From: Oscillospiraceae bacterium
Lineage (GTDB): Bacteria; Bacillota; Clostridia; Oscillospirales; Ruminococcaceae
Length of the DNA stretch: 64,000 nucleotides
Direction: 5' to 3'
NCBI GenBank assembly: GCA_017848115.1
Contig: JAGAKZ010000030.1
Coordinates: forward strand, 1-64,000
Shown here: one piece after another, positions 1 through 64,000 of the stretch
Layout: each line of letters begins with the position of its first letter
Position numbering within the stretch: the first letter of the stretch is position 1
Made by a program: the position numbers and the translations under genes
Notes under the pieces: generated by a model
The model's database searches: none
What the model saw: only the letters and a program-made list of their open reading frames with translations
Told to the model about the DNA's origin: nothing

Positions 1-1
1 T

Positions 2-145
2 GAAGATACGGTAAAATCGGCACTTATGCAGATAGAAGAAATGAAGTATGAACAAACGCTTATTGAGCATAATGTACCAAAAGAGAAAATAAGAAAATAC
101 GGATTTGCGTTTGAGGGTAAGAAAGTGCTTATCGGAGCGTCATAA
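2..145 (+). CDS. C-terminal end of an AAA-ATPase-like / PD-(D/E)XK nuclease family protein (partial)
   Basis: The first 48 codons of the window are open without a start and end in TAA, so the gene begins upstream. The visible tail contains a helix of the type ALMQIEEMKYEQ followed by RKYGFAFEGKKVLIG. This is the usual ending of proteins that pair an AAA-ATPase-like domain with a PDDEXK_9 nuclease-like domain: a predicted helix, then a strand with 'YGIAFxGKxV'. A full-length member of the same broad family lies at 32889-34490, although its C-terminus differs. The role of the family is unproven; it is common and multicopy in Ruminococcus and other gut Clostridia. The three small membrane protein genes that follow do not obviously share its function. 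Confidence 0.6.
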   Translation, partial: EDTVKSALMQIEEMKYEQTLIEHNVPKEKIRKYGFAFEGKKVLIGAS

Positions 146-171
146 CAACAACTTTTGAAAGGCAATATAGC

Positions 172-681
172 ATGACATACAATATATTAAACGAAAATTT
201 TGTCGGAAATTGTGTTCCGATATTAATTACCATAGGTAATCTACAATCTATAAATGAGTTTCGTAAAACAAGACATAAGATACGAGCTTTTTCTGTCATA
301 TACGGCATTATCGGTGCATTGGTGATTGTTTTACTGAAAATAGATAAACAATCTGCTTTTGAGTGGGTAGGTTTGTATTCGGTAATTTATTTTTTTCTGG
401 AGTATATCAGAGATAAATCTTCAAGATTTTTTTCTTTATCAGAACAAGTGGAAGATGACAACTATCTATACTATAAGATTATATGTCCTTTTATCGGGAT
501 GTCGGGTTTGCTACTCTTGCTTTTTACGTTTAGTCCATTATTCTCTAAGCTTATATGCAAACCGGATAGTAATATTTATATATTGGTGAAGTATAATTAT
601 GTTATTGGGGCCATATCGTATTTTTGGTATTATATAGTTGTCAAAAAAAGATTTCCGACCAAAAACATTAAGTTAAAGTAA
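172..681 (+). CDS. Hypothetical membrane protein, about 4 TM segments
   Basis: A 169-residue protein I do not recognise. Hydrophobic stretches at about residues 13-23, 38-56, 65-78, 100-125 and 135-155 suggest four or five membrane segments, with a basic C-terminus ending KNIKLK. The ATG at 172 follows an AAAGG-like ribosome site at about 157-162. It is 26 bases downstream of the preceding stop and 41 bases upstream of the next ATG, so the three membrane genes at 172-2186 could be co-transcribed. The DNA is very AT-rich compared with the housekeeping genes later in the window, which fits accessory DNA. Confidence 0.5.
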   Translation: MTYNILNENFVGNCVPILITIGNLQSINEFRKTRHKIRAFSVIYGIIGALVIVLLKIDKQSAFEWVGLYSVIYFFLEYIRDKSSRFFSLSEQVEDDNYLYYKIICPFIGMSGLLLLLFTFSPLFSKLICKPDSNIYILVKYNYVIGAISYFWYYIVVKKRFPTKNIKLK

Positions 682-722
682 AAAAACAATATTTGTTGTT
701 AGTGATTTCAGGGAGGTATATT

Positions 723-1646
723 ATGAGAGAAAACAATGATATAAATTTTTTAAGTAAACATAAGCTTATGATGTGTACAATGGTGATACTGCGTTTTATA
801 ATGTGTATAGCATTTTATATATGTAACTGGTCACTATACGAAAAGTGTCATACATACTACGGAATGAGTGGAATACCATATAAAGAAGCGTTTGTTATGA
901 CTGTACTGGTAGCATTGGAACCGCTATTTCTAGCACTTTCTTTAGAATCTGTTTATAAGTTTTCAACACCTGAAACTTTGAAGTTTTATAAACATTACAG
1001 GATAGTATATGCAACATATGTTATTTTAATGATTTCAACGTATATAACGCTTGTGAGCAACAGTAAATTAGTAGTTTATTTTTTACTGTGGGGTGCTTTG
1101 TTTTTAGCTTCGATTCTGATAAATATATTTATATTAAGAAAGACTTGTTTTTTGAAATATAGAGAACTTAATGAATGGTTAAAAGATTATTGTGTTGATA
1201 TAGATGATAACCAAAAATCTGCCTTAAAGAAAATAAAATCAGAAAATATAAAATTATTGATTTTTTATGTGATTTCATTTTGGGTATATAAACATATTAT
1301 GTCATTTACATGGTTGTTTATAATATATGAATGGATTTATATAGCTTTCTTAGTTTGGAGATACAGAGAAGTTTTTAAATATTATTATCCTGAAAGATAT
1401 CTGGAAATATCGTTATTAAATGCTGTTTTTTGCGGTGCAGGTGCATTAATTGTATTTTTGTTAAACATGAAATATCTTAATATAGAAATTTTTCAGAACC
1501 GTACTCTCGAAGAACTGTCTGTTATACAAATATTATTTATGATACCGTTTGCCATCTGGGCATTATCTAAATATCGTGGATACAGATGTTTTGAATACAT
1601 GAAAATAGTAGATGAAACAGACTTGTCGGGGAAAAAGAAGAAATGA
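723..1646 (+). CDS. Hypothetical polytopic membrane protein
   Basis: A 307-residue protein with many hydrophobic segments (roughly residues 13-35, 56-75, 93-115, 120-140, 185-210, 215-230, 245-265, 275-295). The open frame extends upstream to a TTG at 693, but GGGAGG at 711-716 sits six bases before the ATG at 723, which I take as the start. A charged loop near the middle (DIDDNQKSALKKIKSENIK) is probably cytoplasmic. I do not recognise a family. It sits between two other small AT-rich membrane protein genes on the same strand. Confidence 0.5.
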   Translation: MRENNDINFLSKHKLMMCTMVILRFIMCIAFYICNWSLYEKCHTYYGMSGIPYKEAFVMTVLVALEPLFLALSLESVYKFSTPETLKFYKHYRIVYATYVILMISTYITLVSNSKLVVYFLLWGALFLASILINIFILRKTCFLKYRELNEWLKDYCVDIDDNQKSALKKIKSENIKLLIFYVISFWVYKHIMSFTWLFIIYEWIYIAFLVWRYREVFKYYYPERYLEISLLNAVFCGAGALIVFLLNMKYLNIEIFQNRTLEELSVIQILFMIPFAIWALSKYRGYRCFEYMKIVDETDLSGKKKK

Positions 1647-1685
1647 TTTTCAAACAATAAAATATTTTTTAAAGATGAGATAACT

Positions 1686-2186
1686 ATGGAAAAAGATAAT
1701 AATAAACTAAAATTTGTACATCAAAGATTTTACATGAGGTCATACAGTTGTATACCGATTGTTTTTAGTTCGCCTTTTCTGGAAGGGTATATCATGAATA
1801 AACTTGGGTTTGATCCGGAAGAACATAAAATCCTATTTTGCCTTATATCAGGGATATTAGTGTTTATATTAGGCGACTGCTTATTTAAGTATACAGCAAA
1901 GTTTTTTTACAGAGATGGAGAAATAACCGTAGATGGTGATAATATTGTTCTGAAAACTACTAAAACATTTGAATTTAAGCGTTCAAATCTGGTTGAGGTA
2001 GTGCAAAAAGAATTTTATTATTTTGGAGTAAATATGCTGATAGTGTATTTGCGATATAAAGACGGTGACAATGAAAAAGAAGTAAAATTTTTTTCTCGTG
2101 ATTACTTTGATGATGATAAATGTCCCGATGATGTACAGGCTGTTTATGACTTGCTGAAAACAGAAAGCGAAACAAAGTTCGATTAA
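1686..2186 (+). CDS. Hypothetical protein with two TM segments and a soluble C-terminal domain
   Basis: A 166-residue protein. Two hydrophobic segments lie at about residues 20-38 and 48-66, followed by a beta-rich part (DGEITVDGDNIVLKTTKTFE) that resembles the small PH-like or YcxB-like membrane-proximal domains of Gram-positive hypothetical proteins. That resemblance is inferred from pattern only. The ribosome site is weak (AAGATGAG at about 1673-1680). It ends the membrane-protein trio; the next 207 bases to the mannanase gene hold only AT-rich DNA with no convincing promoter spacing. Confidence 0.45.
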   Translation: MEKDNNKLKFVHQRFYMRSYSCIPIVFSSPFLEGYIMNKLGFDPEEHKILFCLISGILVFILGDCLFKYTAKFFYRDGEITVDGDNIVLKTTKTFEFKRSNLVEVVQKEFYYFGVNMLIVYLRYKDGDNEKEVKFFSRDYFDDDKCPDDVQAVYDLLKTESETKFD

Positions 2187-2393
2187 TTTTGTTAATGTTG
2201 CGTAAAATTCACAAAATTATATTGCTTTTTTTATTGATTTATGATATCATTAGAGAGTGATTAAATTAATTAAAAAACTTTTGACAGTGTAAAAGTGTAA
2301 TTTCTGTTATAAGGTTTGCTTTTGTTGATGGGAAAACGGGAGTTGACCATGTGATAAAACAGATTTTAAGACACAAAAAAACAGGGGGAAATT

Positions 2394-3314
2394 GTGATGG
2401 TGGATTTTGTCAAAGAAGGTTTTACGATAGAAAACGGCTCGCTTATAGATGCAAACGGAAATAAATTTATAATGCGTGGCATCAATCATGCTCATACATG
2501 GTATAAAGATTACATCGACGATGCACTCAGTGCAATTGCCGGAACAGGTGCCAATTGTGTAAGAATAGTATTGTGTGCAGGGCATCACGATGAATGGAGA
2601 GGCGATAGTGCCGAAAGTATCAGAAGTATCATAGAAAAATGTAAATCTCATAAAATGATAGTCATACTTGAACCACACGACAGTACAGGAAAAGACGAAT
2701 TTGAACCATTAGAGAAATGCGTTGACTATATCATTGAAAATAAGGACGTATTTATAGGTCAGGAGCAATATGTTATCGTAAATATAGGTAACGAGTGGCC
2801 CGGAAAATGTGACGCAGATATGTGGTGTAAAGGTTATACCGAAGCTGTAAGCAGAATACGTGCGAGCGGTATAAAAAATACCCTTATGATAGATTCTGCG
2901 GGCTGGGGCCAATGGGGATATTGTATTGAAGCAAAAGGTATGGAAGTATTTGAAAGTGACCCTATGCGAAATACTATGTTTTCTGTTCATATGTACGGCA
3001 GTGCAGGTGGCAGTAAAGAAAGTATCGAGCAGAATATAAAGTATGCAACAGACCAGAGACTTTGCGTATGTGTCGGAGAATTCGGACATCGCCATTCTGA
3101 CGGTGAAGTAGACGAAGATTACATAATGCAGTACTGCCGTGAAAATTCAATCGGATATCTTGCGTGGAGCTGGAAGGGAAACAGCGGAGGCGTAGAGTAT
3201 CTCGACCTTGCGCTTGACTGGGAAGGAAATGAGCTTTCTGATGACTGGGGCAAGGTGGTTATTGACGGTACAAATGGTATACGTGAAACATCACAAATAT
3301 GTACAGTTTATTAA
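2394..3314 (+). CDS. GH5-family endo-beta-1,4-mannanase, no signal peptide
   Basis: The 306-residue protein is a single (beta/alpha)8 glycoside hydrolase domain. The opening DANGNKFIMRGINHAHTWY is typical of bacterial GH5 mannanases of the Bacillus type (probably subfamily GH5_8). The proposed acid/base is Glu134 in GNEWPG and the nucleophile is Glu229 in VGEFGH, the spacing expected for clan GH-A. It would cleave internal mannosidic bonds. There is no signal peptide, dockerin or carbohydrate-binding module, unlike most secreted mannanases. It therefore appears cytosolic and may act on imported manno-oligosaccharides. The start is GTG 2394 or the next codon ATG 2397; both follow a CAGGGGGAA ribosome site. 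A strong terminator follows. Confidence 0.85.
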   Translation: MMVDFVKEGFTIENGSLIDANGNKFIMRGINHAHTWYKDYIDDALSAIAGTGANCVRIVLCAGHHDEWRGDSAESIRSIIEKCKSHKMIVILEPHDSTGKDEFEPLEKCVDYIIENKDVFIGQEQYVIVNIGNEWPGKCDADMWCKGYTEAVSRIRASGIKNTLMIDSAGWGQWGYCIEAKGMEVFESDPMRNTMFSVHMYGSAGGSKESIEQNIKYATDQRLCVCVGEFGHRHSDGEVDEDYIMQYCRENSIGYLAWSWKGNSGGVEYLDLALDWEGNELSDDWGKVVIDGTNGIRETSQICTVY

Positions 3315-3335
3315 TATAAATCAAATATTGCGAAT

Positions 3336-3380
3336 CAAAAAAATATCCGATAAGTGTTGAGCTTATCGGATATTTTTTTG
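3336..3380 (+). terminator. Rho-independent terminator after the mannanase
   Basis: A perfect inverted repeat (AAATATCCGATAAG, 7-base loop, CTTATCGGATATTT) is followed by a T-run. It closes the mannanase transcription unit. Confidence 0.85.
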
Positions 3381-3479
3381 ATTTGTGCAAAGTGAACATA
3401 AAAAATATACAGGTAAACGATATTACTGTTTATAAAATTGTTATTGTAAACAAAGTTATTGGTTATAGCTAATAATACA

Positions 3480-3508
3480 TTGACCTTATATTCGTTTGGA
3501 TATATAAT
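3480..3508 (+). promoter_or_regulatory. Sigma-A promoter for the CE15 esterase gene
   Basis: TTGACC (3480-3485) and TATAAT (3503-3508) are separated by 17 bases. The expected start of transcription is near 3515, giving a leader of about 90 bases before the ATG at 3608. Confidence 0.65.
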
Positions 3509-3607
3509 TTAAGAGTGAAGTATAAAAAAGTGGCGTATTTGTGTGTTAAATATGGCTTTTTTATGCTGTTTGTCAAATGTGTATATATTTTATTAGGAGG
3601 AAGTTGC

Positions 3608-5635
3608 ATGAAAAAAGTTTTGTCATTAATAGCGGTAACAGCGTTAATGCTGAATGTATCAGGCAGTTTTGCCGGTACTGATGTGTATGGAGCGGATAAC
3701 TATTTGCTTCACAGCACATTTGAGAGCGGAACAGACGGCTGGACCGGAAGAGGTTCTGCGACAGTTTCAAAATCATCATCGGCAGCGTATGACGGAAAAG
3801 GTTCTCTTGCGGTAAGCGGAAGAACTGCCGAGTGGAATGGTGCTACTATTTCACTGTCATCGTCAACGTTCAGATCAGGTACAAGTTACAGTTTCAGCGC
3901 AGGTGTATTGCAGACATCAGGAAACAGCGAAGATATTTCCATGACACTGCAGTATACTGATGCGTCAGGAACAACAAATTATTCAAATATCGCTACGGTA
4001 AGTGCAGGCAGAAATGAGTGGAAACAGATTTCAAACGAAAGTTATATTATTCCGGCAGGGGCATCTGATGTACAGCTTTATTTTGAAACAGCAAGTACTA
4101 TGGATTTTTATGTTGATGAAGTCGTTGTTGCTTCAGAAGGAACAAAGGTAGACGGGTCTTCAGGAACTGTTACACCGCCTGTTGTAACACCATCAACACC
4201 GATAAAAAATATTCATGGTGATGTAAATAAAGATGGCGTGATAAATATTGCAGATCTGTGTTTTACCAAGAGTGCGATAATAGGAGAAGCTGATTCGACT
4301 ACAAAAGGAAAAGCCGATATAGACGGAGAAAACGGAGTTAATCGTATAGATTTTGGATTTATGCATGATTTTCTTATCGGAAAAATAAAAGAACTGCCAA
4401 AGCCTGCGGTGCAGATACCTGAAAAGTCATATGATTTTCCGGCTGTAAGCTCCATAAAAAATTCAACTTCATTGCCTGATCCGTTTATATTCAATGACGG
4501 CTCAGTGGTGAGCAGTGTTGCAGACTGGGCAAGACGTGCTTCTGAAATAAGCTGTATGTATGAGTACTATATGTACGGTATGTGGAGAGATGGTTCAGAT
4601 GAAGAAGTAACGTATTCTATCAGCGGAAATAAGATGACTGTAAATATAAAACGTAAAAGTACAGGAAAAACGACATCGTTCCCGGCTGTTATAAACCTTC
4701 CGTCAAAGGTAAGGCATGACGGAGGTGCACCTGTAATAGTCGGTATGCATACTGGCATATCAGAAAGTACAGCAACATCACTCGGATATGCAGTAATTAC
4801 TGTAGACGCAGGGATTTTCTCAAATCCTGTAGCATCTGATGATACAAATCACAAGGGTGCGTTTTATGACCTGTATCCATACGGAAACTCATGGGATGAG
4901 CAGACAGGTGCACTCATGGGTTGGAGCTGGGGTTGCAGTAAGATACTTGATGCGCTCTATGCAGGTGCGGCAAAAGAACTTAATATAAATCCTGACAGTT
5001 CGATCGTAACAGGTGTTTCACGCTGGGGTAAAGCAGCATCAGTGTGTGGCGCTTTTGACAAACGTTTCAAAATGTGTGCACCATCTTGCTCAGGTGCAGG
5101 CGGTCTTGCTGTCTACAGATACAAGTCTGAAGGAAAAACATATGATTTCTCATCGAAGGGCGCATCTTCAAACTACAGATACGGTCAGAACGAACCACTC
5201 GGAAGCCTTCAGTCAACAGCTGAAAGAGGCTGGTTCAACAACCGTTTCCTTGAATTCAGATCCGAAAGTCAGCTTCCTGTGGATCAGTATATGCTTGCAA
5301 GCCTTGTAGCAGATCCTGACAGATATCTTTTCATTATAGGTTCATGTGTATCAGAAGACTGGGTAAATGCTCCGTCAATGTGGCTCTGCTATAAAGCGAC
5401 AAAGATAATATATGACTATCTTGGTATAAGTGACAACATTGCAATCAATATTCATAAAGAGGGGCACGCTGTAATAGAAGAAGATATAAAATATATGGTA
5501 CAGTATTTTGACTATCATGTATATGGTATACAGCCGAGTATAGATCTCTCAACATTACAGACATCTGTATTTGATTTGCCGAAAAACAGCGATCCTTTCT
5601 TCTCAAGTTTCAGTGGACATTGGACTTATAAATAA
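3608..5635 (+). CDS. Secreted CBM22-like / dockerin / CE15 glucuronoyl esterase
   Basis: A 675-residue multidomain enzyme. Order: signal peptide (residues 1-22), CBM22-like xylan-binding domain (about 34-178), Pro/Thr linker, type I-like dockerin (about 202-261; calcium loops GDVNKDGVINIAD and ADIDGENGVNRID), then a CE15 domain (about 275-675). CE15 enzymes hydrolyse the ester between lignin alcohols and 4-O-methyl-glucuronic acid on xylan. The nucleophile is the serine of GVSRWGK (about residue 472); the catalytic histidine is probably in HKEGH (about 619-623). The frame is open further upstream, but AGGAGG at 3596-3601 sits just before ATG 3608, which also begins a clean signal peptide. The dockerin is internal rather than terminal. 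It should anchor the enzyme to a cellulosome scaffoldin. Confidence 0.88.
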   Translation: MKKVLSLIAVTALMLNVSGSFAGTDVYGADNYLLHSTFESGTDGWTGRGSATVSKSSSAAYDGKGSLAVSGRTAEWNGATISLSSSTFRSGTSYSFSAGVLQTSGNSEDISMTLQYTDASGTTNYSNIATVSAGRNEWKQISNESYIIPAGASDVQLYFETASTMDFYVDEVVVASEGTKVDGSSGTVTPPVVTPSTPIKNIHGDVNKDGVINIADLCFTKSAIIGEADSTTKGKADIDGENGVNRIDFGFMHDFLIGKIKELPKPAVQIPEKSYDFPAVSSIKNSTSLPDPFIFNDGSVVSSVADWARRASEISCMYEYYMYGMWRDGSDEEVTYSISGNKMTVNIKRKSTGKTTSFPAVINLPSKVRHDGGAPVIVGMHTGISESTATSLGYAVITVDAGIFSNPVASDDTNHKGAFYDLYPYGNSWDEQTGALMGWSWGCSKILDALYAGAAKELNINPDSSIVTGVSRWGKAASVCGAFDKRFKMCAPSCSGAGGLAVYRYKSEGKTYDFSSKGASSNYRYGQNEPLGSLQSTAERGWFNNRFLEFRSESQLPVDQYMLASLVADPDRYLFIIGSCVSEDWVNAPSMWLCYKATKIIYDYLGISDNIAINIHKEGHAVIEEDIKYMVQYFDYHVYGIQPSIDLSTLQTSVFDLPKNSDPFFSSFSGHWTYK

Positions 5636-5652
5636 AAAAATAATCACAAAAA

Positions 5653-5690
5653 ACAGCCGTGCATTTTCTCAAATGCACGGCTGTAAAATT
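5653..5690. terminator. Bidirectional terminator between convergent genes
   Basis: The inverted repeat ACAGCCGTGCATTT / AAATGCACGGCTGT has A/T-runs on both sides. It lies between the plus-strand esterase and the minus-strand pyruvate oxidoreductase, so it can serve both. Confidence 0.8.
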
Positions 5691-5714
5691 TATTAAATTA
5701 AATTAAATTTTAAA

Positions 5715-8700
5715 TTAGTTGTAAAGGTTAGAAAGTCTAACGAGGTAGTCGTATCTATCCTTAGCATTTTCAAGAGCCTTGTTGAAGAGTTCTTCAGCTC
5801 TTTCAGGATTCTGACGAGCAAGTGAGTTGTAACGAACTTCGCCCATGAGGAAGTTCTTGTATTCGTCAGTATTAGGAGCCTTAGAATCAAGAATGAATGG
5901 GTTCTTGCCTTCAGCCTTGAGAGCTGGGTTGTATCTGAAGAGGTGCCAGTAACCAGCCTGTACAGCCTTCTTTTCTTCTGACTGAGCAGTAGCCATACCT
6001 GTCTTGATACCGTGGTTGATACATGGAGCGTAAGCGATGATGAGTGATGGACCATCATATGCTTCAGCTTCCTGGATAGCCTTGATACACTGGTTGTAGT
6101 CAGCACCCATAGCAATGTGAGCAACGTAAACGTAGCCGTAGCTCATACCGATGCCAGCGAGGTCTTTCTTCTTAACTTCCTTACCAGCTGCAGCAAACTG
6201 AGCTATAGCACCTGTAGGAGTTGATTTTGAAGACTGACCGCCTGTATTTGAGTAAACTTCTGTATCGAATACGAAGATGTTTACATTTTCGCCTGAAGCG
6301 ATAACATGGTCAAGACCGCTGAAGCCGATATCGTAAGCCCAGCCGTCACCACCGAATACCCACATAGACTTCTTGCTGAGGTAATCCTTGTATGCGAGGA
6401 TATCCTTAGCACTGTCGCAGTCACAACCTTCGAGTTTGTTTACGAGAGCCTTTGTAGCAGCAGCGTTTTCAGGACCGTTGTTTACTGTTTCGAGGTAGTT
6501 GTTGATGATGTCCTTAACTTCAGCCTTGTCAGTGTTTTCGAGAAGTGTCTTAACCTTGTCGATTACTCTTGTGCGGAGTGTGTTCTGAGCAAGGAACATA
6601 CCATAGCCGTATTCAGCGTTATCTTCGAAGAGTGAGTTAGCCCATGCAGGACCCTTGCCTTCCTTATTTGTTGTGTAAGGAGTTGAAGGAGCAGAACCAC
6701 CCCAGATTGAAGAACAACCTGTAGCGTTTGCGATATACATTCTGTCGCCGAAGAGCTGTGTAATGAGCTTAGCGTAAGGTGTTTCACCACAACCAGCACA
6801 AGCGCCTGAGAATTCGAGGAGAGGCTGTTTGAACTGTGAGCCCTTAACTGTAGATGGCTTGAACTTTTCAAGAACTTCAGGCTTTTCATCAACCTTGATT
6901 GAGTAATTAAATACAGCCTGCTGAGCTTCCTGTGTATCAAGAGGCTTCATAACGAGTGCCTTTTCCTTTGCAGGACATACGTTAGCACATGAACCGCATC
7001 CTGTACAGTCAAGAACAGAAACAGCCATTGTGAACTTGAGGTCGCCGAGCGCAGGTTTGAATGCAGCTGACTTTGTACCAGCAGGTGCAGCAGCGAGTTC
7101 AGCGTCTGTCATAGGAATTGGTCTGATTACAGCGTGTGGGCAGACATATGAACACTGGTTACACTGGATACAGTTTTCAGGGAGCCATTCTGGAACGTTT
7201 ACTGCGATTCCTCTCTTTTCGAATGCTGCAGAACCCTGTGGGAATGTACCGTCAGCCATATCAACGAATGTTGAAACCGGGAGAGTGTCACCCTTCTGAG
7301 CGTTACATGGCTGCTGGATGTTGTTTACGAAGTCGATAAGTGTCTTGTTATCGCCTGTAGCCTTATCCATACCCATCTGAGTATCAGCAGCGTCAGCCCA
7401 TGAAGCAGGAACGTCGATCTTAACGATGTTCTGGTAACCTGCATCGATAGCGTCATGGTTCTTCTTAACGATGTCTTCACCCTTCTTCATGTAAGAAGCT
7501 GTAGCAGCGTCCTTCATGTACTTGAGAGCGTCTTCGAATGGAATGATGTCAGCGAGTTTGAAGAATGCAGACTGGAGAATTGTGTTGATTCTTGTGCCCA
7601 TGCCTGTTTCTTTACCGAGCTTAACACCGTCGATTGTATAGAAGTTGATATTGTTCTGAGCGAGGTATCTCTTAACCTGACCTGGGAGGTGCTTTTCAAG
7701 GCCTTCCATATCCCACTGGCAGTTAAGGAGGAATGTACCGTTTGGCTTGATGTCAGAAACGATATCATATTTGTCGATATATGACTGGTTGTGACAAGCT
7801 ACGAAGTCAGCTCTGTTTACGAGGTATGTTGACTTGATAGGTGTCTTACCGAATCTGAGGTGAGATACAGTTACGCCGCCTGATTTCTTTGAGTCATATG
7901 CAAAGTAAGCCTGAGCGTACATGTCTGTGTGGTCACCGATGATCTTGATGGAGTTCTTGTTAGCACCAACTGTACCGTCAGCACCGAGACCCCAGAACTT
8001 ACAAGCTGTTGTGCCTGCAGGAGCTGAGTCAAGAGCAACGCCTGTTTCGAGTGAAAGGTAAGTAACATCGTCGTTGATACCGATTGTAAATCTTGCCTTT
8101 GTTGTGTTTTCGTAAACAGCCTTGATCTGTGCAGGAGTTGTATCCTTTGAACCGAGACCGTATCTACCGCTGAAGATTTCAACATCGTTGAACTGTGTGC
8201 CCTTGAGAGCAGCAACAACGTCGAGGTAAAGTGGTTCGCCGAGTGAACCAGGTTCCTTTGTTCTGTCGAGAACAGAAATCTTCTTAACTGTTGAAGGAAT
8301 AGCTTCTACAAGCTTGTCAGCGCAGAATGGTCTGTAGAGTCTTACCTTAACAAGACCGTACTTACCGCCCTGAGCGTTGAGGAAGTCTATTGTTTCTTCG
8401 ATTGTATCATTTACAGAACCCATAGCGATGATGATGTGTTCAGCATCAGCAGCACCATAGTAGTTGAAGAGTTTGTAGTTTGTGCCGATTACAGCGTTAA
8501 CCTTGTCCATATATTCTTCAACAACAGCCGGGAGTGCATCGTAATACTTGTTACATGCTTCACGAGCCTGGAAGAAGATATCAGGGTTCTGAGCTGTACC
8601 TCTGAGTACCGGATGTTCCGGATTGATAGCTCTGTTTCTGAATTCCTGAACAGCGTCCATATCAACCATACCAGCAAGTGTCTCTGTATCCCATGTTTCA

Positions 8701-9248
8701 ATCTTCTGGATTTCGTGTGATGTACGGAAACCATCGAAGAAGTGAAGGAATGGCACTCTGCCCTTGATTGTTGAAAGGTGAGCTACAGCGCCAAGGTCCA
8801 TAACTTCCTGTGGGTTTGAAGAGCAAAGCATAGCGAAACCTGTCTGACGACATGCATAAACGTCAGAGTGATCACCGAAAATGTTGAGAGCGTGTGAAGC
8901 TACACATCTTGCAGAAACGTGGATAACGCAAGGGAGAAGTTCACCGGCGATTTTGTACATATTAGGAATCATAAGGAGAAGACCCTGTGATGCTGTATAT
9001 GTTGTTGTGAATGCACCGGCAGAGAGTGAGCCGTGAACTGTACCTGAAGCACCTGCTTCAGACTGCATTTCAGCAACCTTTACTGTCTGTCCGAACATGT
9101 TTTTCTGACCCTTTGCAGACCACTGATCTGTAACTTCAGCCATTACTGAAGAAGGTGTGATTGGGTAAATAGCAGCTACGTCTGTAAATGGGTATGACGC
9201 CCAAGCAGCAGCATTATTACCGTCCATGGTTTTCATTTTTCTTGCCAT
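5715..9248 (-). CDS. nifJ: Pyruvate:ferredoxin (flavodoxin) oxidoreductase
   Basis: The roughly 1177-residue single-chain enzyme converts pyruvate and CoA to acetyl-CoA and CO2 and reduces ferredoxin, the central step of clostridial fermentation. The N-terminal pyrimidine-binding domain has AIYPITPSS. A central 2x[4Fe-4S] ferredoxin domain has CIQCNQCSYVCPHAV and CTGCGSCANVCPAKE. The C-terminal thiamine-diphosphate domain has CAGCGETPYAKL and GDGWAYDIGFSG. The length matches the homodimeric family. The frame also offers an ATG at 9260, but that codon abuts AGGAGG (9261-9266). The ATG at 9248, starting MARKMKTMDG as in relatives, is more likely. The gene is monocistronic, with strong codon bias (few rare codons) fitting high expression. 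Confidence 0.95.
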   Translation of the reverse strand: MARKMKTMDGNNAAAWASYPFTDVAAIYPITPSSVMAEVTDQWSAKGQKNMFGQTVKVAEMQSEAGASGTVHGSLSAGAFTTTYTASQGLLLMIPNMYKIAGELLPCVIHVSARCVASHALNIFGDHSDVYACRQTGFAMLCSSNPQEVMDLGAVAHLSTIKGRVPFLHFFDGFRTSHEIQKIETWDTETLAGMVDMDAVQEFRNRAINPEHPVLRGTAQNPDIFFQAREACNKYYDALPAVVEEYMDKVNAVIGTNYKLFNYYGAADAEHIIIAMGSVNDTIEETIDFLNAQGGKYGLVKVRLYRPFCADKLVEAIPSTVKKISVLDRTKEPGSLGEPLYLDVVAALKGTQFNDVEIFSGRYGLGSKDTTPAQIKAVYENTTKARFTIGINDDVTYLSLETGVALDSAPAGTTACKFWGLGADGTVGANKNSIKIIGDHTDMYAQAYFAYDSKKSGGVTVSHLRFGKTPIKSTYLVNRADFVACHNQSYIDKYDIVSDIKPNGTFLLNCQWDMEGLEKHLPGQVKRYLAQNNINFYTIDGVKLGKETGMGTRINTILQSAFFKLADIIPFEDALKYMKDAATASYMKKGEDIVKKNHDAIDAGYQNIVKIDVPASWADAADTQMGMDKATGDNKTLIDFVNNIQQPCNAQKGDTLPVSTFVDMADGTFPQGSAAFEKRGIAVNVPEWLPENCIQCNQCSYVCPHAVIRPIPMTDAELAAAPAGTKSAAFKPALGDLKFTMAVSVLDCTGCGSCANVCPAKEKALVMKPLDTQEAQQAVFNYSIKVDEKPEVLEKFKPSTVKGSQFKQPLLEFSGACAGCGETPYAKLITQLFGDRMYIANATGCSSIWGGSAPSTPYTTNKEGKGPAWANSLFEDNAEYGYGMFLAQNTLRTRVIDKVKTLLENTDKAEVKDIINNYLETVNNGPENAAATKALVNKLEGCDCDSAKDILAYKDYLSKKSMWVFGGDGWAYDIGFSGLDHVIASGENVNIFVFDTEVYSNTGGQSSKSTPTGAIAQFAAAGKEVKKKDLAGIGMSYGYVYVAHIAMGADYNQCIKAIQEAEAYDGPSLIIAYAPCINHGIKTGMATAQSEEKKAVQAGYWHLFRYNPALKAEGKNPFILDSKAPNTDEYKNFLMGEVRYNSLARQNPERAEELFNKALENAKDRYDYLVRLSNLYN

Positions 9249-9455
9249 TTTAAAATTCATCCTCCTGTAATATTTATCAAATCCTTATTGGATTGATTAT
9301 CATTTTGCTTATGTCATTACTTTAACATAAACGTCACCTATTATAATAGCACAATAAGAGTCTTTTGTAAAGAGTGAATGTGTAAAATATTATTGTAAAA
9401 TAAGAGAATTTCTACTATTTTCGAATAAATGATAAAGAAAAAATAATGCAGAGTA

Positions 9456-9484
9456 TTGACAAGGGTAATAATATGTGATATACT
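9456..9484 (+). promoter_or_regulatory. Sigma-A promoter for the ABC exporter genes
   Basis: TTGACA (9456-9461) and TATACT (9479-9484) are 17 bases apart, about 50 bases before the ATP-binding subunit start. The rest of 9261-9532 is the divergent upstream region of the pyruvate oxidoreductase; on the minus strand a TATAAT near 9341 may be its -10 box. Confidence 0.7.
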
Positions 9485-9532
9485 GTGCGTATCATGTATA
9501 TACAATTTGTGTAAGGAGGAAAACTAAGAGAT

Positions 9533-10438
9533 ATGAAATTACAATTTAAAGAAATTTTTAAAAGTTTCGGTGAAAAGAAAGTATTAAAAGGTATTTCATT
9601 TACTGCAGAGAGCGGAATGGCTTTTGGAATACTCGGAAGAAACGGTGCTGGTAAGACTACGAGTATAAGAATACTTATGAATGTATTTGCCGCAGATAGC
9701 GGTGAAGTGCTTCTGGACGGAAAAAAACTTGACTATTCGAATCTTAAAATAGGTTATCTTCCGGAAGAAAGAGGACTTTATCCGAAAAAGAAAATAGCAG
9801 AACAGCTCTGGTATTTTGCTGAGCTAAAGGGAATGAATCATTCGGATGCGGTAAAGGCAGTTGATTATTGGCTCGAAAGGCTTGGAATGACAGAATATCG
9901 TGACAAGAAGCTTGAAGTTCTTTCAAAGGGAAATCAGCAGAAAATACAGCTTATAACAGCGATCGTACATGATCCTCAGATCATAGTGCTTGACGAACCT
10001 TTTTCAGGACTTGACCCGGTAAATGCGATGCTTCTCGAAGACACTGTAAAAGAAGAGATATCAAAAGGAAAGATCGTACTCTTTTCAAGCCATCAGATGA
10101 ATTACATAGAAGAGTTCTGTGAGCAGATAGCTATTTTAAATGACGGGCAGATCGCAATAAGCGGAAATATACGTGATATAAAGCGTAGTTATAAGAGGGA
10201 TAAACTTGTATTACGTTCAGATGACAAGGAAAAAATCATAAAGGATCTCGGAAATATATGCAGTTTGTATGAAAATGATTCACTTATGATAACACTTCCG
10301 GAGCCGGAGCAGAAAAAGGAAATGATGTCTAAACTGGTATCAGAGTACGATATTGATGAGATAAGAGTTTTTGAACCTACACTCAATGACATATTTGTAG
10401 AGTATACAGGCGGAGAAAAGGAGGAAGATAAGAAATGA
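9533..10438 (+). CDS. ABC transporter ATP-binding protein, NatA-like
   Basis: The 301-residue protein has a Walker A GRNGAGKTT (about residues 36-44), ABC signature LSKGNQQK, Walker B IIVLDEPFSGLDP, and an H-loop in SSHQM. A C-terminal DUF4162-like extension (about 215-301) is typical of exporters that pair with ABC-2 permeases such as NatAB. It follows GTAAGGAGG at 9511-9519. The last four bases overlap the start of the permease (ATGA). The cargo cannot be told from sequence; sodium, drug and lipid/peptide export are all seen in this family. Confidence 0.88.
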   Translation: MKLQFKEIFKSFGEKKVLKGISFTAESGMAFGILGRNGAGKTTSIRILMNVFAADSGEVLLDGKKLDYSNLKIGYLPEERGLYPKKKIAEQLWYFAELKGMNHSDAVKAVDYWLERLGMTEYRDKKLEVLSKGNQQKIQLITAIVHDPQIIVLDEPFSGLDPVNAMLLEDTVKEEISKGKIVLFSSHQMNYIEEFCEQIAILNDGQIAISGNIRDIKRSYKRDKLVLRSDDKEKIIKDLGNICSLYENDSLMITLPEPEQKKEMMSKLVSEYDIDEIRVFEPTLNDIFVEYTGGEKEEDKK

Positions 10439-11673
10439 AACAATTCGGAAGAATATTCAGATTTGAGCTGCGAGGATATCTTACCAACAAGGTTTTTGTC
10501 GGAGTTACAGCGCTGATAATGCTGGTGGTGGCATTTATAACATTTATCCCCAGATTTAGCGGGGATAAAGATGAAAATAAACCCGATGGTGCAGATGATA
10601 AAAAAGTAATGATAGTTTCTGTACATGATGACAGTGTTTCAGATGTGATGATAAATTCGTTCAAAGCGGCATTTGCAGATTATGATGTACAGCTTGGGAG
10701 TGGTGATGTTGAGAGTATAAAAAAACAGATAAAAGATGAAAAAGCTGAATGTGCATTTGTATTTGACACAATCACAACATATAAGTATTATGTAAATAAT
10801 CTTACTATGAGCGATACAAATATGGCAAGTGCAAATGAGCTTGTGCGTGGTGTTTATCAGATACTTGCGATGATCGAGGGCGGTATACCTGAAGTTGAGG
10901 CTCAGGAAATAATGAATGTCATGATAGAAGGCGAAAGTGTAAGTCTTGGTCAGGATCAGATCAATAATTTCTTCTACACATATATCATGATAATGGCACT
11001 TTATATGGTTATTGTGTTGTATGGACAGATGATCTCAACAAGCGTTGCTGCTGAAAAGAGTTCAAGAGCTATGGAACTTCTTATAACAAGTGCAAAGCCT
11101 GTAAATATGATGTTCGGTAAAGTGTTTGCGGCTTGTCTTGCAGGTTTTTTACAGCTTGCATTGATATTTGGATCGGCATATGTTTTCTATAATATAAACA
11201 AATCATATATGGAAGATATGAAGTTTATAAATACAGCGTTTGATATTCCGCTTGAACTCCTTATCTATATGCTGGTTTTCTTTGTATTAGGATTTCTTGT
11301 ATATGCTACAATGTATGGTGCGGTTGGTTCAACTGTTTCGAAGACAGAGGATCTCAATACAGCTTCTATGCCGGTTACATTTTTGTTTGTAATCGGATTT
11401 ATGATAGTAATAATGGCTATATCAGGTTCTACAGTAGATTCTCCGCTTATGAAGGTATGTTCGTTTATACCGTTTACTTCTCCTATGGTTATGTTTGCTC
11501 GTATAGCAATGAGTACTGTGCCGGTAACCGAGATCGCTGTTTCAATAGCAGTTCTGGTGGTTTCGGTATTTGTTATAGGAGTATTTTCTGCCAGAATATA
11601 CCGTGTCGGTGTCCTTATGTACGGTTCAGTATTAAAACCGGCTGATATATTGAAGCTTGCCAAGAAACAGTAA
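10435..11673 (+). CDS. ABC-2 type transporter permease, NatB-like
   Basis: The 412-residue membrane subunit of the exporter encoded just upstream. One TM segment lies near residues 20-40, then an extracytoplasmic domain of about 130 residues, then five or six TM segments from about 180 to 385. This is the ABC2_membrane_3 layout. The motif AAEKSSRAMELLITSAKP after the second TM is the conserved cytoplasmic coupling segment of this family. Substrate unknown. Confidence 0.85.
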   Translation: MKQFGRIFRFELRGYLTNKVFVGVTALIMLVVAFITFIPRFSGDKDENKPDGADDKKVMIVSVHDDSVSDVMINSFKAAFADYDVQLGSGDVESIKKQIKDEKAECAFVFDTITTYKYYVNNLTMSDTNMASANELVRGVYQILAMIEGGIPEVEAQEIMNVMIEGESVSLGQDQINNFFYTYIMIMALYMVIVLYGQMISTSVAAEKSSRAMELLITSAKPVNMMFGKVFAACLAGFLQLALIFGSAYVFYNINKSYMEDMKFINTAFDIPLELLIYMLVFFVLGFLVYATMYGAVGSTVSKTEDLNTASMPVTFLFVIGFMIVIMAISGSTVDSPLMKVCSFIPFTSPMVMFARIAMSTVPVTEIAVSIAVLVVSVFVIGVFSARIYRVGVLMYGSVLKPADILKLAKKQ

Positions 11674-11799
11674 TGTATAGGAATATGGCTAAAAACCACA
11701 ATAAAAACACAAACAAAGTAGAAAAATACATAAAATAAACATGCGAACCGTTTATGTGTTGTGATGTTGCACAAAAATAAAAATCTTTTGTTTTTTTAC

Positions 11800-11828
11800 T
11801 TGACTTGTCAGAAAAGTCATGCTATAAT
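11800..11828 (+). promoter_or_regulatory. Strong sigma-A promoter in a gene-free interval
   Basis: TTGACT (11800-11805), 17-base spacer, TATAAT (11823-11828). No open frame starts downstream before the terminator at 11929, so it probably drives a small RNA. Confidence 0.7.
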
Positions 11829-11834
11829 AATGAC

Positions 11835-11957
11835 AGTGTTAAGTTAATATTCGTTATTAAGATTAACACTCGTTTTGTTGTCTCCTTTCTTTTGTTCTAC
11901 ACATATTTATTTATCTCTTTTTATCTTTGCAGGACACCGTTTGTCCTGCATTTTTTA
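11835..11957 (+). ncRNA. Candidate small RNA of about 120 nt
   Basis: Between a near-consensus promoter (11800-11828) and a rho-independent terminator (GCAGGACA, CCGTT loop, TGTCCTGC, T-run; 11929-11957) there is no coding frame with a ribosome site. The 5' part folds as a hairpin: GTGTTAAGTTAATA pairs with TTATTAAGATTAACAC around 11837-11871. The middle is pyrimidine-rich and unpaired (TCTCCTTTCTTTTG at 11881-11894), complementary to Shine-Dalgarno sequences. This design is common in trans-acting Gram-positive small RNAs. It could instead be a terminated leader of the downstream lipoprotein gene (start 12037), with read-through under some condition. I know no family match. Confidence 0.5.
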
Positions 11958-12036
11958 TTTGTTATGATATAAAAGTAAGTGAGATGTAGTGTGCCTATTA
12001 ATAAAACAATAACAATGCTAAGGTGGTCAAAGTTTT

Positions 12037-12792
12037 ATGAAAAACTCACATTCTTTTTTGGCTGTTGCACTTGTGGCGACGATTGCTTTTTCATCATGTA
12101 ATGGTTCTAAGGAGTATGACAACGCACCTCCACTTATTACGCGTGCGTCTACATCAGCGACAACACCCGAGGAAATATATGTTATGCCGGAAATAGAAAA
12201 TGAGTATAAACCTGTAACGGAAGTAGTGACAGAACGTCCGATAGAAGATCCGGAAACCATAAGAAGCGGGACATGGTTCTGCTATGATCCGGTAGAGAGT
12301 AGCTATTTATTTTTTGACCATGTCACAAACATTGGTGCGGAAGTGCGTGTCAATAGTGGTCTGATAGAAGCTCTTTCCTGTACACCGGCAGAAGACAGGA
12401 GGAAATTGGAGTTTCATTCTAACCGATATAATTCTGATGTTGTAGTAAATTATATTGATCAGACTCATGCGGAGTTGGTGATCCCTGCACGTGATGGTGC
12501 AGAGCAAACGGTAAAGAAGCTTACTTATCTGTCGGAAAGAGATGTTTCGAAGTTTGTATTTTACACAGACGAGGAACTCGGAGAAATGGCTGTTGAATAC
12601 TATAATGATCATACTACAAGAAAAAATAAAAATCTCAAAGCTCAGTGCGTGACGACAGAGGATGCAATGGTTCAGATAAATGTTCACATTATTACGGGTA
12701 CAGGAGAAATGAAAATATATGAAACATATACAGTAGACAGAGCGGAAGCGGCAGGAACAGATGCTGCCGGAAATGCGATTGACCTTAAATAA
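12037..12792 (+). CDS. Hypothetical lipoprotein
   Basis: A 251-residue protein with a lipoprotein signal (lipobox FSSC, modified Cys20), a Thr/Pro/Glu-rich linker to about residue 75, then a beta-rich globular part (GTWFCYDPVESSYLFFD and following) of unknown family. It would be anchored to the outer face of the membrane. Similar modular lipoproteins with acidic Thr linkers are frequent in Ruminococcus. An AAGGTGG ribosome site precedes the ATG. The gene is followed by a hairpin of the repeat type seen again at 32.7-38.7 kb. Confidence 0.6.
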   Translation: MKNSHSFLAVALVATIAFSSCNGSKEYDNAPPLITRASTSATTPEEIYVMPEIENEYKPVTEVVTERPIEDPETIRSGTWFCYDPVESSYLFFDHVTNIGAEVRVNSGLIEALSCTPAEDRRKLEFHSNRYNSDVVVNYIDQTHAELVIPARDGAEQTVKKLTYLSERDVSKFVFYTDEELGEMAVEYYNDHTTRKNKNLKAQCVTTEDAMVQINVHIITGTGEMKIYETYTVDRAEAAGTDAAGNAIDLK

Positions 12793-12801
12793 TATTTCAA
12801 C

Positions 12802-12857
12802 AAACCACTATACATTTCTTATAAGTTAAATCCTGGAAATGTACAGTGGTTTATTTT
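12802..12857 (+). terminator. Terminator-like hairpin related to the AAACCACTGTA repeat family
   Basis: AAACCACTATACATTT and AAATGTACAGTGGTTT form the stem, followed by ATTTTA. The outer stem (AAACCACT/AGTGGTTT) matches the four hairpins between 32.7 and 38.7 kb, although the loop differs. The remainder of 12858-13140 is AT-rich and contains the rsmE promoter; I see nothing else there. Confidence 0.65.
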
Positions 12858-12989
12858 ACAGAAAATAATATAAGTTTTTTGTCGTGCAATAAATGATTGT
12901 TTGTGTAAAATCCAAATAACATAAATTGATTTTTGGTTTTTTTGCAAAAATTATAAATAAATTTTAGTGTATATAATATGCATTTTCTA

Positions 12990-13018
12990 TTGATTTATAT
13001 AAGAAAATATATTATAAT
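12990..13018 (+). promoter_or_regulatory. Sigma-A promoter upstream of rsmE
   Basis: TTGATT (12990-12995), 17-base spacer, TATAAT (13013-13018). The leader to the ATG at 13141 is about 115 bases. Confidence 0.5.
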
Positions 13019-13140
13019 ATAAGGTAGTAACTGAAATATAGCAGTATTTTGGTTGCAGATAATATTACGGTTTGTACATAAACTTTACAAGTCGGATAGA
13101 TCAGCATAAAAGGCATATGCTGAAGGGAGAAGTTAGTTAA

Positions 13141-13863
13141 ATGCCACGATTTTTTGTAGATAGTATAAGTGATGAAAAATATGCACAGATAACGGGCGAG
13201 GATGCAAGGCACATAAGCAGATCGTTACGAATGAAAAAAGAAGATACACTGATTGTATCATGCAATGGTATTGATTATTCATGCGTTATAAACGAGATTT
13301 CGGATGATCTTGTAAGCCTTGAAGTTTTGTTTTTTAATAAGTGCAAATCTGAACCAAGTATAGAGCTGACGCTTTATCAGGCTATGCCTAAACTTGATAA
13401 GCTTGAAATGATTATTCAGAAGTCTGTTGAGCTTGGAGCAAACAGGATAGTTCCTGTTCTTACACACCGTTGTGTTTCACGACCGACTCAGAAAGATTTT
13501 TCAAAAAAACTGATACGCTATCAGAAAATAGCTCTTGAGGCTGCCAAGCAGTCAGGAAGAGGCATAATTCCTGAAGTTTTGCCGATAATAAATTATGCTG
13601 AGGCGCTTGACCGTATGAAAAACTCAGATTGCCCGCTTATGTTCTATGAGCAAGGCGGAGTAAGGTTTTCGGAAGTTAATTTTGAATCAGTAAAGACGGT
13701 TTCGTTGCTTATAGGTAGCGAAGGTGGGTTCGATGAAGAGGAAGTTGCAAAGGCAGACGATGCGGGAGTAAAGCGTATATGGCTTGGCGACAGGATACTC
13801 AGATGTGAGACTGCACCGCTTGCAGCGATATCTGTGACAATGTTTCTTACCGGAAATTTATAA
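13141..13863 (+). CDS. rsmE: 16S rRNA m3U1498 methyltransferase
   Basis: The 240-residue SPOUT-family methyltransferase uses SAM to methylate N3 of U1498 in the decoding region of 16S rRNA. An N-terminal PUA-like domain (about residues 1-70, with DARHISRSLRMKKEDT) is followed by the knotted catalytic domain. Typical motifs are KSVELGANRIVPVLTHRC, LIGSEGGF (SAM-binding) and LGDRILRCETAPL near the C-terminus. Length and motifs are those of the family. An AGGGAGAAG ribosome site lies at about 13123-13131. Confidence 0.92.
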   Translation: MPRFFVDSISDEKYAQITGEDARHISRSLRMKKEDTLIVSCNGIDYSCVINEISDDLVSLEVLFFNKCKSEPSIELTLYQAMPKLDKLEMIIQKSVELGANRIVPVLTHRCVSRPTQKDFSKKLIRYQKIALEAAKQSGRGIIPEVLPIINYAEALDRMKNSDCPLMFYEQGGVRFSEVNFESVKTVSLLIGSEGGFDEEEVAKADDAGVKRIWLGDRILRCETAPLAAISVTMFLTGNL

Positions 13864-13933
13864 CCGGATGACAGACTGCAGAGGTCATCGTGGATAAAGA
13901 TATATTTTTTCTGCAGAGAATGGAGAATTTATT

Positions 13934-14263
13934 ATGAAAAGTTCAGTTTTAGGTATATTTGCAGCAGCTGTATCAGTAACAGCAGCTATATTTACAGTAA
14001 TGGCGTTAAAGAAACATAGCGAAAAGAAAAAATATCGTAACTATGATTGTGATTATGATTGCGACTATGACTGCGACTGCGATTGCGACTGTGACGACTG
14101 CGATTGTGATTGCGATTTTGAAGACTGTGACTTTGAAGATTTCTCTATCGAGGACGAATGTGATATCGATGACTTTGATGACGCAGACATAAGTGATCTT
14201 GATGATATGACAGAGGAAAAAGAAGAGGAAATTGAAATAGCAGCAGACAAGGAAGAAAAATAA
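13934..14263 (+). CDS. Membrane-anchored Asp/Cys-repeat protein
   Basis: A 109-residue protein with one N-terminal hydrophobic segment (about residues 5-25), a short basic stretch (KKHSEKKKYR), then a run of alternating Asp-Cys/Asp-Tyr-Asp-Cys units (about residues 37-65) containing roughly a dozen cysteines. It ends in an acidic Glu/Asp tail. The ATG follows AATGGAGAATTT. Net charge is strongly negative. The cytoplasmic or exposed acidic-Cys tail suggests metal or cation binding, but no family is recognised. It lies between rsmE and recA and is closed by its own terminator. Confidence 0.6.
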   Translation: MKSSVLGIFAAAVSVTAAIFTVMALKKHSEKKKYRNYDCDYDCDYDCDCDCDCDDCDCDCDFEDCDFEDFSIEDECDIDDFDDADISDLDDMTEEKEEEIEIAADKEEK

Positions 14264-14283
14264 TTTTTATTCTGATTTTTGAG

Positions 14284-14312
14284 GCAGGACAGAGTTTTCT
14301 GTCCTGCTTTAG
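14284..14312 (+). terminator. Rho-independent terminator
   Basis: GCAGGACAG, AGTTTT loop, CTGTCCTGC, then TTT. It separates the Asp/Cys-rich gene from recA. Confidence 0.75.
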
Positions 14313-14351
14313 TGTTAAAATAAATAAAAATCAAAGTTTTGGAGGATGTAT

Positions 14352-15542
14352 ATGGCTAAGGAAATAAAGAAAAAGACACTACAGGTTCCGGTTGGAAATG
14401 ATGAAAAGAAAAAAGCACTGGAAATGGCTATTGCACAGATTGAAAAGACATATGGTGCAGGTGCCGTTATGCGTCTTGGTCAGACAAAGAGCCTTGATGT
14501 TGAGGTAGTTCCTACAGGTTCTATGACACTTGATATGGCACTTGGAATAGGCGGTGTGCCGAGAGGACGTATAGTTGAAGTTTACGGCCCTGAAAGTTCG
14601 GGTAAAACTACAGTTGCATTACATATAGTTGCAGAAGCTCAGAAGCAGGGTGGAAATGCGGCGTTTATTGACGTTGAACATGCTCTTGATCCTGTTTATG
14701 CAAGTGCGCTTGGTGTAAATATTGATGATCTTCTTGTTTCTCAGCCCGACAGCGGTGAACAGGCTCTTGAAATAGCAGAAGCACTTGTTCGTTCAGGCGC
14801 TATTGACGTTATCGTACTTGACTCTGTTGCGGCTATGGTAACAAAGGCTGAAATCGATGGCGAAATGGGCGACCTTCATGTAGGTCAGCTTGCAAGACTT
14901 ATGTCACAGGCGATGAGAAAACTTACATCAGTAATTTCCAAGTCAAACTGTGTTGCGATATTTATAAACCAGGTTCGTGAAAAGATAGGCGTTATGTACG
15001 GAAACCCTGAAACAACTCCGGGTGGCCGTGCTCTTAAATTCTATTCATCAGTTCGTATAGAGGTAAGAAAAGGTGAAGCACTTAAGAGCGGTACAGATGT
15101 AATAGGTGCAAGAACAAGATGTAAGGTTGTAAAGAACAAAGTGGCACCTCCTTTCAAAGAATGTGAATTTGACATCATGTATGGTCAGGGAATTTCACGA
15201 GTAGGAGAAGTACTTGACCTTGCAGTAGAACTCGACATTGTAAAAAAAGGCGGTGCGTGGTTCAGTTATAATGATACGAAACTCGGACAGGGACGTGACA
15301 ATGTAAAAGAACTTCTCAAAAACGATCCTGCACTCATGCTTGAAATAGAAGAAAAAATCAAAGAAAATGCAGAAAATATCGTTATGACATCAAAGAAAAA
15401 CAAGAAAAATTCCAAGCTTGACGAAGCAGCAGATGCAGCGGCGGCAGTAACAGCAGATTCCAAGTCTGCCAAAAAAGATGATGTTTCAATAAGTGCGGAA
15501 GATGATTTTGAAGAATTTGCACCGGCCGGTGATGATGAGTGA
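14352..15542 (+). CDS. recA: Recombinase RecA
   Basis: A DNA strand-exchange ATPase and LexA coprotease of about 396 residues. Walker A is GPESSGKT (about residues 72-79). Other hallmarks are EHALDPVYA, the Walker [12 protein letters not shown], loop L1/L2 region EIDGEMGD and [12 protein letters not shown], and [14 protein letters not shown]. The C-terminus is extended, Ala/Lys/Asp-rich and acidic. ATG 14346 abuts GGAGG (14341-14345), so ATG 14352, six bases from the site, is the likelier start (MAKEIKKK). The recX gene overlaps its stop codon. Confidence 0.96.
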
Positions 15543-16150
15543 TAATAACTTCTCTTGAAAAATACAAGGGCAGTACATATGAGGTAACGGTTGACAAGCA
15601 AAAAATTTATCTTCATAAGGATATCATACTGGACTTTGGTATAAAGGTTTCAAAAGAGATATCCGAAGAAAAGCTTGAAGAGATACTGGAAGCTTCCGAA
15701 AAGAGACGTGCGTTTGAAAGAGCAATGTACCTGCTTGATTACAGAGATTACTCTTATCGGGAGCTTTTCGGAAAGCTTTCTGAAAGCTACGAAGAAGATA
15801 TATGTTTTTATGTACTAAACAAACTTGCCGGTCTGGGATTTATAGATGACAGAAGGTATGCCCGTAATCTGGCAAGAAAATATGTAGAAGTAAAAAAATA
15901 CGGCTTTTACCGAGCTTCAAATGAAATGCGCCGTAAGGGCTTAAGTCGTGATATCGTTGATGAAGCGTTATCAGAATACGATGAAAAGATACATGACATA
16001 CTGACAGAGCTTATAATGAAGAAATATTATGATTCCTTGGAGGACAGGGATAAGCTCAGGAAAATGAAAAACGCACTTGTGCGTCAGGGGTATAGTTTTG
16101 ATGAAATAAATACGGTTATCAGAGAACTTGAAGTCTGTGATGACGAATAA
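15539..16150 (+). CDS. recX: Regulatory protein RecX
   Basis: The 203-residue helical protein modulates RecA filaments. It has the tandem three-helix RecX repeats, with the signature [13 protein letters not shown] and [18 protein letters not shown]. It starts at GTG 15539, overlapping the recA stop by four bases (GTGA), so it is translationally coupled to recA. An N-terminal part of about 60 residues ([14 protein letters not shown]) is typical of Clostridia RecX. Confidence 0.9.
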
Positions 16151-16174
16151 AAAAATAAAGGTGGTTAATTCCCG

Positions 16175-17518
16175 ATGCCCATAAATATTGGAATGGTGTC
16201 ACTTGGTTGTTCTAAAAATCTTGTTGACAGTGAAAGAATGCTCTATAAAATAAGAGAGCGTGGCTACAAGCTTGTAACCGATCCTGCCAAGGCAAATGTT
16301 GTAGTTATAAATACTTGTGGTTTTATTCAGTCAGCAAAAGAAGAAGCTATAGAAACTATTCTTGAGCTGGCAAAACTCAAAGAAGAAGGTACTATAAAGA
16401 AAATAGTCGTAACAGGTTGTCTTGCCCAGAGATATAAGGAAGAAATGGCGGAAGAATTCAAAGATGAGATAGATGCTGTTGTGGGTATAGGCAATAATGA
16501 GGATATTATAGATATCATAGACAGAGTGCTTGCAAATGAGCGTGTTGTCGAATTTAAAGATAAACTCAGCCTTAAACTTACAGGTAAACGTATAATATCC
16601 ACACTTCCGTTCTTTACATATCTTAAAATTGCCGAGGGTTGCAGTAACTGTTGCTCATATTGTGCTATCCCGATGATAAGAGGCAAATTCAGAAGTGTCC
16701 CGATGGAAGATGTTCTTTCAGAGGCTAAGTGGCTTGTAGAAAACGGTGTTACTGAACTTAATGTGGTAGCACAGGATTCCACGAGATATGGCGAAGATCT
16801 TTACGGAAAATCAGAGCTTCCGTCGCTTCTGAAAAAATTGTGTGCTATAGAAGGCGTCAGATGGGTACGAGTACTTTACTGTTATCCTGAAAGAATAACG
16901 GATGAACTCATAGAGACTATAGCTTCAGAACCAAAGATAGTAAAATACCTTGATATTCCGATACAGCACAGTGACAAGGATATTCTGAAGGCTATGGGCA
17001 GAGGCGGAAGCGAAGAAGAACTCAGAGTGCTTTTTGGAAAACTGCGTGAAAAGATTCCGGGACTCGTTATAAGAACAACACTTATCACAGGTTTTCCGGG
17101 TGAAACAGAAGAGCAGTTCAATTCTATGGCAGAATTTATAAAAGAAATGGAATTTGACAGGCTTGGCTGTTTCCCTTATTCTGAAGAAGAAGGAACAAAG
17201 GCAGCTGATATGCCAGATCAGGTTGACGAAGAAGTACGTGTGCATCGTGCAGAGATAATCATGCAACAGCAACAGCTTATAAGTGAGAGAAAAAATAACG
17301 AGAAAATCGGAAAAGTTCTTCAGGCTGTTGTCGAAGGCTATGATCAGTGGGGTGAATGTTATTTTGGAAGAACTCAAAGTGACGCTCCTGATATTGACGG
17401 AAAGATATTTTTTGACTCAGCACAAAAACTTGCAGTGGGTCAGTTTGTAAATGTAAAAGTGGCAGAAGCGCTTGATTATGATCTGATGGGAGAGGTGACA
17501 GATGAACCTGCCGAATAA
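16175..17518 (+). CDS. rimO: Ribosomal protein uS12 methylthiotransferase
   Basis: The 447-residue radical-SAM enzyme adds a methylthio group to an Asp of ribosomal protein S12. The N-terminal MTTase domain (VSLGCSKNLVDSE; further Cys in NTCGF and TGCLAQR) binds one [4Fe-4S] cluster. The radical SAM motif is CSNCCSYC (about residue 156-163), and a C-terminal TRAM domain starts near residue 375. VSLGCSKNLVDSE marks RimO rather than MiaB. It lies 24 bases after recX and overlaps the next gene by 17 bases. Confidence 0.94.
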   Translation: MPINIGMVSLGCSKNLVDSERMLYKIRERGYKLVTDPAKANVVVINTCGFIQSAKEEAIETILELAKLKEEGTIKKIVVTGCLAQRYKEEMAEEFKDEIDAVVGIGNNEDIIDIIDRVLANERVVEFKDKLSLKLTGKRIISTLPFFTYLKIAEGCSNCCSYCAIPMIRGKFRSVPMEDVLSEAKWLVENGVTELNVVAQDSTRYGEDLYGKSELPSLLKKLCAIEGVRWVRVLYCYPERITDELIETIASEPKIVKYLDIPIQHSDKDILKAMGRGGSEEELRVLFGKLREKIPGLVIRTTLITGFPGETEEQFNSMAEFIKEMEFDRLGCFPYSEEEGTKAADMPDQVDEEVRVHRAEIIMQQQQLISERKNNEKIGKVLQAVVEGYDQWGECYFGRTQSDAPDIDGKIFFDSAQKLAVGQFVNVKVAEALDYDLMGEVTDEPAE

Positions 17519-18050
17519 ACTTACTCTTTTAAGAGTTATACTTGTACCATTTTTTATATTATTCTTCTACCTTGATAAAGTGCCGGGAAATTATCTGATA
17601 GCATTTATCCTGTTTGCTGTAGCTTCTATAACCGATGCACTTGACGGGCATATTGCAAGAAAGAATAATCTTATAACCAATTTCGGTAAATTTCTTGATC
17701 CGCTTGCTGACAAGGTGCTTGTTGTTGCGGCGTTGTGTTGTTTTGTAGAAAAGGGTCTTATGTCTGCTATACCGCTTATCATAATAGTTTCAAGAGAGTT
17801 TATGGTTTCAGGACTTCGCCTTGTTGTTGCTAATGAAGGTGTAGTTGTGGCGGCCGGTATATGGGGTAAGCTAAAAACTGCATTTACTATGGTTGCGATA
17901 GTGATGATACTTATTTTCTGTATAGCCGGTGTTACTGAAAAGTTTTCAATGATTTCGGATATATTGGTATGGATTTCAACTATTTTGACTATTATATCCG
18001 GTGGAGTATATCTAAAAGGGTATTGGAAGTATATAGATACTGATAAATAA
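17502..18050 (+). CDS. pgsA: CDP-diacylglycerol-glycerol-3-phosphate 3-phosphatidyltransferase
   Basis: The 182-residue membrane enzyme makes phosphatidylglycerol phosphate. The CDP-alcohol phosphotransferase motif is present as D-A-x2-DGHIAR-x8-G-x3-D-x3-D (SITDALDGHIARKNN then FGKFLDPLADK). About five or six TM segments are visible. It starts inside rimO (17-base overlap), so the two are translationally coupled. The order rimO-pgsA is common in Clostridia. Confidence 0.93.
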   Translation: MNLPNKLTLLRVILVPFFILFFYLDKVPGNYLIAFILFAVASITDALDGHIARKNNLITNFGKFLDPLADKVLVVAALCCFVEKGLMSAIPLIIIVSREFMVSGLRLVVANEGVVVAAGIWGKLKTAFTMVAIVMILIFCIAGVTEKFSMISDILVWISTILTIISGGVYLKGYWKYIDTDK

Positions 18051-18090
18051 AAAAATGCTCTCGCATAAAAAAAGTGCGAGGGCATTTTTT
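18051..18090 (+). terminator. Rho-independent terminator after pgsA
   Basis: AAATGCTCTCGCA, loop, TGCGAGGGCATTT with flanking A- and T-runs. It ends the recA-pgsA transcription unit. Confidence 0.85.
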
Positions 18091-18127
18091 ATAAGTTTTA
18101 ATCCAAAAATTTACATCTAGATGTTAA

Positions 18128-18284
18128 AAAACATTCCGATACCAGTAGCAGCCTGAAATCGGAATGTCTTTTAGCTTTTAATTTTTGTTGAAAACTTTGA
18201 TGTAAAGTTTTTTTACCTTAATTTAAATGTATTGCATAGAGAGCAAAATATGTAAGGATTTTTTAGTTGCTCTCTGTGCCTCTA
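18128..18284 (-). ncRNA. Candidate ECF-controlled small RNA or 3' transcript
   Basis: On the minus strand, just after the anti-sigma-like gene ends, a promoter-like motif (18292-18320) identical in layout to that of the sigma gene is followed by about 150 bases with no coding frame. These end at a terminator (18131-18167 with T-run). The interval can form a hairpin GAGAGCA...TGCTCTC (plus coordinates about 18236-18272). It could be a small RNA made when the ECF sigma factor is active. Alternatively the terminator merely ends the sigma operon and the motif is a relic. Confidence 0.4.
18131..18167 (-). terminator. Terminator for the ECF sigma / anti-sigma operon
   Basis: The stem ACATTCCGAT / ATCGGAATGT reads into a run of six T on the minus strand, so it acts mainly leftwards. 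Confidence 0.7.
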
Positions 18285-18291
18285 CACTAAT

Positions 18292-18320
18292 AATACAATC
18301 TACCACCCTAAAAGGTTACA
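18292..18320 (-). promoter_or_regulatory. ECF-type promoter motif downstream of the anti-sigma gene
   Basis: Reading the minus strand: TGTAACCTTTT (18320-18310), 11 bases, TTGTATT (18298-18292). The same two blocks with the same 11-base gap occur in front of the sigma gene (20302-20274). TGTAAC-type -35 boxes are typical of ECF sigma factors. Confidence 0.6.
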
Positions 18321-18336
18321 CTAAAAAATATTTTTT

Positions 18337-19746
18337 TTAAAAAAATTTTTTGAATTTATATTTTTTAGGAATGGGTGAGGTAGCGACAGTTTCTTTGGGT
18401 ATATCAAATTGTTCTTCAGTAGCCGGCGGCGCCTGAGATATGGCAGGGTCGGTAACAGGAATATCGGTTTGTGATTTTTTTTCAACTGTTATCTTGCCGG
18501 GATGGAATATTACATTTGGTTTTTTCAGCGCAAATGTATCATCAACACCGTAACGTGTAATTATTCGTGATTCTGAGTCATCGTTTATGATGTTTATATT
18601 ATATTCACCTACGGGAGCATTTTCTTTTATTTTAAACTTTAGAGTAATGATATCTATACCATCGAGGAGAACATTCTGATATGATGATGAGTTAAATGTA
18701 AAGCAGTTTGATGGAGCAAAGTATGCTATGCTGTATCTGGCTTTGTCAAGTATAGGTAACATCGAAGCTTCTTCAAAAGTTAGTACATTTTTATCATAAT
18801 CAAGCTCTGACAGGAATGAACAGAAACCGTTGTTATCGTTTTTACATATTCCAAAGTTTATGTATACCGTATCTCCGGCACAACCGGTTGTTTCACTTAA
18901 ACCAAATTCAACAGTATATATCGGGAAAGTCTGTGTTGTTGTTGATTCAGTCTGAGATGTTGTGGTTGAAGCGGTAGTCACTGTTGTGGTGGTTACAATT
19001 TCGGATTGAGTTGTTACAGATGTTGTGGTTTCCGGTACAACGATATTTTCTGTACTTTCAGTCTGTGTAAGTATAATTATATCTGTTGTTTGCGACGGAG
19101 TTTCGTTTACTGCTTCATCAGTTGGTGAAACAGTGGTTTTCTCTGTTGTCAGTGGTGTTTGCTGGAAAGACGTGGTTTCTGTTTCTTGTGCTGTGGTTGT
19201 TGTAAGGAGAGGTATATCTGTCTGTGTTGATATTGTTTCTACACTGATAACTGTATTTTGAGATGTGTCATATGTAGTGTCTGCCACAGTTGTGACGTGA
19301 TTTATCTGCTTGTTGTTACGGTTTTTATCTTTTGTGTTGTTGGTGTGTATCGTTCCGAAAACAGTAAATCCGATAACCAGTGAAGCAACAAGTGACGCAG
19401 TTTTGCTGATATTATAACGATTTTTATTGTGCGTGATGACTCTGGTGGTAATTTCTTCTGTAACATTTTTTTCGAGTACTGAAAAATATTTTGTCTTGTC
19501 AGCGATGAATGTACCGTTTTTGATATCTTCAGCACGTACAGCCATTTTTGACGACAATTCTTTGATAAAATCATCGTTTAATTTATCTTTATCAGTCACA
19601 TTTTTGTATTCGTTACGAAATATCGGACTGCTCTCTCTTGCTTTGGCGTGTTCTGCCATCTTTGATGACAATTCTTTGATAAAATCATCACTTAGTTTAT
19701 CATTATTGACAGCACTTTTGTATTTGTCATCAAATTTCAAAATCAA
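18337..19746 (-). CDS. Transmembrane anti-sigma-like protein with extracellular cohesin-like domain
   Basis: A 469-residue protein directly downstream of, and overlapping by 17 bases, the ECF sigma gene. The N-terminal cytoplasmic part carries a 38-residue tandem repeat (DKLSDDFIKELSSKMA at 16-31 and DKLNDDFIKELSSKMA at 54-69). A single TM segment (about 115-133) is followed by a long Thr/Ser/Gln-rich linker (about 150-275). A beta-sandwich at about 276-422 shows cohesin hallmarks: GDTVYINFGI, SELDYDKNVLTFEEAS, DGIDIITLKFKIKENAPVG and a closing GKITV strand. There is no cleavable signal peptide, so the topology is N-in, C-out, as in RsgI-type anti-sigma factors. Inference: it holds the sigma factor and senses dockerin proteins outside. 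The usual zinc anti-sigma motif (HxxxCxxC) is absent. Confidence 0.65.
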   Translation of the reverse strand: MILKFDDKYKSAVNNDKLSDDFIKELSSKMAEHAKARESSPIFRNEYKNVTDKDKLNDDFIKELSSKMAVRAEDIKNGTFIADKTKYFSVLEKNVTEEITTRVITHNKNRYNISKTASLVASLVIGFTVFGTIHTNNTKDKNRNNKQINHVTTVADTTYDTSQNTVISVETISTQTDIPLLTTTTAQETETTSFQQTPLTTEKTTVSPTDEAVNETPSQTTDIIILTQTESTENIVVPETTTSVTTQSEIVTTTTVTTASTTTSQTESTTTQTFPIYTVEFGLSETTGCAGDTVYINFGICKNDNNGFCSFLSELDYDKNVLTFEEASMLPILDKARYSIAYFAPSNCFTFNSSSYQNVLLDGIDIITLKFKIKENAPVGEYNINIINDDSESRIITRYGVDDTFALKKPNVIFHPGKITVEKKSQTDIPVTDPAISQAPPATEEQFDIPKETVATSPIPKKYKFKKFF

Positions 19747-20224
19747 ACTCTCCTTTCAAAATATTTTTGAGCTGGTTTCGTGCTCGTGAAAGCTGTGTTT
19801 TTACAGCATTTACTTTCTGACCTGTAATATCTGAGATTTCCTTTATGCTGTAGCCTTCAAAATAGAACAGATGTATTACATCACGATACTTTTCAGGTAA
19901 CTTCATTACAGCATCTACGACAGTGTTCTGCTCTGACTCGATACTTGTTGTAGGAAGTATGTCTTCATTTAAATCTGTTGTTTTCTTAAACCATGAAGAT
20001 TTGAGAAGGTTTTTGCACATATTTACTGTGACTCGTATAAGCCACGCTTTACGGTGCTCATCAGACTCAAAGGCATCCTGCCTTTCGGCGTATTTTAAAA
20101 ATACTTCCTGAACTATATCCTGTGCATCCATATTGTTTTTAGTATGAAGCAATGCGATATGGTAAATGTTGTCGCCATACTGTCTGAGAACCCTTTCAAA
20201 CTCCATCTGAAGCTGATTGTTCAC
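19730..20224 (-). CDS. ECF-family RNA polymerase sigma factor
   Basis: A sigma-70-family extracytoplasmic-function factor of about 164 residues. Region 2 has DAQDIVQEVFLKYAER followed by HRKAWLIRVTVNMCKN. Region 4 has LPEKYRDVIHLFYFEGYSIKEI and a helix-turn-helix ending VKTQLSRARNQLKN. The frame is open from 20275, but the ECF-type -10 box is at 20274-20280, so translation must begin further in. GTG 20224, 11 bases from GGGGG (20240-20236), or GTG 20233 are candidates, and I use the former. The gene overlaps the anti-sigma-like gene, the normal arrangement of such pairs. Confidence 0.88.
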   Translation of the reverse strand: MNNQLQMEFERVLRQYGDNIYHIALLHTKNNMDAQDIVQEVFLKYAERQDAFESDEHRKAWLIRVTVNMCKNLLKSSWFKKTTDLNEDILPTTSIESEQNTVVDAVMKLPEKYRDVIHLFYFEGYSIKEISDITGQKVNAVKTQLSRARNQLKNILKGEFDFEI

Positions 20225-20273
20225 AGGTGTCACGACCCCCTTTACTGATAATTCGCAATTACTATCTGTTAAC

Positions 20274-20302
20274 AATACAACTGAGAACCTTAAAAGGTTA
20301 CA
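20274..20302 (-). promoter_or_regulatory. Probable autoregulated ECF promoter of the sigma gene
   Basis: On the minus strand: TGTAACCTTTT (20302-20292), 11 bases, TTGTATT (20280-20274). A second copy with identical spacing lies at 18320-18292. ECF sigma factors usually recognise their own promoter, so the shared motif is the likely recognition sequence. Confidence 0.65.
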
Positions 20303-20515
20303 GAAAAATATATGATTTTATTTATCAATAAAATTATACCATAAAATATTATGTATTTCTACAGAAATGACATTAAAAATGATAAATTTTTATGATGGAC
20401 AGATTTTTTGGTGAACATATCTTAAATTTTATTTTGTATAACGGTTAGTTTTCATGAGCTAACTTATTTATAAAAAACCACCTTGAAAACTTTGCCGATT
20501 TGTCCTTTTTTCACC

Positions 20516-20545
20516 TTGAAAAAAATGATTGAAATATGATATAAT
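20516..20545 (+). promoter_or_regulatory. Sigma-A promoter for the DUF1538-PII operon
   Basis: TTGAAA (20516-20521), 18-base spacer, TATAAT (20540-20545), 35 bases before the probable TTG start. An 11-base direct repeat CACCTTGAAAA precedes and overlaps the -35 box (about 20480 and 20513), a possible operator. Confidence 0.55.
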
Positions 20546-20579
20546 TTATATAGTATATTTTTATAAGGAGTTGAGTAGC

Positions 20580-22130
20580 TTGCAGAGAAATCTTATGGAA
20601 AAGATAAAGGAATCTCTGGGTTCAGTTCTTCCGGTTGCAGCGATTGTCTTTATTCTGATGCTGACTATCGTTCCTGTAAGCGGAGAAATGTTCTTTATGT
20701 TCTTCATAGGAACAGTTATGCTTGTTGTAGGGATAGGTCTTTTTACGCTTGGTGCCGATACTTCAATGATCATCATAGGTGAAGAAATAGGCGCAAAACT
20801 TGTAAGGCTTAAAAAGATAGGACTTATCCTTCCGGTGTGTTTTATAATCGGTGTGCTTGTAACTGTCGCTGAACCTGATCTGAAGGTTCTTGCCGATCAG
20901 ACTCCGATAGTTGATACGCAGATAATGATATGGTCGGTAGGTGTGGGAGTCGGTATTTTTCTTGCACTTGCTTTTTTACGTATTTTTTTACAGATAAAGA
21001 TATCTGTTCTTTTTGTTATTCTTTATGCTTTTGTATTTGTATTTGCCTGTTCTCCGCTTATCTCGCCGAGTTTTGTTCCTACAGCGTTTGATTCAGGTGG
21101 AGTTACTACAGGACCGATAACGGTTCCGTTTATCATGGCACTCGGTCTTGGTCTTTCGTCTATACGTGGTGACAAGACTTCGGAAGAAGACAGTTTCGGA
21201 CTTGTTGCGATGTGTTCGGTCGGACCTATACTGACAGTGCTGATACTCGGTGCATTAAGTGATACAAATGTACCCGAGCAGACACTCGAACCAATCGGCG
21301 AATACAGTCTTGTTTCGGAAGTGTTTGGCAAGTTTATGCATGCGTTTCCGCATTATATGAAAGACGTTGCTATGGCAATACTTCCTATAGTTGCATTTTT
21401 TGTCTTTTTTAATGCGATATCATTAAAGCTTGATAAAAAGACATTGATAAAGATTTTTGTGGGACTTGCATTTACTTACATAGGACTTGTTCTTTTTCTT
21501 ACAGGAGCAAATACCGGATTTATGCCGATAGGTCAGTATCTCGGTGAAAGTCTTGCAGGAAGCGGATATTCATGGGTACTTGTACCGATAGGAATGGTAA
21601 TTGGTTACTTCATTGTTTCAGCCGAACCTGCTGTTCACGTTCTCAAACAACAGGTTGAAACAATAACAGAGGGCAGAATCTCGGCAAAAGCGCTTGGGCT
21701 CAGCCTTGCCATAGGTGTTGCTTGTTCTGTAGGAATTGCTATGATACGAGTTATTACAGGTGTGTCTATTTTCTGGTTTTTGATTCCGGGATATGCACTT
21801 GCCCTTATAATAAGTTTTCTTGTTCCGCCTATCTTCACATCTGTTGCATTTGACGCAGGCGGAGTGGCATCAGGTCCTCTGACAGCGACATTCCTGCTTC
21901 CTCTCGCTATGGGCGCAAGTGTTGCAGCAGGCGGAAATATGGCAGAAGATGCTTTTGGAATAGTTGCTATGGTTGCTATGACACCACTGCTTACTATACA
22001 GCTTTTAGGACTTGTAAGCAAATTTAAATCAGCTCCTAAGACCGAGGCACTTGAAGGTCAGATGTTCCCGTTAAAACTCGACGAAAGTTGCGATACAGTT
22101 GTTATTCTTGATAAAAAGGAGGGTGTTTAA
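20580..22130 (+). CDS. DUF1538 polytopic membrane protein (putative transporter)
   Basis: A membrane protein of about 516 residues built as two homologous halves, each with the DUF1538 signature. Compare FTLGADTSMIIIGEEIG with FLTGANTGFMPIGQYLG, and AFDSGGVTTGPITVPF with AFDAGGVASGPLTATF. Around 12 TM segments are visible. The internal repeat with Gly-rich re-entrant-like motifs suggests a carrier or channel, but the substrate is not known. AAGGAG (20565-20570) favours TTG 20580 as start; ATG 20595 is the alternative. The PII-like gene follows after three bases, implying signal-regulated transport. Confidence 0.8.
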   Translation: MQRNLMEKIKESLGSVLPVAAIVFILMLTIVPVSGEMFFMFFIGTVMLVVGIGLFTLGADTSMIIIGEEIGAKLVRLKKIGLILPVCFIIGVLVTVAEPDLKVLADQTPIVDTQIMIWSVGVGVGIFLALAFLRIFLQIKISVLFVILYAFVFVFACSPLISPSFVPTAFDSGGVTTGPITVPFIMALGLGLSSIRGDKTSEEDSFGLVAMCSVGPILTVLILGALSDTNVPEQTLEPIGEYSLVSEVFGKFMHAFPHYMKDVAMAILPIVAFFVFFNAISLKLDKKTLIKIFVGLAFTYIGLVLFLTGANTGFMPIGQYLGESLAGSGYSWVLVPIGMVIGYFIVSAEPAVHVLKQQVETITEGRISAKALGLSLAIGVACSVGIAMIRVITGVSIFWFLIPGYALALIISFLVPPIFTSVAFDAGGVASGPLTATFLLPLAMGASVAAGGNMAEDAFGIVAMVAMTPLLTIQLLGLVSKFKSAPKTEALEGQMFPLKLDESCDTVVILDKKEGV

Positions 22131-22133
22131 GGC

Positions 22134-22814
22134 ATGAAAGCAATGGTTCTTATTGCCGATCATAGTTATGGTCATCTTGTTTTAGATATTCTTGTAAAAG
22201 AAAATATTGCGTGTCGTTTTCTGACACACGCTTATGGCTCGGCAGATTCACAGATGCTTGATTATTTGGGGCTTGGAGAAAACAAAAAAGTAATAGCTTT
22301 TTCATTTGTGCCCGAAGACAAGGTCATGCGTCTTTACGAAGTATTCAACAACAAGCTTTCTCTTTCCGATGCAGGAAGAGGAATAGCGTTTACTGTTCCG
22401 ATATCAGCAGCGTCAAATGTGGCTTTTTCACTCGGCGCAACAACACCCGAAAAGGAGGGAATGACAGAAATGTCCGATGTAAAATATGAACTTATAGTAA
22501 CAATAGTAAACCGAGGTGGTTTTGAGGCAGTCAAAAAAGCCGCCAACAGTGCCGGTGCAAGAGGCGGTACACTTCTCCATGGTCTCGGACTCGGAGGAGA
22601 AGAAGCAGCAAAATTTTTAGGCATATCGATCCAGCCTGAAAAAGATGTTGTTTTAATCGTTGCCGGAAAAGATGACAGAGAACAGATCATGCAGAAAATC
22701 ACAGAAGAAGCAGGAATTCTTACAGAAAACCGTGGAATATGTTTCTCACTTCCTGTTGATACAGCTTTAGGTCTTGCCGGAAAAACAGGTAGTATTGAAA
22801 GTATGGTAAAATAA
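22134..22814 (+). CDS. Tandem PII-like signalling protein
   Basis: A 226-residue protein with two GlnB/PII-like ferredoxin-fold halves (about 1-105 and 115-226). The second carries the clearer signature: VTIVNRGGFEAVKKAANSAGARGGTLLHG, with the T-loop region GLGLGGEEAAKFLGI and IQPEKDVVLIV. PII proteins bind ATP/ADP and metabolites and gate membrane transporters. The adjacent DUF1538 membrane protein (3-base gap) is the obvious partner. The first half has lost much of the nucleotide-loop sequence and may be regulatory only. Confidence 0.8.
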   Translation: MKAMVLIADHSYGHLVLDILVKENIACRFLTHAYGSADSQMLDYLGLGENKKVIAFSFVPEDKVMRLYEVFNNKLSLSDAGRGIAFTVPISAASNVAFSLGATTPEKEGMTEMSDVKYELIVTIVNRGGFEAVKKAANSAGARGGTLLHGLGLGGEEAAKFLGISIQPEKDVVLIVAGKDDREQIMQKITEEAGILTENRGICFSLPVDTALGLAGKTGSIESMVK

Positions 22815-22837
22815 AAAAACCGGATACAAGTAATAAA

Positions 22838-23140
22838 ATGCAACTCTGGAAGCAACTGATAAACGCAGAAACGGAAGGTGATCTTGAAATGCTTGAACAA
22901 ACAAACGTAAAAGAAATACAGGAAGCAGTACTCATCCTGCGTGAAATGAGTGCTGATGAAAAGATGAAAGAACTTGCCAGACGAAGAGAGCTTGCACTTT
23001 ATGACAGGATAACAGACTTGGAAGTTTCGAGGGCAGAAGGACGAGCAGAAGGACGAGCGGAAGAACGTACATTAATAATACAAAAAATGCGTAGAAGTGG
23101 TATGTCAGAAGAAGACATAAATAAGATTTTTAGTATGTGA
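22838..23140 (+). pseudogene. C-terminal remnant of an Rpn/PD-(D/E)XK transposase-like nuclease
   Basis: The 100-residue frame lacks a nuclease core. It matches the C-terminal tail found in Rpn family (PD-(D/E)XK nuclease family transposase) proteins: EIQEAVLILREMSADEKMKELARRRE, an Arg/Glu repeat SRAEGRAEGRAEER, and a closing helix MRRSGMSEEDINKIF. No ribosome site precedes it. It is most likely the decayed end of a longer gene left after deletion, lying between the PII gene and the cysteine T-box. Confidence 0.55.
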
Positions 23141-23248
23141 CATAGAGTATAGTATATACTTGCGATGAAATTATCATGACTAGATATAGCACGATATTAT
23201 ATATTGTTGTGTATTGTTTTGCATGTCCTGAAAATAAAAAAATTCCTA

Positions 23249-23277
23249 TTGTCAAAACCGATTTTATCGAGTATAAT
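23249..23277 (+). promoter_or_regulatory. Sigma-A promoter of the cysteine operon
   Basis: TTGTCA (23249-23254), 17-base spacer, TATAAT (23272-23277). Transcription should start near 23285, at the beginning of the T-box leader. Confidence 0.65.
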
Positions 23278-23284
23278 ATAATAT

Positions 23285-23545
23285 GGACTTGAATAAATTT
23301 TAAAGGCGTAACAGTCAGAGTAGCATTATAAAGGATTTTCAGAGAGTGCCATGGTGGTGTGAGTGGTATAGTTCTTGTTTTGTGAAGTGCGGCTGCCAGC
23401 TTGGGCGGGGAAATGATAGTATCCGTCTGCGTATCTCCTGCGTTAAAGGTGTTTTTAAAGTGATAAATCAGGAGTGGAACCGCGGAATATAACCGCCTCT
23501 TGTGATGGTAGAAAACGCCTTCGCAAGGGGCGTTTTTGTTGGAAA
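23285..23545 (+). promoter_or_regulatory. T-box leader, probably cysteine-specific
   Basis: The leader has the T-box landmarks in order. They are a stem I beginning AGAGAGTGCCATGGTGG (23340-23356), a specifier region with TGC (23428-23430, Cys codon), the T-box sequence GTGGAACCGCGG (23474-23485), and a terminator hairpin AAACGCCT / AGGGGCGTTTTT (about 23513-23537). Uncharged tRNA-Cys would stabilise the antiterminator and allow expression of cysE and cysS, which follow. The exact specifier position is read by eye. Confidence 0.85.
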
Positions 23546-23575
23546 AAATTTTTGTTTTTCAAGGTGGTGAGATCT

Positions 23576-24229
23576 ATGTTCAGACAACTTAAAGAGGACA
23601 TTGCATCGGTAAAGGAACGTGATCCTGCCGCAAGAAGTTCTTTTGAAATATGGCTTACGTATTCGGGACTTCATGCTGTCAGGTCATATCGTGTGGCACA
23701 CTGGTGTTACAAAAGAAAGCTCTTTACACTTGCACGTATAATTTCACAGGCATCAAGATTTTTTACAGGAATAGAAATACATCCGGGGGCTACTATAGGC
23801 AAGGGATTGTTTATAGATCACGGAATGGGCGTAGTTATAGGCGAAACTGCTGAAATAGGCGATAACTGTCTTATATATCAGGGAGTAACCCTCGGAGGTA
23901 CGGGAAAAGACAAAGGTAAAAGACATCCTACTCTCGGAAATAATGTTATGGTAGGGGCAGGAGCGAAGGTTCTCGGACCGTTTAAAGTAGGCGACAATGT
24001 AAAGATAGCGGCAAATGCAGTCGTGCTTGAAGAAATACCGCCAAACTGTACAGCAGTCGGTGTTCCTGCTCGTATAATACAGCGTGGAGCTGTAAAACCG
24101 ACTCAGGACCTTGATCAGATTCACATTCCTGATCCTGTAGCTCAGGAAATGAACAGATTAAGAGAGAAAATTGATTCACTTCAGTGCGAATTGTGCGAAT
24201 GTGAAAAAAGAAATGCAAACAATAAATAA
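23576..24229 (+). CDS. cysE: Serine O-acetyltransferase
   Basis: The 217-residue enzyme makes O-acetylserine from serine and acetyl-CoA, the first step of cysteine synthesis. The left-handed beta-helix hexapeptide repeats run from about residue 60 to 165 ([23 protein letters not shown]). The catalytic DHG and the loop [15 protein letters not shown] are diagnostic. The frame is open further upstream through the T-box terminator, but ATG 23576 with AAGGTGG at 23561-23567 is the real start. It forms an operon with cysS, 18 bases downstream, under the T-box. Confidence 0.94.
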
Positions 24230-24247
24230 CCGAAAGGATTTTTCAAT

Positions 24248-25642
<1,395 letters not shown>

Positions 25643-25658
25643 AATGTGAGCGATAAAA

Positions 25659-26465
25659 ATGGACAAGAAAAAGTTTCTTAAAATTGCGTTTTACGGCATG
25701 CTGGTGCTTACTGTCATCACTATCATAATGACTATAGTTGCAGCGTACGATCAGAAAAATACCATCAGAATAGATCCCGATGATGTTGTTCTGGTTCAGC
25801 TTGATACGATCAAAGGAAACATAGATCCCGATGCGGAAGTAGCGGTAATAAAAACATCGCTCGGCGAAATAAAAGCTGAACTCTATACAGAGTATGCACC
25901 AAAGACTGTTGCAAGATTCAAGGAACTTGCAGAGTCAGGGTATTATAACGGAACTTATGTTTATGAAGTGCAGAAAGATATGTTTTTCTCAGGCGGAAGT
26001 CCTTACAGTGACGGTTCTCTTGAAGACGGATATGATGAAGAGTCAGAAAAGATAGAACAGGAACTGCATCAGAATATATGGCCTTTTAAAGGAGCATTTA
26101 TGTCGTGCGGACTTACAAGAAATTCATTCTTTACAGGTGAGCAGATAGTTTACGGCGGAAGCAGATTTATGGTTGCAGGAAGTATAGAATTTACTGACGA
26201 GATAAAGACAGAACTGCTCGAAGGAAAAGAAAATACACATATCGAAGATGCTTTCATAGAATACGGAGGATTACCGAATGCTTCACAGCAGATGACGATA
26301 TTTGCACAGGCTTATGACGGATTTGATGTTCTCGAAAATATTATGAAGCTTGAGTCTGACGAGGAAACATTCAGACCTTTTGACGAATTCAAGATAGAAG
26401 AAATAAAGATCTGCACATACAAGGAAGCACCAAAATCCCAGGCAGATGAGAGCATAAAAAAATAA
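25659..26465 (+). CDS. Membrane-anchored cyclophilin-like protein, degenerate
   Basis: The 268-residue protein has an N-terminal TM segment (about 9-30) and an extracytoplasmic cyclophilin fold (AVIKTSLGEIKAELYTEYAPKTVARFKELAESGYYNG). The canonical catalytic stretch FHR...IQGGDP is replaced by YEVQKDMFFSGGSP, and the downstream NGSQFFI-type motif is missing. It probably lacks normal peptidyl-prolyl isomerase activity and may act as a chaperone or binding protein. It starts 16 bases after cysS, so the cysteine operon may read into it. An intact cyclophilin is encoded next. Confidence 0.75.
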   Translation: MDKKKFLKIAFYGMLVLTVITIIMTIVAAYDQKNTIRIDPDDVVLVQLDTIKGNIDPDAEVAVIKTSLGEIKAELYTEYAPKTVARFKELAESGYYNGTYVYEVQKDMFFSGGSPYSDGSLEDGYDEESEKIEQELHQNIWPFKGAFMSCGLTRNSFFTGEQIVYGGSRFMVAGSIEFTDEIKTELLEGKENTHIEDAFIEYGGLPNASQQMTIFAQAYDGFDVLENIMKLESDEETFRPFDEFKIEEIKICTYKEAPKSQADESIKK

Positions 26466-26467
26466 GC

Positions 26468-26496
26468 TTTACAAAAAAACAAAACTGTAGTATAAT
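26468..26496 (+). promoter_or_regulatory. Sigma-A promoter upstream of the lipoprotein cyclophilin
   Basis: TTTACA (26468-26473), 17-base spacer, TATAAT (26491-26496), just after the previous stop codon. Confidence 0.55.
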
Positions 26497-26609
26497 ATAA
26501 GGGTTATATAGTTTTTTAATTATCTTTGAAATTTTTTCATAAATAATGATATATGTTTGCGGTATACAAAACGCAGGTGGGTAATTAATTAAAAGAGGAG
26601 TAAAAAATA

Positions 26610-27467
26610 ATGAGTTTTTCAAAAGTTTTAAAGAAAGCGATCGCTTGTTTCCTTTGCGCAGCAATGGGAATGGTAATGCTTACAGGTTGTGGTAAGGAAA
26701 AGGAATTTACAAAGACTACAGCGACAAATTCCAATTCCGATTCTGATTCAAGTTCTTCAGTAACAGAACCTGCAGGTGAAGAAGTTGAAAAAGATGCTGA
26801 GTTTGACGCTTCAAAGTCAGAGGCTGATTATCCTATGTGTCTTGACGAAGAGAGCGGTTATACAGATATGGTAAACTACACTATGCCTGAAAAAGGCGAA
26901 GAAATAGTAGTTATGACTATAAAAGATAAAGGTACTGTAAAGATAAAGCTTTTCCCTGAACTTCTTCCTAAGGCTTGCGCAAACTTTACAGGTCTTGTAC
27001 AGAAGGGCTATTATGATGGTCTTACTTTCCATCGTGTTATGGCTGACTTTATGATACAGGGCGGAGACCCTATGGGCAATGGAATGGGCGGCGAGTCTGT
27101 ATGGGGACTCAATTTTGATGGTGGATATTCAAAATATCTCCCTCATGTAAAAGGTGCTTTGTCTTATGCAAACAGTGGCGGTACTTATACTAACGGAAGT
27201 CAGTTCTTCATAGTTGTCGGCGAAAAATTCCCTGAAGAAGTTACAAAACAGTATTCTGCATTCAGCTCTTCTGATACAGTGGTAAAGGAATATGCTGAAA
27301 ATGGCGGAACACCGTGGCTTGATACACAGCACACAGTATTCGGTCAGGTTTTTGAAGGTCTTGATATAGTTGTTGATATCTGCAACAATACTAAGACAGA
27401 CAGCAAAGACAAACCACTCGAAGACGTAATTATTGAAAAAGTTGAAATAGTTGAATACGAAGGTTAA
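26610..27467 (+). CDS. Peptidyl-prolyl cis-trans isomerase lipoprotein, cyclophilin type
   Basis: A 285-residue lipoprotein with lipobox LTGC (Cys27) and a Ser/Asp-rich linker (about 35-55). The cyclophilin domain runs from about 95 to 283, with the active-site FHRVMADFMIQGGDP, then TNGSQFFIVV and WLDTQHTVFGQV. It would catalyse proline isomerisation of secreted proteins at the outer membrane face. All key residues are present (Arg in FHR, Gln in IQGGD, Phe in QFFI), in contrast to the degenerate neighbour upstream. An AGAGGAG site lies at about 26592-26598. Confidence 0.9.
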   Translation: MSFSKVLKKAIACFLCAAMGMVMLTGCGKEKEFTKTTATNSNSDSDSSSSVTEPAGEEVEKDAEFDASKSEADYPMCLDEESGYTDMVNYTMPEKGEEIVVMTIKDKGTVKIKLFPELLPKACANFTGLVQKGYYDGLTFHRVMADFMIQGGDPMGNGMGGESVWGLNFDGGYSKYLPHVKGALSYANSGGTYTNGSQFFIVVGEKFPEEVTKQYSAFSSSDTVVKEYAENGGTPWLDTQHTVFGQVFEGLDIVVDICNNTKTDSKDKPLEDVIIEKVEIVEYEG

Positions 27468-27471
27468 TAAA

Positions 27472-27536
27472 AAAACCGGTTTTTCCGGTGTGAGTATTCC
27501 CTTTTGATTTTCACACCGGGATATAACTGGTTTTAA
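27472..27536 (+). terminator. Long hairpin terminator
   Basis: AAACCGGTTTTTCCGGTGTGA pairs imperfectly with TCACACCGGGATATAACTGGTTTT around a loop near 27505. It lies immediately after the cyclophilin stop codon. Confidence 0.6.
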
Positions 27537-27650
27537 TGAAATATCCTATGGAAGTAGTTTTTGTCAGGATATTTTGTTAAAATCAGTTAATAATAATGAC
27601 AATAATAATAAACAAACGTTTGAGATATGACGTTTAAGGGGAGAATTTTT

Positions 27651-28940
27651 TTGGATAAGTTTGTAGTTAGAGGCGGAAACAGACTGACGGGTGATATATT
27701 TGTAAGTGGCGCGAAAAATGCTGCTGTAGCAATAATTCCGGCGGTTATTCTGTCAGATGAGCCATGCGTCCTTGAAAATGTACCGCAGATAAGCGATGTT
27801 ACTATCAGCCTTAAAATTCTGCATGAAATGGGTGCAGATGTTCAGATGCTTGATAAAACCACTTTCAGAATAGATGCAAGTAAAATAAGAAGCTATAGTG
27901 TTCCGTATGAAATGGCACGTAAGATGAGAGCATCTTATTATTTTCTGGGTGCCTGTCTTGGAAAATTCAGAAAAGCAATGGTTCCTCTTCCGGGAGGATG
28001 TCCGCTTGGTGACAGACCGATAAATCAGCATACAAAAGCTTTCATGGCACTTGGTGCAAAGTACAACCTTATAAACGGAGTTGTACATGTTGAAAGTGAT
28101 AACCTTTACGGAAGTCAGATATATCTTGATGTAGTATCCGTAGGTGCGACAATGAACGCTATACTTGCCTCTGTAAAGGCTCAGGGTCTTACAATTATTG
28201 AAAATGCTGCAAAGGAGCCGCATATAGTTGACCTTGCAAATTTTCTCAACTCTATGGGTGCGGATATCATGGGGGCAGGTACGGATGTTATAAAGGTACG
28301 TGGTGTAAATTACCTTCATGGTACAACATATTCAATTATTCCGGATCAGATAGAAGCGGGCACATATATGGTTGCAGCTGCGGCTACAGGCGGAGATGTA
28401 GTTATTCATGATGTTATACCTAAGCATCTTGAATCTATTACTGCTAAGCTCAGAAGAATAGGTGTTAATGTAGAAGAATTTGATGATAGTGTTCGTGTAT
28501 GGGTTGACAAGGACAAGCCACTTGTAAAGACAAGCATAAAGACTATGCCGCATCCGGGATTCCCAACCGATATGCAACCTCAGATGGCAACTTTGCTTAC
28601 ACTTGCACAGGGTACAAGTATAGTTACTGAAGATATCTGGGACAACAGATTCAGATACGTTGAAGAACTTCGAAGAATGGGTGCGGATATTTCTGTACAG
28701 GGCAAGGTTGCAGTTATCGAAGGCATAGGCAAGCTCAAGGGCGCTCCGGTAAAGGCGTGTGACCTCAGAGCAGGAGCAGCACTTATTATAGCAGGACTTG
28801 CTGCAAACGGAGTTACAGAAATTGAAGATATTTATCACATTGAACGTGGTTATGAAGATATGGACAGAAAACTCAGAGGAATTGGCGCTGATATTGAAAA
28901 GAGATATTTTCCGGGTGAATCAGTTGCAAAGAGTTGTTAG
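27651..28940 (+). CDS. murA: UDP-N-acetylglucosamine 1-carboxyvinyltransferase
   Basis: A 429-residue enzyme for the first committed step of peptidoglycan synthesis, enolpyruvyl transfer from PEP to UDP-GlcNAc. The fosfomycin-target cysteine is present (Cys117 in PGGCPLGDRPINQH). Other hallmarks are GAKNAA near the N-terminus, FPTDMQPQMATLLTLAQG and DLRAGAALIIAGLAA. The open frame reaches ATG 27627, but AAGGGGAG (27636-27643) lies inside that extension and is seven bases before TTG 27651, which starts LDKFVVRGGNRL as in relatives. I therefore choose TTG 27651. Confidence 0.94.
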   Translation: MDKFVVRGGNRLTGDIFVSGAKNAAVAIIPAVILSDEPCVLENVPQISDVTISLKILHEMGADVQMLDKTTFRIDASKIRSYSVPYEMARKMRASYYFLGACLGKFRKAMVPLPGGCPLGDRPINQHTKAFMALGAKYNLINGVVHVESDNLYGSQIYLDVVSVGATMNAILASVKAQGLTIIENAAKEPHIVDLANFLNSMGADIMGAGTDVIKVRGVNYLHGTTYSIIPDQIEAGTYMVAAAATGGDVVIHDVIPKHLESITAKLRRIGVNVEEFDDSVRVWVDKDKPLVKTSIKTMPHPGFPTDMQPQMATLLTLAQGTSIVTEDIWDNRFRYVEELRRMGADISVQGKVAVIEGIGKLKGAPVKACDLRAGAALIIAGLAANGVTEIEDIYHIERGYEDMDRKLRGIGADIEKRYFPGESVAKSC

Positions 28941-28966
28941 TTGAGTTTAAAACAGGAGTGTTTTAG

Positions 28967-29752
28967 TTGAATGCAGTTTATCCGCTCTTTAGTTCAAGCA
29001 AAGGAAACGCTATATATGTAGGAAACAAAGACAGAGGAGTTCTGATTGATGCCGGTGTTTCGTACAAGAGATTGTCCGTAGCAATGGCAAGATGCGGTCT
29101 TTGTTTTGAAAATCTGAAAGCCGTATTTATTACACATGTGCATACCGATCATGTGAAGGGAATACCGATGCTTGTGAAAAAACATGCCCTTCCTGTGTAT
29201 GCCAGAGAGAAAACTTTAAATTTGCTTTCAGAAAAAGGAATTATCGGTCCTGCATGCAATACTTTTGAAGTGGGTAGTTGTGCAGTTGAAATTTTTGGGA
29301 TGAAGATAACTGCTTTTGATACACCTCATGATACCATCGGCAGTTGCGGATACAGGATAGATTTTGAAGACGGTCGTTCGTGTGCGGTGTGTACTGATCT
29401 TGGGCATATAACACCTGAGGTTGATAGTGCGCTTATGGGCGCGGATACAGTTCTTATAGAAGCTAACTATGATGATGAGATGATTCACAGCGGTCCGTAT
29501 CCTCTTAGTCTTATCAGGAGAATATGTTCTGAAAACGGTCATCTGTCAAATCACGACAGTGCAGCACAAATTCTCAGACTAGTTGAAAATGGAACAAAAA
29601 ATATTATTTTAGGGCATCTTAGCCAGGAAAATAATTCGCCGCCTATTGCAGAGCATACGATTTCCAAAAAGCTTTCGGCATATGAAAAAGGAAGAGATTA
29701 TATGCTAACAGTTGCTGCGGTTGAAACATTTGGCGATATGGTGGTGGTGTGA
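28967..29752 (+). CDS. MBL-fold metallo-hydrolase, WalJ/YycJ-like
   Basis: The 261-residue metallo-beta-lactamase fold protein has metal-binding THVHTDHVKG (HxHxDH) and later FDTPHDTIG and CTDLGHITPEV. The opening PLFSSSKGNAIYVGN is characteristic of the YycJ/WalJ group, implicated in coordinating cell division with DNA replication and in mismatch repair-like functions in Firmicutes. It starts at TTG 28967, eight bases after AGGAG (28954-28958). It sits just before rlmH, its usual neighbour. Confidence 0.87.
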   Translation: MNAVYPLFSSSKGNAIYVGNKDRGVLIDAGVSYKRLSVAMARCGLCFENLKAVFITHVHTDHVKGIPMLVKKHALPVYAREKTLNLLSEKGIIGPACNTFEVGSCAVEIFGMKITAFDTPHDTIGSCGYRIDFEDGRSCAVCTDLGHITPEVDSALMGADTVLIEANYDDEMIHSGPYPLSLIRRICSENGHLSNHDSAAQILRLVENGTKNIILGHLSQENNSPPIAEHTISKKLSAYEKGRDYMLTVAAVETFGDMVVV

Positions 29753-29756
29753 ACAT

Positions 29757-30233
29757 ATGTTCAATATAAATCTGATTACAGTCGGAAAGCTTAAAGAAGA
29801 ATATCTCAGGCAGGCGTGTGCAGAGTACAGCAAAAGACTTGGAGCGTTCTGCAATCTTAAAATATTTGAGCTTGATGAATGTCGTCTTTCTGATAAACCA
29901 TCAGAAAAAGAAATAGTCAACGCACTTGAAACCGAGGCAAAAGCTATTTTAAAACATGCTAGCGGTTATATTATACCGATGTGTATAGAAGGCAAACAAA
30001 TGAAAAGTGATAAATTTTCACAAAAAATACAGGATATTGCGGTAATGGGGAATAGTGAAATAAGTTTTATAATAGGCAGTTCATATGGTCTTTCTGATAC
30101 GGTCAAGTCAAAAGCTGATATGAAGCTTTCAATGTCCGAGATGACATTTCCGCATCAGCTCGCAAGGGTGATGTTACTTGAACAGCTGTACAGAGCTTTT
30201 ATGATTTCTGCAAATAAAAGTTATCACAAATAG
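29757..30233 (+). CDS. rlmH: 23S rRNA pseudouridine-1915 N3-methyltransferase
   Basis: The 158-residue SPOUT methyltransferase modifies m3Psi1915 in helix 69 of 23S rRNA. Family motifs are ITVGKLKEEYL at the N-terminus, FIIGSSYGLS (SAM-binding knot) and the invariant ending EQLYRAFMISANKSYHK. The frame is open from 29712, inside the previous gene, but ATG 29757 gives the conserved start. It lies five bases after the WalJ-like stop codon. Confidence 0.95.
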   Translation: MFNINLITVGKLKEEYLRQACAEYSKRLGAFCNLKIFELDECRLSDKPSEKEIVNALETEAKAILKHASGYIIPMCIEGKQMKSDKFSQKIQDIAVMGNSEISFIIGSSYGLSDTVKSKADMKLSMSEMTFPHQLARVMLLEQLYRAFMISANKSYHK

Positions 30234-30250
30234 AATAATTTATAAAGGTG

Positions 30251-30283
30251 TCGCTTCTGTATTATTTTTATACAGGAGCGATT
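30251..30283 (+). terminator. Hairpin after rlmH
   Basis: TCGCTTCTGTA / TACAGGAGCGA stem with an AT loop. The following T-run is short, so termination may be partial and the peptidase gene 35 bases later could be reached. Confidence 0.5.
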
Positions 30284-30317
30284 TGTGCATAAAATAAAGA
30301 TTATGGAGGGTTTAGAA

Positions 30318-32090
30318 ATGATAAAAAGAAAAGTTATTTCAGCAATAACGGCATTGATAATGTCGTTTTCAGCAGTTTCGGCGTCAATAGTATCAGCCAA
30401 TCAGGAAATAGCTGTTGAATATGAAGGGTACGATACCAAACAGCTTGATGCAATTATTTCAGATTTTCGTGCAGCATACAGTGTTCCGGAAAATGATGCT
30501 GCTGTCAGGGAAAATGTAGTCAAGCTTCTCGAACAGATGAGCATAGTAGATTCGCAGTCAACAATCGCATATATTGCTTATTGTAAAGATGCAACAAATG
30601 AAAATGCACTTGAATATAACACGATGAGCAATATGTATGCAACGGTTTCAGGTAATATATATAATGAATTTGTAAGTGCGGCAAATTCAGGATATGTTTC
30701 TGTTATAAAAGAGTATCTGGGAGAAGATATTTTTACAGGGTATGATCAGGAACTGATGGAATATGAGCAAAAATTTTTAGCTGATGAACTTGAGATACAA
30801 AATAAATATAATTTGGTTGTACAGTCATCACTTTCTGAAAGCGAGAAAGATCTGAAGGCAGCAGAGCTTTATATGGAACTTGTAAAGCTGGCAAATGAAT
30901 ATATATCGGTAATCACTGATGGAGAATGCAAAAACTATATAGAATACGCCTATGCTGCATACAGCCGAGATTACAGTCCTCAGGATATTATCGCTATAAG
31001 TACAGAAGCAAAAGAATATCTTAAACAATACCATAAAGATGTAACAGATATGTTTCATGCCGTAAAACAGAGCAATACATCAAGTTTTACTCATGATGAT
31101 AATTTTGAGATAATCTCAAGATATGTTGGAGAAATATCTCCGGAGCTGGCTGACTCTATAAACTGGCTTCGTGAAAATGAGTTATATTCTGTTGGTGAGG
31201 GCAGTGGAAGTCTGGCGATGTCATATACGTCATTGTTATCACAATATAAAACACCGTATATATACCAGTATGAGTACAATGCAGTAAACGATCTGTTTAC
31301 GTCTGTTCACGAATTTGGACATTTTAATGCGGCTCGTTATTGCTTTCCGGATTCATGGATTGATATAGACGGAACAAATATTGATATAGCGGAAGTGCAT
31401 TCTCAGGGGCTGGAAGCTTTATTTACACATTACTATGATGAAATATTCGGAACAAGTTCGGATGCCTGTACTTTTGCACAGCTTTCAGATATGATCTCGG
31501 CAGTATCAGCGGGATTTATGGTAAATGAATTTGAACACTATGTTTTTTCAAATTATAATGAAGAAATGACAGCAGAAGATGTCGTAAACAAGTATAATGA
31601 GTTAAAAAATGATTATGAGATATATCCTATCGAAATGTACAAGATATCTCATATTTTTCAGACTCCGGGATACTATATAAGTTATGCTGTATCAGCACTT
31701 GCGGCATTGGAGATATGGGGCGTTATGCAATATGATTATGACAGGGCCGTACAGATGTATACGGATTTTTCGCATTGCAGTTACCTTGATTATGATTATA
31801 CATTTATGGCGTCACTTGAAGAATGCGGATTCAGCAATGTTCTTGGTGAAGGATATATTTCAACAACTCTTGCAGGATATGTTGAAAAAATCATAAGTCA
31901 GAATGTAATGGGGGACGTTGATAATAACGGAGTAGTTACAGCACTTGATCTTAAAGTGCTTATATCGGCTTTGGTAGGGTCATACGGCGAGTTTGATGAA
32001 GAACAGGTGAAGTTATATGACTTAAACGGAAGCGGCACAGTGGACGTGTCAGATGCTTTAAAATTGAAAATGAGTCTGGTTGATAATTAA
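30318..32090 (+). CDS. Secreted M3-like metallopeptidase with C-terminal dockerin
   Basis: A protein of about 590 residues. Signal peptide (residues 1-27, ending near VSAN) leads into a mostly helical body resembling M3/oligoendopeptidase F enzymes, with the zinc motif HEFGH (331-335) and a downstream E in the region NIDIAEVHSQGLEAL as third ligand. The C-terminal dockerin (about 532-590) has two calcium loops, GDVDNNGVVTALD and YDLNGSGTVDVSD. ATG 30318 follows GGAGGG (30305-30310) and starts the signal peptide. A peptidase joined to a dockerin would be docked on the cellulosome. Its role could be maturing or turning over cellulosomal or dietary proteins (inference). Confidence 0.82.
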   Translation: MIKRKVISAITALIMSFSAVSASIVSANQEIAVEYEGYDTKQLDAIISDFRAAYSVPENDAAVRENVVKLLEQMSIVDSQSTIAYIAYCKDATNENALEYNTMSNMYATVSGNIYNEFVSAANSGYVSVIKEYLGEDIFTGYDQELMEYEQKFLADELEIQNKYNLVVQSSLSESEKDLKAAELYMELVKLANEYISVITDGECKNYIEYAYAAYSRDYSPQDIIAISTEAKEYLKQYHKDVTDMFHAVKQSNTSSFTHDDNFEIISRYVGEISPELADSINWLRENELYSVGEGSGSLAMSYTSLLSQYKTPYIYQYEYNAVNDLFTSVHEFGHFNAARYCFPDSWIDIDGTNIDIAEVHSQGLEALFTHYYDEIFGTSSDACTFAQLSDMISAVSAGFMVNEFEHYVFSNYNEEMTAEDVVNKYNELKNDYEIYPIEMYKISHIFQTPGYYISYAVSALAALEIWGVMQYDYDRAVQMYTDFSHCSYLDYDYTFMASLEECGFSNVLGEGYISTTLAGYVEKIISQNVMGDVDNNGVVTALDLKVLISALVGSYGEFDEEQVKLYDLNGSGTVDVSDALKLKMSLVDN

Positions 32091-32112
32091 ATAGGTTTTC
32101 AACACTTTTTTG

Positions 32113-32160
32113 AACTTTTCAACATCGGTTTTGAGCAACGATGTTGAAAAGTTTTTTAGT
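32113..32160 (+). terminator. Rho-independent terminator after the dockerin peptidase
   Basis: AACTTTTCAACATCG, loop, CGATGTTGAAAAGTT followed by TTTTT. Confidence 0.85.
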
Positions 32161-32162
32161 TT

Positions 32163-32330
32163 GCCCTGAATGGGCAGTAACTTGGTGGTGAAAGTTCACT
32201 GCAAGCTTGGCAGTAGGAACTGTTAGCGAAAGGCAAGTGCGTCCATCGTGAGGTGGAGTATGAAGCAAGCCCGTAGCAAACTCTCGGTCTGACGAACAGA
32301 AACTGCATATAAGGCAATATCTGAAAAATC
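32163..32330 (+). mobile_element. Remnant of a group II intron (domain I region), no maturase gene
   Basis: The segment carries runs typical of domain I of bacterial group II introns: GGTGGTGAAAGTTCACTGC, AGCTTGGCAGTAGGAACTG, GCGAAAGGCAAG, CATCGTGAGGTGGAGT and CTGACGAACAGAAACTGCA. These match what I recall of gut-Firmicute introns. There is no reverse transcriptase frame, and no domain V-like hairpin was found downstream before the next gene remnant, so this is a truncated copy. It directly precedes a truncated solute-binding protein gene. Confidence 0.62.
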
Positions 32331-32370
32331 AGAAAATAAAGATATAGCGTGGCTTTTTATACGTTAATTT

Positions 32371-32691
32371 TTGACAGATGAATATCAGGACAAACTCGTT
32401 AAGTCGTATGGAAGCCCATTTCCGTCAAATAAGCAGAAAATGAAAGCTTCTATAGAAAATGATGTGGTTATGTATATGATGAATGAAACAGTTGAAGCTG
32501 ACCTCAATACAGAACGTTTTGACAAGGTGCTTGAATTGTTTGAGAGACCTATACTAATGAACTATGAAAATAATAAGATTTTAGGCATAGTAGTTGAGGA
32601 AACTGGTAAATTCCTTGCAGGAGAAGAAACAGCAGAGAGCGTTGCAAAAAACATTCAGAGTATTTGCTCAAAGTATCTTGCGGAGTCGTAA
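32371..32691 (+). pseudogene. C-terminal fragment of an extracellular solute-binding protein
   Basis: The 106-residue frame resembles only the end of an ABC solute-binding protein: a C-terminal helix region with ETGKFLAGEETAESVAKNIQ and SICSKYLAES. The same kind of ending (EEIASDMQSRISLYMSEIS) is present in the fusion lipoprotein at 34677-37559. There is no signal peptide, N-terminal domain or good ribosome site, and an in-frame stop lies just upstream. It is probably a relic cut off by the intron remnant or a deletion. Confidence 0.6.
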
Positions 32692-32702
32692 ATTAATATG
32701 TG

Positions 32703-32763
32703 AAAAAACCACTGTAATTTTTGAGATGAATTTTACAGTGGTTTTAAATTTTGGAAAAATATT
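32703..32763 (+). repeat. AAACCACTGTAA hairpin repeat, copy 1
   Basis: AAACCACTGTAA(A/T)TTTT...GATGAATTTTACAGTGGTTTT with a following T-rich tail and AAATATTAAA. Near-identical copies lie at 34498, 37568 and 38647. Likely acts as a terminator. Confidence 0.75.
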
Positions 32764-32888
32764 AAAACGAAAAAATTGTTGTTATAGCACAAAATGATCT
32801 TATTTATGTGTATGGTGTTTTTTGTATTGATAATACTGAAAAAAAATGTTATACTTAAAGTGATTAATAAAGAATCGGAGGGTGAATT

Positions 32889-34490
32889 ATGGGTACTTAT
32901 TTCAATCCGTCAAACGAAGGATATCAGCAGGCAGTAAACAGCATGATTTATATAGACAAAACGCCGATGATTGATATTCTCAATAAAAAACTTCTTACAG
33001 AGGAAAAATGTATATCTGTAAGTCATGCAAGACGTTTCGGAAAATCGCAGGCGGCAAGAATGATAGATGCCTACTATAGCAAAGGTTGTGATTCGGAAGA
33101 ATTGTTTTCAAAGCTTAAAATATCCGGTTCTCCTGACTTTAAAAAACATCTTAACAAATACAATGTTATTCATCTCGATATTTCATCATTTCTGGATGAT
33201 TATACAGATAATCTGGTATATGAAATAAAAAGACATATTTTTAGTGAATTTGAAGAAATTTATCCGGATATTGATTACGGCAAATCAACCGCTTCCATAC
33301 TAAAACAAGTATATGATAAATCTGAAGTTTTGGTTGAAGGAAAGCCGGTAAAAACTCCGTTTATAATAATCATAGATGAATGGGATTGTGTGATAAGAGA
33401 GTTTTCTGACAGACCCGATATCATTCACGAATATCTTCAGTTTTTGCATTCACTTTTCAAAAGCGATGAATCACAGAAGTTTCTTGCGCTTGGATATATT
33501 ACGGGAATACTGCCGATAAAGAAAATAAAAAAAGAGTCTGCACTCAATAACTTTATAGAGTACACTATGCTTGACTCTGCTGAATTGACATCATATTTTG
33601 GATTTACAGAAGATGAAGTGGAAAATCTATGTAAAAAATACGGAATGAATATGGACTCGGTGAAAGAATGGTATAACGGTTATCTTATAAATAAAAATCA
33701 CATGTACAACCCTAATTCCGTTTATATGGCTATGACACGTCACAATCTTGAATCCTACTGGAAAAATACATCTGCTTTTGATACCATCAATACTTTTATC
33801 ACCCTCAATTTTGACGGACTTAAAGAAAATATAACAGATATGCTTGCAGGTAAACCTGTATACGTTGATGTGAGAAACTTTGAAAATGATCTTTCTCTGA
33901 TAAGCAGTAAGGACGATGCCCTGACAGCACTTATTCATCTGGGTTATCTGGGATATAACAATGAAGAAAAAACGGCATATATACCTAATTATGAAGTAAA
34001 AGAAGCGTACCAGTCAGCGCTTTCAAAAGGTAACTGGAGAGAAATATCAAAGTCTATTTCAAGGTGCGAAGAATTACTGTTTGCAACGATACGTGGTGAT
34101 TCTTCTAAAGTTGCAGAGCTTCTTGAACTTTCGCATGAAACATACACATCTGTATTGGAGTACAACAACGAAAATTCTTTGAGTTGTGCTATAACAATGG
34201 CGTATTTTACAGCCCCTGCTTATTATAATGTGGTAAGAGAACTTCCGACAGGTAAAGGATTTGCCGATATTGTACTTATACCAAGGTCGGATTCCGGAAA
34301 CAAGCCTGCAATGATAATTGAACTTAAGTGGAATAAAGATGCCGATACGGCTATTAAACAGATAAAAGAAAAGCGCTATACCGGAAATCTTAGAGGATAC
34401 AGCAAGGAAATTTTGCTTGTCGGCGTAAGTTATGATAAAGAAACCCGAAAACACGAATGTATTATTGAGTGTATAGATAACAGAGAATAA
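32889..34490 (+). CDS. AAA-ATPase-like / PD-(D/E)XK nuclease superfamily protein
   Basis: A 533-residue protein with an N-terminal AAA-ATPase_like domain. The P-loop variant HARRFGKSQAA is at about 46-56 and Walker B IIIIDEWDC at about 158-166. The C-terminal PDDEXK_9 nuclease-like domain (about 440-533) shows the active-site pattern D in GFADIVLIPR and ExK in MIIELKWN. FADIVL is followed by a helix (DTAIKQIKEKRY), as in relatives. The P-loop is HARRFGKS rather than canonical GxxxxGK[ST], normal for this family. The function is unknown; these are abundant accessory genes in gut anaerobes. GGAGGG precedes the ATG, and it is bounded by hairpin repeats on both sides. Confidence 0.82.
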   Translation: MGTYFNPSNEGYQQAVNSMIYIDKTPMIDILNKKLLTEEKCISVSHARRFGKSQAARMIDAYYSKGCDSEELFSKLKISGSPDFKKHLNKYNVIHLDISSFLDDYTDNLVYEIKRHIFSEFEEIYPDIDYGKSTASILKQVYDKSEVLVEGKPVKTPFIIIIDEWDCVIREFSDRPDIIHEYLQFLHSLFKSDESQKFLALGYITGILPIKKIKKESALNNFIEYTMLDSAELTSYFGFTEDEVENLCKKYGMNMDSVKEWYNGYLINKNHMYNPNSVYMAMTRHNLESYWKNTSAFDTINTFITLNFDGLKENITDMLAGKPVYVDVRNFENDLSLISSKDDALTALIHLGYLGYNNEEKTAYIPNYEVKEAYQSALSKGNWREISKSISRCEELLFATIRGDSSKVAELLELSHETYTSVLEYNNENSLSCAITMAYFTAPAYYNVVRELPTGKGFADIVLIPRSDSGNKPAMIIELKWNKDADTAIKQIKEKRYTGNLRGYSKEILLVGVSYDKETRKHECIIECIDNRE

Positions 34491-34497
34491 AATACAA

Positions 34498-34595
34498 TAA
34501 ACCACTGTAATTTTTGAGATGAATTTTACAGTGGTTTTAAATTTTGAAAAAATATTAAATTTATCTTGAAAATGATAGATAAATAGTGTTAAAAT
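34498..34595 (+). repeat. Hairpin repeat copy 2 plus conserved promoter (intergenic cassette)
   Basis: The hairpin AAACCACTGTAATTTTTGAG...TTTTACAGTGGTTTT (to about 34540) is followed by TTGAAA (34566-34571), 18 bases and TAAAAT (34590-34595). The hairpin and the promoter region recur with the same order before the gene at 37680. It probably terminates the upstream gene and starts the next. Confidence 0.7.
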
Positions 34596-34676
34596 ATATA
34601 AGGAAAGTTGGTGAGTTGAAATCATAGGGAATAAACTTATTTAAAGGGAAATGAGATATTTTAAGGAGTTATATAC

Positions 34677-37559
34677 ATGAAGAAGATAAAAGCATTTTTA
34701 TCTGCAATAATGCTGGCAGTTTCTTTTGCGTCATGCAACAATAGTTCTGAACCGGAGGTAACACCGCAAGGTAGTGAACAAACAAATGATAAGGTTGTGC
34801 AGAATGTAGATGTACCTGTATCGACCCAAACATACATGAGTCAGAAATATTATACAGCACCCCAAAATGTTTGGATAAGAGATATTATGAGCATTTCAGA
34901 GGAAAATATAGTTTTTAGCGGAAATATTCAATCGGGATTTGAAAACTTTGAAGTTTTGCAATATAGTGAAAACAAATTGGTGCTTCCTGAGATGTTTGTA
35001 AATAATGAACTTATAGATGTTATAGATGCAGGAGATAATTATCTGATTGTATGGGAAAACGCAGGCACTAAAGAAATGTCTTTTGTAAATGACAAAGGTG
35101 ATATTATTTCATCAACAGAAATTAGTCGTAGTTATAAGCACGCTGAAATTCTTCCAAATGGAAAAATAGCGGTTGCTGATATTGATGCAGTACAAATTTA
35201 CAATGAAAATCTTGAACTTGAAAAAGACATAAAACGAGAAGATTTTACTGAGAGTGAGAAATTCTATATATATGATATGAGTGCAGACAGCAAGGGGAAT
35301 ATATATTGTTTTTTGTGGAATAAATTCGATATGATCAGTAGCGTGTATTCAATAAATCAATCGGGTGAGATAAATATTATAGAAAACAGTCTGGCTGACC
35401 TGGGAGATAATATCGAAAAAATTTTTATAAATGCTGAAGACAACCTTATTGTATGTGCTTTAGACAATGGAAGATGTCTTTTTGACGTTGTAGATGTCAG
35501 TACAGGAAAGGTACTGACCCTTGATGAGATAGAAGATGTGTCAGCTGTTTATGGTGCTACGTCAAAGTATGACATTGTTTATTCAAATGAAAAAGGGCTG
35601 TATGGATATAATATAAAAACCGGAGTATCTGAAAATCTTATATCATCTGACAAATATCCCGATAAAAAAATTTTTAAGGTGTTCATTTTTGATGATGATA
35701 TATGCCTTATAGTCGGTTCTTATACAGAATCTGAAGACTGTATAATCATATCTGATTATGACGGAAATATAACCCAAAAATATCCGTCAGATGAACGATT
35801 GGTTTATACAAACAGGGATAATGAAATTTATTACATAGAAGAAAAATACGATAATAAGTCTCTGGAGAGTGCGTATATAAATAAAGTCGGAGCATCAGGT
35901 AACGAACGACTTTTTGAAATGACAGGAATAGACGAAAACGCATATATATCCGGAGTAGCGGTTGATAATAATAACAATATTATTGTGCTGTTGTCAAATG
36001 AAAGTGATTATCTTTATGTTTACAATATGCAGGGAGAATTAATAAGCAATAGTGAAATCAGGACTGACGATTACATAAAACGCCTTATATATGATAAAGA
36101 AAAAAATGTCATAGCCGTAAGCAATAAAGGCGTATACATGATAAACAGCGATTTTACTTTATCGGATACCGGCTTTTCAGGCGATAGTTATTACTATGCG
36201 TCAGCGTATGATATATATGATTTTCTTTACTGGACTGACAATTCGTTATATGGTCACTCTTTTGACACTCAGAAATCAGAAGGGATCTGGTTATGGAATG
36301 ATGTTATAGCCGATGATATGAGTGTCGTACAGAACTTGTATACAGACGAGAGCGGTGCGTATTACAACAGTAGTGAGGCAGTTTATAAAGTTGGGAAAAC
36401 AGAAACTTATACAAATGAAAAACAAATCAGATTTTCAATAAGCACTTATAGTGATGATATAAAAGAAAAACTAAAAAGAGCTGTAAAAAGTTTTAACAAT
36501 GAAAATAGTGATTATCATATTCAGATAGTTGACTTTTCATTTGAAAAACCGGATACGGATAATATGATATCCTCAGTCGTACAGGACGATATACCTGACA
36601 TAATGATGATAGATACATATGACAACATAATGCCATATCTTTGTAAGGACGCTTTTGCGGATATAAACAAATTGATTGAAAGCGATAATGAACTTACACA
36701 TGATATGTTCTATAAAAATATACTTGATGCGTTTACTTTTAACGATAAACTGTACTGTATGCCTGTTATATATTCTTTTGACACTATGGTCACAAATAAC
36801 GCTGGAATTATCGAAGAGCCATCTCAGTTTTATGATGCAGTAAAAGAAAGCGGTGAAATGATGCTTGTAAACACAAGTGGTGTGGGTATGGCAGAAAATT
36901 TACTTTATTCGTATATCATAGAAAATGTAGATTTTGAAAAGAGTAAATGCGATTTTAACATACCTGAGTTTACAGAACTTCTGAAATTTATAAAAGAATA
37001 CGTTCCGCATGAAGTTTGTGAAGAAAATCTGCCTGAAGAACTCTATGATGAGAGCGTACTGTTTGCAGACACATTTTATGTAAGTGTGAATGATGTTGAT
37101 CTTCAGCGATATGTATCGGGAACAGATATCTGCGGTTATCCTTTTTTTGAGGGCTATATAGATTCTGAGGCTGCCTTTGTGATAGCAGAAAAATCCGGAT
37201 ACAAAGAAGTTGCATGGGAATTTATAAAGTATTTTATGGACTATTGCATTGAAGATACACAGGGCAACATTGTATACGGCAGTCATATACTCAGAAGCCA
37301 CAATGAAAGGATTGCAGAGATTGCAGATGAGCATCGTATAGAAGAAGATTATCCTTTGCCGACTGATATGGAAAGAGAGCGTTACAACAAACTTTTTGAA
37401 GGTACATGGAAAAGCCAAGGGGCATATATCGACATATACAATATACTGTCCGAAGAATGTTTCGGTTACTTTGAAAGCGATGAAAACGATATATCGGCAG
37501 AAGAAATAGCAAGTGATATGCAAAGCAGGATATCTTTGTATATGAGTGAAATTAGTTAA
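34677..37559 (+). CDS. Lipoprotein: beta-propeller-like N-terminus fused to an extracellular solute-binding domain
   Basis: A 960-residue lipoprotein (lipobox SFASC, Cys20). Residues about 50-575 contain repeated short beta-strand units with spaced phrases such as ENIVFSGNI, DNYLIVWENAG, KGNIYCFLW and NNNIIVLLSN, suggesting a beta-propeller. From about 582 to 960 the sequence is an ABC solute-binding protein (family 1): KQIRFSISTYSDD, DDIPDIMMIDTYDNI, FNDKLYCMPVIYSFDTMVTN, a Trp-rich C-lobe and the SBP-type C-terminal helix. No permease or ATPase gene is adjacent, so it may be a sensor or orphan binding protein. The ATG follows AAGGAG (34662-34667). It is transcribed from the cassette promoter at 34566. 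Confidence 0.75.
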   Translation: MKKIKAFLSAIMLAVSFASCNNSSEPEVTPQGSEQTNDKVVQNVDVPVSTQTYMSQKYYTAPQNVWIRDIMSISEENIVFSGNIQSGFENFEVLQYSENKLVLPEMFVNNELIDVIDAGDNYLIVWENAGTKEMSFVNDKGDIISSTEISRSYKHAEILPNGKIAVADIDAVQIYNENLELEKDIKREDFTESEKFYIYDMSADSKGNIYCFLWNKFDMISSVYSINQSGEINIIENSLADLGDNIEKIFINAEDNLIVCALDNGRCLFDVVDVSTGKVLTLDEIEDVSAVYGATSKYDIVYSNEKGLYGYNIKTGVSENLISSDKYPDKKIFKVFIFDDDICLIVGSYTESEDCIIISDYDGNITQKYPSDERLVYTNRDNEIYYIEEKYDNKSLESAYINKVGASGNERLFEMTGIDENAYISGVAVDNNNNIIVLLSNESDYLYVYNMQGELISNSEIRTDDYIKRLIYDKEKNVIAVSNKGVYMINSDFTLSDTGFSGDSYYYASAYDIYDFLYWTDNSLYGHSFDTQKSEGIWLWNDVIADDMSVVQNLYTDESGAYYNSSEAVYKVGKTETYTNEKQIRFSISTYSDDIKEKLKRAVKSFNNENSDYHIQIVDFSFEKPDTDNMISSVVQDDIPDIMMIDTYDNIMPYLCKDAFADINKLIESDNELTHDMFYKNILDAFTFNDKLYCMPVIYSFDTMVTNNAGIIEEPSQFYDAVKESGEMMLVNTSGVGMAENLLYSYIIENVDFEKSKCDFNIPEFTELLKFIKEYVPHEVCEENLPEELYDESVLFADTFYVSVNDVDLQRYVSGTDICGYPFFEGYIDSEAAFVIAEKSGYKEVAWEFIKYFMDYCIEDTQGNIVYGSHILRSHNERIAEIADEHRIEEDYPLPTDMERERYNKLFEGTWKSQGAYIDIYNILSEECFGYFESDENDISAEEIASDMQSRISLYMSEIS

Positions 37560-37567
37560 AACCAAAT

Positions 37568-37654
37568 AATAAACCACTGTAATTTTCAAGATGAATTTTA
37601 CAGTGGTTTTTGACTAAAAATATCTTGAAAGTAAGTGATTGTTAGTGGTAAAAT
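37568..37654 (+). repeat. Hairpin repeat copy 3 plus conserved promoter
   Basis: Hairpin (AAACCACTGTAATTTTCAAG...TTTTACAGTGGTTTT; to 37610), then TTGAAA (37625-37630), 18-base spacer, TAAAAT (37649-37654). Same architecture as 34498-34595. It drives the DUF3791-DUF3990 cassette. Confidence 0.7.
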
Positions 37655-37679
37655 ATATATGAAGGGTTGGTGAATTAGT

Positions 37680-37898
37680 ATGACAGAGTTAAGGAAAGAA
37701 ATAAATTATGTTGTGGCTTGTGTGAGTGATTTTGCTCATAAATATAACATAAGTCAGAAAGAAGCATTTGAATTTCTGTATGAATATAAAGCGATACAAT
37801 TTTTAAAAGAAAATTATGACATTGAGCATACTTTATCGATGGATGAGGCGATTAGTGATTTGATGATGATTTGTGAAAAAAACGGAGGAGTGTTATAA
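37680..37898 (+). CDS. DUF3791 protein, putative antitoxin partner
   Basis: A 72-residue helical protein with the DUF3791 pattern (FAHKYNISQKEAFEFLYEYKAIQFLKENYDIEHTLS). DUF3791 proteins are typically encoded next to DUF3990 genes, as here, with zero spacing (stop 37898, next start 37899). The DUF3990 domain resembles ADP-ribosyltransferases, so this small protein is inferred to be the antitoxin. Its start is ATG 37680 after GAAGGGTTGGTG. Confidence 0.72.
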   Translation: MTELRKEINYVVACVSDFAHKYNISQKEAFEFLYEYKAIQFLKENYDIEHTLSMDEAISDLMMICEKNGGVL

Positions 37899-38408
37899 GT
37901 GATTTTGTATCATGGCAGTAATACGAGTATAAAGTTTGTAAATCTATCAGTTTGTCGTCCGTTTAAAGATTTTGGTAAAGGCTTTTATTTAACTGAAATA
38001 AAGGAACAAGCCGAAAAAATGTCGGTACGTGTATCAAGAATTTATGGTGGAGTCCCGGTTGTAAATATTTATGAAATAGATGATGATTTTTTGAAACGCA
38101 AAGATTTGAAGATTAAGGATTTTGGTTGTGTTCCATCAGAAAGTTGGGCAAGATTTGTCATGAATAATCGTGATCCAAGTTATACAGACTATTCTGATAT
38201 AGAGTGTAATATAGATAATAAATATGATATTGTTATAGGTCCGGTTGCTGATGATAATATGGCATTGCTTTTCAGACAGTATCAGGGCGAACTGATTTCA
38301 TTTGAAAATTTAGTTTCAGGAATGACTTTTCGTGAGATGACAAATCAATATTCTTTTCATACGGATAAAGCTATTAGTTTACTTAAAAAGGTTGGTGAGC
38401 AAATATGA
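37899..38408 (+). CDS. DUF3990 protein, putative ADP-ribosyltransferase-fold toxin
   Basis: The 169-residue protein opens with LYHGSNTSI and has FGKGFYLTE about 30 residues later. These are the H-[Y] and [F/Y]GxGFYLT patterns of ADP-ribosyltransferase-like folds, as known for the DUF3990 family. Later IGPVADDNMALLFRQYQ and GELISFENLV are typical of that family. GTG 37899 follows GGAGGAGTG at 37882-37890. It lies between two DUF3791-like genes and overlaps the second by four bases, as expected for a toxin-antitoxin cassette. Activity and target are not known. Confidence 0.72.
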   Translation: MILYHGSNTSIKFVNLSVCRPFKDFGKGFYLTEIKEQAEKMSVRVSRIYGGVPVVNIYEIDDDFLKRKDLKIKDFGCVPSESWARFVMNNRDPSYTDYSDIECNIDNKYDIVIGPVADDNMALLFRQYQGELISFENLVSGMTFREMTNQYSFHTDKAISLLKKVGEQI

Positions 38409-38635
38409 GCGTTCAACAGGCTCTTATAGAGTATTGTATTCAGGATATAGTAGAGTATACGGTAAATGATATAGGTGTTGAATATGATGATGCAATGAAG
38501 ATGCTCTATGAATCTCAAACATTTGAGAAGCTGACAGATGTAGAAACAGGTCTGTATTTTCAAAGTTCGGCTTATATTTATACGATTTTTAAGGACGAAA
38601 TGAATTTTGGTCATATTGTCCAGTGTGAAATATAA
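38405..38635 (+). CDS. Second DUF3791-like protein
   Basis: The 76-residue helical protein begins at ATG 38405, overlapping the end of the DUF3990 gene by four bases, with AAGGTTGGTGAG upstream. YDDAMKMLYESQTFEKLTDVETGLYFQSSAYIY resembles DUF3791 (helix-turn-helix-like, with an aromatic C-terminal helix) but is diverged from the upstream copy at 37680. It is probably a second antitoxin or a specificity partner. Confidence 0.62.
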   Translation: MSVQQALIEYCIQDIVEYTVNDIGVEYDDAMKMLYESQTFEKLTDVETGLYFQSSAYIYTIFKDEMNFGHIVQCEI

Positions 38636-38646
38636 TAAATATCTAA

Positions 38647-38690
38647 ACAACCACTGTAATTTTCAAGATGAATTTTACAGTGGTTTTTGA
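38647..38690 (+). repeat. AAACCACTGTAA hairpin repeat, copy 4 (terminator)
   Basis: CAACCACTGTAATTTTCAAG...TTTTACAGTGGTTTTT, closing the DUF3791-DUF3990-DUF3791 cassette. No promoter follows this copy. Confidence 0.75.
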
Positions 38691-38709
38691 TTTTATAAAA
38701 ATAAAAAAC

Positions 38710-38744
38710 AACAGACTGCCATTCACAATGAACAGCAGTCTGTT
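38710..38744 (-). terminator. Terminator of the cellobiose phosphorylase gene
   Basis: AACAGACTGC / GCAGTCTGTT stem. On the minus strand it is followed by GTTTTTTAT. Confidence 0.8.
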
Positions 38745-38757
38745 TAATTTTATAATA

Positions 38758-41214
38758 TTAGCCCATTATTACTTCAACAGTATGTTCGCCGTCAGCAAAT
38801 GCAGGAACGATGTTTCCTTCGATAGCCTTGCCGTCTACTGTGAGGCTCTTAACACCCTTGCAAACGTGGTCAGGGTTCTTAACAGTGATGTTGTATGTAG
38901 CACCACGGAATTTTCTTGATGCTGTGAATCCGTCCCATTCGTTTGGAATTGATGGGTCAACCTTGAGGCCGTCCCAGTCAGCAGAAACGCCGAGGATGTA
39001 CTGTGAAATAGCAACGAAGTTCCATGCAGCAGTACCTGTGAGCCATGAGTTCTTACCTTCACCAAATCTGCTTGCGTCCTTACCTGCGATCATCTGACCG
39101 TATACGTAAGGTTCTGTCTTGTGGAGTTCGGAAATATCTTCGTTGAATGCAGGAGCGATCTTTGAATAGTATTCAAATGCCTTGTTTCCTCTGCCTGCGT
39201 AAGCTTCAGCACAGATGATCCATGCGTTGTTGTGTGTGAAGATACCTGCGTTTTCTTTGTAACCGCCCGGATATGTTGAGATTTCACCATACTGAACATA
39301 GTATTTTGAGAAAGCAGGGTTGTTGAGTACAAGACCGTACTTTGTATTGAGGTACTTGTCGATAGAATCAAGAGTCTTGATGTCAGCGCCCTGATCCTTA
39401 CCGATTTCAGACATAACTGCAAAGCCCTGTGGTTCGATGAAGATCTTACCTTCTTCACATTCCTTTGAACCCATCTTTTCGCCGTTTGCGTCATAAGCTC
39501 TGAGGAACCAGTCACCATCGAAAGCGTGTTTCATAACGTTTTCTTTCATCTTGTCGATTTCAGCCTGAGCCTTGTCAGCTTCGTCGTTTTTACCGAGGTG
39601 TCTGAGGATACCTACGTAAGAAGGACCTGTGTATGTGAAGAGTGCAGCAACCATTACAGATTCAGCAACCTTTGAGTAACCGCCTTCAGCTGCAAACTTA
39701 GGATTTGTATATGTCTGGAAGCTTTCGCCCGGCTTGTCTGAGAAGCATGAAAGGTTGATACAGTCATTCCAGTCAGCACGCATAGCGAGCGGGAGACCGT
39801 GAGGTCCGAGGTTGTTTACAATGTGGTAGAATGAAACTGTGAGGTGATCGAGCATAGGCTTAGCGAGTGATTCGTCATTGTCATAAGGAACCATTTCGTT
39901 AAGAATATCCCAGTCGCCTGTTTCCTTGATGTATGCACTTACTGAAAGGATCATCCACAGTGGGTCATCTGAGAAGTCACCGCCGATATCAGAGTTACCC
40001 TTCTTTGTAAGTGGCTGATACTGATGGTAGCAACCGCCGTCAGGAAGCTGAGTAGAAGCGAGGTCGATAAGACGTTCTCTTGCTCTGTCAGGGATCTGAT
40101 GAACGAAGCCGAGGATATCCTGGTTGGAATCTCTGAAGCCCATTCCACGACCGATACCTGATTCGAAGTAGGAAGCAGAACGAGAAAGGTTAAATGTAAC
40201 CATACACTGATACTGGTTCCAGATATTTACCATGCGGTTTACCTTGTCGTCAGGAGTATTTGTATTGAAGATGCCGAGGAGTTTGTCCCATGCAGCTCTA
40301 AGTTCAGCAAGACCTGCAGTTACCTTTTCAGGAGTGTTGAACTTTTCGATCATTGCATAAGCTTTTTCCTTGTTGATTGTCTTTCCGTCAGCTTCAAATT
40401 TCTTGTCGAAATCATTTTCTACGTAGCCGAGAACGAAAACGAGAGTCTTGCTTTCGCCTGGAGCGAGTGTGATTTCTTTGTAGTGTGAAGCGATAGGAGC
40501 CCAACCGTCAGCAAATGAGTTTGTAGCCTTGCCGTCTGTAACAGCCTGTGGATCACCAAAGCTGTTGTAGAGACCGATAAATGAATCACGGTCTGTATCA
40601 TAACCGTCTATAGCGTCATTTACAGTATAGAAAGCGTAGTGGTTACGTCTGTCTCTGTATTCTGTTCTGTGGTAGATTGTTGAACCTTCAACTTCTACAC
40701 AACCTGTTGAGTAGTTTCTCTGGAAGTTTGTGCAGTCGTCCTGAGCGTCCCACAAGCACCATTCTGCAAATGAGAAGAACTTGAATGTTTTAGCTTCATT
40801 TCCTTCGTTTGTGAGTACTACCTGCTGAACTTCACCGTCATAGTTCTGTGGAACGAAGAATGTAACTTCAGCCTTGAGGTTGTTTTTCTTACCTGTGATG
40901 ATAGTATAACCCATACCGTGACGGCATTCGTAAGCATCGAGTTCTGTCTTTACCGGTGACCAGCCTGGATTCCAGATAGTACCGTTTTCATTTATGTAGA
41001 AATAACGTCCGCCCATATCGATCGGAACGTTGTTGTAACGGTAACGTGTGATTCTTCTGAGACGTGCGTCCTTATAGAAGCTGTAACCGCCTGCTGTGTT
41101 GGAAATAAGAGAGAAAAAGCTCTGTGTTCCGAGGTAGTTGATCCAAGGATATGGTGTTCTTGGGGAATTGATTACGTATTCTTTGTTTTTATCGTCAAAA
41201 AAACCAAATTTCAT
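38758..41214 (-). CDS. GH94 cellobiose phosphorylase
   Basis: An 818-residue cytosolic enzyme that splits cellobiose with phosphate into glucose 1-phosphate and glucose, saving ATP. Hallmarks are the N-terminal sandwich domain ([24 protein letters not shown]), [21 protein letters not shown], and ADWNDCINL (Asp481-Asp484 region, containing the catalytic acid). The C-terminal substrate loops are present, and length is that of cellobiose phosphorylases rather than cellodextrin phosphorylases (which are longer). AAGGAG precedes ATG 41214. It has its own promoter, and an aldose epimerase lies upstream on the same strand, which fits processing of imported cellobiose. Confidence 0.92.
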
Positions 41215-41290
41215 CTTAATACTCCTTCGTAATTTTTATTTTAAATTCGTACTGTCTTGATTTATTTAAAATCACAAAACAATCAAGCTG

Positions 41291-41319
41291 ATTATACCAT
41301 ATTTTCAGCTGTTTTTCAA
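41291..41319 (-). promoter_or_regulatory. Sigma-A promoter of the GH94 gene
   Basis: On the minus strand TTGAAA (41319-41314), 17-base spacer, TATAAT (41296-41291). Confidence 0.7.
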
Positions 41320-41340
41320 GTGATTTAGAGAAAATAATTA

Positions 41341-42351
41341 TTATTCTGCAACTGTAAAGAAATGCTGTGAAGCGGTAAATGTCTGACCTGATGATATTTC
41401 TCTGTATCCTGTGATATTGTGTGAAAGTGAGAGGTTTGGAGCATTTATCATTGCTGTCATAGGTTCAGGACAGAAATAGCCGTTTGTTCCTCTGTCATTC
41501 CAGATTATCCAGAATTTGTACTCGTCAGATACTTCGTAGCAGAGTTTTATACCGCTTGACTTGTCTGTTGCGATTATTCCGTTGAATTTTCTTCCTTCAA
41601 AATCAAGTCTGTCGGCAGCGTACATATCATTGTCAAGATTCTGAAGAACAGGTATCTTTACGCCGTCAAGGTATTCTTTGTCCCATTCGGAGAGATCGAG
41701 AAGATTTTCTGTAGGAAGACAACGTTCGTTCAGTTCGCAACGCATCATTGCAGGTACCTGAAGACGTATATCAGGAAGCTTTGCACCGTCTACAAAAGGT
41801 GCGCTGATAGCTGTGTGAGAACCTATTGAGATAGGGAGCATCTTGTCGCAGTTGTTTGTGTAGCATATATCCTGAGTAAGACCGTCTTCTGAAAGTGTAA
41901 ATGTATATTCTACTGTAAATTTTACAGGGAAATACTGATAGAATTCATCGTTTTCATCAAAGTCATATCTGGTTTTGAGCCATGCTTTTTCTTCGTTGAA
42001 GCTGTACTCAACAACGTTGTGTATTCTTTTGTGGATAAATCCATGAATATGATTGTTGTATCTGTTTTTTTCATTTACCGGCCAGTGATATACTGCGTCA
42101 GATGTTTTAAGTATACCGTCTGCAAGGCGGTTAGGGAAGTAAAGTGTAGGCATTCCCCATACTTCCGGTGAGTTTATAATAGTTTCAGCCGGATTCTGAT
42201 CATCAAATCTGAAAAACTCAACGCAGTTTTCCGTATCTCTCAGTCTGATAACATTACAGCCTATTTCATATGCAATGAGAGAAGTATATCTGCCGGCTGT
42301 AAGTTCAACACACGGAGTGCCGTTGAAGTTTATCATTCGGGCATTGTTCAT
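41341..42351 (-). CDS. Aldose 1-epimerase family protein
   Basis: The 336-residue galactose-mutarotase-like beta-sandwich would interconvert sugar anomers or bind sugars in the cytosol. Family features are the internal PTLYFPNRLADG, HGFIHKRIHN (catalytic-type His), and VEYTFTLSEDGLTQDICYTN. The C-terminal motif NDRGTNGYFCPEPMTAM contains the usual catalytic Glu in PEPM. The start has a good AGAGG site. It lies upstream of the cellobiose phosphorylase on the same strand, but that gene has a separate promoter. Confidence 0.82.
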   Translation of the reverse strand: MNNARMINFNGTPCVELTAGRYTSLIAYEIGCNVIRLRDTENCVEFFRFDDQNPAETIINSPEVWGMPTLYFPNRLADGILKTSDAVYHWPVNEKNRYNNHIHGFIHKRIHNVVEYSFNEEKAWLKTRYDFDENDEFYQYFPVKFTVEYTFTLSEDGLTQDICYTNNCDKMLPISIGSHTAISAPFVDGAKLPDIRLQVPAMMRCELNERCLPTENLLDLSEWDKEYLDGVKIPVLQNLDNDMYAADRLDFEGRKFNGIIATDKSSGIKLCYEVSDEYKFWIIWNDRGTNGYFCPEPMTAMINAPNLSLSHNITGYREISSGQTFTASQHFFTVAE

Positions 42352-42369
42352 TTTTTAACCTCTTTTCTG

Positions 42370-42798
42370 TTATAATTCATTTATATTTAACGGTTTTATA
42401 AAACCATTTTTACCGTAACTTTTAAGATTTGCACCGATAAGACAGGTGTTTTCGGTTATAAGTTCGATATATACCTTTTCACCGTCGGTGAAATTTGTAA
42501 CAAGACATGTTATCAGCGTAACTTTTTTTCCTTTGTATTTTTCAAGGTCAAAGCCTTGTTTTTTCTGTATCTTATTGTATTCTTTGTATGTGTCGTTAAA
42601 TATGTACGGGATAGTTATCTCAGTAAATTTTATTTCTTCTTCATCGATCTGCCAGCCGAAACTTTCCGTGTATGCACTGATACTTGCTGTATCGGGCAAT
42701 ATTTTTGTCGGTTCTTCTTTGCTTAGAATTTTATAAAGACACATTGTGAGTATAAAAACAACAGGAACAAAAGCTAATCCGATATATTTTCTTTTCAA
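42370..42798 (-). CDS. DUF4830-like membrane-anchored protein
   Basis: The 142-residue protein has an N-terminal TM segment (about 6-23) and an extracytoplasmic domain containing AYTESFGWQIDEEEIKFTEITIP and YNKIQKKQGFDLEKYKGKKV, the DUF4830 pattern. The frame is open to 42873, but AGAGGTGAT (rc around 42802-42810) points to TTG 42798 (MKRKYIGLAF). It is 18 bases upstream of the epimerase gene. Function unknown. Confidence 0.65.
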   Translation of the reverse strand: MKRKYIGLAFVPVVFILTMCLYKILSKEEPTKILPDTASISAYTESFGWQIDEEEIKFTEITIPYIFNDTYKEYNKIQKKQGFDLEKYKGKKVTLITCLVTNFTDGEKVYIELITENTCLIGANLKSYGKNGFIKPLNINEL

Positions 42799-42897
42799 AT
42801 CTATCACCTCTAAGAAAAGTATATTTGTTTTCATGAGATGATATGCAAAAAATAAACGGTCGGCGTTTACCAACCGTTTGTTTCGGTTATTATTAAT

Positions 42898-43272
42898 TTA
42901 TTTTGCAAAAAAATCCATAATGTTGATATGACCTATGATAGGGAGTTTTCTTGCCTTTCCTGTAACAGTGTCAATAATCAACCAGGCAAGTAATGCCAAT
43001 ACGCACAATCCTAGAAGTTTACCCACAAGTCCTCCTATAATAGGGATTATACCTACTATTTTGCTAACGATAAAAACCACTATACTGAGAACGAGAAGTG
43101 TGAGTGACTGATTTGAAAGAAACTTAAGATAATCAGAATTGTTTTTTGTAACCATAGGAATGAAGAATAAAATACAAGTAGCAATTGCCAATCCCTGATT
43201 TTGTTTCATTTCACCGGCATCAAACTGGTCTGTTACGTCTTCGGGCATAAGAAGTGAATTAAGATCGTTCAT
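42898..43272 (-). CDS. Small membrane protein, DUF4870/Tic20-like
   Basis: The 124-residue protein has three TM segments (about 27-42, 55-73, 75-100) and a soluble start rich in Asp. Its length and layout (NQSLTLLVLSIVVFIVSKIVGIIPIIGGLVG) resemble small DUF4870/Tic20-like bacterial membrane proteins, but I cannot confirm membership. AGGAGG precedes the ATG. It is monocistronic by spacing. Function unknown. Confidence 0.55.
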   Translation of the reverse strand: MNDLNSLLMPEDVTDQFDAGEMKQNQGLAIATCILFFIPMVTKNNSDYLKFLSNQSLTLLVLSIVVFIVSKIVGIIPIIGGLVGKLLGLCVLALLAWLIIDTVTGKARKLPIIGHINIMDFFAK

Positions 43273-43439
43273 TTTTATTACCTCCTGAAAGTGTATACCT
43301 TAACGGTAAGATTATATTTTTATAAGATAATGATATCATAAATGACTTTAAAAATCTATAGAAAAAAATTTTTTGTATGAAATCAAAATAAATTTGTTTA
43401 TTTTGACGAAATGTCGGGGCCGCGTATTAGTGAAAATGT

Positions 43440-43874
43440 TTATCCTGCACTGTATTCATTAACTGCATCTATAAAGCTATCAAGGTCGTTGAATTCTTTA
43501 TATACAGAAGCAAAGCGGATATATGCAACAACATCAAGTTCTTTTAATCTCTCAAGAACAAGATTTCCTATCTCAACAGAAGTTATCTGTTTTACATTTG
43601 AGTTTTCTATCTCATCTGCTATTTTTGAAACTTCCTCTACGTTTACAGGGCGTTTTTTTATTGCGCTGTATATTCCTGTGATAAGTTTGTTGCGGTCAAA
43701 AGGTTCAAAAGAACCATCTTTTTTTTCTACCATGATAAGTGGCATCTCGACAATTTCATAAGTGGTGAAGCGTTTTTCGCAACTTGTACATTCTCGTCTG
43801 CGTCTTTTTTTCAGCTCTGTTGATCTTGAATCAATTACTTTTGTATCTTCAAATCCGCAAAAAGGGCATCGCAT
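43440..43874 (-). CDS. nrdR: Ribonucleotide reductase repressor NrdR
   Basis: The 144-residue zinc-ribbon/ATP-cone protein represses nrd genes. The zinc ribbon is MRCPFCGFEDTKVIDSR then CTSCEKRFTTYE. The ATP-cone (about 47-137) has VEKKDGSFEPFDRNKLITGI. It matches the family length and is well conserved. The upstream TIM-barrel gene ends immediately before it (43875), so the two are co-transcribed; AGGAGG for nrdR lies within that gene's end. Confidence 0.95.
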   Translation of the reverse strand: MRCPFCGFEDTKVIDSRSTELKKRRRRECTSCEKRFTTYEIVEMPLIMVEKKDGSFEPFDRNKLITGIYSAIKKRPVNVEEVSKIADEIENSNVKQITSVEIGNLVLERLKELDVVAYIRFASVYKEFNDLDSFIDAVNEYSAG

Positions 43875-44675
43875 TTATCCTGCCTCCTTTTCTATGTTGT
43901 TTATAATGTCACAAAGGTATCTGTAGCTTTCGTAAAGCTGGGAAATATCATTAAAATTTTGTCTGTACAGTTCCAATATAACAGAGCCGTCAAATCCTTT
44001 TTTGGATAAGATTTTCAGAAACCCTTCTATATCAAAGTTTCCCTTTGAAAGTAGCATACAGTCACGTTCGGCATTGTGGTCGCTCATATGGACGTGTACT
44101 ATCCTGTCGCCAAGCTGTGACGCTATTTCAAAAGGGTCTTCATGAGAGCGTACTGCCTGTTTTACGTCGAGGACAAAGTTTGCGTACTTTCCAAGGTATG
44201 AGGACATATTTTTCATAAATTCAAGACTGTTGCTCTGACAGCGTTCCACATTTTCCTGAGCGGCTATGACTCCAAATTCTTCTGCGGTCATGGCGAGTCG
44301 TCCGAAACGCTCAAAATACAGTTCTTCAGGTGCAGGGTGGATTCGCTTGTTTCCATGGAAAACAAGAATCTTTGCACCGAATTTGTTCATGGTTTCAAAG
44401 TAATATTTGTAATAGTCTATTATATCATCTACACGACGCTCATATGATGAAAAAAACATCATAGGTTCAGACGGGCATGTAAAAGGGTGGACTGCACTGC
44501 ATGATACATTATTGTTATTAAGAATATTTTTAAGAAGGTCTGTAAATTCCGTCTGTAATTCACTGTGTGTATTTATAAATATTTCTGTATTTTTTATTCC
44601 TGTCTTTGCTAACTGTGATAAAGCATTTTCCAATAATTCGGGATAAAGACAAGCGGTTGACACTCCGGCTTTCAT
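43875..44675 (-). CDS. TIM-barrel sugar isomerase/epimerase-like protein
   Basis: A 266-residue protein of the xylose-isomerase-like/AP endonuclease 2 superfamily. Metal-site candidates are HPFTCP, ILVFHGNKR, ENVERCQSN, FVLDVKQAVRS, HVHMSDHN and the C-terminal VILELYRQN. It may isomerise a sugar or sugar acid; the substrate is unknown. The frame is open to 44732, but GGAGGTG just upstream favours ATG 44675 (MKAGVSTACLYPEL). It is adjacent to nrdR and the zeta-like kinase on the same strand. Confidence 0.75.
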   Translation of the reverse strand: MKAGVSTACLYPELLENALSQLAKTGIKNTEIFINTHSELQTEFTDLLKNILNNNNVSCSAVHPFTCPSEPMMFFSSYERRVDDIIDYYKYYFETMNKFGAKILVFHGNKRIHPAPEELYFERFGRLAMTAEEFGVIAAQENVERCQSNSLEFMKNMSSYLGKYANFVLDVKQAVRSHEDPFEIASQLGDRIVHVHMSDHNAERDCMLLSKGNFDIEGFLKILSKKGFDGSVILELYRQNFNDISQLYESYRYLCDIINNIEKEAG

Positions 44676-44695
44676 ATGTTTTTCACCTCCGGATT

Positions 44696-45253
44696 TTACT
44701 GAGTAAATGATTTTTGTAATTCTGTAAGCCATTGAGGAGAAGGACCTTTGGTTATGATAGATCCGTTTCTGTATTCTGCCTTTTCTACAAATCCGTTTTC
44801 GTTATCAAAAAAACGTGCCTCGTTACAGTACGGAAGGATTCGTTTTAAGTCTTCAAAACGTTTGTCAAATCTTCTCTCAACATCACTGCTAGGAATATTG
44901 TGACCACCTTTTTCAACACGATTTCTGATACGTTTTATACTTTCTTCACAACTGTTTACTCCGATATAGTACAGGCGGATATAGTATCCCAGTTCACGTG
45001 CTTTTTGTATTGTTTTTAATGTTCTTATTCCTGAAAGAGTTGTTTCCTGTGTGAAATTAATGCCTGATTTAAGACATTCTTCAATACGTAAAACAGCTTT
45101 TTTTCCACCTTTTATTTTATCACCGCCGAGTTCAGCTGTTAATTTATCAGTGTCAATGATAATGCCAAGATCTGTACTTTCAGCTGATAAAACTCCTGAA
45201 AGACTGCTTTTTCCTACTCCGTTGACTCCGCCGATTATGGTGTAGATCTTCAT
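44696..45253 (-). CDS. Zeta-toxin-like P-loop kinase
   Basis: The 185-residue P-loop protein has Walker A GGVNGVGKSS near the N-terminus, then IIIDTDKLTAELGG and NFTQETTLSGIRTL. This resembles zeta-toxin/UDP-sugar kinase-like proteins, a family that also includes non-toxic kinases. No antitoxin (epsilon-like) gene is adjacent, so it may be a housekeeping-type orphan. The AAAAGGTGAT site favours ATG 45253 rather than the in-frame GTG at 45262. It precedes the TIM-barrel gene by 20 bases. Confidence 0.75.
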   Translation of the reverse strand: MKIYTIIGGVNGVGKSSLSGVLSAESTDLGIIIDTDKLTAELGGDKIKGGKKAVLRIEECLKSGINFTQETTLSGIRTLKTIQKARELGYYIRLYYIGVNSCEESIKRIRNRVEKGGHNIPSSDVERRFDKRFEDLKRILPYCNEARFFDNENGFVEKAEYRNGSIITKGPSPQWLTELQKSFTQ

Positions 45254-45394
45254 TTGTATCACCTTTTATACATTGTTTTTATTCAAAACTATAATCTATA
45301 ATAATATTAACATATGATACAGTTTTTTTCAAGAGAAAAGTAAAACCACATTGAAAAACAGCTGATTTTTTATATAGTGGTTATACTAAAATTC

Positions 45395-45423
45395 TTGACA
45401 GTAAAAAGTCTTATGGTTATAAT
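45395..45423 (+). promoter_or_regulatory. Consensus sigma-A promoter of the two-component system
   Basis: TTGACA (45395-45400), 17-base spacer, TATAAT (45418-45423). The best promoter in the window. Confidence 0.8.
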
Positions 45424-45473
45424 GTTGTTATATAACGATTTATTTTTGGCTGTCATGAGGTGGAAAGAGGATA

Positions 45474-46157
45474 ATGAGCAAAATACTTATAGTTGAAGAT
45501 GACAAAGAAATAAATAAGCTTCTCGCTGACTTTTTACATGGCAATGGTTATGAAACTGTTTGTGCGGATGAAGGGAAAAAAGCGACATTGCTTCTTAAAA
45601 AACAGGATTTCAGTCTTGTCATTATGGATCTGATGCTTCCCTACAAGAGCGGTGAGCAACTTATAAAGGAGTTTCGTGAATATTCGCAGATACCTGTAAT
45701 AGTTCTGTCTGCAAAATCAATGATGGAAACACGTCTTGCGGTTTTAAGACTTGGTGCTGATGATTATATCTTAAAACCTTTTGACTTAAATGAAGTACTT
45801 GTCAGAATAGAGGTCGTACTCAGAAGAAGCGGTACGGATAAACAGTTGTCAGACGGAGTGCTTTCCTGCGGTGAGCTTTGTCTTAACACTGCGGAAAATA
45901 CGGTTACCTACAGGCAAAAACAAATAGCTCTTACAGCTAAGGAATTTATGTTGCTTAAACTGTTTATGGAATATCCGCAGAAGGTTTATTCAAAAGCCAA
46001 TCTTTACGAATCTGTGTGGAATGATACTTATTATTATGAGGACAACACTATAAACGTTCATGTCAGCAATCTCAGAAACAAGCTGAAAAAGGCTACAGAA
46101 AATGATTATATAGAAACAGTCTGGGGTATAGGATATCGTCTGAAAGGGGAGCTGTAA
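45474..46157 (+). CDS. OmpR-family response regulator
   Basis: A 227-residue DNA-binding regulator. The receiver domain (1-115) has DD at 9-10 (VEDDKEI), the phosphorylated Asp in VIMDLMLPYKSG (about residue 51), the Thr/Ser in VLSAKS and Lys in ILKPF. The winged-helix domain (about 130-227) ends ETVWGIGYRLKG. It is 1 base overlapped (TAATG) with the histidine kinase gene. It probably responds to envelope signals, as VanR/SaeR-like regulators do. The target genes are unknown. Confidence 0.92.
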   Translation: MSKILIVEDDKEINKLLADFLHGNGYETVCADEGKKATLLLKKQDFSLVIMDLMLPYKSGEQLIKEFREYSQIPVIVLSAKSMMETRLAVLRLGADDYILKPFDLNEVLVRIEVVLRRSGTDKQLSDGVLSCGELCLNTAENTVTYRQKQIALTAKEFMLLKLFMEYPQKVYSKANLYESVWNDTYYYEDNTINVHVSNLRNKLKKATENDYIETVWGIGYRLKGEL

Positions 46158-47059
46158 TGGTTATAGTTTGCATAATTTTTGCAGTTTTCTGTTTGATTTT
46201 GATTTTCTGTAATATCAGGCTGAAAAATGAAATGCGTAAGGTGAAAAAAGAACTCGAACGTACCCGTGATATGCAGTATAACAGGCAGTTGACAGTTTCA
46301 TTTTCAGACAGGACATTTGCAGAATTGGTATCAGAAATAAACAGAAACCTTGACTATCAGAAAAAGCTGAAGTTACAGTCAGAATATGCGCAGAGAAGTC
46401 TTAAACAGTCAGTTTCCGATATTGCTCACGATTTGCGTACACCGCTTACTGTTATAAAAGGAAATCTGCAGATGCTTGAAAACGAGAGTATGCTATCGGA
46501 AAGAGGCAAAGGATACCTTCATGTATGTATAGAAAAATCTGATTTTATGAAAAAGATGGCAGATGATTTTTTTGAACTTTCCGTACTTGAAAGTGACAGC
46601 AATGAAATACCCCTGTCAAAAGTAAATTTAACAGGGGTACTTATGCAGTTTATTGCTGATAACGAGGCAGTAATACGAAACTGCTCCCTTGTTCCCGAAG
46701 TGATATTTCCCGAAAAAACTGTATTTATATCGGCAGATGAGCAACTCCTTATGCGTATGCTAAACAATCTTTTGAGCAATATCATAAAGTATGCTGAAAA
46801 TGAGTTTTCCGTAAGTCTTGAAAACTTCGAAGACAAGGTGCATCTGACATTTTCAAACCCTGTCAGAGCGGAGAATATTGATATAGATCATATCTTTGAC
46901 AGGACATATCGCAGTGACAAATCCCGAAGCGGTAACGGTGTAGGTCTTGGACTTTATATCGTGAAAATTCTGGCACAAAAGCAGAAGGCAGAGGTCAGGG
47001 CAGAGGTTGATAACGATATACTTAAAATAATAGTAATATTCAGTATGATCAATCGGTAA
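46157..47059 (+). CDS. Membrane histidine kinase
   Basis: The 300-residue kinase paired with the response regulator above. One N-terminal TM segment (about 2-17), no large sensor domain, HisKA with DIAHDLRTPLTVIKGN (His about 91) and HATPase with N-box NNLLSNIIKYAEN and G-box GNGVGLGLYIVK. It has the small 'intramembrane-sensing' layout: very little outside the membrane, so it likely senses via the bilayer or a partner protein. The terminator at 47048-47086 overlaps its stop. Confidence 0.9.
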   Translation: MVIVCIIFAVFCLILIFCNIRLKNEMRKVKKELERTRDMQYNRQLTVSFSDRTFAELVSEINRNLDYQKKLKLQSEYAQRSLKQSVSDIAHDLRTPLTVIKGNLQMLENESMLSERGKGYLHVCIEKSDFMKKMADDFFELSVLESDSNEIPLSKVNLTGVLMQFIADNEAVIRNCSLVPEVIFPEKTVFISADEQLLMRMLNNLLSNIIKYAENEFSVSLENFEDKVHLTFSNPVRAENIDIDHIFDRTYRSDKSRSGNGVGLGLYIVKILAQKQKAEVRAEVDNDILKIIVIFSMINR

Positions 47060-47086
47060 GTTTGTTTTGCCGGTTGATTTTTTGTT
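47048..47086 (+). terminator. Terminator overlapping the histidine kinase stop codon
   Basis: ATCAATCGG, loop, CCGGTTGAT followed by TTTTTGTTTTT. Confidence 0.75.
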
Positions 47087-47092
47087 TTTACA

Positions 47093-49411
47093 CTATTCTT
47101 CCGGAGTAACGACCGCTTTGTCTTCGATGATAAATTCCCTGCACTCATCATCAAAAAACGTGGAAAATGAAAAATCACAGTTTACAAAGCAGTTGTGTGA
47201 TTTTTCATAATTGCGGATATTAAATACCCAGCAGTTTCTGAACACACAAGGATACATACCATCAGCACTGAATTTTACGTCTTCGGGAAAATAAATCGGC
47301 AGACTCATTTCACTGAAATCAGCACCACATATTATTTCTCCTCTTGAAGCCTTCATAGTCAGCATTATATTTTCAGCCATATGAACTGACATAAAATTTC
47401 GTGAAAAATCAAGTATGTCATCAAGGAAAGTCCGATGATATTCAAAGTTCTCACAATATCTGTTTTTATAATCTCCGGTTATTTCACCGAGCATTCTGAA
47501 AAAGTCATTATCATTGTACTTTGCCCAGATATGTTCAAGATTATGACTGAATATCATTTCTTTTTTTTCTTCATTAAATCCATATCCATATGATATATCA
47601 ACAGCACTGAAAATATTAATTATATGTCTTGCAGCAAAATAATCCTTGAAGAATTGGTGTGTAAAATGAAGTATATGAGGCTGACCGGGCGTCGGTTTCA
47701 TGAGGCAGATATTTTCTGTTATGTATTCAACTATATCAAATCGTTCTCTGCTTTTTAAGAGATTTTTCTTTCTGAATTTTCTGACTGCTGTAAAATTCTG
47801 ATATATGTTTTCGTTAAGGACAAATGTTTCAAATGCTTTATTTGCGGCCTCTGATAGTTCAAAACGACTTATTTCGAAGAAATATCCATCATTCATTTCT
47901 TTTGCTGCAAACGGCAGAACGAACTGAACAACAAAACGCATCAGTTCATTTCCGTTTCTGTCATTATCAAAGTTGTTTATATATGAATCAATAAGTTCGC
48001 CGCCTGTTGAAATATTGTTTTCGTTGTCTTTATTTTTCAGAAAGATATTTAAAAACAGTGGTATTCCAAGAATATCTGAAAGTTTACCGTTTGTCTGGTC
48101 AGATTTATCACAGCGGTGAAGTATTTCAGATATTTTTTTGTCTGAAACAGGACAGAGCATTACTTTTTTAAAGTTTTTGAAAATCTTATAGGACGGAACA
48201 GTTCGTCCTGATATAATGATTTTTACATTTTTCCATTGGCTGCAGATATTGCTGATTTCATTTGAAAATATGTCTTGATAATCCGGTTGCATTTCATTGA
48301 TGCCATCGAGCAGAAGTACATATTTTTTTTTATTATTTTCAGGTGGCGTTTTAAGAAGTTTGAGAAGTAGTGAAAGGTTTTTCATTACATTTTCTGCTCC
48401 TTCACAATTACTGCATAGTTCAAAAGACGGATATTCGTCCTGATATATGTATCGTAGCAATATTCTTATTAATATACGACAGTTTATATTGTCATAGGCA
48501 GCTATTGTTTCTTCACGGTATCTGTAGAGCGGAAAATAAAAGCAAATGTTTTCTTTGAGTAACTGCGAATTCCGTAGAAGTGTTGTTGTTTTGCCTATTC
48601 CTCCTGTTCCGTAGAGAAATATGTTTTCTTCGCCAGAAAGGTCAGTTATCTGTTTGTTTTCGCATACCATGTCATTTTCAAAAAAAATTTCAGGAGAGAT
48701 CTCTTCATTTTCCATACGACATATGTTTTCCGAATTTTTTTGAAGAAGTTTTGCGATGTTTATTTCATATTCCAAAATAAAACTGTCTTCATCTTCATAT
48801 TTTACGGATTCAAAAGTGACTTTTGACGGCATATCAAGGAGGCGGTGCCTTTTTGTATCGTCCTGCCGTGTGCATTTGTGGTAGTAATATAACATAAACA
48901 TCAGCAGTGCAGAAGTACAGATTCTTTTTATATGTACCGCACTCCCGATCAAAGATTTTTTTGAAATGTATTTTCCACCATAAAAAATTTTTTCTATGTC
49001 ATTATCATCAAGGAGTATCTTAACAAGCGTGTATGTTAGTCTGTCGATTTTGTCAGGGTCAAGGGCTTTGTCGAGGGATCTTTGTATTTCTGATACATAT
49101 ATTCTGTACTTAAAAAAATCATCAAAGCATTTTTCAAATTTTTCAAAAGAAAAAGAAGCGTCCGGATAGCCTGTTCCTGTTACGAGAAATCTTGACAGTG
49201 CTTTATCAAGTCTGTGTCTGGAATCAGGGGTTTCTGTCAGGCTTCCGAATTTTTTTAAAAGATTCAGATCCGCAGATATATCTTCTGACTCCTTGTCTAT
49301 AAGTATTTTCATAAGCATACTATATAGTTTTCCGTTTCCGACTTTTCCTTTCCCTGTTATCTTGGCATCAAAAATTGATGTAAGCAGATTCTGAACTCCG
49401 GTTTTATACAT
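47093..49411 (-). CDS. NACHT-domain STAND NTPase (putative defence protein)
   Basis: A 772-residue protein. An N-terminal helical region (about 1-250) of unknown family leads to a NACHT NTPase with Walker A GTGGIGKTT (about 268-276), Walker B KYVLLLDGINE (about 360-370) and sensor-like VKIIISGRT. A winged-helix/helical part follows, with a C-terminal domain that ends in short beta repeats (CVFRNCWVFNI, CFVNCDFSFSTFF) suggestive of pentapeptide-like or beta-helical sensing. NACHT proteins in bacteria are frequent antiphage sensors; that role is inferred here from fold and location beside an integrase and a Zorya-like operon. AAGGGG precedes ATG 49411. Confidence 0.8.
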   Translation of the reverse strand: MYKTGVQNLLTSIFDAKITGKGKVGNGKLYSMLMKILIDKESEDISADLNLLKKFGSLTETPDSRHRLDKALSRFLVTGTGYPDASFSFEKFEKCFDDFFKYRIYVSEIQRSLDKALDPDKIDRLTYTLVKILLDDNDIEKIFYGGKYISKKSLIGSAVHIKRICTSALLMFMLYYYHKCTRQDDTKRHRLLDMPSKVTFESVKYEDEDSFILEYEINIAKLLQKNSENICRMENEEISPEIFFENDMVCENKQITDLSGEENIFLYGTGGIGKTTTLLRNSQLLKENICFYFPLYRYREETIAAYDNINCRILIRILLRYIYQDEYPSFELCSNCEGAENVMKNLSLLLKLLKTPPENNKKKYVLLLDGINEMQPDYQDIFSNEISNICSQWKNVKIIISGRTVPSYKIFKNFKKVMLCPVSDKKISEILHRCDKSDQTNGKLSDILGIPLFLNIFLKNKDNENNISTGGELIDSYINNFDNDRNGNELMRFVVQFVLPFAAKEMNDGYFFEISRFELSEAANKAFETFVLNENIYQNFTAVRKFRKKNLLKSRERFDIVEYITENICLMKPTPGQPHILHFTHQFFKDYFAARHIINIFSAVDISYGYGFNEEKKEMIFSHNLEHIWAKYNDNDFFRMLGEITGDYKNRYCENFEYHRTFLDDILDFSRNFMSVHMAENIMLTMKASRGEIICGADFSEMSLPIYFPEDVKFSADGMYPCVFRNCWVFNIRNYEKSHNCFVNCDFSFSTFFDDECREFIIEDKAVVTPEE

Positions 49412-49513
49412 TTGATTTTCCCCTTTTCTGAAATTGTGACAAATATGATGTTTTGTGCGACAAACTTTACTTTAATATATGATAATATAATATTATAGAA
49501 AACATAAAAAACG

Positions 49514-49538
49514 GTCGCAAATTTCATTAATTTGCGAC
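49514..49538. repeat. Inverted repeat between NACHT and integrase genes
   Basis: GTCGCAAAT, 7-base loop, ATTTGCGAC. No T-run follows, so an operator or recombinase-binding site is likelier than a terminator. The rest of 49412-49723 is AT-rich, with one further TGCGACA at about 49458 and the direct repeat described separately. I see no gene there. Confidence 0.45.
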
Positions 49539-49676
49539 AGCTACCCAATGATTAGATTATAGCATTCTGGATATATTTTTTCAATATATTTAAGCGGTTT
49601 TCGTGTGAATATACAATAGTGTTGTTGCTTGAATATAACATTTTCACAAATAAAATGTTTTAAAGAGTTTATTTAA

Positions 49677-49691
49677 CGTCAGAAATGTGGT
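49677..49691 (+). repeat. 15-bp direct repeat, left copy (flanks integrase)
   Basis: CGTCAGAAATGTGGT, identical to 50824-50838. It is 33 bases before the integrase start. Possibly an arm-type binding site or attachment-site core. Confidence 0.6.
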
Positions 49692-49723
49692 CTTTGTTGT
49701 ATTTTCAAAGGAGTGAATAAAAA

Positions 49724-50812
49724 ATGTCGAGACGTGGAGAAAATATTTACAAAAGAAAAGATGGCAGATGGGAAGGAAGAATTCGTCTTAACAATAATTC
49801 CAAAGGAAAATCGGCTTATAAATCTGTTTACGGAAAGACTTATAAAAGCGTCAAAGAAAAATTGATTCTCATGAGGACAGACAATATCACTACTGATATA
49901 CCATCATCACGAAACGTGCGAGTTCTTTTTGAAGAGTGGTTTTCTTCGGTAAAACTTAAAGTAAAGCCCTCTACCTACAGCAATTACAGAATGAAAGCCG
50001 AAAAACATATTCTTACCGAATTTGGCGATATGCGATATGAGCAAATCGATGTAAATATGGTTCATAGATTTATAGAAAAAAAGCTTAGTTGCGGTCTTTC
50101 TGAAAAATATGTTTCTGATATAATGATCGTCTTTCGTTCCATGGCACGATACATGAATCGTGTATATGGCATGAAAAATATAATAGGTGAAGCGACTATG
50201 CCAAGAATAAGTAAAAAAGAGATCACTGTACTTAACGAAACGCAGCAAATGGTACTGCACAGATATCTTACTGAAAATATGAACAGTACATCTATTTGTA
50301 TTCTGTTAAGTTTCTATACAGGCATACGTATCGGTGAAGTATGTTGTCTTACGTGGAATGATATCGATCTTGATAAAAATATAATAAAAATAAACAAAAC
50401 AGTTCAACGTATGCAGGACATAGATCTGCTGTCTACAAAAATAATAACAGGTCCACCCAAGTCAGAGTCATCAAAGCGAACGATCCCGTTATCTCCGTTT
50501 CTTGCTGAAATTCTTGCAAAACACAGAAAATCACCAAATACTTACGTTCTTTCCGGAAACGAAAGTATTACAGAACCACGTACTCTCCAGAGACGTTTTA
50601 AAACAGTTCTGAAAAATGTCGGATTACCCGATATACATTATCACAGCTTACGCCATATGTTTGCTACTAACTGTATAAAAAAGGGCTTTGATGTGCGTAC
50701 ACTTTCAGAAATACTGGGACATTCATCAGTAGAAACAACGCTTAACAGATACGTTCACTCATCTATGTCACGTAAAATAGAATGTATGAATATGATCACA
50801 CCGGCTGTATAA
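49724..50812 (+). CDS. Tyrosine site-specific recombinase (integrase)
   Basis: A 362-residue phage/ICE-type integrase. N-terminal AP2-like DNA-binding sequence (RGENIYKRKDGRWEGRI), SAM-like core-binding domain (about 60-165), and catalytic domain with the tyrosine-recombinase residues visible: R in YTGIRIGEVC, HSLRH, LGHSSVETTLNRYVH (His and nucleophile Tyr). All catalytic residues are present, so it should be active. It is isolated: no excisionase or phage genes are adjacent. It is flanked by a 15-bp direct repeat and lies next to the NACHT gene and the Zorya-like operon. Confidence 0.92.
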   Translation: MSRRGENIYKRKDGRWEGRIRLNNNSKGKSAYKSVYGKTYKSVKEKLILMRTDNITTDIPSSRNVRVLFEEWFSSVKLKVKPSTYSNYRMKAEKHILTEFGDMRYEQIDVNMVHRFIEKKLSCGLSEKYVSDIMIVFRSMARYMNRVYGMKNIIGEATMPRISKKEITVLNETQQMVLHRYLTENMNSTSICILLSFYTGIRIGEVCCLTWNDIDLDKNIIKINKTVQRMQDIDLLSTKIITGPPKSESSKRTIPLSPFLAEILAKHRKSPNTYVLSGNESITEPRTLQRRFKTVLKNVGLPDIHYHSLRHMFATNCIKKGFDVRTLSEILGHSSVETTLNRYVHSSMSRKIECMNMITPAV

Positions 50813-50823
50813 AAAAATTAAGC

Positions 50824-50838
50824 CGTCAGAAATGTGGT
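50824..50838 (+). repeat. 15-bp direct repeat, right copy
   Basis: CGTCAGAAATGTGGT again, 11 bases after the integrase stop codon. Confidence 0.6.
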
Positions 50839-51172
50839 ATATGATATTTGGTAAAAGAAGAATTTACGTGATTTGTGTAAAATAACCGCAAATTAATGAA
50901 TTTTATGTCATGCTATTATTATACCAATAATTTATTATGATAGTATTATGATTATGAAAAAAATGTTTGAAAATTTTAAAGATTCTGATGATTTATGGGA
51001 TGAAATTTAAGAAATATGAGATATGGGATTAACAATGGGGTATTAGCAGGATTTTCGTCAGGGAATAAGTGCCGGCTAATAATATCAGTATACCAAAAAC
51101 TTGCATTGTTAAAAACTGTAACATGTGCAAGCTTTTTTATTTATATCATAATTTTTTTAGGAGGGGTTATAG
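50839..51172 (+). other. Leader region of the Zorya-like operon
   Basis: A 334-base interval without an accepted gene. It holds an 18-codon mini-frame (50954-51010, MKKMFENFKDSDDLWDEI) without a clear ribosome site, a possible stem ATTAGC...GCTAAT (about 51042-51080), and a terminator-like hairpin at 51100-51140. Together these look like a structured mRNA leader. An overlapping frame at 51016-51222 has no ribosome site and odd composition and is not called. Confidence 0.4.
51100..51140 (+). terminator. Hairpin with T-run in the leader of the Zorya-like operon
   Basis: CTTGCA-T-TGTTA-loop-TAACA-TG-TGCAAG followed by CTTTTTTATTT, 33 bases before the first gene of the operon. Could end integrase transcription or attenuate the operon. 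Confidence 0.5.
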
Positions 51173-51376
51173 ATGAATGCATCTGTAGATATCACAACGA
51201 CCAGAGTATGTGCTTTTTGTAAGTATTGGTGGGATCCGGCCTGTCAGTATATAGTTCCGCACCTGGGGAAAACATGGTTTTATAATAATGGGGTTAAGTG
51301 CAAATGTATAAAAAAAGGTGTGGAATCAGCATCGTATCATTCATGTGCGATGTTTAAGTTAAAAATAGAGTACTGA
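51173..51376 (+). CDS. Small Cys-rich protein at the head of the Zorya-like operon
   Basis: A 67-residue protein with a strong ribosome site (AGGAGGGG, 51160-51167). Cysteines lie in CAFCKYWWDPACQY, CKCIKKG and HSCAMF, a spacing compatible with a small zinc-binding domain. Two Trp and several aromatic residues suggest a compact fold. I do not recognise a family. It is 18 bases ahead of the ZorA-like gene, so it is probably part of the system, perhaps as regulator or adaptor. Confidence 0.6.
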   Translation: MNASVDITTTRVCAFCKYWWDPACQYIVPHLGKTWFYNNGVKCKCIKKGVESASYHSCAMFKLKIEY

Positions 51377-51394
51377 TAATTAAAGGGGTGTAAA

Positions 51395-53770
51395 ATGATG
51401 GGTAAAGGTAATGTGTTAAATATAATAAAAATTTTAGTTGCTACGTTAATTCTTTTGGCGTTCACAATTGTTTCAGGAAAAAATGTTGAAGGCGGTATGT
51501 TTTCAATGATATTCAACATTATATTCCTTGTTATGATGTTTATTATTATACTTAAGTTTGTATTTGCAGAAATAAGATGTGCAATAGAATTAAAAAACGA
51601 TTTTAATAAGTTTACTAAAAAACTTAGGGAAAAAAAGGCGTCTGATGATAAGTTGACGCCAAATACGGGCAATCAGAAGAACTTTGACTGGAAGGATATC
51701 AGCTTTGCTAATTCTCAATTGAATAGCGCTTTTTCAGAGTATATAAACGAGACAAAAAGGTTGTCAAAAGATAAAATAGAGTTTGATGATCTAGGGTGTG
51801 ACATAGATGATTATATAAATATTAAGCTGTTAAACGGAATAATAAAAAAATCAGTTTGTGAGTCTATATCAGGTTCTATGACGGGACTTGGAATACTTGG
51901 TACGTTTTTGGGACTGATCATAGGATTAAAGGATTTCAGTATAGATTATGAGGGCATACAAAACAGTATTCTTATGTTGTTAAATGGTATCAAAACAGCA
52001 TTTCTTACGTCAATATACGGTGTGGTTTACTCTATTCTGTTTAACTGGATCTTTCAGAAAGCTTATTCAGAAATGTCAGATGCACTTAACGAGTTTAAAT
52101 CAGTATTGAATTCTAAAAGTGTACATAACACGCAGAATAATATGAAACTGAAATTTGTCTCCACACAAGATAAAATAATTGAGATTCTTGGTAATAATTC
52201 AGCAATAATTTCTACAAGTACAAATAATCTTACTGAGCAGTTTAAAGAATCTATGATGGAAATGACAAAAAATATTAAAAACTATCTCGAAAATCTGAAT
52301 ATCAATCAGCAGGAACAACTTAAAACCATGGTTCGAGAATATCTTGTGACAATGAATAAGGAAATACTTGGCGGACAATTTGAAGAAATGAGAACTACGC
52401 TTAGCAAGATAAACGAGGCAAATGAGCTTTACTATGAAAGAATAACATCTTTGTCTGCAAAGATAGAAGATAGCGGTAATTCATTTGTAATGATGAGCGA
52501 CAGATATCACGAAATTGTCTGTAGTTTTCAGCAGTACGTCAACCAACTCGGAGGTTATCAGCAGGCAGTTACAACGGCTAATGATCATCTTACCAAAAAT
52601 ATGGAAGTGCTCACTGTCAGATATGATGCTCAGAATCAGCAAAACGAAAATCTTAATAAACTCATGGAAAGACAGGCACAGCTTAATGAACAGCTTGAAA
52701 ACTCAATCAATGATTCTGTAAATAATAACAAACAATTCACTCAGAGTACAGAAGAACTGATAAGACAAGTAAGCGAGTCCAACAGAGAAGTTAATGAATA
52801 CGCAATGCAGACAGCGCAAATGAGCAGAGATGTAGCAGAGGAGATCAGTACATATACAAGAACGAATATGGACGAATGTGTTAAGTCATTTGATAACTTA
52901 TCATCAACATTTATAAGTGCATCGGAAAATATTGATAATACAAGTAGCAGATATCGTGAAATTATTGAAGGTCTGCAGTTGTATATCAACCAGCTCGGAG
53001 GTTATCAGCAGGCAGTTACAACGGCTAATGATCATCTTACCGAAAATATGGAAACGCTCACTGTCAGATATGATGCCCAGAATCAGCAAAATGAAAATAT
53101 TGCAGGAAATATCGAAAATCTCAATAAACTCATGGAAAGACAGGTACAGCTTAACGAACAGCTTGAAAACTCGATCAATGATTCTGTAAATAATAACAAA
53201 CAATTCACTCAGAGTACAGAAGAACTGATAAGACTGGTAAGTGAGTCAAACAGAGAAGTTAATGAATATGCAATGCAGACAGCAATTACGAGCAAAAATG
53301 TTGCAGAAGAACTCACCACATACACAAAGGAAAATATGGAAGAAAGCGTAAAGGCTCTCAGTGATATGTCAGCAACATTTGCAAGTGCTTCAGAAAATAT
53401 CAGTACTATGTACAGAAACCTTACAGAAGATATGTCAACGAAATTTACAAGTACTTCAGAAAATATTGATAGTATGTACAATAACCTTACAGAAAATGTT
53501 GCTGATGGCTTGTGCAAGTCATTCAAAGCATTTGATCATGATACTGCTGAAATAGTACGTAGGTTCAGCGATACACTTGAAGCTATGAAAGAAACAATGG
53601 ACAGCATACCAGATAAACTTTATGATTCTGTAAACAGTGCATTTGTAAAGTTCATTGGTGAGCAGGAAAGAGTTCGTTCTATTGCACGAACAAGAGAAAA
53701 GTCAGATGATAATATAGACCATGAGAATCCGGAACCTGAAAATCCGGATACAGAAAAATCTGATGATTAA
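51395..53770 (+). CDS. ZorA-like MotA/TolQ/ExbB channel protein with long helical tail
   Basis: A 791-residue membrane protein. TM segments are at about 9-27, 36-58, 162-178 and 200-220. TM3 carries the MotA/TolQ/ExbB-type glycine motif (SMTGLGILGTFLGLIIGL) and TM4 AFLTSIYGVVYSILF. Residues about 240-770 are a continuous helical, Gln/Asn/Glu-rich coiled coil in the cytoplasm. This 4-TM plus tail design is the Zorya subunit ZorA: a proton-driven stator that turns or pumps with ZorB and signals through its tail. Two near-identical segments of the tail (149-residue period) show a recent duplication. The start is ATG 51395 or 51398 after AAAGGGGTG. Confidence 0.85.
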   Translation: MMGKGNVLNIIKILVATLILLAFTIVSGKNVEGGMFSMIFNIIFLVMMFIIILKFVFAEIRCAIELKNDFNKFTKKLREKKASDDKLTPNTGNQKNFDWKDISFANSQLNSAFSEYINETKRLSKDKIEFDDLGCDIDDYINIKLLNGIIKKSVCESISGSMTGLGILGTFLGLIIGLKDFSIDYEGIQNSILMLLNGIKTAFLTSIYGVVYSILFNWIFQKAYSEMSDALNEFKSVLNSKSVHNTQNNMKLKFVSTQDKIIEILGNNSAIISTSTNNLTEQFKESMMEMTKNIKNYLENLNINQQEQLKTMVREYLVTMNKEILGGQFEEMRTTLSKINEANELYYERITSLSAKIEDSGNSFVMMSDRYHEIVCSFQQYVNQLGGYQQAVTTANDHLTKNMEVLTVRYDAQNQQNENLNKLMERQAQLNEQLENSINDSVNNNKQFTQSTEELIRQVSESNREVNEYAMQTAQMSRDVAEEISTYTRTNMDECVKSFDNLSSTFISASENIDNTSSRYREIIEGLQLYINQLGGYQQAVTTANDHLTENMETLTVRYDAQNQQNENIAGNIENLNKLMERQVQLNEQLENSINDSVNNNKQFTQSTEELIRLVSESNREVNEYAMQTAITSKNVAEELTTYTKENMEESVKALSDMSATFASASENISTMYRNLTEDMSTKFTSTSENIDSMYNNLTENVADGLCKSFKAFDHDTAEIVRRFSDTLEAMKETMDSIPDKLYDSVNSAFVKFIGEQERVRSIARTREKSDDNIDHENPEPENPDTEKSDD
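52497..53390 (+). repeat. In-frame tandem duplication in the ZorA-like tail
   Basis: Unit 1 (about 52497-52922) and unit 2 (about 52944-53390) match at a 447-base (149-codon) offset. The core (YQQAVTTANDHL and NNNKQFTQSTEELIR) is almost identical even at third positions. Unit 2 has a 21-base insertion adding AGNIENL. A shorter repeat of the form FASASENI / FTSTSENI follows at about 53377-53490. These add heptad-compatible length to the tail without breaking the frame. Confidence 0.85.
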
Positions 53771-53794
53771 ATACGTTGAAGGGGGAAATAGAAT

Positions 53795-54595
53795 ATGAAC
53801 AGAAAATATCCAGACGATGACAGTGACAACGAAAAGCCGGAGTATTGGAAATCTTACTCCGATCTGATGTCAGCATTGTTGCTTGTATTTGTTCTGATGA
53901 TGTCTGCTACGTTATTGCACTCTTTAAACATTTATCATCAAAAAATTGAGGAAGAAACCAAAATAAAAGCTGAACTCGAACAAAAGGCACTGGAACATCA
54001 GGAACTTATAGAACAAATCAAGGAGCAGAGTGAGCAACTGGAAGAACAACAGGCACAGATCGAGAAACTGATAGGTCTTAAAGAAGAGATTATAATCAGT
54101 CTCAGTGAAGAATTTGCAAAAACAGATCTTATTGTAGAAGTTGACCCTATGACCGGTTCTATTGCGTTTGACTCCAGTATATTGTTTCCTACTGATTCAT
54201 TTGAACTAAGTGAACAGGGAAAAGTTTTTCTTGACAGTTTTATTCCTGTTTATTTTGAAGCACTGATGCACAGTGAATATATGGAATATATCTCAGAAAT
54301 AATAATCGAAGGTCATACCGATACAGACGGTGATTATATGTATAATCTTGAACTGTCACAAAAAAGAGCGTTGTCAGTATGTAAGTATTGCATAGACACA
54401 CTTGAAAACAATCAGAAGTTTAACAAGGAACATATACGCCGTATAATCACTGCAAACGGCAGATCATGGAGCAATCCTGTTTATAACAACAATGGTGAAG
54501 TGGACAAAGATGCTTCAAGACGTGTTGAATTTAAGTTTTCTTTAAAAGATGATGAAATGATCAGTACAATGAAGGGAATTTTGGAAAATGATTAA
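53795..54595 (+). CDS. ZorB-like MotB/OmpA family protein
   Basis: A 266-residue protein. A single TM segment (about 24-42) is preceded by YSDLMSALLLVF, with Asp23 in the position of the proton-carrying Asp of MotB/ZorB. A Glu/Gln-rich coiled coil follows (about 45-95), then a peptidoglycan-binding OmpA domain (about 110-255) with IIIEGHTDTDGDYMYNLELSQKRA and SRRVEF. It would anchor the ZorA-like stator to the cell wall and conduct protons. It sits 24 bases after the zorA-like gene, as in Zorya operons. Confidence 0.85.
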   Translation: MNRKYPDDDSDNEKPEYWKSYSDLMSALLLVFVLMMSATLLHSLNIYHQKIEEETKIKAELEQKALEHQELIEQIKEQSEQLEEQQAQIEKLIGLKEEIIISLSEEFAKTDLIVEVDPMTGSIAFDSSILFPTDSFELSEQGKVFLDSFIPVYFEALMHSEYMEYISEIIIEGHTDTDGDYMYNLELSQKRALSVCKYCIDTLENNQKFNKEHIRRIITANGRSWSNPVYNNNGEVDKDASRRVEFKFSLKDDEMISTMKGILEND

Positions 54596-55277
54596 TATAA
54601 ATAATTTTATATTTAAACCTGAAAATTTATCTGTTGAGCATGACATAATATGTAAGACTGATATAGCTGCACTTACAGATGATGAAGTCAGGGTGCTGAC
54701 AGATAAGTATACAGACAGAGCCTCGGAAGGTGTAAGTGATACAGAAATAGTTGGTATGGTATTGTGGGGTGCTGATAAACAGGATACCGTGTCAAGAAAA
54801 ATGGTACTTGAATTTTGGTCGAAGCATAATTCAGACATGGCTTTAAAGATGGTATATTCAATCTGGCAAAACAGATACGATTCGGGATCTTTTTCAGAAT
54901 TATGCGGTTTACTGTTAAAGAATATCAGAGATGATAAAACATGGATAAAACACTGGAAACTCTGGATGACAGCAAGCGATATCCCGACTATCGCAGCAGG
55001 TTATGCTGCCGCTTACTGTCTTGAAAAACAGCAATCATACAATCAGTGGACGGAGCTCAGCCGTATCGATTCAAACAGCAGACTCGGAAAAACAGTACAT
55101 GAATTGTTCTTTTGTTTTTGTTCAGAAAAAGACTTTCAGTGTACTGACAGAGAACTTGTCGAATATATAGAAAATATGGGTGCTGTACATAGGGAAAGGC
55201 TTTTAAGAAATATTTTGCGTATGGATACTGGTAAATATCCTGATGCTCTTTCACTTTTATTTTCTGCTTTGACATAA
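54588..55277 (+). CDS. Unknown helical protein of the Zorya-like operon
   Basis: A 229-residue protein that starts inside the ZorB-like gene (8-base overlap), so it is translationally coupled and very likely part of the system. The sequence is all-helical and Trp/Lys-rich (MALKMVYSIWQN, WIKHWKLWMTASD, YAAAYCLEKQQ), suggesting a helical-repeat scaffold. It is far shorter than ZorC and I see no clear match to the EH-signature domain, although the position (third gene) is that of ZorC. No catalytic motif found. Confidence 0.6.
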   Translation: MININNFIFKPENLSVEHDIICKTDIAALTDDEVRVLTDKYTDRASEGVSDTEIVGMVLWGADKQDTVSRKMVLEFWSKHNSDMALKMVYSIWQNRYDSGSFSELCGLLLKNIRDDKTWIKHWKLWMTASDIPTIAAGYAAAYCLEKQQSYNQWTELSRIDSNSRLGKTVHELFFCFCSEKDFQCTDRELVEYIENMGAVHRERLLRNILRMDTGKYPDALSLLFSALT

Positions 55278-55338
55278 GGCAGGTTTGATTCGGATCGGCA
55301 GATTGTGATGATTGAAAATATGAAAGGAATTTGGAGTT

Positions 55339-57999
55339 ATGAATAATAAGAAAATAGTTAAATTAATTGCAGAATACAAAGAATCAGGAAAAACAGGCAG
55401 AGTTACGTATGAAAATATATACGGCATATTCAGCCTGGAGTTGCCTGAGTTTGATCCAGCCACAAAGATAAAAATGATCTGCGATAACGGTACAGATGTA
55501 AGTATTGATTTTCGGGATTTTTGCATGATTAAATCAGGAGAGGCAAATTTTCTGAGCGAATCTATGTACAAGGATATAGAAATGCTGCTTGACGGTGAAA
55601 ACTATAACTTTATAATAAGTGAAGTTTCTGTATCGGATAAAAAAACTCCTTCTATAAGTTATGTAGATGCTACAGAAAATATCCTTCTTGGTTTTCCTGT
55701 TCTTACTGCGGAAATCATTAATGGCAGGGATAACGGTATCTGGTCAGACAGCGGAGAAAGATTGTTTGTGGTGACTGTAAAAAATATGCCTTTTGAAAAT
55801 GACGTAGATCCTGTTCTTGAATTTACTCATTTTGATGAACATGAAATGTATGATCCTAAACCTGCTGCAGTTATAAAAAAAGACGGTGAAAATGTTTTTC
55901 TTTGCAGTATTGATACAAAAGATTTTGATATATATATGGAGCCTGAAAAGTTAAAGGTTTCTATAAAGGGTAATTTTGTAATAAGCGGTATTTCAGACAA
56001 GAGCGGAACAAAGATATCTTATGAGATTCCTCTTTCATTTGTTATGAATAATTCAAAATATTTTGATCCGAAAAACAAGTATATCTGCATAGATAAAAAT
56101 TCAAAAGTATCAATAGATTTCGGAACATCATCTACCTGTGCGGCAATCAAGACGAACATTGTTTCAATGATAGAAATGTCCCCTGACATAAACGGTTCAA
56201 GTGCCTATAGTGTTTATGAAAACCCTACAAATCTGATGATGTATCGCTGGAAAGAATTTAAAGAGAAATGGAACGCAGTAACAGTACAGCCTCTTATGAG
56301 AAAAGTCGGTGAAGATTATCCTCAATATAGTCCGGCATCGTTTGATTTTGGTCATCCTGTAAAGGATATTCAGATTGATAATCAGCGAAAGCTTGATTCT
56401 ATCATAAAACAGTTAAAAATGATTCCAAAGATGATTAAAGACGGAAAGGAAATAAAAGTCCGGGATTATGCAAATACAGATGAGTTTGAACTGACCAGTG
56501 ACAAGACAAACTCAGAAAATGTTTTTAATCCTATAGAGTTTTATGGATATTTGCTCGGAAAAGCAATAAACCACCCAAATGGAACTAAAAACTGTTTTTA
56601 TACAAAGTACTTGCTTTCATATCCTGTAAAATTTTCAGAAGAAATCAGAAAACAGATAGAAGACGCTTTGACAAGCGGAATTAAACGTTCCCTTCCTGCA
56701 TATGTATGTGAATTAAAGGACGACAAGGGTAAAGACCTTTTACAGGTAAAAATGAAATATTCAGAACCTATTGCCTGTATCGGTGCCGCCTGCGATGAGG
56801 AACTTGTTTTGACCGATGGTAACCCCTGCTTGTTTGGTGTGTTTGATTTTGGAGGCGGAACATCAGATTATTCATTTGGTATGTATAGACAAGCAGATAT
56901 AGATACAGAAGGATATGAGGAGGCGATTGAACTTTTTGGTGTTGATGGTGACGAATCATTTGGTGGGGAGCTTATTATGAGCAAGATCTCATACTGGATC
57001 CTTACTTCTCCGGATATGGGAAATAAGTTTACAATCATAGAAAAAAATGTGCCGTTTGAAAAACCGGAAGATGAACTGATTGAAGATGGTTTTGGGAATC
57101 TTATACAAAATACGATAGGTGCTATAGCAAATATACGAAAACTCAATGAGTTGGTTGCACGTCCGTTTTTTGAGGGTAAAAAACTGTCTGCAACATATGA
57201 ATCCGGTAGTATTTTTAACGAAGATCCTCAGACAGGAAGAGTTGGATATTGCGGAATAACATCTATTGAGATCGATATGTTTGTACTTGGTTCAGATAAC
57301 GAAACAGAACCAGTTACATTAAACATTAACTTTGATACTCTTAATCAGAAACTTGAAGAGCTTTTTAAGAAAAAATGCCGGGCTTTTGCTGTATCTATGG
57401 ATAAAGCGTTTAATCTTACTGAATCAAAAGAAAAAATGGAAAAAGCAGGCGTTGAATATAAAAAATCTGCTGTAAAAATTATTATGTCAGGGAACAGTTC
57501 AAGACATCCGCTCATAAAAAAGTGTCTTAGTGACGAATTTAAAGAAAATGATATTTGTCTCTTGGGCGAAAACAGAGTGGATAACGGAAAGAACAGATAC
57601 AGAGTAACCCCCAAAACAGCAGTTGCTATAGGGGCTCTCAGACTTGAACAGATGCTTGTAAACGAACCTGCAACGATAAGTATTATTTATGTTGCAATAG
57701 AAGTGAAGTCAAAGCGTGAAATAATTCTTTCAGGAGATCTGAAGGATCACATATGGAAGAGAGTCGGTGTCGTAACAGACGGTTCAGTTACAATATATAA
57801 AAGCAGTATACCAGATGTTAACAGCAAACTATTATGGGAAGGTATTGCACTTGAATTTGAGGAATTTGATACCAGAATGGTCTGCTATATCAGACAGTGC
57901 GGACGTGACGAAATAGAATACACAGCCGTTCCTGTTGGTGTTGATCCGAATAATATGGACATTGAAGAATTGGAAATATTAAAAGAAAAATTAAATTAA
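55339..57999 (+). CDS. Hsp70/actin-fold ATPase with large N-terminal extension
   Basis: An 886-residue protein. Residues 1-255 form a beta-rich domain of unknown family. The actin-like ATPase fold begins with phosphate-1 motif SIDFGTSSTC (Asp260), phosphate-2 FGVFDFGGGTSDYSFG (Asp503) and the adenosine motif IIMSGNSSRHPLI (about 715-725). A C-terminal beta part ends near 886. The DnaK-type substrate-binding domain is not recognisable. The layout resembles the SrfB-type large Hsp70-like proteins found with dynamin-like partners. A role in assembly or disassembly of the motor or of the GTPases is inferred. The ATG follows TTTGGAG. Confidence 0.75.
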   Translation: MNNKKIVKLIAEYKESGKTGRVTYENIYGIFSLELPEFDPATKIKMICDNGTDVSIDFRDFCMIKSGEANFLSESMYKDIEMLLDGENYNFIISEVSVSDKKTPSISYVDATENILLGFPVLTAEIINGRDNGIWSDSGERLFVVTVKNMPFENDVDPVLEFTHFDEHEMYDPKPAAVIKKDGENVFLCSIDTKDFDIYMEPEKLKVSIKGNFVISGISDKSGTKISYEIPLSFVMNNSKYFDPKNKYICIDKNSKVSIDFGTSSTCAAIKTNIVSMIEMSPDINGSSAYSVYENPTNLMMYRWKEFKEKWNAVTVQPLMRKVGEDYPQYSPASFDFGHPVKDIQIDNQRKLDSIIKQLKMIPKMIKDGKEIKVRDYANTDEFELTSDKTNSENVFNPIEFYGYLLGKAINHPNGTKNCFYTKYLLSYPVKFSEEIRKQIEDALTSGIKRSLPAYVCELKDDKGKDLLQVKMKYSEPIACIGAACDEELVLTDGNPCLFGVFDFGGGTSDYSFGMYRQADIDTEGYEEAIELFGVDGDESFGGELIMSKISYWILTSPDMGNKFTIIEKNVPFEKPEDELIEDGFGNLIQNTIGAIANIRKLNELVARPFFEGKKLSATYESGSIFNEDPQTGRVGYCGITSIEIDMFVLGSDNETEPVTLNINFDTLNQKLEELFKKKCRAFAVSMDKAFNLTESKEKMEKAGVEYKKSAVKIIMSGNSSRHPLIKKCLSDEFKENDICLLGENRVDNGKNRYRVTPKTAVAIGALRLEQMLVNEPATISIIYVAIEVKSKREIILSGDLKDHIWKRVGVVTDGSVTIYKSSIPDVNSKLLWEGIALEFEEFDTRMVCYIRQCGRDEIEYTAVPVGVDPNNMDIEELEILKEKLN

Positions 58000-58016
58000 G
58001 GAGTGTTAAAAATACA

Positions 58017-59168
58017 ATGTGTATACTTGGAAAAAAATTCAATGAAATCATTGAAAAACTTGATAATATTATTACAAAACTTGATGGTATTAATGAGCCT
58101 TTGAAAAACAAGTCGGATTCTTTAGAGAGAGCGTCAACTGAAAAAGACGACGATAGTCTTGCTAAGCAAAAGGAGAGAATTGAAAAAGAAAGAGAAGACA
58201 AAGAAACACGTATTCAACAACTTCAAGGACAGATAGACACAGTCAACAAAGAAAAAGAAGAACTTGAAAGAAAGGTAGAGACAGCCAACAAAGAAAAAGA
58301 AGAACTTGAAGGAAAGGTAGAGACAGCCAACAAAGAAAAAGAAGAACTTGAAGGAAAGGTAGAGACAGCCAACAAAGAAAAAGAAGAACTTGAAGGACAG
58401 ATTGCCAAAGCTAACGAAGAAAAAGAAGAACTTAAAGGACAGATAGCCAAAGCTAATGAAGAAAAAGAAGAACTTGAAGGACAGATAGCCAAAGCTAATG
58501 AAGAAAAAGAAGAATTTAAAGGGCTAATATCTAAAGCCAATGAAGAAAAAGAAACACTTGAAGGACAGATAGCCAAAGCCAATGAAGAAAACAAAACACT
58601 TCAAGGACAGATAAAAACAGTCAGTGAAGAAAGAGATAAGATGCAGACAACTCTTAACAAAAAAGAAAGCATAATACATAATTACGAGCAAAAAACAAAG
58701 GATTATATTTCTTTACTGGACAAAGTTTGTGGCTGTAGATCGATGAAAGATTATTGCGAAGAAAATAGTATTGTAAATGACGGTTCAATAGATTCAGTAC
58801 TCAGGTTTATAGAAATAGTCGGAACCAGAACCAGTTTTGCACGAACCATCAAAAACAGCATCGAGAGATACAAGAAAAGGAATGGTTACTATCCGGTTTC
58901 TGATGATGAGATCAGACTTATCGATGAAGTAAACAGTTTTTATAAAAATAAATTCGGAGAAGAATTAAGTTCAGATGTGTTGTATTTTCCGGGGGATTTT
59001 GAAAAAGGAAAGGTTTCAGATGTTCGTTTTCAGTATATTCAGCAGGAAATGTGCGATTATCAGAACAGTCCCGGTATAAGATACGCAAGTGAGATATACT
59101 CTCCATGCTATAAAAGTATTGACATCGGACTTGACAGAGCTATGGTAAAGGGTATATCTTTGGGGTGA
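58017..59168 (+). CDS. Coiled-coil protein with ten 14-residue repeats
   Basis: A 383-residue protein. Residues 1-30 are an amphipathic helix (FNEIIEKLDNIITKLDGINEP). An unbroken coiled coil covers about 50-235, built in its middle (residues 71-210) of ten 14-residue units of the type GQIAKANEEKEELE. The C-terminal globular domain (about 240-383; ISLLDKVCGCRSMKDYC, YYPVSDDEIRLIDEV, MCDYQNSPGIRYASE) is unrecognised. It may be a spacer, tether or nucleotide-exchange partner for the Hsp70-like protein before it (inference; GrpE-like order but no GrpE signature). It overlaps the ribosome site of the first GTPase gene. Confidence 0.6.
   Translation: MCILGKKFNEIIEKLDNIITKLDGINEPLKNKSDSLERASTEKDDDSLAKQKERIEKEREDKETRIQQLQGQIDTVNKEKEELERKVETANKEKEELEGKVETANKEKEELEGKVETANKEKEELEGQIAKANEEKEELKGQIAKANEEKEELEGQIAKANEEKEEFKGLISKANEEKETLEGQIAKANEENKTLQGQIKTVSEERDKMQTTLNKKESIIHNYEQKTKDYISLLDKVCGCRSMKDYCEENSIVNDGSIDSVLRFIEIVGTRTSFARTIKNSIERYKKRNGYYPVSDDEIRLIDEVNSFYKNKFGEELSSDVLYFPGDFEKGKVSDVRFQYIQQEMCDYQNSPGIRYASEIYSPCYKSIDIGLDRAMVKGISLG
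58227..58646 (+). repeat. Ten tandem 42-bp repeats in the coiled-coil gene
   Basis: Ten consecutive 42-base units encode 14 residues each, ending in the pattern KEKEEL or a variant of it. Units 2-4 are almost identical DNA; later units differ more. This is an in-frame, length-variable minisatellite, not a CRISPR array. Confidence 0.85.
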
Positions 59169-59174
59169 TAAAAT

Positions 59175-61496
59175 ATGGATAATAAAAACAAAAAATCTGA
59201 TAAAGTGAAAACCGTTATAACTTCACTTCTTGGTCTTAAAACAGTAAACGACAATCAATATGTTGTTGGCGAACTTAAACGTATGGCAGAGCGTATGAAT
59301 GACGAGATATTCAGAATAGCCGTAGTAGGTGAGTTCAGTTCGGGAAAGTCAACTTTTATAAATGCACTGATCGGAAAGGATATCCTTTCACACGCTCGCC
59401 GTGAAACAACTGCAGCGATCACCTATATAAGAAATGTTTCGGCAAGTGACAGCAATTGCGGAAAAGTAATAATAGAATTTCGTGACGGAAGTCAGAAGAT
59501 GCTTGATGATTTTGCACAGATAAAAGACTATACCACAGCACAGAGCGATAACAGTGTTGCCGAAAAAATAAAATCCGTAACTGTCTATGTAAATTTTCTT
59601 GGCAGTGATGCACCTATTCTGGTCGTTGATACTCCCGGACTTAACGGTATAGCCAAGCATCACCGTGAGATAACTATCGAAGAGATGAAGAAAGCACATA
59701 CCTGTATCTATCTGCTTTCCTCTACCGGAATATCAAAATCAGATGTTGATTTTATACGCATACTTAATGACTATCAGTCAACTTTTCTTTTTCTGCAGAA
59801 CTTCATAGACGACCTTTCTTTGTCAGAGGGCGATTCGGCAGAGAGTAAAACAAGAGAAGATGACAGGATAATCCGTGAAAGCATTCTTGGGGAAGAAAAA
59901 ACTTTTAACTACAAAGTTATAGGAATATCGGCATTAAAAGCGCTCGCCTCAAAAGATCGTTCTATCACAAAGCTTTATTCAAAAGATTACAGGGAACTGA
60001 CAGACGCAGATCGTCCCAGATTGTATAAAGAATCAAACTTTTCTGAGCTTGAACAGCATCTTCGCAGATTGATCGAAACAGAGGAATACAAATCAGTTAT
60101 AGTTGACTCTGTAAAGAGAAGACTGACAATAGTACTTGAGGGACTACTCGGACAGCTAGATGAAGAACAGAAGTTCAATATTCAGATGCGTGAACAGGAC
60201 GAGGGAACAAAGCGAATCAATGTCGCAAAAGCTATTATAGAAAAGATGGACAATACCGTAGGCGATCGTGAGAGAAAACTCAGAAATTTCATAAAGAGTA
60301 CATCAGATAAACAACAGATGTTGCTTGAAAAAGATATGAAAGTGAAGATCAACAGTTTATATGATGAGATCTGTAAAGATATTGATGATAAGATACCTGA
60401 TTATCAGTCTTTTAAAGATTTTATGAAAAATTATGACATGAGTCCGCCAAGGTACTACGGTGAAATGATAAGCGAAAAGATAAACTATGATATTATTCCC
60501 GAAATTAAGGATACTGCAAATTTGTTCCTCAATCATATATACGAACTTGCTATAGAACGTATTGAAAGTTATTCAAATGTTGCAGTAAGAACAACCAAGA
60601 AAAGTTTTAATGTCGGAGAACTTACAGAATCATTTCAGATGGAAGAAACCGAGAGCATCAGTAATATAGAATCAATGGAGTATAAATGCAAAAACCTGAA
60701 AAACAGCATAGATCTGCTTCGAAGAAAAAATGCAGATCGGGAGAAAAATCTATCTGCTGCAAAAGAAGTGGAACAAAGAATAAACGGAATGATAAGTGAT
60801 TTTAACTATGAAAAGCAGAGAGCAGTCTCAAGTCTTGGAAGTCGTCCCGAAGCACTAGAATGGAAAACATCGAAGACGGTTTGGGTTTCAAGAGGTGGTC
60901 CGATAAGAGATCGGATTTTTGGGAAAATAGAAAAAACAGTTTATGACTATCATACAGATGACTCTGCCGGTGAAGAATGGGATAAACGAATAAGAGAAAA
61001 ACTTGATGAGTTTCGCCCGAAAGAACGAGAGCTTAATAATCTTCTTTCCGATGCAAGAAGTAAATCCGATTCTATTTCAGATGATATTTATAATAATAAC
61101 AATCAGATAAAAAAGGCTGAAAAAGAGATAGAGTTTTTTAACCAACAGATACAGATACAAAAAGAAATATATCAGAATGAAGTAAAACTCAGTCAGAGTA
61201 AATTCTGTGACAGACAGAAAAGTCTGTTAAAAAACGATATACATTACAAAATGCTCGAAATCGGGGAAAAAGGCAGTACGGTCTCATATCTTACAGAATA
61301 TATCCGCAAAGTTTTTAGTCAGAATGAAATCATGATCGAAGATATCGGTATAGAAGAACTAAGAAAGGCTCTTTCAGGACAAAAAGCGGAATACGAACGC
61401 CTTATCAGTGAAAATACCGACAGTCTTGAAAAAAGATATCAGATAAATGAATCCGATCTTAAAGTTATAAGGTTGATTTATAACGATATTGCATAA
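59175..61496 (+). CDS. Dynamin-like GTPase, first of three
   Basis: A 773-residue protein. G domain: G1 GEFSSGKS (52-59), G2 Thr in RRETTAAITYIRN (78-79), G3 DTPGLNG (152-158). A canonical G4 [T/N]KxD is not visible (the position reads LQNFIDDLS). The rest is long helices of the stalk/bundle type (about 300-760), with a Tyr/Pro-rich middle (DMSPPRYYGEMISEKINYDII). No TM segment or PH domain is present. Bacterial dynamin-like proteins bend, tubulate or repair membranes, and some act in antiphage defence. It starts six bases after the coiled-coil gene; a second and third GTPase follow. Confidence 0.8.
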   Translation: MDNKNKKSDKVKTVITSLLGLKTVNDNQYVVGELKRMAERMNDEIFRIAVVGEFSSGKSTFINALIGKDILSHARRETTAAITYIRNVSASDSNCGKVIIEFRDGSQKMLDDFAQIKDYTTAQSDNSVAEKIKSVTVYVNFLGSDAPILVVDTPGLNGIAKHHREITIEEMKKAHTCIYLLSSTGISKSDVDFIRILNDYQSTFLFLQNFIDDLSLSEGDSAESKTREDDRIIRESILGEEKTFNYKVIGISALKALASKDRSITKLYSKDYRELTDADRPRLYKESNFSELEQHLRRLIETEEYKSVIVDSVKRRLTIVLEGLLGQLDEEQKFNIQMREQDEGTKRINVAKAIIEKMDNTVGDRERKLRNFIKSTSDKQQMLLEKDMKVKINSLYDEICKDIDDKIPDYQSFKDFMKNYDMSPPRYYGEMISEKINYDIIPEIKDTANLFLNHIYELAIERIESYSNVAVRTTKKSFNVGELTESFQMEETESISNIESMEYKCKNLKNSIDLLRRKNADREKNLSAAKEVEQRINGMISDFNYEKQRAVSSLGSRPEALEWKTSKTVWVSRGGPIRDRIFGKIEKTVYDYHTDDSAGEEWDKRIREKLDEFRPKERELNNLLSDARSKSDSISDDIYNNNNQIKKAEKEIEFFNQQIQIQKEIYQNEVKLSQSKFCDRQKSLLKNDIHYKMLEIGEKGSTVSYLTEYIRKVFSQNEIMIEDIGIEELRKALSGQKAEYERLISENTDSLEKRYQINESDLKVIRLIYNDIA

Positions 61497-61546
61497 CAAT
61501 GATATTCAAGAGGAAATCAATAAATATACAGAGGTGAAAAAAGTTT

Positions 61547-63850
61547 ATGAACAATGAAAAACAAGAATTTTTGGAGAGAAAAGAGAGAGTAATGTGTTCT
61601 CTTACACAGGCAATAGATTTTCTGAGAGACAACTCTTTTGAGAAGGAAGCATCTGTACTTGAAGCACAGTATGAAAATCTGAAAAACGAAGAATTTGTCA
61701 TAACTATCGTCGGAGAATTCAGCAGTGGTAAATCCTATCTTCTCAACGCTCTTATGGGTGACAAACTTCTGCCGTCATACAGCGGTGAGGCAACAGCGGC
61801 AATAAATTTTCTGCGTCACACCAAAAAATCCCTGAGCGGAAAAGCAGGTTGTGTATACTACAAAGACGGAACTATAGAAGAATTTGATAATGCTGATGAA
61901 GAAACTATAACCAGATATGCCTGCACAAGAGCAGGAGATGACGTAACAACGGATATTGACCATATTGATATATTTCTTGAAAACAGATTTTTAGAGGACA
62001 ATGTAACTCTGGTCGATACTCCCGGGTTGAACGGAATAAAATCAGGACTTGCCGATCTTACCAGACAGCAGATAGAAAGATCGAGTGCGAGCATATTTAT
62101 GTTCAATGCAAGACGTCCCGGTTCAAAGACTGATTTTGAGGCACTTTCTATGCTCAGAAAAAAGGTAGACAGTATTTTTCTTGTTCTGAACGCTGTTGAT
62201 CTTGTTGATGAGTCAAACGGTGAATCTGTAGAATCTATTATTCAGACTCTTGAAGATGAGTATAGAAAAGATTTCCCCGATGATAAAAAACTGACTAAAT
62301 TTCATCCGGTTTCAGCTAAAATGGCACTTGTCGGAAGAAGTCCCAAAAAGATCGAGTTTGTAGGTCGTACTGATTTTACAGCTGAAGAGAAGGAAAGATA
62401 TATTAAAGAATCAGGTATGCCTGAGTTTGAAGATTATTTGTTTAAGTATCTGACCAAGGGGCCGAAAGGGCGACAGATTCTTTTAGCGCCTGCTGTTCAG
62501 CTCAACGAACAGCTCGAATGTGTGGGTGATGCGCTTGAAAACGAGCAGAGAATTCTCAGCGGAAGTACGGATGTTGCACGACTTGATGAAATCTGCAGTG
62601 AGCTTGAAAAAACAGTTCAGAGTCTGGAAGAACGCATGGAGAAGGATAAAAACAGGATATCCTCTGAAATAAAAGATATAGAAAAAACTTTCAAAGAAGA
62701 ACTTGAAGCCGAATCAGGATATTTTTCAAATCATTATATTGATAAGATAAATAACTTTATCGACATAGATGAAATTATGCCTGATAATATATGCAAGGCT
62801 ATCAGCAAATCATTAAACAATATTGTTTCAGACGCTTTTAAAAATTACAGCAGACAGTTCGAAGAAATGATCATTGATTACAACAAAGAAATTAATGATG
62901 AGCTGGCAGATATGATAAATATGGAGGACTTTAAGTTACCGCAGTTAAAGCAGATAGAGCTGACCAGCTTTGAATCAGGTGTTGAAGAGTATGAAAGACA
63001 ACTTGCTTTGATGAGGGAAGAAAGCAATAAGCTTGAGAGTGAAATGGAAAAAGCCGAAGAGCAGAGTATTCAGGCAAGAAAACTTGCTCAGGACCGAAGA
63101 AGGATAGAGCGAAAAATAGAAAGTTATGAAGAAGAGATGCGTTCCTATAAAAAAGAAGCTATGTTGAGTATGCCAAATCTTGTGAAAAAAACGGAGTCTT
63201 ATGTCGAAAGAGTTGATCGTGATGGATTTTTGGGCAAATTCGCTGATTTTGTCGTTGGCAGACAAGCTGTAACAATGACAAGAGATATTATTGATTCAAC
63301 TGCACGAGATGCATATAAAAAGCAAATGGACGAAAATTTGTCTGACTATAACAGAGAGATAAGTTCACTTCAGTCTCAGGCAGACAGATACAGGGGAACC
63401 GATCCTGAACTGGCTGAAAAAATCGAGCGTGATCTACAGAGAAAATTCAAAGAAAAACGTCAGGCAGAACTTGAATATCAGAAAGAATTTGCTGAAAAGA
63501 TCAAAGAAACATGTGCCAGACAGCTCAGAGTTCAAAAGGAAGAAGTAATTGAATATATTCATGAAACAGTACGTGAAATAGTAAAGGAAGCCGAAAATTA
63601 TTTTAAAGCAGGACGTAAAGCACGTACAGATGTTGTTATAACTCTTTTGACACGTTCACTGAAAAAACAGATAGATGAAAAATGTGAAGAAATTAAAACA
63701 CTGAAAAAACAGGCAGTTATGCAGGAAAATGAACGTGAAGAGAGAATTGCACAGATAGGCACTTTGACAAAGACACTGGGTGGGTTGAGAATACAGGCGC
63801 TTGATCTTAAAGATGAACTTGAAGCAATTGAGGAATATATCATAGAATAA
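61547..63850 (+). CDS. Dynamin-like GTPase, second of three
   Basis: A 767-residue protein. G1 GEFSSGKS (56-63), G2 Thr in GEATAAINFLR, G3 VDTPGLNGIK (Asp157) and a diverged G4 LNAVD (about 213-217). Long helical stalk (about 330-760) contains a short hydrophobic, glycine-rich patch (FLGKFADFVVGRQAV at about 560-575) that could be a membrane-binding paddle. Pairs of different adjacent dynamin-like proteins often form hetero-oligomers (as in LeoABC or Cj DLP1/2), so this and the previous gene are likely partners. GAGGTG at 61531-61536 precedes the ATG. Confidence 0.8.
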   Translation: MNNEKQEFLERKERVMCSLTQAIDFLRDNSFEKEASVLEAQYENLKNEEFVITIVGEFSSGKSYLLNALMGDKLLPSYSGEATAAINFLRHTKKSLSGKAGCVYYKDGTIEEFDNADEETITRYACTRAGDDVTTDIDHIDIFLENRFLEDNVTLVDTPGLNGIKSGLADLTRQQIERSSASIFMFNARRPGSKTDFEALSMLRKKVDSIFLVLNAVDLVDESNGESVESIIQTLEDEYRKDFPDDKKLTKFHPVSAKMALVGRSPKKIEFVGRTDFTAEEKERYIKESGMPEFEDYLFKYLTKGPKGRQILLAPAVQLNEQLECVGDALENEQRILSGSTDVARLDEICSELEKTVQSLEERMEKDKNRISSEIKDIEKTFKEELEAESGYFSNHYIDKINNFIDIDEIMPDNICKAISKSLNNIVSDAFKNYSRQFEEMIIDYNKEINDELADMINMEDFKLPQLKQIELTSFESGVEEYERQLALMREESNKLESEMEKAEEQSIQARKLAQDRRRIERKIESYEEEMRSYKKEAMLSMPNLVKKTESYVERVDRDGFLGKFADFVVGRQAVTMTRDIIDSTARDAYKKQMDENLSDYNREISSLQSQADRYRGTDPELAEKIERDLQRKFKEKRQAELEYQKEFAEKIKETCARQLRVQKEEVIEYIHETVREIVKEAENYFKAGRKARTDVVITLLTRSLKKQIDEKCEEIKTLKKQAVMQENEREERIAQIGTLTKTLGGLRIQALDLKDELEAIEEYIIE

Positions 63851-63867
63851 GCGGTGGTGAAAAATAT

Positions 63868-64000
63868 ATGAACAAAAACCTTGAAGAACTTATAGAAATA
63901 AGTGACTATCTTGGAGATATTGATTCTTCAGCGTTACTTCACACCATGAGTCAGACGCTTCTGGCAGGAAATTATGTACTTACAGTTATGGGGCAGTTTT
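63868..64000 (+). CDS. Start of a third dynamin-like GTPase (cut by window end)
   Basis: Starts at ATG 63868, 17 bases after the second GTPase, with GGTGGTG upstream. The 44 visible residues end ...YVLTVMGQF. In the two previous genes the same position reads as a strand leading to GEFSSGKS, so MGQF is the beginning of G1 of a third GTPase. The rest lies beyond the window. Confidence 0.6.
   Translation, partial: MNKNLEELIEISDYLGDIDSSALLHTMSQTLLAGNYVLTVMGQF

What the first reader, a model, noticed from the sequence alone, without database searches (positions are those of the whole stretch)
51173..64000. Zorya-like stator joined to an Hsp70-fold ATPase and three dynamin-like GTPases
Seen: one dense same-strand gene run in the order Cys-rich protein, ZorA-like channel, ZorB-like OmpA/MotB protein, helical unknown, large actin/Hsp70-fold ATPase, coiled-coil repeat protein, GTPase, GTPase, GTPase start. 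Spacing is mostly -8 to +61 bases. Known: ZorAB is the proton-driven membrane sensor of Zorya antiphage systems, which otherwise use ZorC/ZorD or the nuclease ZorE. Inference: here the motor output is coupled to membrane-remodelling GTPases and a chaperone-like ATPase in place of nuclease effectors. That would make it a distinct Zorya-related, membrane-directed system. The operon continues past the window, so a nuclease could still follow.
Basis: partly seen in the sequence, partly recalled or inferred. Interest (0 to 1): 0.95.

Follow-up and report, generated by a model that had tools for sequence, protein, structure and literature searches.

The report
Phase-switched Zorya motor with membrane GTPases
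One run of bacterial genes joins a Zorya-type membrane motor to a heat-shock-like ATPase and three dynamin-like GTPases, beside a DNA element that likely flips a promoter on and off; if it works as predicted, it would be an anti-virus system that acts on the cell membrane instead of cutting DNA.

Summary
Eleven tightly spaced same-strand genes run from 51173 to contig position 68682: Cys-rich, ZorA, ZorB, a short ZorC-like protein, an Hsp70-fold ATPase, coiled coil, three dynamin-like GTPases, a 368-aa unknown and a second coiled coil. No ZorD, ZorE or other nuclease was recognised. ZorA and ZorB find Zorya chains first among solved structures; the ATPase model matches DnaK/BiP; one GTPase model matches mitofusin and bacterial dynamins. 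Elsewhere ZorAB sits beside Hsp70-like genes (3 of 80 loci) and three GTPases beside Hsp70-like genes (2 of 80); one Ruminococcus genome has both modules on separate contigs. No second genome with the whole run was found, so a single machine is inferred. New: the upstream tyrosine recombinase is flanked by inverted sites and carries a consensus promoter pointing at a NACHT-like gene; a paralogous cassette is inverted between two genomes, so the operon is probably phase-variable. Most likely: a Zorya-related, membrane-directed defence with the nuclease output replaced. Main rival: two neighbouring systems sharing one switch.

The parts
47093..49411 (-). NACHT/STAND-like NTPase (772 aa) on the other side of the switch; likely alternative target of the invertible promoter
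   Evidence: ORF; AAA_16 2.8e-4, NACHT 0.014 (both below Pfam cut-offs); Walker A GTGGIGKT and Walker B LLLDG read from the sequence; no PADLOC or NCBIfam hit
49514..49538 (.). left recombination site, perfect dyad GTCGCAAATT-TCATT-AATTTGCGAC
   Evidence: one match in 64 kb, 0 mismatches, 0.04 expected at up to 3 mismatches (pattern taken from L157's site)
49556..49584 (-). predicted promoter TTGAAA-17-TATAAT with TG before the -10 hexamer, inside the invertible segment and pointing out across the left site to the NACHT-like gene
   Evidence: 11 of 12 consensus bases; same arrangement in L157, L158, L161
49724..50812 (+). tyrosine recombinase (362 aa) of the switch
   Evidence: Phage_integrase 8.1e-28; XerA/XerC-type, weak DNA-invertase matches (all below cut-off)
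50885..50909 (.). right recombination site, 19 of 25 identical to the left one in inverse orientation, identical 5-bp spacer
51095..51137 (+). hairpin with a T run just upstream of the operon, possible leader terminator
   Evidence: -11.2 kcal/mol over 51095-51150, z -2.28, 4 of 200 shuffles fold as well; a longer stretch gives z 0.25; not reported by the terminator scan
51173..51376 (+). Cys-rich protein, 67 aa
51395..53770 (+). ZorA: MotA/ExbB-type channel with long cytoplasmic tail (791 aa)
53795..54595 (+). ZorB: one transmembrane helix with conserved Asp23, OmpA-type peptidoglycan-binding domain (266 aa)
54588..55277 (+). short ZorC-like protein (229 aa) lacking the EH-signature half
55339..57999 (+). 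Hsp70-fold ATPase (886 aa): N-terminal beta-rich part 1-250, nucleotide-binding domain 253-771, C-terminal part aligned with the substrate-binding beta domain
58017..59168 (+). coiled-coil repeat protein (383 aa)
59175..61496 (+). dynamin-like GTPase 1 (773 aa), P-loop GEFSSGKS
61547..63850 (+). dynamin-like GTPase 2 (767 aa), BDLP/mitofusin-like model
63868..64000 (+). start of dynamin-like GTPase 3 (783 aa; ends at contig position 66219); followed on the contig by a 368-aa unknown (66200-67306) and a 459-aa coiled coil (67303-68682)

Best explanation
This is an eleven-gene run in which a ZorAB-type ion motor, a ZorC-like adaptor and an Hsp70-fold ATPase lie directly upstream of three dynamin-like GTPases, and it is likely one phase-variable, envelope-sensing defence system whose predicted output is membrane remodelling in place of DNA cutting. 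Shown: gene order and spacing; ZorA, ZorB and dynamin families by sequence; Hsp70 and dynamin folds by structure prediction; no recognised nuclease or helicase gene in the run; a recombinase cassette with inverted sites and an outward consensus promoter; inversion of a paralogous cassette between two genomes. Inferred from Zorya I/II: ZorB anchors in peptidoglycan, and disturbance of the envelope starts ion flow that moves the ZorA tail. Inferred: the ZorC-like protein links that tail to the Hsp70-fold ATPase (the two are one polypeptide in six relatives), whose nucleotide cycle loads or releases coiled-coil and GTPase assemblies. Inferred: the GTPases polymerise on the inner membrane at the disturbed site and either seal or tether it, delaying lysis, or disrupt it and end the infection. 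Inferred: the switch has the promoter facing the NACHT-like gene in this assembly; inversion would point it at this operon, so cells would alternate between the two.
Against: The full ZorAB-Hsp70-GTPase run was found in one genome only. Of 9 GTPase-cassette loci with at least 990 bases seen upstream of G1, 8 show no ZorAB; in L004's genome the cassette has its own recombinase directly upstream, so there it looks autonomous. L006's and L010's genomes hold no match to the GTPase profile at 1e-10. ZorA-ZorB-ZorC-like lacks Hsp70 and GTPases in G686 and G1409. The window's ZorC-like protein lacks the EH half. The 368-aa protein has no known function and no profile link to GTPases. DynA, the dynamin precedent, does not colocalise with phage attachment or DNA entry sites (section heading of PMC8844932), against recruitment to the entry point. 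The switch's right site matches only 19 of 25, and the window's own inversion was not seen. G2's pTM is only 0.50. No function was measured.
Confidence: 0.45

Rival explanations
1. Two independent systems are stacked behind one promoter: a Zorya-related ZorAB-ZorC-like-Hsp70 module and a dynamin cassette (G1-G2-G3-U-coiled coil), which share transcription but not mechanism.
For: Each module occurs without the other: GTPase cassette without ZorAB at 8 of 9 loci with upstream sequence; ZorAB-ZorC-like in G686 and G1409; in L004's genome a recombinase of the same family sits directly upstream of G1.
Against: 6-base CC-to-G1 gap; three GTPases plus Hsp70-like in L022 and L076; both modules in L004's genome; two pairs of Hsp70 and GTPase-2 relatives whose longest contigs have the same length, 2 of 14 in the Zor clade against 0 of 96 others (weak).
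Confidence: 0.3
2. An envelope-maintenance operon, not defence: an ion-driven stator and chaperone-like ATPase position dynamins that repair or shape the membrane under stress.
For: A G1-G2-U cassette sits in a similar gene neighbourhood at 4 loci of the window's genus (L125, L126, L127, L143), which looks like vertical inheritance; 9 of 11 genomes of the genus, own included, have a match to the Hsp70 profile, and the own genome's second copy stands alone.
Against: ZorAB is known to me only from defence (recalled; PMC11890865); the close Hsp70 clade is patchy (own genome only among 391 of the class and 398 of the phylum); the switch neighbours a NACHT-like gene.
Confidence: 0.15
3. A decayed Zorya type I locus that lost ZorD and the EH half of ZorC and picked up neighbours by chance.
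For: The window's ZorC-like copy is 229 aa against 369-407 aa in three relatives.
Against: All eleven frames are open; fused relatives P0003 and P0007 also lack the EH half, so the short form recurs; the active-site motifs read in the GTPases, ZorB and Hsp70 are intact.
Confidence: 0.05

Closest known systems
Zorya type I (ZorA, ZorB, ZorC, ZorD)
   Same: ZorA and ZorB of the same families; third gene is ZorC-like by a relative with the EH-signature; same order A-B-C (type I order recalled)
   Different: No ZorD helicase gene recognised; an Hsp70-fold ATPase stands in its place and three dynamins follow; the window's ZorC-like protein lacks the EH half
Zorya types II and III (ZorE; ZorF, ZorG)
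   Same: ZorAB core
   Different: No ZorE, ZorF or ZorG match among the eight operon proteins scanned against PADLOC
Eleos / LeoA-LeoBC (name Eleos recalled) and other bacterial dynamins (DynA, BDLP, the 5oxf pair)
   Same: Tandem dynamin-like GTPases with BDLP/mitofusin-like fold
   Different: Three GTPases plus a 368-aa family and coiled coils; weak LeoA/LeoBC scores (1.9e-15, 1.5e-21) against 5.6e-78 for the LeoBC-like protein of L005
Hsp70/DnaK chaperones
   Same: Nucleotide-binding domain and C-terminal beta domain align with DnaK/BiP
   Different: 13-19% identity, extra 250-residue N-terminal beta-rich part, no Pfam HSP70 hit for the window protein
Promoter- or terminator-inversion switches (E. 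coli fim, C. difficile cwpV)
   Same: Tyrosine recombinase and inverted sites; fim has the promoter between the repeats; cwpV works by a terminator in the OFF transcript (PMC2784873, passages read)
   Different: The recombinase gene lies inside the flipping segment, and the two sides are a NACHT-like gene and this operon

Membership tests
Zorya (any type) | ZorA with MotA/ExbB-type channel helices and long C-terminal tail | tested here: met
   PADLOC ZorA2 1.5e-22; only ZorA chains among solved matches; about 550 residues after the channel; NCBIfam ZorA families best but below their cut-offs
Zorya (any type) | ZorB with membrane Asp and OmpA-type peptidoglycan-binding domain | tested here: met
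   PADLOC ZorB1 2.7e-76; OmpA 7.7e-13; D23 and EGHTD invariant in 4 of 4 aligned
Zorya type I | ZorC with EH-signature | tested here: inconclusive
   Window protein has no significant hit; relative L177 hits EH_Signature 1.7e-5 (24.8 bits, cut-off 27.5) and ZorC1 0.0013; the other relatives scanned (L004, L106, P0005, P0009, P0012, P0014) do not; the window copy lacks that half
Zorya type I | ZorD helicase | tested here: not met
   No ZorD match for the seven operon proteins scanned or the second coiled coil; GTPase 3 and the 368-aa protein were not scanned against PADLOC but matched dynamin or nothing significant
Zorya type II / III | ZorE nickase / ZorF and ZorG | tested here: not met
   No match, same proteins
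Zorya (any type) | ion-driven motor activity and anti-phage protection | not testable with these tools
   needs expression and phage challenge
Hsp70 | Hsp70/actin-fold nucleotide-binding domain | tested here: met
Hsp70 | sequence membership of Pfam HSP70 | tested here: not met
   no hit for the window protein; relatives P0005, P0012, P0014 reach only 14.5-18.8 bits, cut-off 20.6, and P0009 none
Hsp70 | chaperone activity with J-protein and exchange factor | not tested
   partners not searched
dynamin superfamily | Dynamin-type GTPase domain | tested here: met
   G1 5.9e-25, G2 2.6e-23 to Dynamin_N; G3 was not run on Pfam: a core-cassette GTPase 2 finds it at 5.3e-17 and NCBIfam DynA-type at 2.3e-7, below cut-off
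dynamin superfamily | BDLP/mitofusin-type neck and trunk | tested here: met
   G2 model aligned over 1-764; mean pLDDT 83.5, pTM 0.50, so domain placement is uncertain; G1 and G3 not modelled
Eleos (LeoA/LeoBC) | LeoA plus LeoBC pair | tested here: inconclusive
   weak matches of G1 and G2, no curated cut-off
invertible promoter switch | inverted sites flanking a recombinase-bearing segment | tested here: met
   window sites 19 of 25 with identical spacer; 1 of 200 shuffles reached the IR score; perfect IRs around homologous recombinases L157, L158, L161, L162, L007
invertible promoter switch | promoter inside pointing out | tested here: met
   consensus only: 11-12 of 12, 17-bp spacer, TG, in window, L157, L158, L161; none at 11 or more in L007 and L162
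invertible promoter switch | both orientations exist | tested here: inconclusive
   seen for the paralogous cassette (L158 against L161, 1240 bases, 99.4%, flanks in one direction); not seen for the window's own

The most novel reading that the evidence does not exclude
A new Zorya type in which an ion-driven ZorAB motor, through a ZorC-like adaptor and an Hsp70-fold ATPase, drives three dynamin-like GTPases to perform surgery on the membrane at the point of phage entry, with the whole machine alternating with a NACHT-type immune receptor by promoter inversion: a population that hedges between two immune programmes.
Probability: 0.28. Interest if true: 0.93.

Novelty: new variant of a known kind. 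Interest (0 to 1): 0.74.

Why it matters
Known Zorya effectors act on DNA (PMC11890865). A ZorAB motor whose neighbours are an Hsp70-fold ATPase and dynamins would show that the same envelope sensor can feed a membrane-remodelling output, a bacterial parallel to eukaryotic dynamin-family antiviral GTPases (recalled). The ZorA-ZorB-ZorC-like core followed by different genes in four loci (Hsp70 and dynamins; Hsp70; a PtuA fragment; five unknowns) points to modular effector exchange. A promoter-inversion cassette between such an operon and a NACHT-like gene makes it directly testable by PCR whether bacteria phase-vary whole defence systems against each other.

Tried and rejected
Pseudo-GTPase idea for the 368-aa protein (its start KVMIIGEFSS resembles a P-loop without GKS): profile comparison gave probability 0.2-0.3; not claimed. 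It is instead related to the 369-aa protein that follows G1-G2 in the core cassettes (hhalign probability 90, E 1.5e-6); the 372-aa protein of L128 was not linked (probability 0.5). The large protein search with it returned only itself and missed the relatives in G491 and L004's genome (3e-17, 1e-19).

Same-contig inference from equal longest-contig lengths (P0006 with P0127, 46947; P0008 with P0141, 19402): 2 of 14 Zor-clade rows, 0 of 96 others, 0.15 expected from near misses (119 of the 120 listed GTPase rows were typed in). But L141's length (9702) also equals that of P0151, which is a different sequence (40% to L141 G2), so chance equalities occur; only a weak hint.

Viral contigs: 40 pattern matches, none confirmed. 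Plasmids: 2 records, at most 64% of the query covered; with L177's ZorC-like protein none, and no significant solved structure (best E 0.49). L004 and L141 ends do not overlap, so I do not claim they adjoin. Searches of class (1 of 391 at 1e-40), phylum (1 of 398 at 1e-60) and genus (11 genomes) with the close Hsp70 profile found no second copy of this clade; the other genus hits are presumed C35-type paralogues or, in G687, a row of three. Four further Hsp70-like loci (L098-L101) show no ZorA, ZorB, ZorC-like or GTPase profile hit. ZorB-profile hits in G408 and G391 are larger proteins with no ZorA hit beside them; G1332, G1387 and G1409:C20 hits were not examined. The home-made ZorA, ZorB and GTPase profiles were seeded with the window and loci L004, L006, L010, L005, L022, L076, so those match by construction; independent support is.

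Papers: Zorya+dynamin+Hsp70 0; ZorA+ZorB+GTPase 3, off topic by title; Zorya/ZorA/MotA/anti-phage 19, listing only apart from PMC11890865 and passages of PMC12505986; Zorya+dynamin+defense systems 4, listing only; dynamin-like+Hsp70-like+defense systems+bacteria 0; invertible-promoter searches 7, 50 and 44 papers, listings, passages of PMC2784873 read; dynamin/LeoA/Eleos 24, listing, abstract and headings of PMC8844932 read; Zorya+phase variation 4, listing only. I saw no report of this combination in these; most subscription papers are not held.

Full report
Observation. The window is positions 1-64000 of a 133,321-base contig. ORF listing confirms the run at the stated coordinates and extends it to 68682: GTPase 3 (63868-66219), a 368-aa protein (66200-67306) and a 459-aa coiled coil (67303-68682). 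Gaps are 18, 24, -8, 61, 17, 6, 50, 17, -20 and -4 bases. No frame is interrupted. The next gene on the strand, at 69143, looks like an ABC transporter (by eye), and nothing resembling a nuclease was seen among ORFs of 100 aa or more to contig position 80000 (read by eye; no profile search beyond 68682).

Membrane pair. ZorA matches PADLOC ZorA2 at 1.5e-22 and ZorA1 at 4.8e-22; ZorB matches ZorB1 at 2.7e-76. At E<=0.1 ZorA finds six solved sequences, all ZorA (8vvn and 8vvi identified through PMC11890865), and the ZorB profile finds chain F of the ZorAB entry 8qyd first (7.9e-27). NCBIfam agrees but below its cut-offs. The membrane aspartate (D23) and EGHTD motif are invariant in four of four aligned ZorB proteins. 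In Zorya I and II the ZorB aspartate, its peptidoglycan-binding domain and the ZorA tail matter for defence (PMC11890865, abstract, section 4 and section 6 part 1 read).

The third gene is ZorC-like. The 229-aa protein has no significant family hit. Three relatives in the same position, L004 (369 aa), G686/L106 (395 aa) and G1409/L177 (407 aa), match it. L177's copy reaches Pfam EH_Signature at 1.7e-5 (24.8 bits, cut-off 27.5) and PADLOC ZorC1 at 0.0013, in the half that the window's copy lacks; L004's and L106's copies do not reach either. In six protein clusters (P0003, P0005, P0007, P0009, P0012, P0014) the ZorC-like part is fused to the N-terminus of the Hsp70-like ATPase (E 7.1e-29 to 1.2e-7 from the window protein for five; P0014 7.5e-36 from L004's copy). 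P0003 and P0007 carry the short form. So the third and fourth genes very probably work together, and the short form is not unique to the window.

Do the modules belong together? ZorA and ZorB lie beside it in 3 of 80 (L004; Selenomonadaceae L006, L010). GTPase matches lie nearby in 6 of 80 (L005, L012, L022, L061, L076, L078), and in two of these, Methylovulum L022 and Pseudomonas L076, three dynamin-like GTPases cluster with the ATPase (L022's smallest is below the Pfam cut-off). L004's genome (a Ruminococcus MAG) also carries G1-G2-G3-U and the start of a coiled-coil gene on another contig (that start matches L131's coiled coil, 6.3e-45, not the window's). In the window's family 8 of 396 genomes, own included, were found with a close G2 (a lower bound, since G686 has one, and is not among the eight). 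Against: in that Ruminococcus the cassette follows its own recombinase, not ZorAB; L006's and L010's genomes have no match to the GTPase profile. I found 11 cassette loci in 10 genomes (window; L125, L126, L127, L128, L129, L130, L143, L141; L131 with L132; L133). Nine show at least 990 bases upstream of G1 and eight of these have no ZorAB in the stretch read; L132 shows 561 bases and L133 none. ZorAB-ZorC-like in G686 is followed by a 247-aa PtuA-like fragment and in G1409 by five unknown genes. The complete run was seen only here. I therefore put one machine at 0.45 and two stacked systems at 0.3.

The switch. The recombinase at 49724-50812 is flanked by inverted sites: left 49514-49538, a perfect 10-5-10 dyad found once in 64 kb (0.04 expected at up to three mismatches), right 50885-50909 with 19 of 25 identical and the same spacer TCATT. 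Shuffling the two flanks reached the inverted-repeat score in 1 of 200. Homologous recombinases have perfect repeats: L157 25 bp (same arms as the window's left site), L158 and L161 31 bp, L162 27 bp, L007 19 bp. L158 (own genome, C60) and L161 (G626, same genus) show 98-99% identical flanks in one direction with the 1,240-base recombinase segment inverted between them (99.4%): the cassette type flips in nature. A promoter of 11-12 of 12 consensus bases, 17-base spacer and TG before the -10 lies 15-30 bases inside the repeat and points outward in the window, L157, L158 and L161 (L158 and L161 are one locus in two genomes); none of 11 or more was found in L007 and L162. In the window it faces the NACHT-like gene (47093-49411, minus strand; Pfam matches below cut-off). 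The left site itself reads as a terminator-like hairpin on that strand, which could damp this. Inversion would turn the promoter to the operon. A hairpin with a T run (51095-51137; z -2.28 in a short stretch, 0.25 in a longer one) could stop leakage. L007's cassette neighbours another Hsp70-like operon, and two Ruminococcus contigs have such a recombinase upstream of GTPases (L141, L142). In C. difficile cwpV inversion works through a terminator, in E. coli fim through a promoter between the repeats (PMC2784873, passages read).

Mechanism. By analogy with Zorya, envelope disturbance would start ion flow and move the ZorA tail; the ZorC-like protein would hand this to the Hsp70-fold ATPase; its nucleotide cycle would load or free coiled-coil and dynamin assemblies on the membrane. 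B. subtilis DynA forms membrane clusters and delays phage lysis (PMC8844932, abstract read), a plausible output; but a section heading of that paper says DynA does not colocalise with attached phages or DNA entry sites, which speaks against recruitment to the entry point. Every step after gene identity is inference.

Verdict. Zorya-related by its core, not a member of types I-III as defined by their effectors; a new variant with a new set of neighbours and probable phase variation.

Noticed in passing
L158:9535-10774 and L161:6834-8073: A recombinase cassette with 31-bp perfect inverted repeats is inverted between two genomes of the genus, beside genes that look like exopolysaccharide or capsule synthesis (named by eye): a natural phase switch.
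   Followed up: yes
L005:5592-22113, L007, L009, L011, L012: A second operon type with the same Hsp70-like family: Hsp70, coiled coil, a ~200-aa gene (radical SAM/4Fe-4S in L005), a ~500-aa unknown, a ~250-aa gene and an AAA ATPase (Pfam AAA, PADLOC IetA-like in L005); L005 adds a LeoBC-like dynamin with Sel1 repeats.
   Followed up: partly
L177:3744-16161: ZorA-ZorB-ZorC-like followed by unknown proteins of 546, 163, 537, 1151 and 322 aa; several have hydrophobic segments. Possibly another output module.
   Followed up: partly
L006:5332-12322 and L010:352-8328: ZorAB with a 384/417-aa protein that looks TerB-like by eye (AAAEGKLTAE in L006) in the ZorC position, then Hsp70-like.
   Followed up: no
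L131 and L132: In G491 the GTPase 2 gene is split over two contig ends, with integrase-like genes near the break, as if an element had inserted near the DTPGLNG motif.
   Followed up: no
L178:2-8676: G687 has three Hsp70-like genes in a row; several of the 80 loci show two in tandem.
   Followed up: no
window:32242-32454: Group II intron domain match (Rfam RF02001, 52.2 bits).
   Followed up: no
L106:15439-16182: A 247-aa PtuA-like fragment directly after ZorA-ZorB-ZorC-like in G686, little more than half of the family's length.
   Followed up: no
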